Below, one piece after another: positions 1-64,000 of a stretch of DNA of 64,000 bases. Both the position numbers and the translations under genes were made by a program. The notes below the pieces were generated by a model that did not search any database, had not been told where the DNA came from, and was given only the letters and a program-made list of their open reading frames with translations. The first letter of the stretch is position 1, and each line of letters begins with the position of its first letter. The stretch covers positions 4,774,001-4,838,000 of the forward strand of contig NC_088708.1 in assembly GCF_963576615.1 (NCBI RefSeq). Reading direction: 5' to 3'. Source of the stretch: Watersipora subatra (lineage: Eukaryota > Bryozoa > Gymnolaemata > Cheilostomatida > Watersiporidae).

Positions 1-2189
1 TAAAGCAATCAACTACAAGTTAGTTCAAAGTTGTAAGACAGAATGATACACGATGAATGGAGAGCATAAACTTATGACTAAGGCACATCTATTCTCAGCA
101 TGACGGCAGCAGTAACTCGGCAGCAGTAACTCCTGTCATCCCAAACACCAGCAGTTAGTAACCAACTAACAATGAGGCTTCTGCAACCAATAGTAGATGT
201 TGGTAGCTGCCGAGTTTCTGACCTGCTTACCCTTTGCCAGTTAGGCATACAGATGCGATGCGTATTGCACTAAAACTATCTAAACCAGGTAGGCACACCA
301 GCATGTAATATACTTTATTTATTTCAACCCGCTAGGCATAACCGTATACCCGGCATAACCGTATACCCGGCATAACCGTATACCCGTACGTGTTGTACTC
401 TATCTATCCAGGCCAGGTAAATTTTTGGTTTGCTAATTGCTGCCAGCTAATCATCCTAGCCTAAAAAACTTGAGGCATCTAGCTTCATTACCGCATATTG
501 TTAGCGATGCCAGTCTTCAACAGTCTTTGAAGACGCAAAGCCATTGGTCATTGGGGAAAAACTGAAAGAGTCAAAAACCAATAATCAACTCATTCAAACA
601 AAGCAGATCTAGCAAAGCATTATGCATCAGTGATCACAAAATCAATATTGCTTAGCTGGGAAGGGAGTCTACACTACTAGACAAAGCTTTAATCCACCTG
701 CATTCCGAGTAATTCTAGATGATTCATTTCATTGTTAGGGATCTGATACACACTGATTTTAAGCGTTTAGTATTTTATTGACCCTTCCCAGAGCTGGCAA
801 TTGATAACAGAACTGTCAGCTATCTGCAGCTATCTGCAGATGAACAGTTACACTCGTAGGTATAGAAAGGTGCTTCCATATGCTAGTGAAATCCTAAGAG
901 AAAACTTCTAACATGGCTGCTTACAATGGTCAACATTAGAGGACTTTGATGGGCCAATAAGGCATCAGCTTTTACATTCCTATCGACTAGAGCAACTAAT
1001 GGCCTGTAACAATTAATTAGCAACTACTGCCCAACCACAACAAACTTGAAAACAATTATAGTGACACTCGGAGAGACCAAGAACCAGGCACAAAAGATCA
1101 AACAGCCCTAACTGTGAGTCAACAAAAAATGTTCAAACAGAGCAGAAGATTTGGCTACATCCCACATATAATTTGATATAAATGTAGAATGATCATATCA
1201 GTACACAATAGTACCAACATCTGAGATCAGCTCCACTATTTGAAGCATGAATAGCAAACTTGAAAACTGAGGTAATTATCCTTCTCTCGATTGCTAGTTG
1301 AATGGAGGAAGTAAACAAGTAAGGCAGACTGACACTACCATGGAATGCATTACGTAACCCATATATTATATAATCTGTTTGAAGATCACACGATCATAAA
1401 ATAGAATGGAACTACTATCTGTCTAGAGTGATGATCAGTATTAACCAAAATCGTAACACTTTTTTACTGACTCTTTCATATAACTAGTAGGCCTATGCTT
1501 ACTAGTTGTTCACATTACTAAATAAATTAAAATTTTAGAATTGATAAAACTAAAACACATGAAACTAAACCACTTTTTAGTGATAAGATTCAGAACGCAT
1601 TGTTTAAAAATGAAAACATATAATAATTAGCATGAAACTAGGACATAAAATAATTACTAAGTAATGCTGAGTAAAATATTATATGAGTAATAAAATAATA
1701 ACTATTGACCAAGGGTTAGTAAGCTAGAAAAGATTACTCTCATGAAGCTGTACATTACCATAATAGACATCACTCAACAGAATATAAAATGCTTTTAATA
1801 ACAAATTATACATAAAAGTAGATTATTAAGCACACTTAATTACATACAACTGCTACTAGCTACTTGCCATAATCATGTTCAATACAGATCAATTACAATA
1901 ACTAAAAAGATCACATTTTGGAAAAGTCAAGTACTACTTACAAACTGGTAGCGTTGAAAGTAAGTAGTGGAAAAAAACGGCTGACAAAACATACTCATTA
2001 GGCCTACGTGACTGTAATCAGAAAAGTAACTTCATAGTAGGCGTCTTGTTCAGCCTCCAGCTAAACCGATGCTTGCCTCGTACCCGAATATTAATAAGCT
2101 TTATCTTGCTCGCTGATATTACATAACATTTTACAAAGTAAACACAAACAATGAGTCTCACTCCGAATAATTATGGGTTAATTACTTAC
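1..2189. other. Non-coding AT-rich region
   Basis: No supported gene or structured RNA. Possibly the first intron of a leftward gene. The only regular feature is a small three-copy tandem repeat at 338-388. Confidence 0.4.
338..388. repeat. 18-bp tandem repeat, about 3 copies
   Basis: Unit gcataaccgtatacccg repeated about three times with almost no change. Confidence 0.8.
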
Positions 2190-2231
2190 TATCCTTCCTG
2201 TCGCTCCACGCATAGGAACATCATCTGGCAT
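2190..2231 (-). CDS. Possible first coding exon of a leftward gene (MPDDVPMRGATGRI)
   Basis: On the minus strand an ATG at 2231-2229 opens 14 codons reading MPDDVPMRGATGRI and running into a consensus donor (ATA/GTAAGT). I do not recognise the protein, and no second exon could be found between 1 and 2189, so the rest would lie in an intron or off the left edge. The start context is weak. The support is the donor plus the E-box just upstream; a chance 42-bp open frame is possible. Confidence 0.3.
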
Positions 2232-2254
2232 CTATCCTATTCTACTAGACTACA

Positions 2255-2264
2255 GTCACGTGAC
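2255..2264. promoter_or_regulatory. Palindromic E-box GTCACGTGAC (CLEAR/USF type)
   Basis: A perfect 10-bp palindrome identical to the CLEAR consensus bound by TFEB/MITF/USF bHLH-zip factors in vertebrates. It lies 24 bp upstream of the ATG of the possible minus-strand exon at 2190-2231, in one of the less AT-rich patches of the left end. Confidence 0.35.
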
Positions 2265-2499
2265 CTTGGTAGCCTTGTATAATTATGTGAAGGAAGCGGG
2301 ATGCGTCACCTATCGTTACGTCCGAAGCCCGAGCAATATCACCCCATCGCTATTAATCGTAAGTTGACAACTCCAATCTTTGTGTACGAAGGTGCTCAAC
2401 AGTTCAGCGCTGGCACGATGCTGGATCGTACAAAACACCGTCAAAGAAAATATGTTTGTTGCTATTTAGTGTGCTTCAGAGTTATCAAATATCTTAGTT

Positions 2500-3600
2500 A
2501 AAATTATTAACATAAATAAGTTTTCTTTGACATTTTTTTCACTCATTTTGCCAGCATTCCACACAGCTCACACAATGTACAGTTGATTAGACATGTTTCA
2601 TTATTATATTAGCTTGTGAATTTTGTAATTAACAGCCAACAATTTTTTGTTGGTACTTGTAGAATATTATGTGAATGCCTGAGGCTTTCTTGTGATTAAC
2701 TGGCTTGCATGGAAAGCCAGGGACAGGGTAACAGTACTTACTATATATGGGACAGGGAATCAGAGTTTAGGCAGAAGCCTAGTAAAGGAGAGCAGAATGT
2801 GTTAACTAGGCTACTGAGTTGCCGTGTTGCTGCGCGTTTCCTTTTTTAAACATTCAGCGTGTGGTAGTTTGGGCAGACAGAACTATTGTGTAGCACTGAA
2901 AGCTGCTAGGCAGTTATTGGCTTGAGCACAAGTGCTGGATGTAGGAACTGTTGCATTTGTGTGAAATTGGTTGTAGCTATAGTGATTCGGATATGTAAAG
3001 CCGTGGTAGTGAAAGTTGATGCAAAAGAGAGGTTTGTGTGTCATCAGTGCAGCTTGGTGCTGCGTAACACAACTTTTTGCCGTTTTGCTCGCAGTAGCAT
3101 AAGCTCATTATTGCATTGTATTGGTAGATTTTGTTATGCTAAGCGGGCAGTGCAAGCAAATACCCAGTTTTTTGTATTTGTAATCTGATGAGAAGAAAGA
3201 CCGCATCCATGAAACAAACAGAAGCGGAAAGTAAGTACAAACTATTCTTTAAAATACCGGTAATTGTGGATTTAGTTCCATATTTGTGTTGAGCACTCTT
3301 TGTTAGCCTTGCTTAAAAGTGCTGGCATGTAAGAACATCAGTACATGTAATTCTGATAGTCATTGGAACATATTGGGTGCAATAACACCTGCGCACCAAA
3401 TTTGGCTTGCCCAAATACTGGCAGCAATTAACACAAGTGAATTGCAGAAAAGCGGTTATTGTGAACGGCTAAAAAAGATTTGGAAAGAGACTTTAAAAAA
3501 GTCTCTTTCTCTCCATATGTAAAAGTTGAACTTTACTCTATAAATTAAACATTTTATTACTAATAGTTTCATGTGGTATAATAAGTATCACACTCTTCAG
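2500..3600. other. Intergenic, no gene supported
   Basis: Two short open frames (2922-3188 and 3319-3522) have no recognisable domain, no splice partners and ordinary AT-rich composition; I treat them as chance. Confidence 0.4.
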
Positions 3601-3611
3601 ATAAAATGAAT

Positions 3612-3953
3612 ATGAATATATGAATATATATATATATATGTATACACACATATATATAAATATATATATTTGCATGCGCACGTGTGTGTGTATATATATA
3701 CACAACATGCATATACATATATATATGATACATATATATATGATACATATATATATATATGTATCATATATATATGATCCTTGTGTATCCATCAACATAT
3801 GTATTATATATGTCCGTATACAGACACACGACGGACTTTGAAAAATATATATAGATATAAGATATATAAAATACATATGATACATATATATGTATTTTAT
3901 ATATCTTATATCTATATATATTTTTTAAAGTCCCAAAGTCCGTCGTGTGTCCG
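3612..3953. repeat. AT-rich microsatellite with a large palindrome
   Basis: TA/TG-rich simple repeat. Within it, 3825-3949 is an interrupted palindrome: cacacgacggactttg at 3825-3840 and its exact reverse complement at 3934-3949, with mirrored AT-rich sequence between them. The right arm runs into the tRNA-like repeat that follows. Confidence 0.75.
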
Positions 3954-3983
3954 TGTTTTCGTCGGAAATCCGGCTATAATGTA

Positions 3984-4370
3984 GATCTTAAAATCTTGGA
4001 ATAAATATTCCGTACCGAAGAGGACTTAATCTTGGACCAAGCCATTCACCAGTCTGACGCCTTGACCACAAGACTACGGAAGTCGAATCGCTAGACTGCC
4101 AATATAATTCATTATATCAGAGCAAAACCTAACTGCTTCGCGTGTGACGCGGGTCATAGCATAACGTCACGAGAAGTTGTTCACTCACATTATTAAACTT
4201 GTTAATAGCAAGACTCTCACTAATTCTCATTGTTTATAAGACAAAAAACTTTTCTCATGATATGTAGTTTGAAAGTTAGAATGGCAAATTTTGTAATATG
4301 TTAAATACAAATCAATTTTCTGTCCAAATACTCTTCTATTACACGGGCAACGCCGGGTGGCACAGCTAGT
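3984..4370 (-). repeat. tRNA-like SINE-type repeat, copy 1
   Basis: In minus orientation it begins actagctgtgccacccggcg and contains a segment resembling a tRNA A box region (gtctgacgcc / gactggtg). It shares both ends with the copies at 10215, 29389 and 32514, but carries a different middle: 4246-4320 matches sequence inside the 53.35-kb element (aatatgtagtttgaaagtta type), so it is a mosaic. Confidence 0.6.
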
Positions 4371-4391
4371 ATACGTACATATGAGTGTATA

Positions 4392-5162
4392 CAAGGTGTC
4401 CGTAAATTCCTGATACAACTGGAAAAATTTATTACCAAGCTAGTTGTTGAGATATGTTAACCAGACTTGTTTTAATTTTGTCAGTGATTTGTAAAGTCTT
4501 TTTATTGAGGGGAAATTCCCTTTTCCCCCTGCAGTTTTGATTTCAGACAGTTGAAATTACAGTCATTCCAGTAAGAGAAGGCAAACTGGATAGGTTAGGA
4601 TAGATACTCTTCAACAGAAGGCGCAATGTGTATCCTGGTTCATTGAGACAAAGTGAGATGTGCAGTCTCAGCGAAACTACAGAACTAGGTGCGGGAGAGA
4701 TCCACCCTCATGTTCTTCAATTTGTAGATGGCACAAAACTTTTATGGAGACCGGGATGGTGTTCGATAAACAGAAGAGTAGATGACCAAGAACTTCGGAG
4801 GGCAATAATAAGGCAAACCTTTTATCGGTCTCCTAGGAAATCCAGTCGAGCTGGTGCCAGACAGTTGGAAATGCCACGTTCGACAGTACACAAGGTCGTA
4901 CATAAAAACTTATGGCTGCACGCTAACAAAGCGCACTATTGCAATTTGCAAAAGTGTAACTAATGTGAGAGGTGTATTAGGGGTGTATGTATGCTGCCTA
5001 TGTATGGGTGTGTGTATGCTGCCTATGTAGGGGTGTATTAGATCATGTAAAAAAAACTTAACAAATCACTTTATAGAAATAAAACAAATCTGGTTAACAT
5101 ATTTCACCAACTGGCTTAGTAATAAAATTTTCAAGTTGTATTAGGACTTTACAGACACCCTG
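4392..5162 (+). mobile_element. Internally deleted mariner/Tc1-type DNA transposon
   Basis: Terminal inverted repeats of about 85 bp: left begins CAAGGTGTCCGTAAATTCCT, right (complemented) CAGGGTGTCTGTAAAGTCCT. Both continue through ...ATATGTTAACCAGA...TTGTTTT, and TA flanks both ends. The middle, 4628-4963, encodes 111 residues including RSPRKSSRAGARQLEMPRST and VHKVVHKNLWLHANK, a helix-turn-helix DNA-binding pattern common in mariner/Tc1-like transposases of invertebrates. The catalytic domain is absent, so this is a 771-bp deletion derivative that could only move in trans. Confidence 0.75.
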
Positions 5163-5565
5163 TGTATAGATGTACGCATGTATGTATGTACGCGTGTATG
5201 TATCTACATATGTATGTACGTATGCATATATGTACAAACGTACGTACGCACGCATGTTTGTATGTACGCATGCATGTGTCTACGCATGTATGTACGTATG
5301 CATATATGTACGTACGCACGCATGTATGTATGTACCCATGTATGTACATACGCATGTATGTACATACATACATGCTGTTGTATGTATGTACGTACATACA
5401 TATGTAGGTATGTACATAAATACATATGTACATACATACGTATGTGCATGTATGTACGTATGCACATATGTACGCACGCATGTATATATGGGCATATGTA
5501 TGCACGTGCATATATAGGTACATGTATGAATGTACATACCTACATATATACGCATGCATGCAGAT
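5163..5565. repeat. (GTAC/GTAT)n tetranucleotide array
   Basis: Imperfect tgtatgtacgcatgtatg array abutting the right end of the mariner-type element. Long open frames occur in several frames on both strands, as expected for a stop-poor simple repeat; they are not genes. Confidence 0.9.
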
Positions 5566-7408
5566 ACGTAAGAGCTCTTTATATTTATACTATAAAAAAT
5601 GAAGAGTACTTATCTGTCAGTCAGTATATAGTTAATAAATAGTTTGCATATCCTCTTGATATGATAAGCTGATGTTTTTAATAATAGACCAATAATTAAT
5701 TATCAAGATATTTATTAGATTGCCTTCATGTCTATGTCTATGCTCAGAGTGAGTCAAGTTAACCACCTCACGTGTTCAGCAACTGAGCACTCACAAAGTT
5801 TGAAGCCAGTAGGGTGGCAATGGTCTAGCTGAAGGAGCTTGACCGCCATCTTTAATGGCTTTTCACAATTGCTTGACCTTGCATAGTCTTAAAGGCGATT
5901 TTAATTTTATCAAAATTTAGTTGACAAGCAAGTGCTTTGTTGCGACGAAATCTCTGCAGCTTGTGCAGTATTTTAGAAAAGAACGCTATAATCGAGGATT
6001 GAATATCAACACGCATAATATCCAGTCATTTTGCTTTTTCTTACATTGTACAGTTTCTTGATTTTATGTGTTTCACCTAAAGCAGACACACCCGATTGGC
6101 TTGTTTGCACAAATGCATGTTACGCTGGAATTCAACTGTCGCAAAGACAGGCATGAATTAGTAACTTTGGCTGAGTTTTAAAATATTAACTGCCAATAGC
6201 AAATCAAATGGTAAACCGAACCGCAAATGGCTCCAACTGCATTAGCATCTATTATAGTCTGCAAACTATCAGTGCTGTTTTGGACCCTCTGCGGCAGAAA
6301 AATTGTTAGGAGCAAATCGTGTGTTGCTTTCTAGTGATTCAAAATTTTTAGTACATATATCAGCTCTATCATAGAACTACTCTGTTTTTCCCAGTTATAA
6401 CCAGTCTCTAAATATAAATGAACATGACCAACTTTGACTTCCGTTGCCGTATGCATTTCTATTAGCTGATGCTAACTGATGTGCACATGAAATTTTATAA
6501 AAAAACTTTTACATCTCTCAAACCAACTTTCTTTTACCTAAACTGGCAGATTTTCCTAAGAAATTGTTTGCTATAATAAGATAGGTATAAATCTTTGTTT
6601 TTAAAAACTCGGACTGAACAAGGTAGATAAGCAAATTCTTGCAATAAAATGTAATCACTAAAGCTGATAATCAAAAAGGAAAGCCTTGCGCTAGAGTGTG
6701 CTGTGAAGAAACAATAGATACCTGAGTTCTTCAAGGTTTTGTATATATGTCAATCAACCAACCAATCAACAAGCACCATTCATAAAAGATGCGCTTAAAG
6801 GAAGTGAGAGATGGACCAATATTGACTTTGATACTACTACGTTAAAAGTACATTTTAACCATATGAAAATATTTAACATAAATTAATATTGTAGTTTCTA
6901 TTTTTATCCTTTAAGCACTAAGTTAAAGAAGAATGTTATGCTGAGGAACCTATATATAGAAAAATGATAGCTAAACTCCATAAAAACAACATCTTCTGTT
7001 ATTTATAATAAATAAATTATAACATAAATAATGTTAAAAATAAAACTGCACCATTAAAATACTATCTGAAAGTAGATTTGTAACGACTAGTAAAAAACAA
7101 GATTTATGAGACGAGAGCTTATCAACTCTCTACATAGACAAGAACTGCTTAAGAGTGTCTCCTACTCAACTATCTAAAGTTCCTCTGGTCAGTATAGATA
7201 CAAGAAGAAGTGGAAGGAACTGGAGGAATTGTGCACCCTTGGGGCCATCTGTACAGCGCTATGTACACTATCTACAACCATCTCTTGCCACCATCGTCAT
7301 ACCAGCCTATATAGCAGAAATATAATGAAATTAATAAAAGCCTTCTCCAACTGAAAGTAAGCCACAATCAGCACCCCTAGAAATCCTTATTGAATGAGAG
7401 ACGACTAG
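5566..7408. other. Intergenic region downstream of the collagen gene
   Basis: AT-rich, no supported coding sequence. May contain the collagen 3' UTR near its right edge. A few short open frames show no domain. Confidence 0.4.
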
Positions 7409-7660
7409 CTATGAATGCTTTATGTAAATATGTAAACTCGCAGAATTATATTGAGTGATACATCTACAAGCCCTATGGTTAAATATGATACTACCTGCGT
7501 GAATTGGTACAACTGCTTTAGAGACAAAGTTGTAAACACCAAAATCACACTTTGGTTTTGGCATACCTTTGGAACCGGTATGGCGAATTGGTCTGCCACA
7601 GTTTGGCAACGGAAGACCATCTTGTCCAATTGGACAAGGGGCATCAAATCCAGGAATTCC
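7409..7660 (-). CDS. Alternative collagen last exon B (long C terminus)
   Basis: Starts in phase 0 after acceptor cttatag/GGAATTCC. It encodes [21 protein letters not shown], then about 60 further residues ([17 protein letters not shown]...) to a TAG at 7409. The [10 protein letters not shown] core is the MACIT signature; vertebrate members end only a few residues after it, so the tail here is an extension. A weaker donor (CACGCAG/GTAGTA) lies inside the tail, so the coding end could instead be in a later exon that I did not find. No obvious polyadenylation signal was seen close by. Confidence 0.65.
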   Translation of the reverse strand, partial: GIPGFDAPCPIGQDGLPLPNCGRPIRHTGSKGMPKPKCDFGVYNFVSKAVVPIHAGSIIFNHRACRCITQYNSASLHIYIKHS

Positions 7661-10600
7661 CTATAAGGTAGGCACTCGCATGCAATGAACAAATATAGAA
7701 CAGTAGGTTGTTAATGGGTTAGTTTGCTATATAACTGATCACATTATTGCAGGTACAGCTCCATAGACTACCTATAATGTATTTAGCAGATGCCACGTTA
7801 GGTGATATCTTGAAATCGTACAGTATTAGAGTTGTACACTTTTAGCCAAGAGGACAGATAACCCTTGCAGAACTATTTTGGACCAAGTTTATGGTTTTAG
7901 TTGCAAAAATATGTATAATTGTTCGCAAATTTTCTACCAAAGGTTTGTTAGGACCATGTTTGAACTATTCTACAAAATAAATAAACATCCAAGTCATGCT
8001 TATTTAAACTTATACCATGTTTATTTTTATCTTCTTCCTTTGGTTGAATCGAACAAGAATAACACTTGAATGCCCCATAAGAATATATTAAAGCCTCACC
8101 ATACCAAACAAAAACATATTTCATAATTTTTTACAAGTTGTGATTGAGCATAAATCAGTTGTTCAATAGAATAATGTGAAGCTTAAGTACGCTGGTACAG
8201 CGAACTGTACTTACGGTTTTCGCAACAAAAATGGCCAAAAGATTAATCAGTGAGTTAAGTTTGTGCTGAAAAAAAGTTAGCCCAAAGTACTTTCTGATTT
8301 TTATGCTAGAGTAGTAACTATACTCACACGCGACTCTCTCTTATGGTCAAGCGTTTTAGAATAAATGGCTAAGGTCTTATGAATTCAGAAGCAAAGCTGG
8401 CATGCAAAACTCTAATGATTAGTAGCGCTATATTATAGTAGAAGCGGAGAAGCAATCAGTAACATGCCAGCAATTGATAATAATCGTATGCCTATGCATC
8501 ACACTTCCTTACCTACACTCAGCACGCCGGCAGCCCATCAGGCCCGAGCGGGCATGGAAAGGCATCTAGCCCTGGGATTCCCTAGTTAATAAACAATGGA
8601 ATAAACTTTACTTTGGCTAGCAGTTCACAGACGACTCTTTATTACTATTTATGTTATATTATTATTCTAAATAACTATGCATACTATTATTACCTCATCG
8701 CCCTTACTTCCTTTGAGCCCGTGCCGCCCTCTCTTGCCCCTCTCACCCTATATAAACAGAAAGAATATCAGTATCGATAAACAAGAATATTGTGGTCAGT
8801 CAGCAGACATGAAGCTGTAATTTTAGCTGTAATTCAAGGTCAAGTAAGTCAAGTAAGTTCATGAATGAATCTGAAATGCTGTTATTCATAAAATATACAG
8901 TACTTGAGAATCAGCAACTAGGTACTCTACTTTTAACAACATTCTATGAGTGTATTATCATGCTTATGTAATACAGAGCGCAGCTATGCTAACCTACCTG
9001 AGGTCCAGGTTGGCCATCGACACCCGGGGGTCCTGGCTCACCAGGCTCTCCATTGTCTCCTCGTTCACCCTTCATGCCAGGTATACCTCGTTCTCCGGAA
9101 GCACCAGCAACACCTGGGTGTCCCTTTAATGTTGTTTTGTAATTATATATAAAATACACAATACTTACTAACTTATCAAAATGGCAATGCCACAATTTCT
9201 ATTTTAGTCCACTACTATACAAATGTTTGACTTTCCTAGCTCTCCAATGTTAAAGGTTGACTTGCAACAAAATTCACATTACAGTTATTTGATATCAAAA
9301 GATTCACCATGTCTTACTCTGCTGTGTTGTAGGTGCCAAGTATGTGGAAATGGGATTACAAGCTCTTAAAAGCTCAAAAACGAAAAGCCGCCATGGATTG
9401 AAATCAGTTTATTTCTTTGACGTAGTCATTACGTTTGGTTATTGTTTTGTCACATGATGTTCTCACGTGAATTAAAAGGCCAATAAAAAGCTCAATATAA
9501 AACTTATCGTAGCATTAGTTTATGACAAACACTTCAGGTTTTACCGAAGACCCCGTATCAAATATAGATGTTCGCTACTTTACAGTTTTGTTTTGGCTTG
9601 GTCTAATCGTCTAGTCGTAATTTGATCATGTGACCAATACTTCGCAAATAATTTTTGCAGCATTTTTGAGTATCACAGGTGACCAACAGGCTCGTCATGT
9701 TTTTTCAGACAATGACATGTACTCCTTCTAGCTCAGGTTAAAAAATTAAACAAATTTTTACGGTAAGTTATAAGATATCAGTGCTGAAAGTGACAGCATT
9801 ACAATGACAATAAAACAGACGCGTAAGAACAATAGACATGGTTTTATTGAATGCGTGAAGTATATTTGTGAAAATATTTCGACGAATGAGGTTGCGTGAA
9901 AGTGTAAACATAAGCCATTTTGTACAACTACGTCCCATTTGAGCCGCTTTGGAAAGAGATTCTAATCTACGGCAGTCTCGCGATGGCAGCGATTAACTGT
10001 TCGTTTTTGAGCTTTTAAGAGCTTGTAATCACATTCCCACATATTTTGCACCTACAACACAACAGAGTAAGACATGGTGAATCTTTTAATACCAAATAAC
10101 TGTAATGTGAATTTTGTTGCATGTCAACCTTTAATTTTGGAGCTGATGACTGGTAGTGAATTGTAGTGTAATACAAATACCAACATGCAATATATGATAA
10201 ATGTATACATACATACTAACTGTGCTACCGGGCGTTGCCCGGGTAATAAAAATCAGCTTATAAACAGTGAGAAGTAATGAGAGTTGCTTGCCACTTGCTA
10301 TTAGCCTGGCGCATTGCCTGGAAAGTTTGAGTAAGCTTACTAATGAGAGCTATTCGCCTCAGCTGCGTTATGCAATCACCCTGCGCAGTACGCAAAGCCG
10401 TTGGGTATTTGCTCCCATATAGGGACATATATCGGCTAGCTAGCAAATAAATCTCTGTAGCCTAATTGGTACGGCGTCGGACTGGTGAATGGGAGGGTTT
10501 GAGTTCAAATATTCTTCCGAACGGATTATTTATTTCAAGATTATAATAGCTAACCGCAAAGCAGACAGACACGTTTACTTTGAGAATTTATAAAAGATAT

Positions 10601-13600
10601 ATATATATATATATATACGTACATATATCATATAATCATATGCATATATAATCAAGTACACAATAAAAGTGTATACATATATACGTATATTGGTGTCATA
10701 TGATTCCTACAAGTTTTACTCTAGCTATTACTTCTTATTCTCAATTTCAAAACAGATATTTGCTATCTTTCTGAGTCAACAACAAGTCTCAACTACATTC
10801 TAGGCTACAGTTAGTGCAGACAATTATGATCAAAGTAGGTTAGATGGTCTCCTAAAGAAGTAAATAGCTTGAAAGATAAATTTAACGAGACAATCAGCTT
10901 GTATGTCTCATTGAGTTTATCAAGTAGATATCATTTACTCATGACTATATTCTAGTTCTAGCGTCCTTTTACCAGATATACAGTTAGAAGATTTTTGAAT
11001 GTTCAATAAGACTGTGCGCTGGTCTGATAATGCAAACTATTATTCACATTTTATAATTTTGATTTAGTCAAATGCTGAAATAGAGGTGAACAATCAACAC
11101 TAAAATAGCTTTCTATATTCAAGACTAGAGGGATATGGTGCAAGAACTAAAAATATTAGAATAATATTGAACAACTAGCAGCAACGCTCAGCGTTGCCCA
11201 AGATTTTTTTCATATTCGACCAAATAGCCTAAATATGGGTGTTCAAGAGGCTGGTTCTCAGGAACCAGACAGTTTTGAAACATGAGCGTGAGAAGACAAC
11301 TCCAGGTTTATGACGGTGCTAAACTAAAAAATGCCGACAGTTTACCTATTCCACGAAGGATGCTAGGAATGGGTATTGGAACAGATACTATATATCTTAG
11401 AGTATGCATTGGGTCCTAAAGAAACCTTAATTACAGTGAAATCCGAAACACTTTTTGCATTTAGCCTCTAAGACATAATTTCAAGGTGACCTAATTTCGC
11501 GACAATATGCTCTATCAATGCTCCATACAAGTGTTACTAGCCAGGGTAACAGTTATCCAGCACTAAGATATAACTTACTACAACTTACCATGTCACCTTG
11601 CTTGCCAGGCGGTCCGTTTTCACCCTTGGGCCCTTTCTCACCTGTTGCACCTTTAATACCCTGTTGTAGGATGCAAACATGATAATCTTATTGCAACTTG
11701 AATGGATTTACTCGCAGTAAAACACTCAAAACCCGTACAAAACTTTTGAGCTAGCAATAGGCCGACCATGATTTCTTCTTATTTTTGTAGCTTGTTAGTG
11801 GCTGTGGATTCTTTACATTACACCTATTGAGTTAGTTTAAAGGTTGACTTGCAGCAAAATTCACATTACAGTTATTTGATATGAAAAGAATCACCATGTC
11901 TTACTCTGTTGTGTTGTAGGTGCAAAATATATGGGAATGTGATTACAAGCTCTTAAAAGCTCAAAAACGAACAGTTAATCGCAGCCACACGAGACCGCCG
12001 TAGTTTGGATTTGCTATCCAAAACGGCTCAAATGGGACGTAGTTGTTACAGGATGGTTTCTGTTTACACTTTCATGCAACATCATTCGTCGAAATATTTT
12101 CACAAATATACTTCACGCATTCAATAAAACCATGTCTATTGTTCTTACGCGTCTGTTTTATCGTCATTGTAATGCTGTCACTTTTAGCACTGATATCTTA
12201 TAACTTACCGTAAAAAATCGTTAAACTTTTTAACCTTACCTCGAAGGAGTACATATCATTGTCTGATAATCATGATGAGCCTGTTGGTCACCTGTGATAA
12301 TCGAAAAGTGCTGCAAAAATTATTTGCGAAGTATTGGGTCACGTGATCAGATTACGACTTGACGATTGAATAATGCCGAAACAAAACTGTGAAGTAGCGA
12401 ACATCTATATTTGATACGGGGTCTTCGGTAAAACCCGAAGTGTTTGTCATAAACTAATGCTACGATAAGTTTTATATTGAGCTTTTTATGGGCCTTTCAA
12501 TTCACGTGAGAACATCACATGACAAGACAATAACCAAACTGTAATGACTACGTCAGATAAATAAACAGATTCCAATCTACGGCGGCTTTTCGTTTTTGAG
12601 CTTTTAAGAGCTTGTAATCACATTTCCCCATATTTGGCACTTACATCACTACAGAGTAAGACATGGTGAATCTTTTGATACCAAATAACTGTAATGTGAA
12701 TTTTGTTGCAAGTCAACCTTTAAGAACCAAGGCACATTTATGATCAACTTTCTTTCTTCACAACCAGCAACCATCTTTATGACAGATAACCTGTAGGCCA
12801 CAGCACATCACCAGCAACCATCTGTATGGCAGATAACCTGTAGGCCACAGCACACCACCAACAACCATCTGTATGACAGATAACCTGTAGGCCACAGCAC
12901 ACCACCAACAACCATCTGTATAACAGATAACCTGTAGGCCACAGCACACCACCAACAACCATCTGTATGACAGATAACCTGTAGGCCACAGCACATCACC
13001 AACAACCATCTGTATAACAGATAACCTGTAGGCCACAGCACACCACCAACAACCATTTGTATGACAGATAACCTGTAGGCCACAGCACACCACCAACAGA
13101 CATTTGTATGACAGATAAACTGTAGGCCACAGCACACCACCAACAGACATTTGTATGACAGATAACCTGTAGGCCACAGCACACCACCAACAACCATTTG
13201 TATGACAGATAACCTGTAGGCCACAGCACACAACCAACAACCATTTGTATGACAGATAACCTGTAGGCCACAGCACACCACCAACAGACATTTGTATGAC
13301 AGATAAACTGTAGGTTACGGCGCACCACCAACAACCATCTGTATAACAGATAACCTGTAGGCCACAGCACACCGCCAGCAACCATCTTTATGACAGATAA
13401 CCTGTAGGCCACAACACACCACCAGCAACCATCTGTACGACAGATAACCTGTAGGCCACAGCACACTGCCAGCAACCATCGGTACGACAGATAACCTGTA
13501 GGCCACGGCACACCACCAACATTTACATTTCCGTCAGCGAGCAACTCATCTCATTGTTTATTCTATCACTCCTTTTCCTTTTCATGGAATATTTTATCAT

Positions 13601-16600
13601 TGTATTATTTAAGCACATTTTGGGCTTCACCACACTTTACACGCTAATCTAACAATACAGCATAGCTCTTAGACAAAAGCACTGTACTAAGTTACTGATG
13701 CTGAGAGAACAGGCTAGAACTTCTGCCATTGGTAAATTAACTGTGTAAGCTAATTATAGCTTAACCGCTACCAGATTTATATCTAACCAGAGCATGATAA
13801 TAATAACTCACATCGATACCATTCAATCCTCTGATTCCAGGCTCACCACGATCGCCTTTGGGTCCCTAGAATCAAAGAAAATGAGTTGTCTTATTTACTC
13901 CAGGTGGTTACCTGAGGCAACTAACAGGACAAGGACAGCTGAGCTTCTGGTTGAGGTTTATAAACTATCCTAACACGCTATGACTTCAACCTTTTGCAGC
14001 ATTGTAAAGACTGTAGAGTTATACATATAATTACGAGGTTGTTTTGTCAAATTAACTATGATTGAAACAAATGTGAATTGCCATACATATTTTATTTAAG
14101 GAGTTGCAAAATTATAAGAAAAATTGTTTTTCACAGCAAGCTTCAATGAAATTGCAATAAGAGGCAGCACTTACCGGAGGTCCTGCAAGTCCCTGAGCAC
14201 CTTTCTTTCCCTAAAATAAAGAAGTTTAAATCTCTAAAATCAATAGACATCGCTCATACACACAGGCATGCTCTGCACTTTGATCTTTATGTCTATTTAA
14301 ACCTCTATTTCTATGTGACCGTGACTGGAGGCATAGAAGAGAAGCTTGTTCCAGTCTGTATTCAACTGCCGATTATGTTCCAAGAGATTTACTCTTATAA
14401 GCTGATAGGCACATGATTAGATTACATCAGCAACTAATACCTCGGTATTAATATTCATATGGCAATATCTGTAATGGAGAAACCAAAAACTAAGCAACGA
14501 ATTTGTTTGTTAATAACAAGTTAGAGGGTGTTGGAGTAGATACATGTTGGAGTCTGTTCTCAGTTGCCGAGGTTGAGCCAAGATCCATTTCATGATAGAG
14601 TTGGAAGCGAATGGGAGGGGAAGATGCATGCAATATCAGGTAATAATGGCGTATGTATAGACCATGTGGGTAGTTGATTCCTACATACTCTACTATTGCG
14701 GTTGTTTGCAATCTCTGAATGAAAACCGCTAAATTTGTGACAAATTTGAAAAAAAACAGCTTTCTCAAATGACAATCGAAAATTTAAAAAAATAATCATG
14801 CTAATTTTACGCGTGAAGAGCGGGGTTTTAAGAAGAAAGCAAGCCCAGCACTTACATCGAAACCCTGTAGACCTTGTCTGCCCTTTGGACCCTAAAATAT
14901 CAGCAAAACTTGACAAAACTCTTGGTTATACCTTTTCTGGTACTATGAGTTTTGAGAGATTTGTAAACCAAAAACCTGAAATAGTAACTATGGTGCTTAC
15001 AAATAGTACATAAACATTATAATACATATCAGGTTAAATAAACAAAAAACCTGCTTGTTTTTAATTTTAGGTGAGTAAAGCAAACAAAAGGTGAGTAAGT
15101 GTACACAATTAACTCTGCTTCATTATTGTCTCCCTCGCCCATGGCCTGTTTCACAAAATACTGTTTCCGATTCCGATGGCCTACATAAAGTTTGAAGAAA
15201 CTTCTATTGCAGATTTGCTAAACAGCTTTGTATGGTTTCTACATGAGTCGTTCAGCGTGCACTGTCATTACTAACCGTAGTTGTCAAGTAGCTCACGACT
15301 TTCAATTCAATGAACCTTCCGTGATAAAGTCTACATTGTGCAATATGTTTTGAATAAGGTTTGATATATTTATAAGATATTGACATAGGCGCACCGAGTG
15401 CCACGCTGCATCCTAGATGAAAGTTGTCGTTTACGTCCAAATGTACTGTTTCTATGGTTTCCAGTAATCAACAAGCTTACTTATTTACTAATCTTGAAGC
15501 TAAAAACCGATTTTATTACAATTTGGAACCATTTATTACAATTTATTTCTTACAATAACCATCGGTCACTTCCGCAGTCAAACATAAAGCAGTACGATAA
15601 ATGTTTGACCACTTACAAAGTCTCCTTTTGACCCTTTGGCTCCAGCTGGTCCCAACACTCCCTGCTCCCCCTTTTGACCCTACAGACATGACTAATTATC
15701 AGACAAAAGTCACCTAGTTGAAAGGTGTCTCAGTCAACAATTATTAGTCGAGAAGTACCTTAGTCTATGATAACTACGTAGCTAAGATATTTCTTAGCCT
15801 TAGATCGATAGCTAAGGGGCTTCTCACTCTCTGATCATTAGCAAGGAGGTTCATCAGTCTATAATAATCTATAAGAGAAGGTTTCTCAGTCTATAATATT
15901 CTAATTAAATTCATAGACATTTACATGTATATACTGTACTTCAATCAGTTAGCAGCACCATATACCTAGTGCTGCATTTATTTTTAGCTGAACTCACAGG
16001 TTTTCCAATAAGGCCTGTGGGGCCTGTTAGTCCCATGCTGCCTTCCCGGCCAGGAGGACCCAAGTCGCCCTTATCGCCTTTGGCACCAGGCGACCCCGGT
16101 GGGCCGGCAAGCTGCAATATTGGGTACAAACATAAATATTGCCAGAACAGTATAGAAATTTACAAATAGTGCAAAAGTACATGCTTGACTTGATATTTCC
16201 AGCTAGCAAAGATTTAGACTCCTTTAAACTCCTTTAGACTCCTTTTAGAGTCTCTTTAGAGTCCCTTTAGACATCCCTGATAAAATGTTATATCCCTGTT
16301 ATACTATATGCACTATTATATAACTGTCTGTAGTATCTACTATATAACTGTCTGTAGTATCTACTATATAACTGTCTGTAGTACCTACTATATAACTGTC
16401 TGTCATACCTACTATATAACTGTCTATCATACCTACTATATAACTGTCTATCATACCTACTATATAACTGTCTATCATACCTACTATATAACTGTCTATC
16501 ACACAAACTTACAACTACTAGAGCACTACCTTGGATCACCACGCTACTGCCACTACACGCATTATAATATTAAAGTATCATGCAACGTCTATGCTATTCG

Positions 16601-19600
16601 CCTTTAGAGAATGTTCATCTTATGACCTAGCATGAGACAATATTATCATGCGATAGCTTGTAAACCACGATTAACCAAATAACGTAAAAGAAAATTGATA
16701 GGTACTAAGATGCATAACCACTGTTTTGTTCCCCACAAATAGCTAGAAAGAAGCAGAAATGCAAGAAGTGGAATAGAGAAAGCATGGTTGCATGCAGAGA
16801 AAAGTGGTCAGGCTATAAAGCGAGAAGAACTAAGAAATAGGAACAGCAAGCAGGGGTTCTCAGCAAATATTCTCAAGCTTTTATAATCGGTTAAAAATGA
16901 AAGTTATCAATGACGATTCCCAGCTGGTTAGTTTCATAAAATGCAAACAAAATATAAAAATATAGTCTTCAATGGAAAACTTAGTTAGAGTTAAAGGGTC
17001 GGAGCGAGTTATCACTCTACCTGCTTGCCTCTGCGACCCTGTCTTCCTTCCTCACCCTAAAATTTTTAGAAAGCCAATTTTGTGTTAGAAGATGGGCACT
17101 GACCCTGATGCAGTGGTTCAAAAGATAACAGAAAATAAGACATACCGACCAGCCCAACAACCCCAACCCTATTTATATAGGGTTGGGGTGATCCGTTCTC
17201 TCATAATCATTCATAGTAAGGAATCTCTGGTACTTTTGTATAATTGCATCATGTATTTAAATTGAAAATCTTAATATAAAACTTGCTATAATTGTTTAAC
17301 ATATTATTACAGATAAAAACAAAAACACACAGATGTAAACTAAAATTGTTTGTTTACGCTACAACTTCCATCTCGAATGCAGGGGTACGAGGTAATTGTT
17401 AGTGTGAGAAGCATATCCCTTTTAGATTAAAGCTAACTTTTTCGTTTTCATACACAGCTCTGTATTTTTACATTGAGCTCTTTCTCTTTAAGTTAGCTGC
17501 ATAAACCAGAACTATTATTACACATATGAAGCTGGCTACGCGCTCAAGCTACACAGCTGTTCATCAGAAGGAGGGCTGGGAAGACCTATGCTCTCACGGT
17601 CAGCGGCTTCCTGTCCTGACTAGCGAGAAAGCAGCCTTTCAGGGGTACAAACGAGCCTTTGTATTCAGCAAAATCTCACGACTGATCGACTTTTTGCCAA
17701 CACCTCTGATGACCCATATTCGCAGCGTTTAGTCAGCAACAATATTTTCTACAGCGTTAATGTTATTATGACGAAAGTAATTATAATAAAAAGCAGAACC
17801 TTTAAATTCTCACAAACCGGTAATTTAGATTATTGATGACATTTAGAGCATATATACGCGTATTTCTAACTGTAGAAATGTACTCCGTTAGTCTTTCAAC
17901 AGTCTGCTAGACAGTTTTCTTGCAATAATCAACAATCAATGAACTTATAGACTGGCCCAAGTGTCCAACTAGCTGGAGAGGCGGTGACCTTGACTGCAGC
18001 TGACTGCGCGTCTGAATGCACAGCTAACCACATGCCTGATACAGGCTTTGGCTAATGTTCGGCACGCAGAAATATTTTGAACCCACAAAAAATAGGCAGA
18101 TAAAATGCAAAGCTCATCCATTGAACACCACTGACGGGAAGTAACATGCGAGTGAATACCTTTTGGCCTGCGGGTCCACTGTCCCCCGTATTGCCCTTCA
18201 AACCCCTAAAACCAGTGTCTCCCTTCTTTCCATCAACACCGCGCTCGCCTTTAGCACCAGTAACACCATCTTGTCCGTTTGGACCAGGCTCTCCTTTTTC
18301 TCCTTGAGCACCATCATCACCTTTAGCACCGGTATCACCTTTAACCCCTGGTTCACCTTTTAGACCAGCTATACCTTGAGCACCTATTTTGCCTGGAGGA
18401 CCAGGTGCACCAGGAGGCCCGGGTGGCCCAACAATGACTTCTCCGGATTTTCCTTCAACCTCGAGAACAGCACCCTGCAAGGATCCACTGCATATCAATG
18501 AATGGGTTAGCCCACAGCTTTAAAAAAATGCTGGGATGGCAGTTGTTGAGGAACAGAACTACTCTAGTAGTTTTACCTGATTTCCTTTTTGTCCCTTTTC
18601 TCCACGGTCTCCTGGTACTCCTGTATCACCCTTTGCACCCTGACTTCCTTTTTCTCCTTTTATACCTGAACTTCCTTTAACTCCCTTAGACCCTGCCGGT
18701 CCTGCTACTCCTTGCCTTCCCACAAACCCCTGCTCTCCCTTTGGGCCCCTGAGGCCAGGTGTACCGTCTCTGCCAGGAGCTCCTTTATCGCCATCTTGGC
18801 CAGGTGTACCTGGACTACCTGGTATTCCATTGAGTCCTTGTCTTCCTTTAGGACCAACCTCACCAGGGAAACCAACTAACCCACGTGGACCTATTGGCCC
18901 TATAGAACCTAAATGGCCCTTTGATCCTTTATTTCCAGGCCTTCCAGATTCCCCTTTTTGACCTTTTATCAAATTCATGTTAGGTGTCAAACCTGGTTCG
19001 CCTTTTAATCCAGGAAGTCCCATCATGCCAGCCATACCTTTGACCCCCTGCACAGGAAATGGGTTACCATATAACCATGTGAAAACACTACCGGGGTAAA
19101 GAACAAGTTAGCAGAGCTTAGGTTTACAGTGTTAGACATTAACTCGCCCACAGGAGTAAGAGGCCACCACAGAAAGAGAGCATAGGAAAAGGTGGTATTA
19201 ATTTTGTCACAAACAAAACCTACTTTTAGTCCTGGAGGTCCTCTGAAGCCTGGTTTTCCGGCATTTCCTTTGGGACCTAGTTGACCAATGTTACCATCTT
19301 TTCCTGGAGGTCCTCTAGGTCCTGTTGGACCGGGTTCACCCCTTGAACCAGGTTCACCTGTCTCTCCCTGCCATAAACATATTTAGCATATTTGCATGAG
19401 ACCTAATTGTTTGGCTAACCAATAATGCTTGGGTTTGCACATAATAATGGACATAGGTTGAAAGGTTGGTGTTATCATGACTGTTCAAGATAGAACATAA
19501 AATTTAAAATACATAGTATGGAGTAAAGGCTAGACTAGTACGCAGCTGAGAACCTACTTTCAGTTCAATAATCCGAACTTGTAATGCTTTTTCGTCGAAG

Positions 19601-21471
19601 TCATTCTGAAGTGGCCATGCTGAACCGGGTTCTCCTTTTGCCCCCTATAGTCATATCATGTGCAATAAGTTAGCTTCACTCAGCTGTGATGCCCCACATT
19701 TATAGCAAGAATGCTAGCTACTGATTACATCATAACATTTTGATAACAACTTTTCTTCTTCCATGTTTTCCAGATTACTTTTCCCAGCAGGTGGTTTCTC
19801 TTATCAAAATTTTGGCTCAAGCGGCTAAATATAGTGAAACTACTTGGTTTGGCAATCATAGATAAAACCATAGATAAAACCTTGCTCAGTTGCAGCTTCC
19901 TACAAGACATTATCTATGGAAAGGAAAGAACTGGCTTGCACACATTTCTATTTCTTTATCAGCTGCGTTTTCCCTGACAAAAATATTTTGACACTATTTG
20001 ATATGATCACTTATGATTACGAATTAGTAGCAAACATTATTTTTAGTAAAATTAATTTATCAAGTTGTTGAAGTTGTTGCAATTATATATGCTGTAGTTT
20101 GGACTTTCATAAAAGCTAGCCGAGGCGGTCTAGGTTTGTACGGTTGTATCCGCGAATCACCCATTTCGTTACTCGCCACTTCTCAGGCTACTACATATGA
20201 CTAACAAATCCTTCCAAATAAATAGAAAATTAGAAGCTCGTAGAGAAGACTTATCTTGAGCAAACTGGTCAGGCAAATATTTGCATACATATACTTGCAG
20301 TACAAATATGCATGCAAGCGTCAATGGGCTGCAGTCGACGACAAATATCAATGAATGTTGAGAGTGCTCTAGACCACAATGTACACTTCTATCTTTGAGC
20401 AAATCAGCGGCTAATGCCAACCTCATAGAGGCCTAAGTGCGTTAACGTTATCTTCACTTCAATTTATTTTACATTTCGGCAGAGCTGCTATTCTGAAAGA
20501 ATAGGATATTTTAAACAATGGGTAGGTACGCATACCTTTTGACCAGCCGCGTCAAAACCAGGCAGGCCATCCTCACCCTTCTCTCCTTTTGCTCCCGTGT
20601 ATCCCTGTAATATAAGAAGCCTGTCTTCAAGGAATTAATTTAAGAAAACACTTTCGACTATGACAGATTTCTTAGAATATTTCGGTGAATTTTTAAAAAT
20701 GAAAAAATGCATCTTGACACCATAAGGTTTGAGGTTGCTGAAAACCAGATGTTTTACTTGGGCAAATGTTGCTATCCGATGAAAAAATGTTAGAATATTT
20801 CGGAGATGAGATAAGGTACAGATGCAAAAACATAAGCTTTTAATTACCTGTGAGCAAGCTCTTCTCGTCATGAAATAAAAACAACAGATTGCATTAAATT
20901 AACTACACGATTGTTTGAAGTCATCAAAACTTTTTAAACAGATCATATTATGCATACTGAACACTTCTATAGTGAATTATTCTTATTCCACAAGATCAAC
21001 AAAGCGTGTAGAAGATAACTCCTTAACCACTAGAACTTAATTGTTCAACTCAGTTCCCAGCGTGCAAGAGGTGCCAGTTAGTTACGAGAGGTAAGTTTAA
21101 AATAGAGGGTAACTTACTCTGTCTCCCTTGAGTCCTGTCTTGCCATCAGTGCCCTGCAATCAAAATGTCTCATACAATACACTCTATTTGCAAAATGATG
21201 AAATGTTGCAATCATAACCAAGGAACAAAATAAAAAAAATTTAATTATTAGAGAATGGCAACGAACATCAAATGCTATATATTCATATATAATGCCAATG
21301 ATGCTATAAATAACACTCAAACAGACTGGTACAGACGTAAGCAAACTTACTGACTGGCCCTTTGGTCCCTGTATGCCAATGGCTCCCTTCAACAAACAAA
21401 ACACACGAGTTGTGGTTCAACACGACCGACCGAATGAAAACAAAATACCAGACGACCGAAAGTATAAACCA

Positions 21472-21538
<67 letters not shown>

Positions 21539-24500
21539 TATATATATATACATGCATAGGAAAAGCATAAATATCAGCAACTGTCAATATTGTAGAGTAA
21601 GGGCTCATAACTAGAATATACTAACATAAGGTTGAGGTAAGGGTTACTGATGACAAGCTATCAAAACTGCAGACGCACATGTCAGAATTCTTAGGAGTGC
21701 AGAGTCTTGGTGTCACTCGGTAAACCACACAGCCGACTGCAGCTGCCAGCCCCACTTTACGCTGGGCTGGCAGCTCATGTGTATTCAAGCTCTGTACCAA
21801 CTCCTCTAAGCATAGCGATAAACACAAAATCATAACAGCTTTCTCTTCTCATCACACTACATTATTTCAGCCTTCCACTATGATTTCACACAACAACCAG
21901 TTCAAACTATGTGATTGAAGACAGTCTTGACAGCAGATGGCTAGCAGCCCTGTCACACAGCCTCTAAGGAAGAACACAATATCCTTCCTGATTAAAATTT
22001 TTGTGATCAAAAAATTATATTACTAGAAACCAAGTTTAAATGGACTTAACTAAATTGCTCCTGGCTAATCCAAATTTAATCCAAGTTTATTAAGACCCCG
22101 TCGTAGCAGATTATGGACATGGCTGAATACATAAAACTTTTAACAAGCAGATGACAGATAAGGCAAGAGGGGCAATGTTAGACTATAGAAAGGCCTGTGT
22201 ATCATTACCTTGATGCTAATGAACGTGAGCTTAGCAAGAGATAGAGGCTAATCAGTCTTCCCCTTTACTATCATGCACTCAGACAGTTTTGACATTGCAC
22301 TGACTGTATGAGATTAATTAGTACTATATACACACAACACGGCACAACAATCTGCTGCCTAAACGGCTTCAATTTTTTGGTGATGTCATAGCTATGCTGT
22401 CGGAAAGAAAGCTCCCCGCTCCAGCCTACGCACTAAAGGGTAGATGAGAGACTGTGTTAAGGTACTCCTTAGATACCTTGTATATAAATGTTAATGTCAG
22501 TCAAATCATGGCTTTGGGATTAAACGAAGTAGGAACAATTTGTGATGGACAGATGTTAAATTGAAGGCGAGGAAAAGTTATTATGATAGCAGAAGGTAAA
22601 CAAAGGGAAAGCTGGCAAAAGGAAGCACTCTGTAAGAGCGTACGAACCGGCCATCCAGGGTAGCCGTTAGGCCCTCTATCCCCCTGGAATAAAGTAGCAT
22701 TGGTAGTGAGAAGTAAGAAGGCAGGCGAGCCAGAGCATCGAGCCAGCAATTGTAAATTTCTATTTCAGTCTTTTTTTATATACCATGTGAGTAGATAAAA
22801 ACATTAGGAATCGTCAGCTCTACTATGACATAGAGACAAACTAGCTCGAGAAGGCTTTAGTAGCTGTGTAAGCCCTTAGTTAGAGTTGACATGTTATATC
22901 AGACTTCTATCTTCAATTCTTATCAATTGTCCAGAATATCAAACAAACTAATGCAACTGTTTACTTCAAACGTGGAAAAAGAATAAATTTATATTTTTGT
23001 AAGCAATTATGTTATCTAAATAATTTGCTGCAAATAATGCAAACAGGTCTAAACTAAGCATAGACCTTAACAAACTTCTAACATGCTTGGCGAAGTTGAA
23101 AGAAATGCGTTATCTACTAAGCCAATAAGAAATGAGCATGTGCTAGCTACACTCGACTAAACTACTGGCAGTACGCGATTACCTTTTTACCAGGCCAGCC
23201 GGGATACCCAACGGGTCCCTGTAATATTTACTTGTTGTTTTATTATCTGGCAGCATGGCTACCGCAACTCAAACAACAGTGCTTGGCAGCAAGACTACAC
23301 TGAGCCACACAACACTGCTAGACTGGTCATGCAGAGCTGCGCAATAACTTATAAGGATATACGAAAAATTATTTACTCAAAACTGGTGCAGTCAAACCTC
23401 CTCAATTCAACCTCCTAATACATACTGATATTCGCTTCATACCATAAGTCAAAACCATCACACGGAACTATTTTTGAAAGAATATGTTATACTTTGTTTG
23501 ATTCCTCTCAGAACCCAAAAGCAACAAAAATATGTTTAAATTAAGTTCTTAGTACTAAAGCATTTAGATTGTAAGAAACTGATAAAAACAATGTAAAAAC
23601 TAAATGAACAAAGTAATAATTAGTGAAAAAATGTTTTATTGTTACTTTGCTATGGAGAGGAAAGAGCAGACTCAGCAATGTTTAAGTTGTAGGATCAGTT
23701 GTTGGATGAGTGATAAGAATATGTGACACAACTAACTCTATATTACAATAACTTACTGTAACTTACACTAACTTACAATAAATATAGTATAATTGAGCTT
23801 AGTTTATGCACTTTGTATTATTTCTATGTTATTTTTAATTTTTACCAGCTTTTCTACTTTTGCTTGCAGAGCTGTAATGTTCTGAGAAATTTAGACACCT
23901 TGTAAATTTATATCGTTTGTTAGATTTTCGTGTTTAGAGGTAATTGTAAGTCGAGGTTTGGATGTATACGGAATACTAGCAGTGAGCCTTCGATGGTTTG
24001 CTGCCCAAGTCAGCGTCTAACGATTTATGCGTTTGCACTTCTCCTGTTCACAATTAGCTAGTTTCAAGCCACTAAGTAGCCTTAAACATTTGACCTATGA
24101 GTAAACTATTCTAATTTGTTTGAAAAACATTTCTAGAATCGGTTAGGCATAGCCCTCACTTGGATCTCCTTTCCACTTATGCAAAATATAGCCAACAAAC
24201 CAGCTCGAATCCAAACAAGTAAAAGGTTACATTTCAAATGCGTCTGTACTAAAACTTCGCATCAGGTGAGGCTCTAGTCTTTTGAGTCAGGTGACTCTGG
24301 CTAGCATACTCAATACGTCTCAGGAAAATGGTGCCGAAATACAAGAGAGGGTATCCCATCTCTCAACACATAAAACTGTAATTGTCTGGCTTCGGGCTTT
24401 TACATTCTAGTCTTTCTTAGACAACAGAGGTCTTTGTCGGTCTAATCTAATCGGAAAGGGAAGTTGAGAAGTTGCGAAGAATAGGCTTTTATTCATAGCT

Positions 24501-27086
24501 CAGAATAATGCACTTCTTCAACCTCGCCAGGCCAACAAATTAAATCAAGCTATTTTTATTACAGCTGAGAGAATCATAGAGAATAACTCATAAAATTGTG
24601 CAGGAGATGAACAGACCTGTTATTTCTAGCCTCTGATTCAATCCTGATATCGGTTATATACAATGGACAAGCTGTTCACTGTACAGTCAGTGAAAGTGGC
24701 AGCCTGTGATTCGGTGAATGAGTCACCATCATATCACCAACAATTTTTGACTAATGTTTAAAAAACTGGTTCCTATTTTTTCTATACAAATTTGTTTTTT
24801 TTTGACTCGGGATTTTTTTCAGTATGATTTTCGAGATGCTGTTTACGTAAAAATCATTCCCATTATCCACTTGCCATAATAAAATAGCAGGAAACCTTCT
24901 GTATAGCAGAGTGGAGTTGTATTGCTCCTATTCAAACCTATTTGAACGCTTATTCAACTCGATGTATTTAAAAGTCATTTGATTTAAACACAGCTACCAA
25001 AATCTTCTCTGATAATTTTATCATAAAGGCTGATGGCCATTTACTCTCTACATATTTGTCACAAACTCCCGTTGACAAAACACTCAGAAACACTTTCAAA
25101 GTTAACATGAAACTTATCAAACAGTTCTCAAAGATCTCAAAAAATGGTTTTAACGCCAAGATTGGTATCTACAGACTCCGTAAAATACATACCTTGGCAC
25201 CAGTTTCTCCTTTACCACCCTTTTCACCTGTAAACAGCAGGTTTAATATGACGTAAGGAGATAATCTTGGGTAAACATGGTGATCACGCAGGGCTGTCTG
25301 CAGCCTACATTTGTAAATACATAACTCGGAGTCTCATACGTATCTATTTCATCAGGAAATATGGGCAGCGCGCAGCGGTGTCCAGATAGCCACTTATCTC
25401 GCAGCGGATATGTTATTGAGCGAAGCTACAACTCTCATCAGCTGTTTACAATCTAAGTCACTATGAAGAAATTTGAAACCGTCTCTTATATCAGATGCTG
25501 TTTCTCTTTGCGAGTTTTATCTCTAGACCGATGTGACTGAAATATGAGCCACCATCACGACAATTTTCATTTGAGAAATTATTAACTTGTTGAGTCACGG
25601 TTCGGTTGTGTCTTACGTTAAAATGGTTATACACGTGGATTACTCTACTCAGCAAGAGTAACAAAGTTTTCTGTGTGCAGAAAAATATCATTACCTCTAC
25701 TGTGTTCTACACATCGGTATGAGAAGGAGCTATCAGAAGAAATGGCAAATGCTTACCGGGAGGACACCAACACTTGTAATCAGATGGAGAGCGTTGCTGC
25801 CTGGCTAAGTGGTCATCAATATTCACTTTTGTCTGACTATCTAGCACCTAAAATACAAGCAGTTCATAACTTACTATTATAATATTATATTTATTAAATG
25901 TAAAAAAAATGCTATAAGGCAATGTGTGAATAAATAGAATTCTCAAATCATACTGACCATTAGCTATATCAACATCTGTTTAAAATCAATATGTTGACCT
26001 CTCAAAAAAGCTCACATACATGAAGGGAATGGTCGACAAACACAAGCAACCCAACAATATAACATTTATATTATTGAACATAAAATTAATGACACCGATG
26101 AAGCAACCCAAAATAAAAGCTTGACATCTCGTCGTCTGTCACAAACCCGATATCCTATTTTTAAACAGCATGTATAAGCTCTCAGTCCTGCCTTTCTGTC
26201 TAGCAGGTAATATTGGCAACGCCGATACTACACGCGGTAGGAGCATTTTTACCTCTCCCACCATGCATCTAGTACCCATGATCATTGGGCAATCTTCACT
26301 ATTTTTGCATGTAGAGGCAATAATTTAGTTTGCTTACAACTGCATACCAAACATAGTTATTTTTGTAAAACAAAAGTTAATAGGTGGTCCATTAGGGCGA
26401 ACACAAAGAAAAGTTGTCCTAGCCGACCATTCAAAAGACTAAGCCATGAATAGCGGCAAGCAGAGCTTTTGTGGAACTATAACGTTATGCGTTTGACAAG
26501 TTACACAGCTACAAGATTTGCGGGCACATTTACAGCTGGTTAGTGTCATAGACCTCATGAACAATGACGAAGGGTCTGCAGAATTTCTTGGATCAATGAT
26601 GACAATGATGACACCTTTTATATAGGCAGAAAATATAACCCAACTAGAAAGTCAACAGTTAAGATCTTGTATACTTCTTACCTTGTTGATTTCCTGAGTT
26701 CTAAAATCAGCTTGAGAAGCAACTTCTAGACGAATTTGTACGAGACTAGCCTCTATGCTCGAGGTACGCTGTTCCAAATCATAATATGTAAAAAATAAAT
26801 ATGAAAAACCAGCCGCTAAAGCTAATACTATGACAGCTATAGGAAGAATAGTTAATAGGTTATGTAGAATTGCGCCACAACGAGGTCTCTTTAAAGTCAC
26901 CAATGATCTGCTAGCTGTTTCTTGATAACATTTGCTTTTCGGCAGTTCACAGCCTTGCCACGGCCTTATATGGCAATCCTTCTTTCGGAACCTTGCGATG
27001 TATTGTTTTGTAGGACTTGAACAGCCCAAGGCTTTTCTTCTCCTATCCATGCGGTATGATGAGTGAAACGCTTTTCCTCCAGCCAT
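7409..27086 (-). CDS. Transmembrane (MACIT-type, collagen XIII/XXIII/XXV-like) collagen, spliced
   Basis: Type II membrane collagen that would form a trimeric cell-surface rod, possibly shed. Exons in coding order (high-low): 27086-26682, 25847-25757, 25227-25193, 23218-23183, 22683-22648, 21386-21351, 21153-21118, 20604-20536, 19644-19558, 19367-19224, 19047-18577, 18474-18160, 17056-17021, 16111-15998, 15679-15617, 14891-14856, 14210-14175, 13865-13812, 11660-11589, 9123-8998, 8747-8694, then 7660-7409 or 8581-8519. All junctions are GT/AG, frame is kept throughout, and most exons start with a Gly codon. About 867 residues with the distal end, 804 with the proximal one. Domains: cytoplasmic 1-71, TM about 72-100, coiled coil about 101-135, an RQQR then CWCPPG linker, Gly-X-Y with short interruptions ([18 protein letters not shown]), a helical non-collagenous stretch in exon 19644-19558, and a C-terminal [14 protein letters not shown] motif typical of MACITs. 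Small exons could have been missed. Confidence 0.88.
8519..8581 (-). CDS. Alternative collagen last exon A (short C terminus ending in Cys-stop)
   Basis: Follows an acceptor (aactag/GGAATC) in phase 0 and encodes [20 protein letters not shown] then TGA. It is a paralogue of the distal last exon ([17 protein letters not shown]...C) and matches the short Cys-containing MACIT C terminus. A good donor-like site (GTGTAG/GTAAGG) lies just past the stop, so this exon could be a true 3' end or a stop-carrying cassette exon. A TTTATT on the plus strand at about 8019-8024 would be an AATAAA on the coding strand roughly 500 bp downstream. Confidence 0.68.
   Translation of the reverse strand, partial: GIPGLDAFPCPLGPDGLPAC
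9254..10130 (-). mobile_element. TTAA-flanked long-TIR element, copy 1 (Kolobok-like, non-autonomous)
   Basis: 877 bp between TTAA duplications (9250-9253 and 10131-10134). Both ends read AGGTTGACTTGC inward and the inverted repeat extends for well over 100 bp (through ctcttaaaagctcaaaaacg). No coding capacity. The TTAA target with a 5' AGG terminus fits the Kolobok superfamily better than piggyBac (CCC ends); the class is inferred. The interior is inverted relative to the copies at 11841 and 51261. Lies in a collagen intron. Confidence 0.85.
10215..10600 (+). repeat. tRNA-like SINE-type repeat, copy 2
   Basis: Begins actaactgtgctaccgggcg. About 240 bp in, it has a pol III-like A box (tagcctaattgg) and B box (gggtttgagttc) spaced as in a tRNA gene. 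It ends near a TA microsatellite. Not a functional tRNA: no acceptor stem is visible. A shorter relative of the leading core sits near 11167-11200. Confidence 0.65.
11841..12719 (+). mobile_element. TTAA-flanked long-TIR element, copy 2
   Basis: 879 bp between TTAA copies at 11837-11840 and 12720-12723, same family as 9254-10130 but opposite orientation. It lies in the collagen intron on the other side of the 72-bp exon 11589-11660. Confidence 0.86.
12763..13520. repeat. 47-bp minisatellite, about 16 copies
   Basis: Unit of 47 bp containing gacagataacctgtaggcc and cagcacaccaccaa, very uniform. Because 47 is not a multiple of three and the unit lacks stops on the minus strand, it generates overlapping open frames of up to 207 codons in several frames; none is a gene. 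Intronic to the collagen gene. Confidence 0.93.
15716..15915. repeat. Degenerate tandem repeat in collagen intron
   Basis: Diverged copies of a roughly 38-bp unit containing cagtctataataatc and agaagg/gaagtacct. Confidence 0.5.
16299..16505. repeat. 24-bp minisatellite, about 8-9 copies
   Basis: Unit ctatataactgtctgtagta plus four bases; the left copies carry tgtagtat and the right copies tatcatac, so two variants are segregated along the array. Being 24 bp, it keeps frame and makes spurious repetitive open frames on both strands. Confidence 0.9.
17161..17188. other. Perfect 12-bp stem, 4-nt loop hairpin
   Basis: ccccaaccctat / ttat / atagggttgggg, inside a collagen intron about 105 bp upstream (in coding sense) of exon 17056-17021. 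A stable structure in either RNA strand; function unknown. Confidence 0.6.
19558..19644 (-). CDS. Collagen exon encoding an internal non-collagenous, coiled-coil-like segment
   Basis: 87 bp, phase 0 on both sides, bounded by GT/AG. It starts in collagen frame (GAKGEPG), then runs [22 protein letters not shown] with no Gly-X-Y, and the next exon resumes GETGEP. The [13 protein letters not shown] stretch has hydrophobic spacing compatible with two heptads. MACIT collagens carry a second coiled-coil trimerisation segment between collagenous domains, and this is the natural counterpart. The assignment rests on position and pattern only. Confidence 0.7.
21476..21552. repeat. (TA)n microsatellite
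   Basis: Nearly pure TA run in a collagen intron, about 90 bp upstream (coding sense) of exon 21386-21351. Confidence 0.95.
23389..23965. mobile_element. Probable MITE with cagtcaaacctc ends
   Basis: Left end cagtcaaacctcctcaattc and right end gtaagtcgaggtttggatgt are imperfect inverted repeats. A matching end (gtagaggtttgactgtac) occurs alone near 62090-62107. No coding capacity. Confidence 0.5.
23966..25192. other. Collagen intron sequence
   Basis: Part of the long intron between exons 25227-25193 and 23218-23183. No further Gly-X-Y exon could be recognised, although a 36-bp exon is easy to miss by eye. Confidence 0.5.
25757..25847 (-). CDS. Collagen exon 2: juxtamembrane linker with RQQR and CWCPPG
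   Basis: 91 bp, phase 0 in and phase 1 out, which is exactly what joins exon 1 to the 35-bp exon at 25227-25193 in the Gly-X-Y frame. It encodes [19 protein letters not shown], then [16 protein letters not shown] fits the minimal proprotein-convertase (furin) pattern R-x-x-R. Vertebrate MACIT collagens are shed by furin-like cleavage in the equivalent segment before the first collagenous domain, where a Cys-Pro-Pro-Gly motif is also usual. Cleavage here is inference. Confidence 0.78.
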
Positions 27087-27199
27087 GCTTGATCTATCCT
27101 TAGCTCGTATACACCATCTTGAGAGACTCTTAAAGCTCTTCTCAAACCTCCAAGCTGTACGCCGACAAACCGGCTTGCAAAGATGCAAACTGACTGACG
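26682..27199 (-). CDS. Collagen first coding exon: cytoplasmic domain, TM helix, coiled coil
   Basis: The first ATG in frame is at 27086-27084, with A at -3 and G at +4, a strong start context; it begins [12 protein letters not shown]. Upstream in the same frame there is only a TTG. The encoded 135 residues are basic and Cys-containing, then hydrophobic ([20 protein letters not shown]), then a heptad-like stretch ([14 protein letters not shown]). No signal peptide precedes the helix, and basic residues (LKRPRC) lie on its N-terminal side, which implies type II topology. The donor AACAAG/GTAAGA ends the exon in phase 0. A pyrimidine-rich acceptor (cttttcttctctgcag) lies just upstream at 27200-27201, so this exon probably starts at 27199 and an untranslated exon lies farther upstream. 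Confidence 0.8.
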
Positions 27200-29388
27200 C
27201 TGCAGAGAAGAAAAGGGTAGAGAGTAGTATTGCAACAGCCTAAATACGCTTGAATATAAAGAGTGTTTGTTTTGCTCGAATCTTGTGAATTTGTGCAATG
27301 AGTGCATACTGATTAATGTATCTGTCATCTATCCGCTCTCTGATTGGCCAGAATATGATCAGTTATCAATTGTTACAAGGGAAGACAATCACTGCCAAAT
27401 AATCATTTCCAGATATTAGACAGTGTAGTACTAACATTTTTAGCACCGCACGACTTGCGCAATGATCTATTTTTGATGACAAAAACATTCATTTTCTAAA
27501 GCTTGTAGTACAGCCGCTTATTTACGGTTCACTTACAGCGGATAATCTCTTTTTAATCACTCGGATTATTCAGCCACTTGTTCACTGTCAAATTTGAAGT
27601 GTCAACATTTCTTGTCAAATTTGACAGTGAACATTGCCAGAGGATTTTTAAATTTGTCATTGTAATTTTGAGAAATAAATTTAGCTAACCGTAATTAGCG
27701 GCCATGTGATCTAAAATCGCATAAAAAAGATTTTCGTTTAAAAAAATTAATTTTCCAATCAGTAATAAATAAATGCTTGGGAAATTTGCATTAAACACTG
27801 ATATTTAAAGTATTTTGAGAAGGGCATATATGCATGTATATACGATGTTGGTGCAGATTAGTGTAAGACTGGCACATTAATTAGCCAATTGGAATGGAAG
27901 TGTTAACAGCAGGGAGAATTCATTTTACCAATATATGGCAGCAGCCAGACTCTGTATCTATGAAGTAATTAATACGCAATGATCGTGTTACAAGGTAATC
28001 AACTCCCTACACAACTGTGTCTCCATTTCTTTCTATAGGTTATTTAACCAAAACTCAATAAATATATATGTAAAAAATCATTTTTGTCCATCAGCGTTCT
28101 TCAGTCACTATATTATCAACACAGACGAAGTTTTAAGGTGTAGCCCAAGCATAACTGTACAGTCTGACTGCCATAAAAGAAATAAAAAACATGTTGTGCA
28201 GCCATTTGGATAATAGCTTGCTCATATCAGAAATTAGGTGCGTGGCTCAAATGAATGCCATTCAAATATGATCCCAATTGCTTTTTAGACTTTGCCTTTG
28301 GGAATCATTCACCTTCACGTGTATATAACAAATATATCCCAGAAGGATAAACTTGAAATTTATGAAAGTTATCACGATTTCTTTGCAGCCAGAACTTACA
28401 TATACATTGCATAGTTAGTGAGGTTTTATAAAAAATTAGACAGCCTCACAAACAGTAGTATTCGCTATACTCAGCTGTGAGACTTACAACAAAGGGAGTT
28501 GCCAAGTATATTCGTGAAATCAACATGAATACCAATTAGTCAGTGAGACCTCCTTACTAATAGTACTCTGCCTTTAAACTGGTGGTTTAATCCTTTGAGG
28601 GTTGAAATACGTAAAATATAGAAAAGATTAAATTTATAAAATATTGGTAGCAGTTTATAAATATATTTCAAAGCATTTTAAATGTTTAACATTCATTTGA
28701 ATTTAGCAGATGTCACTCCGCCTCTAGAAATGCTATCAAGCGCATTGATGGAGGTCAGTGAGAATGCCTGACCAAGGCAAAAATGTTTATGATAGGCACC
28801 TGACTATTTCTCCACTGTTCACCTTTAAGTCTTGTCCGTGCCGTCAGTACTGCATTTCACTGGCATCCTCTGTGAACCAGGCTTTAAGCATATGAAGGAT
28901 GATCAGATCAGAGGCAATACTAATACAAAAACAAAATCCCTAAGCTTTTTTCCAAATATTTTGGTTACATATGTCTTTAGACGGCACATTGACAGCTCTA
29001 CATAATTGGATTACTGTAAACACAGCATACACAATGTTGCTTGTTTGATGAAACGAGTTAAGAGTGAAAGCCCGCACAATACATACAATAACAAGTGTGT
29101 GAAATGTATCCGGCAAGGTCATTGAGACAAATTTCCGTCTGCCATATCAAGTCTGGTACAACTGCGAGTGAAAAACTTAATTAATGGTATATTAAACGGT
29201 ATCATTTTACAGATCTAACAAAACAAATGAATATTCTGCAATTGCATTTAACAAACTATCACCAAGTTAAGCCACATCATAGCTAATATCCGTTATATGT
29301 AACTGTCTCCCCTTAATATTTTGTCGTTTTCAACCTCATTACAGCTCCCATTATAATCTATTTAATCTAATTTGCTATTATATCATAA
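27200..29388. other. Region upstream of the collagen first coding exon
   Basis: Should contain the collagen 5' UTR exon(s) and promoter; no clear TATA box or CpG-rich patch was recognised. Includes the hairpin at 27580-27632. Confidence 0.4.
27580..27632. other. Perfect 18-bp inverted repeat with 17-nt loop
   Basis: gttcactgtcaaatttga at 27580-27597 and its exact complement at 27615-27632. About 490 bp upstream of the collagen start codon. Shorter than a typical animal microRNA precursor. Confidence 0.65.
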
Positions 29389-29775
29389 ACTAGCTGTGCT
29401 ACCTGGCATTGCCTGGGTATTAAAAATCAGCTTATAAACAGTGAGAAGTAATGAGAGTTGCCTGCCACTTGCTATTAGCGTGGCATAATGCCGATGAATA
29501 ATTTGAGTAAGCTTACTAATAAGGGCTATGGTTTCTCATGACTTTGCGTCGTGACCAAAAGCGTAGCGTATTTGCTCCCATATAGTGACATATATCACCT
29601 AGTGGTACCTATAAAGCTCAAGTGGCCAAATTGGTAGGGTGTTAGACTGGTGAACCACATGGTCTGAGATCAACTCTTCTGCGATACGAATTCTTTATTC
29701 CAAGATTTTAATAGCTATATCTGGTACTGCACACATATCCACATACACACAAAATCTGAGAAATATATATAGATT
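29389..29775 (+). repeat. tRNA-like SINE-type repeat, copy 3
   Basis: Begins actagctgtgctacctggca. The tRNA-like part has an A box (agtggccaaattggta) and a B box-like ggtctgagatcaac. Same architecture as the copies at 10215 and 32514. Confidence 0.65.
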
Positions 29776-30269
29776 ATAACACCATGTGAAATTATGTTTT
29801 ACAGAGTTTCAACTAATACTTTTGGTATTGCTGTGCCTTGTGTTTTTGTAGATATTTAAAGGTAACGGGGCAGAGAGCTTTCCTCAGCAACATTGTATGC
29901 AATCCTTACAAACACATAGTACTCCGTGTGGTACTCTAGGTATTTGATTAGTTTTTAGATTACAGCTCCTAAGTCAAGGACAAACTGTGCCAAATGAAAA
30001 CAATACAATAGCACTACAATAAAGTTATTAAAAATGGCCTCATGGCTTATGGTACAACAACAATAGCGTCTGTGAAAAACGTAAAAATAATATTTACTTT
30101 AATCGGTCAACGCTACCTTTGCATAATCTGACAACGTAAGTTTCTAAACTCTAAGTAAATACATGCATTGTGGGTGAAACTGTTTGCTTTCTGAAAATCT
30201 AATTCACACCTGGTATTACTTCACCTCTTCGGTATATCCTGCCATAAAAGCAATTTTTCTGCTATGCTT

Positions 30270-30402
30270 GTAGCCTGTCTTGACAAACTGTTGTTTTTTG
30301 CGGAGTTGTCCCCCCGTCGAGCGAGCGAGCAACAACTGTTGTTGCTCGCCCGCTCGACGGGGGACAACTCCGCAAAACAACAGTTTGTCAAGACAGGCTA
30401 CA
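30270..30402. mobile_element. 133-bp near-perfect palindrome (foldback element)
   Basis: Two arms of about 64 bp around a tiny centre (caacaactgttgttg), ends gtagcctgtcttgacaaac and its complement. GC-rich centre (gtcgagcgagcg) in AT-rich surroundings. Flanked by ATGCTTG on both sides, a possible 7-bp target duplication. The arms differ by a few bases, mainly homopolymer length. Confidence 0.85.
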
Positions 30403-30410
30403 ATGCTTGA

Positions 30411-32168
30411 AGAGTATAGGTGATCTTTAATCATTCTGTCTTAGTGATTACATTGTTTTACTGAAACTGTCAAAATCTTTGTTCAAAATTGCTATGTTTA
30501 CCAAATTTTAGTTGACATTGTAATGCAAGACTAGTTTAATTATTTGTGTTTGAATCAAATCATGTTTAGCACATGGCATCCAATTCAGTCAAGATAAGTA
30601 ATACATATTAAAACCTATGGTGAGAGCTGTTGAGTGACATAGCATGCTACAAACTTGTACAATGGGGAGCAACCACATATTGCCACACCAACTGGAACAT
30701 CACTACTACAGCGAAAATTACATCAGCCAGGATGAAAAATTAGTTACTTCTTTTAAGTTAGTAAATCATTTTAGAGAAATTAAAAAGTTATCTTAACATA
30801 AAAGCTTGGTTGAAGATTTAAATGTGCAACTTTATCTCAAGTAGATGTATGAATAAGTTTTTTAAGATAAACATTTTTATTTTGAAATTAGATCAACATA
30901 AAAGAGACATACTAGTAAATCAATTTTATAATTTTAATCAAGAGCTTATCTTAAATTTTTAGCGGTGAATTCTGTGAAAGTTAGATTACTGCTCAAACCT
31001 CTATAGGTGTTAATAAACAAAAATGTCAAAAACTTGTGAGAAACTGTACTCTTATGTTTTAAAAGCATCATTTTTCAGAACTTATCTTCTACAATGGCTC
31101 TAAATTAGCTCCATAATTGGGTTGGATACGACAAATCGATTAAGCTTCTGATGACAAACTGCTCTGAGAGTACAAACCAAATTATGATCTGTAAAAACTG
31201 TTTTGAAAGCCTTCTGCTTGACTTTAATCAAATATTCTTGTCTTTTAGTCATACCAGGTTTAATAGCAAAAGCCAATTGAATATTGCAACTAGCCTCAAA
31301 AAGTGTCTCATCTTCTAAACCATTATATTAAATAATCATCATGTCATTTCAATTCTTTGTTCACTGCGGGTATGTTTAATAACCTGACTTAATGTCTGCT
31401 TCTCAACTACCTGCTCTGCCAGAACTTTCGACATATATTCAGCTGACTAATTCTTGCTCTTGGAGCTAATGAGTTTTCAGAGCTCATCTTTGAGTGCCAG
31501 CGAGGTCTATTGCTTTTGCAAGTGAGGGCTCAAATATATTCTGACAAGTGACACAACTTTACTATTTTTGTAACAAGATTTAATTAGAGTGTTTAAATCT
31601 CAAAGATTTAAGAAACGGTATAAGAGCAAAAAATCGTGGCTAAAATGCTGGTTAAAGTTTTTCACTTTTTTATATGCAGGCACATTCAATCTGCCGCTTG
31701 AGGATGGGATCGATATGAATAGTCACGCAAGTGAAAATTCTAACCAAATGTCTTTAAAAAAATCTGTATGAAAAGGGAAATGTTTCAAACTGTTTAGAAA
31801 AAGGATATCTATAGCTAAAATTGGCAAAACATAACCAAAAAGGCTAATCAAACCTCTAGCTTTTACTCTCTCATTCTGTAGTTTTTGACAGTACATTGTT
31901 ATGAATGGCAAAATATTTTGTCAATGTAAAATGACATGAAGCATGGCATGTATCTGATAAGTAGCGAGCACAAACAATTACCAGTTATTGATTGCGTAAG
32001 GTTTTCAATTAGTTAGGGATTTCTATTTGTGGTATGGAAAATAAAATGCCTCTATTTGCAGGCACAATTTTTACAACATGGAATAAAAGTATAACGCATA
32101 TTTATATGTATAATTATCTATATACGTATATATTTCTCCAAGTTTGTCATCATTATATATGTCCAGCT
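30411..32168. other. Intergenic, no gene supported
   Basis: AT-rich sequence with no recognisable coding or RNA feature. Confidence 0.45.
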
Positions 32169-32514
32169 ATGGCTATTAAAATCTTGGAACAAAAAATCTG
32201 TAAAGCAAAAATTTAATCTAGGAACCTCCTGCTCACCAGGCTGATTGACACCTTACCAATTTAGCCACACGGCTTGATGGATTTGCTAGGCGATTAATGT
32301 TGCTGCTATATGGGAGGAAATACGCTACGCTTTCGGTCACGGTGCAAAGTCATGGCGTAATGACATAGAAGCTGTAGCTCCTATTAGTAAGCTTCCTCAA
32401 ATTATCCATTGGCAATGTGCCAGGCTAATAGCAAGTAGCAGGTAACTCTCATTACCTCTCATTGTTTATAAGCTGATTTTTAATATCCGGGCAACGCCGC
32501 TTAGCACAGCTAGT
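32169..32514 (-). repeat. tRNA-like SINE-type repeat, copy 4
   Basis: Minus orientation; starts at 32514 with actagctgtgctaagcggcg, ends near 32169 with aagattttaatagcc. The A box region is complementary to ccttaccaatttagccacac. Confidence 0.65.
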
Positions 32515-32684
32515 ATATTTATATGTATGAGTTGAGTATTTAAGTGATCACCCAAGATAAATTAAAACTTCTTTTTTTTTGGACAGTTGCCAAAGTATTC
32601 TTGAATGACCATTATAGCAACAGTCTGAATATTTTGTCAGTGTTCTACTGAAATTATTATGTTCCGCATTATTGGCAGAATAGC

Positions 32685-32885
32685 TCAATTTTTGATCATA
32701 CTCTCTACTGAGAGATCAATTCTCTTCCTGAGTGACTCGTGTATCTTACAATGAAATGCATGATGATGTACAGATTCATCTTCTGACAGACATGAACACG
32801 TCGGAGTGTACGTTATGCTCAATTGATATTTGTTGACAGTGTCCAGAGATACTACCAATCCCACGTGCGTCGAGCTTGCAGGCAT
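32685..32885 (-). pseudogene. Possible LINE ORF2 C-terminal remnant
   Basis: 66 residues including TCSCLSEDESVHHHAFHCKI then HESLRKRI. The C-x-C...H-x(4)-C spacing followed by LRKR resembles the Cys/His tail after the reverse transcriptase of several LINE clades. No polymerase motifs are present nearby, so the call is weak. Confidence 0.3.
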
Positions 32886-33320
32886 ATTGATCTTGTTTCT
32901 GAATACATGTAGGTGGTCAGGTGATAATAAGCATAACAGACCATCAGAACCATTGTGTGTTTTTAAAAAGTAGTTTCCACTTTTTTTCCCATTCAGTGTT
33001 TTAAAAATTTTAAATAATGGATGTTTTAAAATTTTCTTTTATTAGATCTTCTATTTTGTAACTTTTACTTATTAGCTTATTTAGATCACTTACCGATATA
33101 AATTACTTTTGTAGAGTACTTCTAGTATTTTCTTTGACAGTGGATAAGTCTTGAAAATTAAATTTTTGTTTTATGACTGATAACCTTTGTAATGAGCAGG
33201 TTATTTTGTGTGGAACTATACTAAATATGAGTCGTAATGACTCTTCTGGTGAGGTAAATGTACTGCGTAGAATTTGCTTAATGCATTGATATGTTTTCAG
33301 AGAGTGATTGCTGTTCTTTA

Positions 33321-33368
33321 TAAATATATATATATTTATATATATATACATGTATATATATATATAAG
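33321..33368. repeat. TA-rich microsatellite left of the ribozyme unit
   Basis: Alternating TA with occasional T or CATG interruptions, ending where the ribozyme-bearing sequence begins. Confidence 0.85.
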
Positions 33369-33705
33369 CCTTGCCTAAGCTCTGAGCTGCACTGATGAGG
33401 TTTCAATAGCTGAAACAGTACTGTCTGTAGCATGAGTATATGCTCCCTCACTTCGGTTTGGTTGAGCACTCTGTGAGAGGTGCGGCACTATTAGCCTTTG
33501 TGCAAAGCTCATCACTTTTGTGATTTGAGCACTCTGGTGTCAGCACATTGACTTTTTTAAAGTCTGTAAGGCAACTCAGTTGTTTCATGGCAGGAAGTCA
33601 ACCCTCATTGGTAATGGGATTTGTGTCCCTTGACTAAGCTCTGAGCTGCACTGATGAGGCTTCAATAGCTGAAACAGTACTGTCTGTAACATGAGTATAT
33701 ATATA
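33365..33705 (+). ncRNA. Retrozyme-like unit bounded by two hammerhead ribozymes
   Basis: Two copies of a hammerhead core in direct orientation. Copy 1: CTGATGA 33392-33398, GAAA 33412-33415, GTC 33423-33425. Copy 2: CTGATGA 33651-33657, GAAA 33671-33674, GTC 33682-33684. Predicted cleavage after each GTC releases a 259-nt monomer (33426-33684). Stem II is GGTT/AGCT in copy 1 and GGCT/AGCT in copy 2, with a TCAAT loop. Stem I of copy 1 is GCTGCA/TGTAGC (6 bp) followed by an internal loop and CTC/GAG. Stem III is the self-complementary CAGTACTG, too short to close alone, as in ribozymes of Penelope-like elements and metazoan retrozymes that act as dimers. Flanked by TA runs. No protein encoded. 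Confidence 0.87.
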
Positions 33706-33757
33706 CAGTGTATATATATATTATATATATACAGTGTATATATATATATATATATAA
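33697..33757. repeat. TA-rich microsatellite right of the ribozyme unit
   Basis: TA runs broken by two copies of acagtg. A further short palindrome (ataagtacaaagtatctttg...) lies nearby at about 33806-33832. Confidence 0.85.
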
Positions 33758-34189
33758 GTACAAAGATGGAAAAAGATTTTAGCAACAGTGTGGTACAACA
33801 AATAAGTACAAAGTATCTTTGTACTTATACAGGCTCGGTGGACCACTTTGAGCACTATATCAGTGAAGTCTCAACCATTATCTGTATATATATATATATA
33901 TATACTCATATTGTGGAACATAAGGGGCTTCATATATATGGTACACAAATCAAGGCAAATATACATATATAATTTTCATATATATATATATACCACTTTA
34001 GGGGCATTTTGTTCCCCAAAATTTTATACATTCACTGCCCCATTTGTTACAAATATTTTTAAAAACAAATAATTATAATTTGGAGTTGTCAGCTCACAAG
34101 GCTGACAAATCTTGTACACTTTTTTTATAGTTTTTGCCACTTTAATGCATTGCTAGGTATTTTATATCAGTAAAAAAACTTATGAAATA

Positions 34190-34309
<120 letters not shown>

Positions 34310-34439
34310 CAATCTTTATTGTGGTAATCAATAGTCACAACATGTTTTCCACAAGGTACTGACTTATAGACTGGTAAGGTTTTATTAACGACTCTGTGTC
34401 GTAATTGCTTCATCATGTAACATTTATAGGACAACTCTC

Positions 34440-34749
34440 AATGAGACGTGTTTTGTTTTAAAATTGCCGCGCAAACAGCAAATAGTTAAAAACAGTGTCG
34501 GCAGATGATGAAGCTTTTTCACGACATTTTGGTCAACGAAAAACAGACGGGCGTGGTTTATGACCGAAAGGATTCTACACGTAAGAGTATGCGGGCCTGA
34601 AACCGAGCCCTCGACAGATTCAGTAATGTTGATGAAACTATGTAAGCGAGCCTCGTTTTGGAAACCTTTTCCGCCATCTTACCTTTTTTTGGAGTCCGGC
34701 TTTCTAGTTTTCATCTACGATCTAATAAAAGTTACACTGCGACATACAC
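34440..34749 (+). promoter_or_regulatory. Presumed promoter and 5' UTR of the RRM gene
   Basis: Ends at the ATGG start exon. The DNA is relatively GC-rich for the window, with mixed sequence after the 34.3-kb TA run. An upstream ATG at 34560 opens a different frame running past the donor, so if transcription starts before it, translation of the main frame would be disfavoured; a start site closer to 34.7 kb is likely. No clear TATA box seen. Confidence 0.35.
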
Positions 34750-37700
34750 ATGGGTAAGTAATACGAACTGTTTTAAACGATTTACTCAATTGTTGTTTTT
34801 TGTATTGCCATTAGATTGAACAGTAAGTATTTGATGAATATGTTCGTGCGTCAAAGCTTTCTACCAAGGACCATACCCAAAATGAGGGGCTGACCAGCAG
34901 AGAGCTAAACATGATCAGCGGTACTGCTGAACTTAGGACCAAATATATCATAACCTACTGTTAAACGTAATTGGCACTCTCATCACGCCAACGGTTACAA
35001 GAGTGTTCTACCTCATCAGTGGTAATTCAAATTGTTACTGTTTTGCTTTAGCTGCTATTCGGAGTGATTCTCTCTACGTAAGCAATTTGAGCTACAACTC
35101 GGACAGTGAAAGTCTCAAACAAGCTTTTCCAGGATGCGTCAATGCCATGGTAGTAAAAGATCGAAACACGGACAAATCGAAAGGGTAAGTAAAATATTTG
35201 GCAAAAATAGTAATCCAATTTTAGTGGTGGACAGCTTTCCGATTGGTTTTGGCAATTTAATTCAGAGTGCCTTTTGTGTCAAGTTTTGCTTAGATTATTT
35301 GTCAACATAACTATCATTTTAGTCCTTGTTGTTTGTCATTCAATTTAATGCTAGTGATCATAGCGATATCCTCAGCAATGGTCTTCCGAATGTCATCTGT
35401 TCCCATACCTTGAAGGGTTTGATAACTTTCGTCTCATCATTGTTCCAGAAGTTATAATGAGTGAGAGCTAATGTTCAAATTACGTTGTCTCTATAATTAT
35501 TGTTAGCTGTTTAGATGATTGATATGTGATATTTCAGGTGGTTCTGATACATGTGCTGCGGTGAAAAGATTATCACATCTTGCAGCTAACATCATATCGA
35601 CCATACCCATCATTCACCCTGCGTAATGGCCGGCAGGTTAATGATGCTTTGTCAATCTATCAAAGGTGTAAGTAGTGGTGCATCGACTCATGACAACATT
35701 AGTTTGTGTCTGTCAGCATTACTACTTGCCAGCCTGGCACACACTGCAAAAACATCTAAGTATAGTTGGTATACTTTAACAAGTTACAACTCGTTCAAGA
35801 TTAGTAGAGCAATTCGGCAGTATGAATAATATTTTGTCACGATTATCTGGAATTATGCATCATGGCATTCAATTGAGCAGTATGAGATAGAACAGCGCAG
35901 AATTTTGAAAGTATTTAGCGTAGCACTCTGCAGCAATTGAGCAATGTTAGAGACACATTGATCAAACAGTATTGGGTGGATTAATTCAGCTTTTCATCCT
36001 TCTTAAACATATTAATACAGTGTCCGGTTAGGCTTGATTTGGCAGTGTCGCAGTTGTTTTATAGTATGGGATACAGTAGTGCAGTGTTGAAATAGTATTG
36101 GCAATTCAGCAATTGTTTATTATTTACGTGCAGCAATTGATCATTATTGAGTATAGCAGTGTAGCAATCAAACATTGGGCGTAGTGCAGCAAGTGCTCAG
36201 TATTAAATATGATAGTACAGCAATTGAACAGTGTTAGACATAGCTGTGCAGCAATTGGATTGTGTTGGATATGGCAGTGAAGCTATTGGTTTGTACAGTG
36301 TCCAATATAGAAATATTGCAATTTAATATAATTTGAATAAAAGTACAGCAAATATAGTGTCAGAGGTTATTACAGCAACCGAATGCTTCCAATATTTCTT
36401 CCTTCCTTTGGGTGCCTGTCACCCTAGCAGTTCATCGGTCATAAATCTCTGTACATGCACCAGCAATTCTGAGCCACATATGATCAGGTGCTACGTGAAA
36501 GCTCTTATAGAAAAAGTCTCAAAGGATTTCCTGTAGTGTGAACTTCAGACATTCTTCAATAGAGAAGACGACTTCTTGCGCGGTATCCCTATCATCTCAA
36601 GATTCAGCACAAGTCCTATTTATTGCAACATTGTTTCAATTTATAACTAATTGTAGGTATGGATTTGTGCGTTTTGGCACAAATGTTGAAGCTCAGAATG
36701 TTTTGGACAGTGTTGGTGGTCCTGGAGGTACCCGTAACATAGATGGCCGCGATGTCAAAATCAACTATGCGCATGACAAAGGTGAGTGTTGCTTGTGTTG
36801 CCTAGTGAAATAACCATGCAATATATTGGCTCATAATTCCTGGAAATTGTCCATATTGTATATGCATGTTAGATACATATACATTAAGTCTATTGTATAC
36901 AATAGATGCTCCTACAACGTAAATAATCCGTTCCCGGAACGTTTACGTTATAGTGGTTTTAAATTATACGAACAGTAAAATGTAAATTGTCTAATCCGTT
37001 CCAAGATCTTTCTAAACTCACCCCTTTGGCCATACAAATAAGAAAACCACTATATTATAGTGTTCAAAAAACCAAGTGTTATATAGTTTTTTATTTTCTC
37101 AAATTTTAATGGTAATGGTAAGAAATATTTATGGAAGCTCATTCATTGTTCTTTTAATGCATATGTAAGCCTCAAATTGAAGGATTTAGTATTTACTCAA
37201 TTAAATATCCAGACTTTGAAGTGCTAATGTCATAGTCAGTCTCTTTACGCTTTCATAAGAATAATGCTTGGAAGTTTTAATGCCAGACTTGCTCATCTTC
37301 ACCTACAGCAAACTCCAGATCTCTTAGTTTGCGCTAACAAGCATAAAAAATCAAGTATTACTATTGGGATATCCATGGCATGTTCCTCATTCATTTAGTA
37401 ACTAGCAGTCTATCTACATCTATGTGTAAAGCATTGCAAGTTTTGGATCTCACAATGCCTCGAAATCAGGATCAGCGCAAAAGAAGAGTTGCAGTCAGAA
37501 GATATTCTGGAAGGTATTGGACAACTAGAAGATGTTTGTTCCATCGAAAGCAACAATCAGAAGGCAGCTATCCGAGCAAACGATGGAAATATTTTCGTTT
37601 TATAACGTTAATATTTGTTTCTGCATGTAACATTTCTTGATTCGTTTATGTCACTTGTTCATATATATAAATATTTGTATCATTTGATGTATTATTATTG

Positions 37701-40700
37701 TATAATTTATAAATATGCAGATTTATAGCATGTTATTTAATAAATAGCGTCCTTGCAGCTATCCTAAATCGGCTTACGATGGATCGATGCTTATTACTCC
37801 ACTTCTATTGCACATAAAAAGCCAGTTGTGGCTGCACATTGTAGCAAACATATCAAAGCGTGCAATGAGCTTTTATTAAACAATGTCAAATACAAATATA
37901 AAAAAAATTGTCTTCAAATTTAGGATGAAATGAAAATTGAAAACTCAAGCAAGTTGCAAAGAAGAACACAGGCTATATCATCGCAGGTTAATTGCAAGCA
38001 ATATCTATCAACTAATAGAGATATTTCTCAGTTTATTGATGCACATTTATTAAGAGATCTTTGACAAGTTGAAGGCAAGTTAGCAGATTTATTGCATCCA
38101 AAAGGTTTAATATCGCTTGACCGAAAAAAGAGAGCAAAATATAGACGACATTCGTTTCGTCGGTAATAGTGCTAAATTTGCCTTCCAAAAATTCTGACAA
38201 GCCATTTGAAAAATACACCGCCAGTCTCTATTTGAACGCCGCCTCCAATTGACCGCGACCGTAGAAGGGTTAAAAAATAGAGCCCCGTGGTGTTCAATTA
38301 GAGGTTTTACGGTATATGTATTTATATGGTTTATTTAATTACACATAGACATTGAATGACATATAAAGATAAATGAAAGGACAGATATAGACTATATTTG
38401 AGACCAAATATTATTACGACTTGAAACCCATTCCTTCAACTGTTCGCACGAAATACTGCCATACAGCTGCTGAATTAGTCGATATTAGCTTGCAAACATT
38501 TTTAGCATAGCTTTCACGTGATGCATTTACCACGAACGCAAAGCGTAAAAGTTTGCCTAGTAAACTTAACCTTTGGTCCAAAACTTGCGAACCGGTTTTT
38601 ATACGCATGTCCTTCGAAGTATTAGGACCGCGTTAAACAAGAAACTATTAGCCGGAGACAGTAGTTATTTCTATGGCGTTGCTTTCAAAGTTCCATCTAC
38701 CATCGTAAGTTTAAACCGTTTTTGTATATGTACTTAAAAGAAGCACGGCCGCGTTAAACAAGGAACCACTATTAGCTTGAGTCGTAAATTTAAGCCGTTT
38801 GATGTCTTCGAAGTAGAAAGACCGCGTTAAACAGAGAACTAATACTAGCCTGAGATTGTTATTGATTATTTCTATGGTGTCACTTTTCAAGTTTTAACAA
38901 AAAAAAAAACAACTAAAAGCTTTGGAATTGGATAACGAAAGAATTAATCGTTATTGATACAAATTATAAACGATTCGTTATTAATACGATTTTGTGGACG
39001 CTTTTCTACTGATCAGTTGAAATCATGGGCTCGTAAAGATCAAATAATGTCAAAGTGGTGGTCAAATGGAGGTGGTGTTCAATTGGAGAGTGGCGGTCTA
39101 TTTTTCAACCCTTCTCTCACGGTGGCAGTCAATTGGAGGCAGTGTTCAAATAGAGGCGACGTTCAATCCGAGGCTTTACGGTAATCATGCTGTAGAACGC
39201 GTGTCAAACTCATGGTCCGCAGTCCACATCCGGCCCACCTTGTAATCATATCTGATCCTCAAGATCATTTTACATTACCGTTGTTCTCGGCCCATCAATA
39301 TGAAGCGCTGTTGACATAATACTGCTCAGAACTATAGATCCCATAATGCAATGCTTCAGCTGCCTTGCTGCGTACTTATCGGGTCAATTTAACCTGAAGT
39401 TTTTTTCAGAACGATATTCCTGTCTGTTTTCCATATTTATGTTCCAAAAACATTTAGTTTTAGTGTGTTCAATAAATACTTATCCCGTTCGACCCGTGAC
39501 CTAGATTGTGTTTTGAATTTTGGCCCGTTGTACATATGAGTTTCACATTCCTGCTGTAGAATATAGAACGTAATAGTCACCCAATATACATGTGTAAACC
39601 AGTTATTGCAGTTTTTTGCAACCTAAATGAAATAAATAATACTAGTATAAACAAAAACCGGGTTTATACAGTTTTGTCGAGAAAAAAACCATGGTTTTTG
39701 CCATCCCTGGTCGTAGATTGATTGCGGAAATGACAAAGTGATAATGATTTATACATACCGTATTTTTCGGACTATAAACCGCACCCCTCTATAAGCTGCA
39801 TCTGCTTTATTTTCCAAAAATCGATAATAAAACTACATAGGCCGCACCTTTGCATAGGTCGCAGAACTCAGGACGGTCCTCAGTCAGCAGAAACGGAACA
39901 GTGCCGTTAGGCACTGTTCCGTATTAACCAACGCTTTTTAACTTAGTGTCTAATAGAACAGTACCGTTAGGCATTGTTTCGTATTTTCATTCACCGCTAG
40001 AGGCGCACTAACCGGAGATTCTGGTTAATGTGCCCTAGCGGTGAAAGAAAAAGCCACAGAATAGCTGTACCCTTATATAAGCCGCATGGCTCAAATTGTC
40101 AGAAAAAAGTAGCGGCTAATAGTCCGAAAAATACGGTAGTCATCTGAACAACTTACCTGGTTGTCGGCTCCTAAATATCTGCTTTGATATACAGTATCCA
40201 TATAACATGAAGCATCAAGTCGAGCGATTTTTCAAAAGCGATTTGGATGTTAGTTTATTTCGCCCTACTTGCGAAAGAAAAAACGTCGTACGCTGATTGT
40301 TAGATCTATTATATACAATTTTCGCATCATTCTAGTTTGTCGTAATAGATCGTTAAGTGTCGACAAAAAGGCGAATAGTAGCTGCGCAATTGTTCATAAA
40401 AACAAAAGGCGATCGATTGGTGCGGGTATTACAGCGTCGGTCTACCAGTCTTAATGTCATGAGTTGAAGTATAGTCAAAAATCTTTTTTATTCTAACCTT
40501 GATCCCTGGATAGTGATAAACGACAAACAGGTAGGACAGCTTTTTATCGTGAAAAGATTTTGTTGTTTTGCCTTATTGTAGACGTACAAATTACGTGTTA
40601 TTAGCTTTTGCAAAATAGAATTTGCCATTTAGAAAAATGAACAAATCACTGTAAATAATCGTCGAAAAATGTGCTGCCCCTATCAACTTGTTGTAAATTT

Positions 40701-41994
40701 GAAGGAGTCATGGTCTATAAAACCAGTGAGATTGGTCATAAAAAGGACAAAAGTTGTTGATACAAACCAATAATTCTGCTGTTACGGTACAGCCCACAAA
40801 TTATAAGAGTTCAGTAAAGTTTTTCCTTTTTGCATCGCCAAAAAGGTGAGTTAGAAAAGATCTTGGAACGGATTAGGCAATTTACATGGATTTAACTGTT
40901 CTTATAACGTAAATTCCCTATAACGTAAATGTTCCCGGAAAGGATTGTGTACGTTATAATAGTATCTACTGTATTGGCTATCCTCAATCATTGTAATTAA
41001 ATAATTGCATATGAACTATTATGTCCATTTGTCCTGCTTTTCACTCATCTTGAATGTGTTTATGAATTAAGATCATAAAATCTTCGGTGCAATGGCAACC
41101 CATTGCATTAAAAGTGTTCGCAAAAACATGACGTTCCAAATGTTAACCCTGCCATAGTTACTACCTTTCATGTGTAGGAATAGTGCTAGATATCTTTGCT
41201 TGCTGCTCATTAATGTATCAATTTAGGCAAGTCAAAAATGTAAATTGCACAATATCTTGAATGTTTATCAAATATATTTTGTTATAAACATGCCATATCA
41301 CTTTGCTTATTAGATTTGGTGGTGGTGTCCAACAGCAATAATTAATAATTACCATTATAAGTTATCGTTAATTTGAAGTGTATGTTTACAAAATTTTAAT
41401 TTGTCAACATTTTGTGTCATTGGAAGATGTTGTTCATCCTTTTTGTTCATTAAAAGATTACCATCGTGTACTACCACAGAGGCCAAACTGAACTTCTTTT
41501 TTTTAGAACGAAGTGGTGACCAAGGACAGCGAGGTGGCTTCAGTGGCCGCGGAGGAGGCCGTGGTGGAATGAACCGAGGTGGTTATAACCAAGGAGGTTA
41601 TAATCAAGGTGGATATAACAATTGGAGCAATCAAGGGCAGGGCTACGATCAGAGCTATGGACAGCAAGGTGGATATGGAGCTCAGCAAGGTAGTTATGGT
41701 GCACAGCAAAGTGGATATAGTGGAAGCCAGCAAGGTTATGGAACTCAGGGTCAGCAACCAGCTTATGGCTATAGTGCGCAGACTTACCCACAGAGCAATG
41801 ATGCTTCTAGTTATGCCAGCACAGATCAGCAAGGACAAAACTGGCAGGCAGGACAGCAGCAACAGCAGGGTTATCAGCAGGGGTGGAACCAGGGACAGAC
41901 AGGACAATATGGAGGGGGCGCTGGAGACTACCAGCAACAGAGTGGAGGTTATGGAAACCAGCAGCGGGGATGGAGTGGTAGTTATGGTCAATAA
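34750..41994 (+). CDS. Single-RRM RNA-binding protein with RGG/SYGQ-type low-complexity tail, spliced
   Basis: Coding exons 34750-34753, 35052-35184, 36657-36781 and 41507-41994 sum to 750 bp (249 residues plus stop). Phases match at every junction; donors are gtaagt, gtaagt and gtgagt. The first coding exon is only ATGG. The RRM spans about residues 7-85, with RNP2 LYVSNL (9-14) and RNP1 KGYGFVRF (45-52) rebuilt across the second intron. The short alpha1-beta2 connector (FPGCVNAMVV) recalls nucleolin RRMs. Residues about 88-249 are RGG repeats, then GGYNQ and SYGQQ/GYGAQQ low-complexity sequence like FET and CIRBP-type proteins. Expected role: nuclear/cytoplasmic RNA binding and condensate formation. 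The exact orthologue is unclear. AATAAA at 42539-42544 is a likely polyadenylation signal; another AATAAA overlaps the stop codon. Confidence 0.87.
35870..36310. repeat. Degenerate tandem repeat in an intron of the RRM gene
   Basis: Diverged copies of a roughly 30-40 bp unit with the recurring words gcagcaattga and cagtgttggatatagcagtg. Read by eye only. Confidence 0.5.
38160..39186. repeat. Repeat with ...tcaattggaggcggtgttcaaa modules
   Basis: Two blocks, about 38200-38315 and 38990-39183, each contain variants of tcaattggaggcagtgttca, partly inverted to one another, and each ends gaggttttacggta or gaggctttacggta. Probably the remains of one or two non-autonomous DNA transposons; boundaries uncertain. 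Confidence 0.5.
39197..39552. mobile_element. Non-autonomous hAT-type MITE with 8-bp target duplication
   Basis: Flanked by GCTGTAGA at 39189-39196 and 39553-39560. The terminal region reads cgtgtcaaactcatggtccg on the left and, complemented, aatgtgaaactcatatgtac on the right. The 8-bp duplication and the TGTCAAACTCA terminal region are characteristic of a widespread hAT family. Confidence 0.75.
39756..40138. mobile_element. MITE with taccgtatttttcggactat ends
   Basis: Left taccgtatttttcggactat, right (complemented) the near-identical taccgtatttttcggactat. The interior has two internal hairpins (cggaacagtgccgttaggca... and tcaccgctagaggcgcacta...) and repeats of the word ataagccgcac. No coding capacity. 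Confidence 0.78.
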
Positions 41995-42560
41995 AGTTTT
42001 GTTTTGTTACCGTAGTTAGTAATAATTGTACATTGTTATATCTGTTTATGTGATCTAGTGAAAAGCAACATGTTTACTATTCTCGGGCTCTGCTCCTTCT
42101 GTATATACGATAGCATGGTCTCTTGTTATTTTCTCTTTCAGATACAATGAGTTTTTATTCTGCGTGTACAGTGTCTCTGGCAACTGCTTGATACCGTCTG
42201 TACATAAATAATGTAGTGATTATTTCACACAAAATCATCTAAATATAATTGTGTACTGTACAATCCAGTTCTTTTCAAATGTTTTTAGTTATTTTTTATA
42301 TTGTCATAAAAAACTCCAAGAAGCTTGATATTCTCCACAATCCAATAATTTGTTTTTGATTTTAAAATTTGTGCCATGCCGATAAAGGTGTATTTCCCTA
42401 ATCATTGTATGGCCCTCTTAGTTGCACCAATGCCCAAATCTTTGTTATTGATGCACTTACAATATACTTCTATCAAACTAATATACCTCAATTTTAGGTT
42501 AGCTAAATTCACGTGTTTGGTTTGCAAATGAATTGGCAATAAAGTTGCTTTAGTTATTAT
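41995..42560 (+). other. Probable 3' UTR of the RRM gene
   Basis: AT-rich, no open frame, ending near AATAAA at 42539-42544 (aattggcaataaagttgc). The first AATAAA, at 41990-41995, overlaps the TAA stop and is too early to be useful. The piggyBac-like element begins about 110 bp beyond. Confidence 0.5.
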
Positions 42561-43705
42561 CCATTCTAACGTTCATTATAACTGACTTAGACTATGTAGT
42601 TGGATAGTATATGAATTGTACAATTGGGAAGCAGATGCTATGGATAACAATGAAAGCAGTTTAACAGACTTAACCCTCTGGGGCCCCTTGTTGCACTGGT
42701 GCAACATAATTTTCAAAACTAGATAGAGCAACTACAAATGTTTTATAGCCAAATATTATTCTCAAGTGGCTTCTTACATATCTTTATGCAACCCTAAACC
42801 CAAAATTGATTGGATGTCATGCTCGTGATGTCATCACATAACTCTAGAACATTCCATGGAATTGAGAGTTGACCACACATGAGGAAAGCAACTTTTTAGG
42901 CAAAGATTTATAGCTCTTTGAGGTAAGTTGGAATAACTCATTTTCTGTTTTTTGGTACTATGTTGACCATATTTTTACACACATTAAATGTTTCAAAGAA
43001 GTAAATTTTTTTCTTCGATCTATATGACCTCAAAATTTCTTGTGCAGGAGTGCAACATTGGGCTCTACATAGCTAAGCTGCAAGCCAAGGGGTTAGTATC
43101 GGATGTTCCAATAGACCATTGTTAGGGCTAATGCTCTTCATTCTTGTTGATGTGCATAATACTTAGTGTTGTAAAGATGGTAGTAGAGGTACACTGACTA
43201 CCATTGAAGTAATATTACCAGGTTACCTTCACTGCTACTAGTACTACTGCTATTAGTCATTTACTACCAAAGCAAATTGGTATTTCCGAATGATACAAAA
43301 TTGTGCAATTATTTCACTTGATATAGCATGATAGTTAGGTGTGTAGACTTTCTTTTGGGCAATTTTTGGTGTTAGATGAATAGTATTTAAAAGTATTCTG
43401 TTTTAGTTTGTAGATACAAAATGCATTCAAAGCCTTCCACTTCAAACAGCAGCGGCAATTGCCTTCGAATGAGAAGCAGAGTTGATGGAATGAATTTGCT
43501 AGACGAGCTCTGGAAAATGTGACGAAGGATAGGTGCCACATGGAATGAATGTCTATAAATAGAACCCGACAATACATAAAGAGTAAGCCACATCCATGGC
43601 GCTTCAAGATCTAGCATCGAGCTTGAGTCAGTGGCATTTTGCATGACTGAAGTATACCAAGGTGGTGATGGTAAGCAGATGGAGTTGGGCTAAGAAGCTG
43701 ATGTT

Positions 43706-43915
43706 GTGCTCAAGCTAACATCTACTCTACAAAAGAACTGGAGGTACAAAATTGTCGGAGGCAACTTGTTTATTGCTATTCCCTTCATCTCTGAGCTAAA
43801 TAAAACTGGGATGTTCTATACAGATACTGTTCGAACCAACAGGGTTCAAGAATGCATGCTCAATAATGCAAAGTCCTCAAACGAGATAGTAAAGGATCTT
43901 ATGACAGCTATGTAA
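43706..43915 (+). pseudogene. piggyBac transposase fragment
   Basis: 69-residue open piece with ISELNKTGMFYTDTVRTNR, matching the piggyBac region typically written G-I-x-A-T-G-T-V-R-x-N-R. It is the best preserved part of the element; reading continues in other frames on both sides with intervening stops. Confidence 0.7.
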
Positions 43916-44635
43916 AGGAGGTCAACATTGTGGTTGCTGTCAAATAGTGTAACAACAAAATTATCACCGTTCTCTCCTCATTGACTGGTGTACAGCCCTT
44001 TGCTCAAGCCAAACGGTGGGACAAGTTGTCAAAAGAGCATCGTTTCTATAACATGCCTGCTGTTATACAACCACATAAAAATATGGGAGGCAGTGATTTG
44101 TAAGATTTATTTTTAGCAGAGTATCATTTTGCCATGAAGAGCCGGTGATGATATCTCTACCTGTAACGACATTTGTAATGGTAGCCAAAATCAACACTTG
44201 GAATATCTACAGAAGTGATAGTCGCCTTCTCAAGCTACCATAAATAAAGTACTAAATAGAAGAGAATTCCAAGCTGAAGTTGCCGGCAGTCTCATCCAGG
44301 TCAATGGTGCTGCCAAACAAGGACGACCAGCTGCAGCAGGTGATGCTAGTCTTTGCCTTACACCAGCTAAAAAATTGGAAGAGGTCCGTGCAATGTTCAC
44401 TATGACCATTTTGCTCATTGGCCAATAAAGGCTCCAAAGCGAAATCACGGCAAGCTGTTCAAGAAAATAACTACTACAGAATGTGAAATAGTCTCTGCTT
44501 TCTTGATGAACGAAATTATTTTCGTACCTATCACTGCAAGCGAATGGAGAGCTATAGTTACTTTGGAACAGTTGATATTGCTCCAGGATTTAGTCCATTT
44601 GTACCAAACAGTGATGTAAACTTATATGCTTGTGT

Positions 44636-44668
<33 letters not shown>

Positions 44669-44865
44669 GTATATATATATATTTATATATGTATATATAT
44701 GTGTGTGCATATATGTATGCATATATACAATATATACATATATATGTATGCGCATATGTATGTATATATACAATTTATATATACTGAATGTATATATATT
44801 CAATATATGTACTATATATATGTATATGTATGTATCTGTATACATGTATATGTATATAAGTACAT
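44636..44865. repeat. TA/TG-rich microsatellite
   Basis: tatatgtatgtatata-type simple repeat within the piggyBac-like remnant; source of spurious Tyr/Ile-rich open frames. Confidence 0.9.
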
Positions 44866-45116
44866 TTACCATTTATTTATTCAAATAAAGTTATTTTACT
44901 GGCTCAAATACTTCATAACACTTTTGTCTAATGCGTAATGTATATAGGTAGCATTAAAGCCCAATGTTGCGTGAGTGCAACATTTAATATCTCAGGTCAG
45001 GGTCGTTGTAGAAAATTAAAAAATTAGAAAAACACTCATACATATATCTGGAAACTATCCAAAAAGTTTGAAAATTTTTAGAGCAAAGCTTCTGTGTATG
45101 GGCCTCACAGGGTTAC

Positions 45117-45984
45117 CAGTATAACACCTTTTAGTAGTCCTGTTAATAACAAGCCGCTACCATGACAGTAGAACTGTTACAGTGAACATCACTGCTCATC
45201 ACAACATGACAAATACATAAACATGTGTGTTCATGGTAAGCCACTTGAACTATTACGCGTTATATATAATGTCAATATTTGGCAAGTGTCTTGCAAGGTT
45301 ATTCGCTAGCAGGAAGCATAAACCCAGGATTATAAAATGCTGGAAAGAACAGTAATTTAATGGGGTTCTTAAGACTTACAACTACCAAACTTGATGGTAA
45401 ACCTAACAAAAATGATACATGATCCTGTTCGTTGATCCTGTTCAAACTTGTATCAATATAAGTAGCGGATTCAAGTACTCCAATATTTGTAACAAATACT
45501 CTGCCTCAAGAGTCTTTTACTCAAACAGGCTAATGTGAATTAGGATTTAATTTTAGAATCCTGATTTTAGAAATCAATAAAAATGATTTTAAAGTTGTCA
45601 AAAGAATTATCAAAGAGTTTTGATGTACCTTGATGTTAAAATAATTTATTGGATGTAAAAGTTAGTCCAGCAAATTAGCCATATTATTATTAAGTTAGTT
45701 TTGAAGCCAGTTCAGGTTATATCCTCGCTATAAATAGAAAAAAGCTAGCATAATGTTAAAAACTTCTTGGTCAATGATATTCATAGGGAGTAGATAAATA
45801 CTGTATCTGATAAAATTCAATTGCACCTTGACAGAGAGTAAAGCTGATAAAGATAAGCGAGTGAGTTTAACACCTTAATGATTCTACATGTAACTTCCAC
45901 CAATTTTGCTATTTTCATATTCTCTATATGTAACTTTCACTAATTTTGCTATTTTTATATTTTATATCTTTTGAATTAGGTACA
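45117..45984. other. Intergenic, no gene supported
   Basis: AT-rich. At 45885-45960 a 37-bp segment (taacttccaccaattttgct) is duplicated once, next to the start of the minisatellite. Confidence 0.45.
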
Positions 45985-46533
45985 TATACATACTATAGGT
46001 ACCTTATACATATTATAGGTACATTATACATATTATAGGTACATTATACATATTATAGGTACATTATACACATTATAGGTATCTTATACATATTATAGGT
46101 ACCTTATACATATTATAGGTACATTATACATATTATAGGTACCTTATACATATTATAGGTACATTATACATATTATAGGTACATTATACATATTATAGGT
46201 ACATTATACATATTATAGGTACATTATACACATTATAGGTATCTTATACATATTATAGGTACCTTATACATATTATAGGTACATTATACATATTATAGGT
46301 ACCTTATACATATTATAACATACATATTATAGGTACATTATACATATTATAGGTACCTTATACATATTATAGGTACATTATACATATTATAGGTACCTTA
46401 TACATATTATAGGTACCTTATACATATTATAACATACATATTATAGGTACATTATACATATTATAGGTACACTATACATATTATAGGTACCTTATACATA
46501 TTATAGGTACCTTATACATATTATAGGTACATT
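45985..46533. repeat. 20-bp minisatellite, about 26 copies
   Basis: Unit attatacatattataggtac with variants (cttatac, cacattat). Two breaks containing ataacatacatattat divide it into higher-order blocks, so parts of the array were copied as multi-unit segments. Confidence 0.93.
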
Positions 46534-49500
46534 AATACGACACCTTGATTTTCGTCCAAGCTGTTGCAATTGATTGGCTTTCAAATCACAAAAAAGGTGA
46601 TTTAGAACGTCTCTGGCCTGCACACAAATCTATTTATAAAACTAATATCTCATGTATCTATCCTACACGATGGGTCTATGTATCAAATGGCTGTTAAACT
46701 TTCACATTTAATATTGGTCAGTTGGTGTGCAGAGCAAGCTCAATTATCAACAACTTAATTTGACGTTAGTGCTGACCCTAAAAACTTTGATTATGTGTAT
46801 TTGCATGATAAGGAATTTTGGCATGTTGAAATTTATTTTCTCAACATTAATTAAAAATCACAGTAAAATGTCCCAAATGTATGAGTAAATTTAAAGCACA
46901 AGTAAAGGAAATTATGGAAAGTCATTCCAGGGTTTACACTTTTCCTTGTTTGAGTTTGTTGAGCATTTGAAACCAATGCTCAACAACTCTTAACACTCTC
47001 TCTATATTTATCTTTTTCACGAACTATAAACATGTGTTAGGTTTTTGTTAAATGAAAGCAATAGAGTTGAAATATACAAAGTTTTAATTGCATATTTAAT
47101 CTGCTTGCAAATTCTGAATAAAAATGATACACACTATTGAGTTACTCAGTTTTAGTGATTTTCAGTACGGCAGTCTTAAATGAAACATAACATTCTATTG
47201 TTTGGCTGTAACTTTAACTGAATTTATCTCAAATTTTGTGAGCTACCATTGAAATACATTATTTTTACAGTGTTTATGTTCATGATAAATCAGCATATTA
47301 CGTCTCAAAGATTTTCTGCTCAAGGCTACAGTCATGGCTACCTTACAGCCTCGATGCCGCACCCACATGACATGTAGGTGCGGCACGACATAGCAGGCGA
47401 CATGACATAACATCCCATACAATGTATAAGATGTTTTAATTTACAATGTATACATACTAAAATATATTTGTATATATATTTATGTTCTGGTAGTATAATC
47501 TTGTACTGTGAAGTCAAATCACACATATATAATAATTAAGGTTGTGACCATTACAAAAACTATTACAGTAGATTGATAAGTCCTTATAGATGACAAGATG
47601 TAAAATAAGTTGCAATAACATTGAAGCAATGCAGTAGTGAGCATTTCACAACCATGCAGTGTATATGCATTGAGTACTTTTACTATCACAGCATACATGG
47701 AGTACAGCTGCTGCTATTTCCTTATGTTCAGTAAGTATTATTGATGCAATGGAGAATCGCCTACTGCAAATTGTGCAGCTGTAGATGCAATAAGATTGTT
47801 GCTAGTACACATTGACTCAACATTATTTTAATGAGCCACAACCCTAATAATCGTATTAACTAGCAACTACCAAAATCAGAAGATATGGCAGTACTATAAC
47901 TGCAATCGGTTTGTTTGTACTTAGAGTTGTGCTCTCTTAAAAAATAACATTTCCGCGAAAGTGTTTGATTATTTCGACCGATAGTCTTAGATTTCGACAA
48001 ATAGTCTAAGAATTCGGCAAATAGTCTTAAATTTCGACTAAAAGTCTACGAATTCGACAAATAGCCTGTCGGCAACAACGGTTTCGACCAATAGATTTTC
48101 GACTAAATCTCTATTTCCCAATATTAATACTCCCATAATAGAAAAGCCCGTACTGTAGTTACTTTCTAGGAGGCCAGTCTAAATAATAGCGAATGACACC
48201 ACTCGAATAGCCTGTTTTCGATGGAGAAAGATTATCCCATTCTTTCTATATTAACTAACCATTTATCTGTATCTATTATAGATATATATATTTTTCAAGA
48301 ATTATTGCGCGTCTCCCGTATAATCGATTAAGATATATTCTACGGAAAAATCTTATATGTTACACTAAATTAAAGGTTGTCAGTTTGCTTTGAAGCTTCC
48401 GAAGGTGATTAATACGAAAATAATAAATTTTAATAGTAGCTTTTCTCGTACCATTTTGTCTGCAAACCTTTAACAACTTTGTTGAAAATCACTTAGTAAA
48501 GCAAACATATCTTTCGTTTACTGGTGTAAATTCTTTTAAATAGAATGGTTATGATTGTTGTATTATCAAAACGAGCCAGATACAACTAGACAATTATACT
48601 ACACATGTTTGCTTAACTAATTATCAGCGAAGACAGGCGCTAATAGTACAACCTACATTAGCCGAAGTAATTTATTTCATGACATGTATATGCATTAATC
48701 GCACAGACCACAAGTTTATAAATATTCAACTATGATTAATAAAGTAATGTTGGTGCGATTTGATGCTTTTGGTCTACAATAGTATTAGCGAGCTCACATT
48801 GAATAATGTTTTCTTTGCTTGTTTAACAACAAATATCACTCGGTGAGGTGGTTGTTTGGGGAAGATGGATTAATCTCAGATGTTTGAAGAAGATATAATT
48901 GGCTTTAGATATGGCTGAATAGGTGTTATTTAATGTGAGAAGTATGCTGGGCATGTGGGTGGCAAAATGAAATTTGTAGTGGGCTGCTGTATCTAGTGCG
49001 TTAGACATGAATGTACATGTGTGCAAGTAAGTTGTCTAAGTGGGTGGACATGTTTAAGTGCTTTAGATTCATTCCACATTTCTACGTGATTGCTATCATT
49101 TCTGAAAAAGATGGAGATGGCATCAAATTTGTAGAATTAAAAAACTTATTGTTAGGCCTATACTGCTACAGCAATACTTACCTTTTTTCTAGATGTTTTA
49201 GCACTATGGTTTACCTTTTCTATGTGTCTCAAACACTATTGTGAATAATTAATTGATTTGTTCAAGAACTGTTTTCATGGGCTGCTCATCATTCCTACAT
49301 TGGTACTAAATCTTTATAGGATTGTTAACAATTGCTTAAGCCTATTGCAATAAACTATATAGGCCTACTACTACTTCAGTTTTAAACAAAATACTGTGAA
49401 AGATGCAACAGGTTTACCAAAACTATATCCAAAGTATATGTTGCAGACCATGTAACTTTTTCATTTTAGAACAAAATGATGTATCTAAATAAAGCTCCAT

Positions 49501-50344
49501 ATTGCAGATTTTCTAAATATAGTCACATTTTACACAAGAACGCAATAAATCAGTTGTTTATAGTAATTCGTTACCAACTGAAATAGTGATTTCTGTCTTA
49601 ACATTTAAGCTGTTCGATTTGCTATTCAGCATAAGATAGATTATCAATTGTCACTTGAAAGTATCTACATGTAGGTCTGATGATAAACCTAGTTGTTAAA
49701 TTAACCTGATTTTTACTGAACATTGTTCGCATGGTTGAGGTGCTTTTGTGTAACTGCCCAGTTTCAGCGCTAATCATGACAACAGGCTCAGCAAAAACAT
49801 TCACATAGATGAAGGTTGTGATGATGAGTGGTTTTTCAAAACTAATATTTTTTAGTTTGGAACCAACACTTACCTTTACATTGTATAGATGGTGAATGAG
49901 ATCTTGTTCAATATACCCAACTGTAATCTTAATGACAGATAAATTTTATTTGGTTTACTGCATTCGTAATCTGTTGAGTGTTTGTGGGCTATGGAATAAA
50001 GAAAAAAATTAAATTCCAAGATAATTCGTCACTGTTGATAGGAATATTTTGAATATTTACAATGTTTAAATTCATTTAAATTTGTGTAAGCAATATAAAA
50101 CTCTGTTCACAAAGATGCCATTAATGTTGGCAATGATCAAACAGGATCGAAATATGTGACCGTGCCAAATGTTCCGAACATGACTGGCACACATGCCTTA
50201 ATGGCCACAGTCGTTCTGTTGGCATTTAGTCAGCATGGCATTCAAACCATATTTTATATGTATCAGGCTTTAGTTGAACTTTTATTCAAATATAAGAGTG
50301 CAGCTGGTGTTTTTATATTTCTCTAATAGGCATTTCTAGGTAGG
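46534..50344. other. Region upstream of SAP30BP
   Basis: No supported gene. Contains a hairpin at about 47357-47393 (tgccgcacc ... ggtgcggca) and a degenerate repeat of about 20 bp at 47963-48110 (atttcgacaaatagtcttag). The SAP30BP promoter and any 5' UTR exon should be here; polypyrimidine then taatag precedes the ATG exon near 50329. Confidence 0.45.
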
Positions 50345-53300
50345 ATGACCTCTGACAGTTCATCACAGAAAATTCTTGGATCTCTTGCTGGCTATGCTAT
50401 GAGTGAATCTGATGAAGAAGCAGGCGATCTGCATAAACTCTCTGGCACCATATCGGGCTCAGATGATGAGGGCTCCTCACACAGTCCTGCACCCAGTCGA
50501 CCCAGTCGTACTTATTCTCCAGTTATTAAAGATGACCAGTCTATTGAAAAAAGGAAGACTCCAGGTACTCTATCATACCATTCTATAGAAGTCAGTCGTT
50601 GCCCTTAAACAGTTTTGTGTTTCTATACTGTAGCCATTGAGCTTGCCTTGACCTCTGCCTGTGTCTAGCAGAGTCACCTGTTAGAATCAGCAGCTTTATA
50701 ATTTTCAGTGAACCGACATTAAGAGAGAAATTTAGAGACTCTTGCAAGCTTAGGATAATCTGAATGTAAAAGGCTGAAGAGCCAAAAATTTGTTATAACC
50801 TTAAAACTAGCACAGGAAGAGTTAAACAATATTTGTGGTGATTCATGGAGAAATATCTGAAACATTAAAAATCCATACTAGTGTTAAAATGCTAATGTTT
50901 GGCTTTACAAAGAGAAGGCAAGAATTCATGTTCCTTCACACCAAAGCCTCAATTTCTAACCAATATGTCTATAACAGTCCTATAAGACAATAAATAAAAA
51001 CGAAGAAAGATAGAGGAAGTTTAAAAAAAATCTAGATTGCATAAATCGATAAATGCAAAAAGGGGAGTGTTGTGAGCTTTTAGTAGCAAAATAGAGACAA
51101 TTCATTTTGAAGGTTCCACAGCCTTTTCTCGGCATATATTTTTCCCATTTTTTTTACATTATTTGTTACCTACGTTGGTGGTGTTTTCCTTGTTTACACA
51201 TTTCATTCAGGAGTGTAGCGTGAAAAACCATCAATCACTTTCCAGTGAGGATTTCCTTAAAGGTTGACTTGCAACAAAATTCATATTACAGTTATTTGAT
51301 ATTAACAGATTCACCATGTCTTACTCTGCTGTGTTGTAGATGCCAAATATGTGGAAATGTGATTACAAGCTCTTAAAAGCTCAAAAACGAACAGTTAATC
51401 GCAGCCATCACAAAAAAACGCCATAGATTGGATTCTCTTTCCAAAACGGCTCAAATGGGACGTAGTTGTTACAAGATGGCTTCTGTTTACACGTTCATGC
51501 AACCTCATTCGTCGAAATATTTTCACAAATATACTTCACGCATTCAATAAAACCATGTCCTCTATTGTTCTTACGCGTCTGTTTTATCGTCATTGTAATG
51601 CTGTCACTTTTAGCACTGATATCTTCTAACTTACCGTAAATATTCGTTTAATTTTTTAACCTTAGCTCGAAGGAGTACATATCATTGTCTGATAATCATG
51701 ACGAACCTGTTGGTCACCTGTGATAATTGAAGAGTGCTGCAGAAATTATTTGCGAAGTATTGGGTCACATGATCAGATTATGACTTGACGATTGGATCAA
51801 GCCGAAACAAAACTGTAAAGTAGCGAGCATCTATATTTGTTACGGGGTCTTCGGTAAAACCCGAAGTGTTTGTCATAAACTAGTGCTACTTTAAGTTTTA
51901 TATTGAGCTTTTTGTTGGCCTTTCAATTCGCGTGAGAACATCACGGGACAAGACAATAACCAACTGTAATGACTACGTCAGAGAAATAAACAGATTCCAA
52001 TCTACGGCGGCTTTTCGTTTTTGAGCTTTTAAGAGCTTGTAATCACATTTCCACATATTTGGCACCTACAACACAGCAGAGTAAAACATAGTGAATCTTT
52101 TGATACCAAATAACTGTAATGTGAATTTTGTTGCAAGTCAACCTTCAAGCTCAAAACAATTCTGTTAAAAAAATTTTAAAACAGATTTAAACAAAAGTTT
52201 AAATGAATTCCAGTAATCAGATTTAAAAGAGTCATAGGAAAATTAAGAAACCAAATTGGATTAAGTGGTTTCCTTGAAACCTACGGTGATTCGGTCATAT
52301 CGGAATTATGGGTTCAATATATTCTACTAGGTACGCATCTTTGATCGGTTGACAATTTTTTTTATTACTTCTTTTGAACTCAGTTTAGCTAAGTTATTTC
52401 TGTAACTAGTAGAAACTTAAATAATTGTCAAAGCCTGTGTTTGGTACATTGCAGTATCAAGTCTAGGCCTTGTGTCTTATGGGGGTCAGGATGATGATGA
52501 CGAGGAAGAGGAGAGTGATAGAGAGCCAAAGGAATCAGAGAGCGAAGAAGATGAGATAAAATCTGCCTCTTCTGCTGAACTGCAGGTCTGATAACAGTTA
52601 TTTGGCGTAGTTAACATAATAACACCTCGACTTGCAGCCACCTCAAACTATGAACGTTACGGTAAAATTTTAGTAAATATTTGTCTTGTCATACAAAGTA
52701 TAGTACACGCTCCATTAATTTATACCTCCTATGACTTCATTTCCATCTAACGTAAAGAGTTTGTGTAAAGTTTTTGCTTCGTACAATGTAAAAAGTTTCA
52801 TATAATCTCAAATTAGATTTGAATAACGCGCATCACGTGGTTTGCCTTAAAATATCGCTTTCCTTCTTGTCGCTCTTGAGAGAGCAAACGATGTCCGGTT
52901 ATGACTATTATATATACCAGTACTCTGGCAGTCTAGTCTGCTAGTCTAGTCGATAAAGTACAGATAATAAGTACAGTAGCTGCACAATTATTCAGTGTAG
53001 ATGTTAGAGTGTCGGTCTACAGATCTGAATGTCACGAGTTGGAGTAACGTCGAAAACTATTTTTTATCATAACCGTAAAACTGTTTGAAGGATAGACAGA
53101 CGGCGAGATAGACACTGTTCTTAGTGTAGGAAAGTTATACTTTTGTATTAGTTTATTTTAGACATATAAAACATTTTTATTGTTTTCATTTTTCAAACTC
53201 GACTTTGCTGTCTTGAATAAAAGAAAACCTTGAGGTAAATTGACATCGAAGGTGTGCTTTCTCCTTAATTCATTGTAAAATTACCGCAATCATGGACTAC

Positions 53301-56300
53301 GAATTAAGTGAAAGTGATGAAAAAAGGAAAAAAGTTGTCGATACAAACCATAGAGTTATCTCCCCCTAGAGTGATAACTGCGCCTTCAACAACACGAGCG
53401 TTTCCGGTGCCAACAAGGAGCGTTTAGGCCACGCCTCTTTTTTGTGCTAGTCAGTCGTAGTGATTGACAGAACGATAACATCAGCCATGAGAATGATCAT
53501 GAATTTCCACAGTTAAGATAGTAATTATTGCTCATATTAAAGAAATAATGATTATAGTTTATTACTCTAATATATGCTTACTATTTAAAGCAATTCAATA
53601 CCTACATGCCTTGCAAAGGCACTGAATAGATAGTGTTAAGTAAGTGAGTTAATGCAGTCAGTTACTCCAATGATATACAGCCCACCACACATGGGGGTTG
53701 TATATCATTGGTTATTCATAGATAAGATAGATAGTCATACTGGGGTTGTAATACATTGGTGTGATGGGAAGCTAATCGACTGCCATCAACTGAAAGTATT
53801 GACATTGTATGGTGATAGAGTGATTCTGACTGATTCATTGACACCACAGTTCACAAACAGCCCTTGCATGTAATATTAGATTTCAATACATATCAATCAA
53901 ATACATAGACTAGCTTGAAACAAGCAAAGATGTCCACTAACTAGTGGACATCTTTGCTTGATGTAAACAAGCAAAAAGTTTGAAAGTTAGAGTGGCAAAT
54001 GTTGTTATATGTTAGATAAAAATAAATTATACTTAGTTGTACTAAATTATAATTATTTAAAAATAACATAGAATTTTTTTACTACCTTATTTATTAAATA
54101 ATTTTTTATTGTAATCTTAGCTAAACAGATTATATCTAGCCATTACTTGCTAATTATTTCACATTTACATTTAAACACATTTGGAGTTTCATTTTTCTTC
54201 CTAATTCATTTTAACAAAAAACTTATTTCATCATATGAAATTTAAAAATTGTAGTTGTTTGAAAAAGCTTGAAAACATCTAGTTGTTTTTATTTTCTGTC
54301 TTCTCTTTATTTATTTTAATTACACAAAACACTTCTCATAATATGTAGTTTGAAAGTTAAAGTGGCAAATGTTGTTATATGCTAAATAAAAATAAATTAT
54401 TCTTAATTATACTAAATTATATAAAAATAAAATAGACTTTTTAATTACCTTATTTATTAAATAATTTTTCATTGTAATCATAGCTAAACAGATTATATTT
54501 AGCCATTACTTGCTAATTATTTTACATTTAAACCCATTTACAGTTTTATTTTTTTCCTAATTTATTTCAGCAAAACCCTTCTTTCATGATATGAAATTTA
54601 AAAGTTGTAGTTGTTTGAAAAAACTTGAAAACCTTTACAGTTGTTTTCTTTTTCTTCTTAATTCCTCTTAATTTCCATTTCCATAATTTATTTCCATAAT
54701 TCATTTCCATATTATTTCTATTTCCATAACATTTTCCTAATTCATTTCCATATTAATTCCATTTCCATATTAATTCCATTTACATAATTCATTTCCATAT
54801 TATTTCCATTTTCATAACATTTCCCTACTTCATTTCCATATTAATTCCATTTTCATAACATTTCCCTACTTCATTTCCATATTATTTCCATAACATTTCC
54901 CTAATTCATTTCCATATTAATTCCATTCCCATATTAATTCCATTTCCATAACATTTCCATAATTCATTTTCATATTATTTCCATTTTCATAACATTTCCA
55001 TAATTCATTTCCATATTATTTCCATTTCCATAAAATTTCCATAATTCATTTCGATATTAATTCCATTTTCATAACATTTCCATAATTCATTTCCATATTA
55101 TTTCCATTTCCATAAAATTTCCATAATTCATTCCTATATTAATTCCATTTCCATAACATTTCCCTAATTCATTTCTATATTATTTCCATTTCCATAGCAT
55201 TTCAATAATTCATTTCCATATAATTTCCATACCATTTCCATATTTCTAAAATAAAATTTCCATATCCATTTCCCTAAAATTATGGAAATATTTATGTTTA
55301 TGGAAATGGATATGGAAAAGTAAACATTTCCATAATATGTTTAGCGATCCCTGGTAGGTATTGAATTGCTTTAAATAATAAGCATATATTAGAGTAATAA
55401 ACTATAATCATCATTTCTTTAATATGAGCATTAATTACTATGTTAACTGGAAATTCGGGATCCTTATTTAACCCTTCTCATGGCTGATGTTATTGATCTA
55501 GTCAATCACTACTACTGACTAGCACAAAAAAGGGGCGTGGCCTAAACGCTCCTTGTTGGCACCGGAAGGGCTCGTGTAGTTATCACTCTAGGGGGAGATA
55601 ACTCTATGATACAAACCAATAATACTCCAGTTACATAAATTAAAATACATACAGTCATTAAATTAAAAAGTTGTCTATTATTTTTTCTTTTCAAGGTATC
55701 AAATGGATGAGTTTGGAAAGATCGCGGGACGGAGGCAATTTACACGTATCTCACTGTCCCTAATGTAAAATCCTGAAACGTAAAATGTTTCCAGAATGGA
55801 TTCGTTTACGTTGTGGGAGCATCTACTGTCCTTTCCAACATTCAATGTACAAAGTTTCTCTAAAGTTTTTAGTTTTGTAAATCAGTACATATGTACCCAA
55901 TTCTCCTTCACATAGTTTTGTTCTTCAGAGCTTTTAATCCTTTGGCTGGGTTAAAGCCCCTCAAAAACACCCGAAAGTCACGTAATTTATTGTTGAAAAT
56001 TCAATAAAATCGATATTTCATGAACATGCATAGCTCAAACTGAAATTTATTTCTATGAACAAATTTGTTGTACACAAACATTCATTTACATATCTACTAC
56101 TACAAAAAACTACGACCATGTAAAATTGTCCCTGTATGAAATGCTTGGAAGTATTCCATTTGGTAGAGTCCAACGCTATAACGTGGCCGTGTGAGCTACC
56201 ATAACGATCGTTTTTCTCTTTATATTCCAAGTATATTAGAAGTCCAAAAAGTTTATGTCACTTCTATCATCTGAATTATTTTTATTCTGATCAGACAAAA

Positions 56301-59300
56301 AATCACTAACGATCGCAGGATCAAATAAATTTTTATTTTACCGTTTTGAACATCGAGCCAATGTTGACTGGTTTTTCCAACTTTTATTCTTTTCCAAGGA
56401 GGCGCGATTTCTGTAGCACAAAGCAACGCCTCTCAGATAATCGTGTCATATCGTAATTCATCGACTAATATCATGTTGATGATATTTAAAACTTACTAGC
56501 GTTCGCATCCTATGTTTAACGGTACTGGGCAACAGCTTTATAAATGTCTACCGAAAGCGACATAAGTTTCGTTTCCCCACGCAACCGATAAATGACATTT
56601 TTGTCGTTTCCCCAGCCAAAGGGTTAAATCATACATCCCAAGAAGACAAGTGATTTGGTTGTGTGGTGCAAAAGGAAGAAGGCTATGGTCTTTTTAGAAT
56701 TAAATCAAGAACTTATCGAGTACTATGAGCCGATATCTTTAGATCAAATATTTAAGAGATTTAAAAAGTGTAAGTGATAATAAGCCACCAACTTTAAAAC
56801 TATAGTACCCTACAGGATGAATTTATTCGCAGAGTTATATTCCGCGAAAATTGTCTTTTCATGCATATTCGCGGATGAATTTATTCGTGGCTGAAAACTG
56901 CCATTCTCTAGGAAAAGTTAACTCTATTGCGGCTAGTAATAGATTATCCTACGCATGCGCACACCGCTTCCGGTTTATATTTAGCTTACAGCTGCGAGGC
57001 GATCTTGCTAGTCTACGGTAAACAATTTTTGCTGCGTCCAGAGGTTTTCACGAATATTCATCGCTTTGGAGGCCTTTGATAAGCCAACAACTTGTGGTAA
57101 GTAATGAGTTTTTTACATTTACTAAATTAGTTGAATTTTACTTTGGTTCTTCGGTAAAACGCAATACTTATTTTTTCCATCCCTACCGCTTCATTATTTG
57201 TTTTAGTGTGAGAGAGAGATTTTTCATCATACACCGAAGAACAATGATTGCAAGGGTGGTAGATGTCATTGTTAGAAGATCACCAATCATTCAGAGAGGT
57301 CTGGAAATTGAGGTTGAAGTGACCGCAGCTACTTACGAGAAGAATATATCTGTTTTTAAAAAAGGAACAAAAACGCCTTTACGAGCACAAATCTTTGGCC
57401 AACCGGCAGAACTTTGCAATAGTAAGCCACGAGGAGAGTTTTGATGATAACTTCCTTACCATTCATGTAGTAGCGGTAGAATCGCCTTCAACACCTACCC
57501 AAGACAGTGACAGAGCTGCTATTACCAAAATAACTAGTCAGAAAGCACCATTACACGCTAGTATTCACATATCAAGAGTACCAGTTTAATTTTATTGCTA
57601 GACAACCGCCATATGGACTAAACTGTTTATATTTACTCCATTCATCGTTTGTAAAATTTTATTTGTATTTGAAATATTTTATTTGTACACTCAAGTTTGT
57701 AATAAATTATAAAACATCTATACATGAAATAAAATATATAATTTAATCATGTTAGCTACAGCGATATCAAGGAGTTGTTGTCGATGAAGGGGTCTAGGTT
57801 GACTGGTCGCCTCTCTGCCAATATTCCTGTCTTGATGAATATTACTACTTGTCTCTAGTTTTCGTAATCGGACTAGGTTGTTTCATTCTCAATCTGCAGT
57901 AAACACAAAAAAGAAAAAATATTAACGAGTGTTGAGGAAGTACAAAAACAATAGCTGAAGTATTTTATGAAAGCGATCAGTTTTTAAACAAAAGAATTAA
58001 CTAATGCAGTTGATTATGGAAAACCGTATCTGCACTGCAAGTCAACTACATACCATAATGTCCAGATCAGAATCATGATCGTCCTTGACTTCGGTATTAG
58101 AGATTGATGGAGTTGATTCTAATGTAAAAAGACTAGGAGAGCTTTTTTGCTATGCTGAAGCCATGCCGAATAACTTGTAAAAACTTGAATAATTTTGTAA
58201 AGTTTGACGCAATGGGAATAAAGCTCGAAGCCTGGCGATGATTTTAAAGAAGTTTTGGAACTCGGCTACGTTTAGTACTGCCTTGCGACTATTTCCGCGA
58301 TGACGCCATTCTGCATATCTTGTGACAACCTCGAATAATTTTGCAAATAAATGTGATTCATTGCCAATGGTGTTAGCTCAAAGCTCAGGCAATGATTTTA
58401 AAAATGTTTTGGAACTCAATTACGTTTAGTATTTACATTAAAAACTAGGCTAGCGACTAGTTTTCAATCTGATGCAGTAGTTATTCTCTCTTGTGATTAA
58501 AAATAGAACTAATTATTCACTGAATTTAATAATTCGAGGGATTGACTGTTCGCGAAATCGCGAATTTTTATGACCAACGAATATTTTCATCCTGTAGGGT
58601 AAATAGAGAGGCTGGTCATGATGAGTAAAAATATAATGTAAAAATTTTGCAATATGGAATTATATAGGCCTACATATGGATATAAGTTACGTTAATTTAA
58701 AGTTGACATAGTATAAGTCAGACTAACTTCCCATCTCTATCACCTCTACCTAGGCACTGTCTGTTTAACCGGTGTTCATAACATAATACCAAATTGCAAT
58801 ACAAAGCTTTCTTATTGTTTGGTTAGTTTATCACATATAATTTTGTATTTTACATCCAATTTTTGCATACATGAAGTTTTATGTAATTAATTTGTTTTAA
58901 TGCTATAAGGAACTAACAGAAGTATTTATCATTATATTTTGACACTGTAGAAAGCATTAAACACAATATAATGTATTTTTATTAAAATATTTGCTCCAAC
59001 GCATGATGATTTTGACTTGAGGATCAAATACTAAAACAAATTAGTAATTACCCTTGTATGTTGAGGTATTGTAATTACCCTTGTATGTTGAGGTATTGTA
59101 ATTACCCTTGCATGTTGAGGTATTGTAATTAGCCTTGTATGTTGAGGTATTGTAATTACCCTTGTATGTTAAGGTATTGTAATTACCCTTGTATAGTGAG
59201 GTATTGCAATTAGCCTTGTATGTTGAGGTATTGTAATTACCCTTGTATGTTGAGGTATTGTAATTACCCTTGTATGTTGAGGTATTGTAATTACCCTTGT

Positions 59301-62300
59301 ATGTTGAGGTATTGTAATTACCCTTGTATGTTGAGGTATTGTAATTACCCTTGTATGTTGAGGTATTGTAATTACCCTTGTATGTTGAGGTATTGTAATT
59401 ACCCTTGTATGTTGAGGTATTGTCTCTTCTCGACTTGTATCTTTGTGCAGTATGTATCCGCTTTCTACAGCATGCCATGGTTACACGCACTTTCACAAAC
59501 AGGTAGCCATCGCTCAGCTGTTTCATATCTAATCAATGAGCCAGATATTTACTCATCTCAAAACATAAACATTTATTCTTGTCTATGACTCGCAGGAGAG
59601 TGACGATAAGGGTGTGGTTGACTATGATAAGACTTTCACAACCGAGGATTTGGTTCAGTCATCCGCAAATGCTTCCCCTTCTCAAGTGGAGAGTCTAGAT
59701 GTTCAAATCCCTCCTTCTCCTCCTGGCTCACCTCCCAAATCACTTATTGTAAGTTGAGTGTGTGAGCTGTAAACTTTGATTTTTGGCGCCATAAAACTAT
59801 ATTGCATGAGTAGCTAAAGCTGCTAATAGTTTTAGAGCATCAATGTTCAGCAAGCAGCAGTGTGCTGTGCTGCTCTCACACGATAATCGTGTATGAATAG
59901 GCTCATATGTTTCTCACACTACCCAAGCTTGTGATATATTGACCTATAAACTTGCCCGTTGATGGCTATTTTTACAAACAATTGTTTATATTAGTTACAA
60001 CAAAATTATCTTGCAGCATCGTGCGTTTATCATTTTTAATAACTTATCAACTTTTAAAAATTATGGTCATTGAGAAATGAGAACATGATTGACCAATGAG
60101 ATGCGAGCTATGTGTTTAAATGTTGAGGGAAGTTTGCGCTGAACACATGAGTGTCAGTGCCAAATGTTGGTCTTTACATCCTTCATTTCAAGGAGTTATT
60201 CTCTCAACATTTGATGTGAGCACATAATGTTGTTTGTGGAAGGCCTTGACAGCTTTTTAGCATGCTAGTACAAAACAGATGCAAGAGTTTTTTCTCAAAT
60301 GCTATACATGTCAATACCACAAGAGTTGTATTTTCATAACGAACCATACTTAAGTACAGCCCCTGCAAGCTAGCATTATTTTGAACAATACAAGTATTTG
60401 ATTATTCTTTCAGATATATTTAATTGCTTTTATTATACATTTGTTATTTAATGTACTTGGTTATAAATTAAATTTTCATTGAAAGTTGGCAATATCAGCT
60501 GTGCTGTTATCATAATCTTACAGTTTACCTTGTATGAGCCCAATCAAGAATTTGTCTGCTCACAATTAATAAGGGTAACACCAAACTGAGGGTATTAATT
60601 TTTGTCTAATTCTGTATATGTTTGCATAATGATAACATCTTGAAACACATACTTGTGTATTCAAGTAAAGCATTTACTTTAGTAAACACGAGTGTAAATG
60701 TTGATACTTGTCTGTTTTTTTGTTCTAAAAAACTATGATTTGGGTTGGCGTTATTCTATTAATTCTATTACTTCATAGCTCAACTCGTATTCTACTTGTC
60801 TAATGTTATTAAAATCTTGTTTCCATAGTACTGCTCATGTGCAAGACGGCTCACTCCTCATCTCACCTTTTTACCTCATGTAGGAGAACATTGCAAGGAT
60901 ATGTAAACGTGGCCAAGGCTGTCTCGATGCTTCCATCGCCAGCAGAAAAGAGTTCAGGAATCCAAGCATATATGAGAAGTTGTTGTCTCACCTTGGAGTT
61001 GATGAGAAAGGCACTAACTACCCCCCTGTAAGGATATAAATTAATAAAGAATATAAATTATTGTACTTGTGTTTTTTGCAATAGTTCATAGTTGGAATAT
61101 CTGGTATATTTTTATGATGCTGCGGTTGTTTTATTGATAACTCCGTCATACTTTGGCTCACGCCATCCATGATCTCATTAAATAGTTCTTACTTGCGAGC
61201 GATCGGCCAATGATTGCATACTTTCGCACTCATTCCCACATTCTTATATGTTTCCAGGAATTGTATGATCCATCTATCTGGGACAAAAGCTCATTTTATG
61301 ATGAATTAGGTAAGTCTTGTCTACAATACCGCCAGCAGCTTCCATTTTTTGTCGGTGGCTAAACCTCAATCTGGTTTAAAAGGTGATGAATCATTTTATG
61401 TTGTATGCAGTCCATGAATCATGAGGTCTGCGTTAGTATCGCCTTGAGTAGGACAGTCTGTATTAAACTAACTAAAGGATGGATACAGCACCTTCATCTT
61501 ATACTTACATATAAACTCTGAAGGAATGATGTTCCATCTCTATGCTTCGAGTGACTTCGATGCATAATACGCATCATTTAGTTTGAGTGAAGGTTTGTCT
61601 CAACATACCAAGTAATTTTGAGCATATGCTCTTAGAGATGTCTCGAGATATTAGTAAGAGAACTGCAGGTAAACATGTAAAAATAATAAAAATATATGAA
61701 TTAGGTTAATTTAAACTATATTGAGTGTGAAATAGAGGAGCCACTTATTCATGTATGTCACACACCACTGAACCCAAGTACTGCCTAGTCTACATGTCAG
61801 ATAACCTATTCTGAAGTAAAGTAACAATGAAAACGTATTTTACTCATTTTTACTTCATTATATTAGTTTTTATAAATAATTTAGGTTTTTGCATTTATTT
61901 TTATGCACAGTTTTATATAACATATTTGTTGTAATGCCATATGCAATTACATGAAATACTTGTCTTTGTTGTTATGGAGGTCTCCGGAACAATTTAAACT
62001 AAATGCAATGTATTCTTATAAGAATATTTGTTTTAGAATACAAAGGTTTTAACATTTGAAGCAAATTTTGGAACGGTATAACTTTGCATGTAGAGGTTTG
62101 ACTGTACATTATATAGCATCTTAATACTCTGTTTTATGCTGTCTCTCTCCATCTTTCAGCTAAACTTCAAAATATAGAAATGGAAAAGCGGAAAGCAGAG
62201 AAAAAGGACCGAGTGAAGGTAAACACATTGTATTTATTTGAGTAGTCTCTGGCTAATGGTGATAGCCAACATTTCTGCTTTGAATACTGTACTGAATGGT

Positions 62301-62554
62301 TTTAAAACCCTGTTGTCATTCTACCCTACCCCATAGATAATTCTATCAGCCATATCACCAGAACTGTTAGGGCTTTGCCGCTGCTTGCATATCTAAGTTA
62401 CTCTCACCAAGCCCAGAAGGTAATCCTGGCTGGCCCATAAATGCAGGAATAGGGTACACCAAGCCATACCATGAACCTGTTTCTGATTCGCAGGTGGACT
62501 TTATAACAGCTACAAAGCCAACATCGGCGGCGCACACAGATTCTAGTGAACCAG
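50345..62554 (+). CDS. SAP30BP: SAP30-binding protein (HCNGP family), 3' end beyond the window
   Basis: Nuclear protein known in vertebrates as a SAP30/HDAC-linked corepressor that is also implicated in splicing. Coding exons: 50345-50564, 52455-52585, 59596-59748, 60884-61027, 61258-61309, 62160-62218, 62494-62554; all GT/AG, phases consistent, 273 residues so far (human is about 308). The N terminus (ILGSLAGYAMSESDEEAGD) parallels the human start. Residues 74-117 are a GLVSYGG then Asp/Glu-rich stretch. IPPSPPG (about 155-161) opens the HCNGP domain, which includes RKEFRNPSIYEKL, GTNYPP, LYDPSIW, FYDELAKLQNIEMEK and the Lys-rich VKVDFITATKPT segment. The last exon ends in phase 1, so more exons must follow. 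The ATG lies 7 bp past a possible acceptor, so a 5' UTR exon upstream is likely. Confidence 0.93.
51261..52144 (+). mobile_element. TTAA-flanked long-TIR element, copy 3
   Basis: 884 bp, same family and orientation as 11841-12719. The left duplication is TTAA (51257-51260); the right has drifted to TCAA (52145-52148). Inserted in SAP30BP intron 1. Confidence 0.85.
53652..53873 (+). CDS. Unrecognised small open frame inside the long-TIR element
   Basis: 73 residues, MQSVTPMIYSPPHMGVVYHW onward, with two similar GVV-Y/I-HW segments that reflect an internal near-duplication in the DNA (gttgtatatcattgg / gttgtaatacattgg). No domain recognised. Probably chance, but it is the only open frame between the TIRs. 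Confidence 0.15.
   Translation: MQSVTPMIYSPPHMGVVYHWLFIDKIDSHTGVVIHWCDGKLIDCHQLKVLTLYGDRVILTDSLTPQFTNSPCM
53909..53948. other. Perfect 19-bp stem hairpin
   Basis: caagcaaagatgtccacta, a 2-nt centre, then the exact complement. Lies inside the long-TIR element, next to its tandem duplication. Confidence 0.75.
53978..54650. repeat. Tandem duplication of about 320-360 bp
   Basis: Two consecutive copies starting tagtttgaaagttaaagtgg and running through gctaaacagattatat and tgtagttgtttgaaaaa. The starting motif also occurs at 4266-4290, in the first tRNA-like repeat. Confidence 0.7.
54655..55330. repeat. catttccatattaattcc-type tandem array
   Basis: Irregular array of short words (catttccata, ttaattccat, aacatttcc) with mixed periods of about 10-30 bp. 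Confidence 0.8.
55680..55836. mobile_element. Right end of the acagtagatgctcc TIR family
   Basis: Ends gtgggagcatctactgt; complemented it reads acagtagatgctcccacaac, the same terminus as the 36899-40972 element. The sequence at 52900-53340 left of the nested insertion matches 40380-40760 of that element, so this is a second, interrupted copy. Its left end was not found with confidence. Confidence 0.6.
56806..58601. mobile_element. 1.8-kb TIR-bounded unit of unknown family with coding-like segments
   Basis: TIR TACCCTACAGGATGAA is exact for 16 bp at both ends, then similar (tttattcgc / aatattcgt). Plus strand: 57244-57444 encodes MIARVVDVIVRRSPIIQRGL and more, and an overlapping frame to 57589 encodes SFDDNFLTIHVVAVESPST and more, ending in TAA with AATAAA shortly after. 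Minus strand: 58141-58055 reads SSPSLFTLESTPSISNTEV then KDDHDSDLDIM into a gtatgt donor, and a possible later exon near 57895-57850 ends in a stop. I cannot assign a function or superfamily. Confidence 0.6.
59044..59422. repeat. 27-bp minisatellite, about 14 copies
   Basis: Unit gtaattacccttgtatgttg plus aggtatt, very uniform, ending 173 bp before the acceptor of SAP30BP exon 3. At 27 bp it keeps frame, giving repetitive open frames on both strands (for example YKGNYNTST); not genes. Confidence 0.93.
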
Positions 62555-64000
62555 GTATGTTCTATCTTTATAACATTCATCCATCGATTAGGTATGGTAA
62601 GAGTTTCATTGAAGTTAGAACAGTGTCTTTATTCACTGTGTTTCTATCAGTCACCATAAAGTTCGTATGTCGCGGCATTGAATAATGATTTATCATGGCA
62701 GGATTTTCTGGTAATTAGAGAAGTTTGTTGTAGTACGTGCACTGAGCCACACAGTATGTTGCTTCTAATAGTTTGACAAACGCACTGACTAGCGGCATAA
62801 AAAGGCATTGCATAGAAATTAGAAAATAATGATAAAGATAAATAGGTAGAGCTTTATACTGCATTCTTGACACTATAGCTATTATGCTGATGATCATTGG
62901 ATCATTGGTCAAGAATTAACATGAGAATTGATGGAGGATGCTCACTTGTCACACACCCAGAATCTTTGCATTTTTCTTCTCAGACACTCGCTAACAATCT
63001 TAAATCAAGTCGCTGTTGGTATAGATTCTATGAGTCCTTCATATTATGCAGAGGTGAAACCGGTGGGGCTGTTTGTACGTTAAAATCATTAAAAGTTGCA
63101 TAAAATAATCACAAGAATACGTTGTAATACTGTAACTGATAATAAAATGCAATAGCAGATTTTGAGTTCACATATAATATAATTTATATATAACTATTAT
63201 ATAACAAATAATAATATCTTATAATGCTATTATATAACATATAATAGCAGATTTTGAGTTTACATATAGTACATATGAAATTATTAAAAAACAACTTGCT
63301 TTCTACAGTAGATTATTTTGTTTGAAGCAGAAGAGCACACAGTAGCATTGAGCTTGCTCAGGGTTCAGAGTCTGCGCATAGTGTGAAAATTGTTATGGAC
63401 AGACAACTTCGTTTAATCAGGAGTATTTTTTTTTAAAGGAGCTGTTGTTTGATGTGTTTGCACACAAACGGTGAGTTATTCTCTTTACAGCTCTGTAACT
63501 GTATACCAAGTCAGCCAACTACAAAGCTATGCTATGGCAATGCCTTAGTACTGCTTCGTTTTTTCTTATTCTATATTTTTGTAGAAATCTTTAAAATAGC
63601 CTAATATTCATCACGACAATACATCAATATAATTATTGCTAGGTTTTTATTGAAACTAACTTTTCAAGTAAACATTGCTAAGGAATGTGCGTTTATTACT
63701 TACTGCTGTCTGTCATTGCGAGCAATATTGCAATAGTTTAAAATATATTACGAGTTGATTTTTTTTGTTTCTATCAAAATGGTGTATAATTTTAAAGTGT
63801 GTACGACATCTCCTATTTTTATCTATAGTTAAAATATGCAAGCAACCCATTGTGTTGTGAACACATCATTGCATAATGAGCAAACTAAGTTGGACAGGTT
63901 ATTTATGAGAAAAATCAGGACAATGAAAAGCTTATTACTGTATAAAGCGTAAAATAATTCATGTGTCACGCCTTGAAGCTCGCTTGTCGGGGAAAAAGAT
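62555..64000. other. SAP30BP intron, window end
   Basis: AT-rich sequence after the last visible exon. No continuation of the reading frame was recognised, so the remaining SAP30BP exon(s) lie to the right. Confidence 0.5.

What the first reader, a model, noticed from the sequence alone, without database searches (positions are those of the whole stretch)
33365..33705. Tandem hammerhead ribozymes defining a 259-nt self-cleaving unit (retrozyme-like)
Seen: two copies of CTGATGA...GAAA...GTC in the same orientation, with pairable stem II (GGCT or GGTT with AGCT) and stem I (GCTGCA/TGTAGC in copy 1). The differences between copies fall in stems and keep pairing: GGTT to GGCT in stem II, TGTAGC to TGTAAC in stem I. 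Known: Penelope-like elements and small metazoan retrozymes carry such ribozymes with a very short, often palindromic stem III, and yield circular RNAs. Inferred: transcription would release a 259-nt RNA able to circularise. No protein is encoded, so it would be non-autonomous. It sits about 1.1 kb upstream of the RRM gene, between two TA microsatellites.
Basis: partly seen in the sequence, partly recalled or inferred. Interest (0 to 1): 0.9.

Follow-up and report, generated by a model that had tools for sequence, protein, structure and literature searches.

The report
Bryozoan hammerhead retrozyme in TA repeats
A small piece of non-coding DNA in a sea-mat animal carries a self-cutting RNA motif and belongs to a large family of mobile elements whose scattered copies look as if they were printed from RNA circles directly into TA-repeat DNA.

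Summary
Two hammerhead-like motifs lie 259 nt apart at 33369-33441 and 33628-33700. They are a decayed copy of a large element family in the host, identified as the bryozoan Watersipora subatra. The genome holds 1508 hammerhead-core sites (reversed control 6) and 1185 3' junctions (control 0). A typical copy matches Rfam Hammerhead_HH9 below the curated cut-off (E 3.4e-4); window copy 1 does so weakly and copy 2 not at all. It fits the known metazoan non-LTR retrozymes.

What is added is the insertion footprint. Of 42 arrays found without regard to their ends, 41 end at one place, about 9-16 nt past the ribozyme cleavage site, next to TA repeats. Their 5' ends are scattered. Common family variants are nearly always uniform within an array. 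The simplest reading: an opened (TA)n target primes reverse transcription on a ligated RNA circle, and the enzyme runs round it until it falls off. The suspected partner, a Penelope-like element with GIY-YIG nuclease, was not detected; the one GIY-YIG match is SLX1. No RNA data were available. The window's own copies are probably poor ribozymes.

The parts
33369..33700 (+). whole retrozyme insertion: 5'-truncated first copy (starts at unit position 203), one full unit, 16-nt tail
33380..33436 (+). hammerhead copy 1: stem I GCTGCA 33386-33391 with TGTAGC 33426-33431 (outer CTC/GAG 33380-33382/33434-33436), CTGATGA 33392-33398, stem II GGTT/AGCT 33399-33402/33408-33411, GAA 33412-33414, stem III ACA/TGT 33415-33417/33422-33424, predicted cleavage after C33425
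   Evidence: sequence, descriptor, HH9 16.0 bits
33639..33695 (+). hammerhead copy 2, same layout; CTGATGA 33651-33657, predicted cleavage after C33684; stem I has a C.A mismatch
   Evidence: no Rfam hammerhead match
33426..33684 (+). 259-nt unit between the two predicted cleavage sites; longest stop-to-stop frame lying wholly inside 33369-33700 is 54 aa
   Evidence: 78 full copies of 259 nt in the fetched arrays
33685..33700 (+). 3' tail past the ribozyme site, TGTA(A/G)CATGAGTATAT, where the array runs into (TA)n: inferred start point of reverse transcription
33429..33444 (+). predicted hairpin (unit 4-9 with 14-19, loop AGUA) whose tip coincides with the 3' junction; competes with stem I
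   Evidence: circular folds, (prediction only)
33319..33366 (.). TA microsatellite on the 5' side (target)
33696..33756 (.). TA microsatellite on the 3' side (target)

Best explanation
It is one old copy of a non-autonomous retrozyme of Watersipora subatra. Proposed cycle. (1) A transcript running through an array cuts itself at each hammerhead, giving 259-nt RNAs (inferred from the motif and from the published family). (2) The ends are ligated into a circle (inferred; supported by exact unit joins and largely uniform arrays). (3) A retrotransposon enzyme opens a (TA)n tract; the TA-rich DNA end pairs with the AUAU at unit positions about 12-16, just past the ligated ribozyme site, and primes reverse transcription there (supported by the uniform 3' junction). 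(4) The enzyme runs round the circle and falls off at a nearly random point, leaving a head-to-tail array with a fixed 3' end and a variable 5' end (seen directly as footprint).
For: Fixed 3' end: of 42 arrays found by whole-unit search, 41 end with the cleavage site plus the tail or a variant of it; of the 38 of these kept in the later set, 37 have (TA)5+ within about 60 nt on the 3' side and 33 on the 5' side, against 1.5% of 61-nt stretches in the 64-kb window. Genome-wide 1185 such junctions with up to 2 mismatches, reversed control 0. The tail lies beyond the cleavage site, so a monomer cut at both ends cannot be the template. Variable 5' ends: 55 arrays of at least one unit, no clear preferred position (Rayleigh p 0.67, 7-bin chi-square p 0.15). 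Uniform arrays: at 7 variant sites, chosen after seeing the table because both alleles are common, copies agree in 128 of 136 array-by-site tests for arrays of 1-2 units (88.3 expected at random) and 122 of 126 for longer ones (55.6 expected). Over all 69 non-CpG sites with a minor allele in two or more arrays, 105 of 212 cases agree, against 5.3% (at most 7.7%) after shuffling. Mean divergence within arrays 0.0099, between 0.0354; nearest neighbour in own array for 46.2 of 68 copies against 2.1 with shuffled labels. Selection on the ribozyme: 0 of 15 sites with a variant fixed in two or more arrays lie in the hammerhead (22% of the unit, p 0.022), while changes that differ within an array are as frequent inside (0.0176) as outside (0.0160). 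61 distinct full copies fold as circles with mean -87.3 kcal/mol; the one copy compared with shuffles (L040) has z -5.0 to -6.0.
Against: No RNA data: neither cleavage, circles nor expression was observed. 107 of the 212 non-CpG and 14 of the 20 CpG cases disagree within arrays, 12 of 262 at the 7 chosen sites, and only 15 of 25 arrays with two or more long copies form a clean clade; I read this as later mutation, but mixing is not excluded. A linear multimer copied from a uniform source array would leave nearly the same footprint, and gene conversion could add to uniformity. Rfam matches stay below the curated cut-off. The decayed window unit folds less well (circular -72.0; linear z -0.88). 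The autonomous partner was not found.
Confidence: 0.75

Rival explanations
1. Template is a linear multimer: the ribozymes fail to cut, and (TA)n primes on an uncut multimeric transcript of an existing array. The start point is the same; no circle is needed.
For: The Anolis Penelope-like protein uses unprocessed RNA and starts internally in vitro (PMC11167929, main text). Tandem arrays exist to be transcribed. About half of all shared-variant cases are mixed within an array (107 of 212 non-CpG).
Against: New arrays would inherit the unit-to-unit differences of their source array; at the commoner variant sites arrays are nearly always uniform (site 24: 11 and 10 arrays fixed for the two alleles, 1 mixed; 142: 13, 24, 1; 162: 18, 21, 2). 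No common variant lies in the ribozyme.
Confidence: 0.18
2. Ordinary satellite DNA spread by DNA-level events (unequal exchange, or excised DNA circles re-inserting by microhomology at TATAT).
For: Tandem layout; 11 of 71 5' ends also lie at unit 3-16 (3.8 expected, p 0.0015, range chosen after seeing the data), as re-insertion of a circle opened at TATAT would give; inverted pairs around TA tracts that share variants exist (L098, L099).
Against: Short arrays dispersed on all 11 chromosomes, one fixed end and one scattered end, and 60 of 71 5' ends away from TATAT. Hammerhead spared among shared variants.
Confidence: 0.06
3. The motif is a chance or dead hammerhead look-alike in a repeat that moves for other reasons (SINE-like).
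For: Rfam gathering search finds nothing; window copy 2 has no hammerhead match.
Against: Strict descriptor 0 in 150 shuffles; HH9 match of a typical copy; the hammerhead spans the point where 259-nt units join; hammerhead spared.
Confidence: 0.03

Closest known systems
Metazoan non-LTR retrozymes (Cervera and de la Pena 2020, PMC7229834; abstract, results parts 1-2 of 3, discussion and passages seen)
   Same: Type I hammerhead with short stem III, tandem units of a few hundred bp, dimers and longer arrays, GC below 50% (46% on average over 78 full copies), no long ORF, strongly self-paired as a circle (predicted)
   Different: Here a bryozoan host, one (TA)n target class, one fixed 3' junction just past the cleavage site, scattered 5' ends. 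The paper speaks of larger TSDs when present; 'microsatellite' does not occur in its main text. Whether its elements share this footprint was not tested
Penelope-like elements with minimal hammerheads; Anolis Poseidon PAc (PMC11167929, abstract and main text)
   Same: Tandem layout, hammerhead, AT-rich target, reverse transcription starting internally in a stem-loop, leaving a tail past the hammerhead
   Different: PLEs encode RT and GIY-YIG; this unit encodes nothing of that size, and here the start site resembles the target, which was reported not to be so for PAc
Newt/axolotl hammerhead satellites (as described in PMC7229834)
   Same: Type I hammerhead with very short stem III and palindromic loop, said to work better as a dimer
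   Different: 330-350 bp units, unrelated hosts; no sequence comparison made
Plant LTR retrozymes (PMC4918200 seen in search listing only; features as described in PMC7229834 and PMC7761336 passages)
   Same: Non-autonomous, hammerhead, circular RNA
   Different: Type III hammerhead, LTR, PBS, PPT, 4-bp TSD

Membership tests
Metazoan non-LTR retrozyme | type I hammerhead in each unit | tested here: met
   for the family; weak in window copies (59, 60)
Metazoan non-LTR retrozyme | tandem units of about 150-450 bp, many dispersed copies | tested here: met
   259 bp
Metazoan non-LTR retrozyme | no protein coding | tested here: met
   longest stop-to-stop frame wholly inside 33369-33700 is 54 aa
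Metazoan non-LTR retrozyme | no LTR, PBS or PPT | not tested
   arrays are bounded by TA repeats with no terminal repeat other than the unit; no PBS or PPT search was run
Metazoan non-LTR retrozyme | GC below 50% | tested here: met
   45% in the window unit, 46% on average over 78 full copies
Metazoan non-LTR retrozyme | stable self-paired circle | tested here: met
   prediction only: one copy against shuffles, 61 copies without shuffles; the decayed window unit folds less well (-72.0 circular; linear z -0.88)
Metazoan non-LTR retrozyme | self-cleavage and circular RNA in vivo | not testable with these tools
   no RNA data held
Metazoan non-LTR retrozyme | target site duplication (when present) | tested here: inconclusive
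   target is (TA)n, so a duplication cannot be told apart
Penelope-like element | own RT and GIY-YIG | tested here: not met
   unit has no frame above 54 aa inside it; genome-wide the one GIY-YIG match at E 0.001 among 16 scored candidates is SLX1
Plant-type LTR retrozyme | type III hammerhead and LTRs | tested here: not met
   open end is stem I; arrays have no LTR-internal-LTR layout
Rfam Hammerhead_HH9 (RF02275) | score at or above the curated cut-off of 52 bits | tested here: not met
   23.5 bits, 16.0, none

The most novel reading that the evidence does not exclude
Retrozyme circles in this bryozoan are copied by target-primed, rolling-circle reverse transcription directly at opened (TA)n DNA, with the ligated ribozyme junction folding into a hairpin that presents the AUAU start site and shuts off stem I, and the enzyme is not a canonical GIY-YIG Penelope-like element but some other, possibly TA-microsatellite-specific, reverse transcriptase.
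Probability: 0.35. Interest if true: 0.82.

Novelty: new member of a known kind. Interest (0 to 1): 0.58.

Why it matters
For metazoan retrozymes the published model says that a circular RNA, 'properly primed', is reverse transcribed by an unknown partner, with Penelope-like elements as strong candidates (PMC7229834 discussion; PMC7761336 passages). Here more than a thousand 3' junctions in one chromosome-level genome show where priming seems to happen and on what target, sampled arrays look like copies of single units, and in this genome the favoured partner's nuclease was not detected. Template, primer and enzyme become directly testable.

Tried and rejected
Compensatory change between the window copies (reader): rejected, the family form shows decay. 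Loose hammerhead pattern as evidence: rejected. Minimum-energy folding of single window copies: not better than shuffles; linear 259-nt window unit z -0.88. Pestivirus, microRNA and Plasmodium Rfam matches around the motif: AT-rich chance, far below cut-off. (TA)n as a slippage tail added by the enzyme instead of a target: less likely, since 33 of 38 arrays also have (TA)5+ on the 5' side; some slippage is not excluded. A partner element sharing the 3' tail: 27 exact tails genome-wide lack the C of GTC, control 0, so no abundant one at zero mismatches; the count of tails with the C did not complete. Constant fall-off rate: in 44 arrays from loci found by the junction pattern, lengths do not clearly depart from exponential (p 0.10, 42 arrays of 60 nt or more) but 7 of 23 at risk end at 259-300 nt. 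Some 5' ends called as unit position 1 are really short upstream fragments that the alignment missed (L003, L049, L094). Family PF26215, which I recalled as possibly Penelope-related, is not in the library. PF00078, PF01541 at E up to 10, counts of internal joins and of tails with C did not complete, so Penelope-like RT without a recognisable nuclease was not tested. PMC4209133 is not held.

Rows dropped: 99 array chains were made from L001-L095; 14 failed the filter of at least about 60 nt and an end at unit 259 (among them L025 with another 3' end and five short true copies); 10 were dropped because their sequence lies wholly in a longer array, of which one (L074) is the same place as L040 and nine are other places, and 4 as same-flank duplicates, leaving 71.

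Full report
What is there. The window has two direct copies of a 73-nt stretch, 96% identical and 259 nt apart, each holding a type I hammerhead layout: stem I, CTGATGA, 4-bp stem II, GAA, a 3-bp stem III with palindromic loop GTAC, cleavage site GTC, stem I. A strict descriptor, written with the motif in view, finds only these two in 64 kb and none in 150 shuffles. Rfam finds nothing at its cut-offs nor any hammerhead up to E 10 when 501 bases are given; with the motif alone copy 1 gets Hammerhead_HH9 at E 0.074 and copy 2 none, whereas a typical copy gets HH9 at E 3.4e-4, still below the curated cut-off. So the family carries a recognisable hammerhead and the window's copies are worn.

Host. 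A window protein is 98% identical over 72% of its length to a Watersipora subatra protein on a contig of 79,350,317 bases, the length of contig C1. The published assembly is 783.70 Mb with chromosomes of 79.35, 77.13, 75.93, 67.13, 66.62 and 66.55 Mb (PMC12902671, passages); the six longest contigs here agree to within 0.01 Mb. It is a bryozoan.

Family. The unit search gave 134 matches from 40 scored of 1412 candidates, on contigs C1-C11, head-to-tail at 259 bp, full units 93-97% identical apart from the query itself. The hammerhead core occurs 1508 times (control 6); of the 100 listed, 99 look like this family by eye. The 3' junction with (TA)n occurs 1185 times with up to 2 mismatches, control 0.

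Array anatomy. In 45 loci from the unit search, 42 arrays were found; 41 end with the cleavage site followed by TGTAGCATGAGTAT or a variant and then TA-rich repeats; one (L025, of which L026 is a near copy) ends at unit position 83 against another sequence. The unit itself continues ...GTATATGCTCCC, so the junction lies at its own TATAT and because of that overlap can be placed only to about positions 12-16; three arrays end at about position 9 (L006, two in L023). After the drops listed under Tried and rejected, 71 arrays remained of 99 chains. Of these 71, 59 match the unit through position 16; 33 of the 71 come from loci picked by the junction pattern, so their 3' ends are no independent evidence. 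5' ends are scattered, with an excess at positions 3-16 (11 of 71, 3.8 expected), as if after whole rounds the cDNA end could also pair with TA.

Why a circle. The 3' end lies past the ribozyme site, so the template contained an unbroken or re-joined cleavage site. Copies in an array agree at the commoner variable sites: 128 of 136 tests in arrays of one to two units, 122 of 126 in longer ones, against 88.3 and 55.6 expected (7 sites chosen). Over all shared-variant sites agreement is lower, 105 of 212 non-CpG and 6 of 20 CpG cases, but shuffling gives 5.3% for the non-CpG ones; rare alleles shared by chance through repeated mutation would produce such disagreement. Unequal exchange cannot easily homogenise arrays that hold one and a fraction copies. 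Within-array divergence is 0.0099, between-array 0.0354. This is what one RNA circle copied for more or less than one round would leave. A linear multimer from a uniform array remains possible.

Does the ribozyme matter? Sites with a variant fixed in two or more arrays avoid the hammerhead (0 of 15, p 0.022) while changes that differ within arrays do not. The number is small.

Predicted switch. Folded as circles, 61 distinct full copies average -87.3 kcal/mol; unit positions 4-9 pair with 14-19 (loop AGUA, at the RT start) with mean probability 0.38 (above 0.5 in 16 of 61), and this excludes stem I, mean 0.42 (above 0.5 in 27 of 61). This is a prediction only; it resembles the stem-loop start site of the Anolis Penelope-like element (PMC11167929).

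Partner. Published work favours Penelope-like elements (PMC7229834 discussion). In this genome the GIY-YIG family search scored all 16 candidates and found one match, which is SLX1 by its relatives. This is evidence against a canonical Penelope partner, limited by the sensitivity of one Pfam profile; the control genomes are prokaryotes, so there is no positive control with a Penelope element, and RT-based searches did not complete.

Literature. Searches for retrozyme with microsatellite (2 papers, listing only), Penelope-like with microsatellite and hammerhead (2 papers, listing only), Penelope-like elements with microsatellite and GIY-YIG (6 papers, listing only), retrozyme with target-primed reverse transcription (1 paper, listing only), hammerhead ribozyme with dinucleotide repeat (1 paper, listing only) and bryozoa with hammerhead (4 papers, titles and abstract starts on fish or biogeography) showed no report of this footprint or of a bryozoan retrozyme. 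The W-element paper of Schistosoma (PMC8490949) and the Flustra genome paper (PMC13326412) were seen as passages. Subscription papers are mostly not held, so this is not proof of novelty.

Noticed in passing
L098:60-785 and L099:1-586: Tail-to-tail inverted array pairs around a central (TA)n whose two sides share uncommon variants (by eye: the same odd tail in L098, the same change after GCC in L099), as if one insertion was duplicated in inverted form through the self-complementary TA tract.
   Followed up: partly
L023:1447-2247, L099:364-999: Head-to-head array pairs (5' ends overlapping by 5 nt or 26 nt apart, both 3' tails facing TA tracts); priming from both strands of one break, as reported in vitro for a Penelope-like element, would give this.
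   Followed up: partly
L085:2440-2470, L093:800-862: Fold-back (snap-back) inverted repeats at array 5' ends, a sign of cDNA self-priming or template switching.
   Followed up: no
L025:1364-1447 and L026:1815-1897: The one array type whose 3' end is not at the tail: it stops at unit 83 and continues as another sequence shared by both loci.
   Followed up: no
window 32685-33038 (-) and 4604-4963 (+): ORFs that look by eye like transposable-element remnants (cysteine-rich RT-like end; helix-turn-helix transposase-like); Pfam gives no match.
   Followed up: no
window 12759-13521, 45977-46534, 54668-55246, 59044-59423: Minisatellites of 47, 20, 41-164 and 27 bp.
   Followed up: no
window about 18050-27240 (-): Collagen-like exons (PF01391 in the one tested) and upstream a membrane-anchor-like ORF whose database relative carries the collagen domain; probably one transmembrane collagen gene.
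   Followed up: partly
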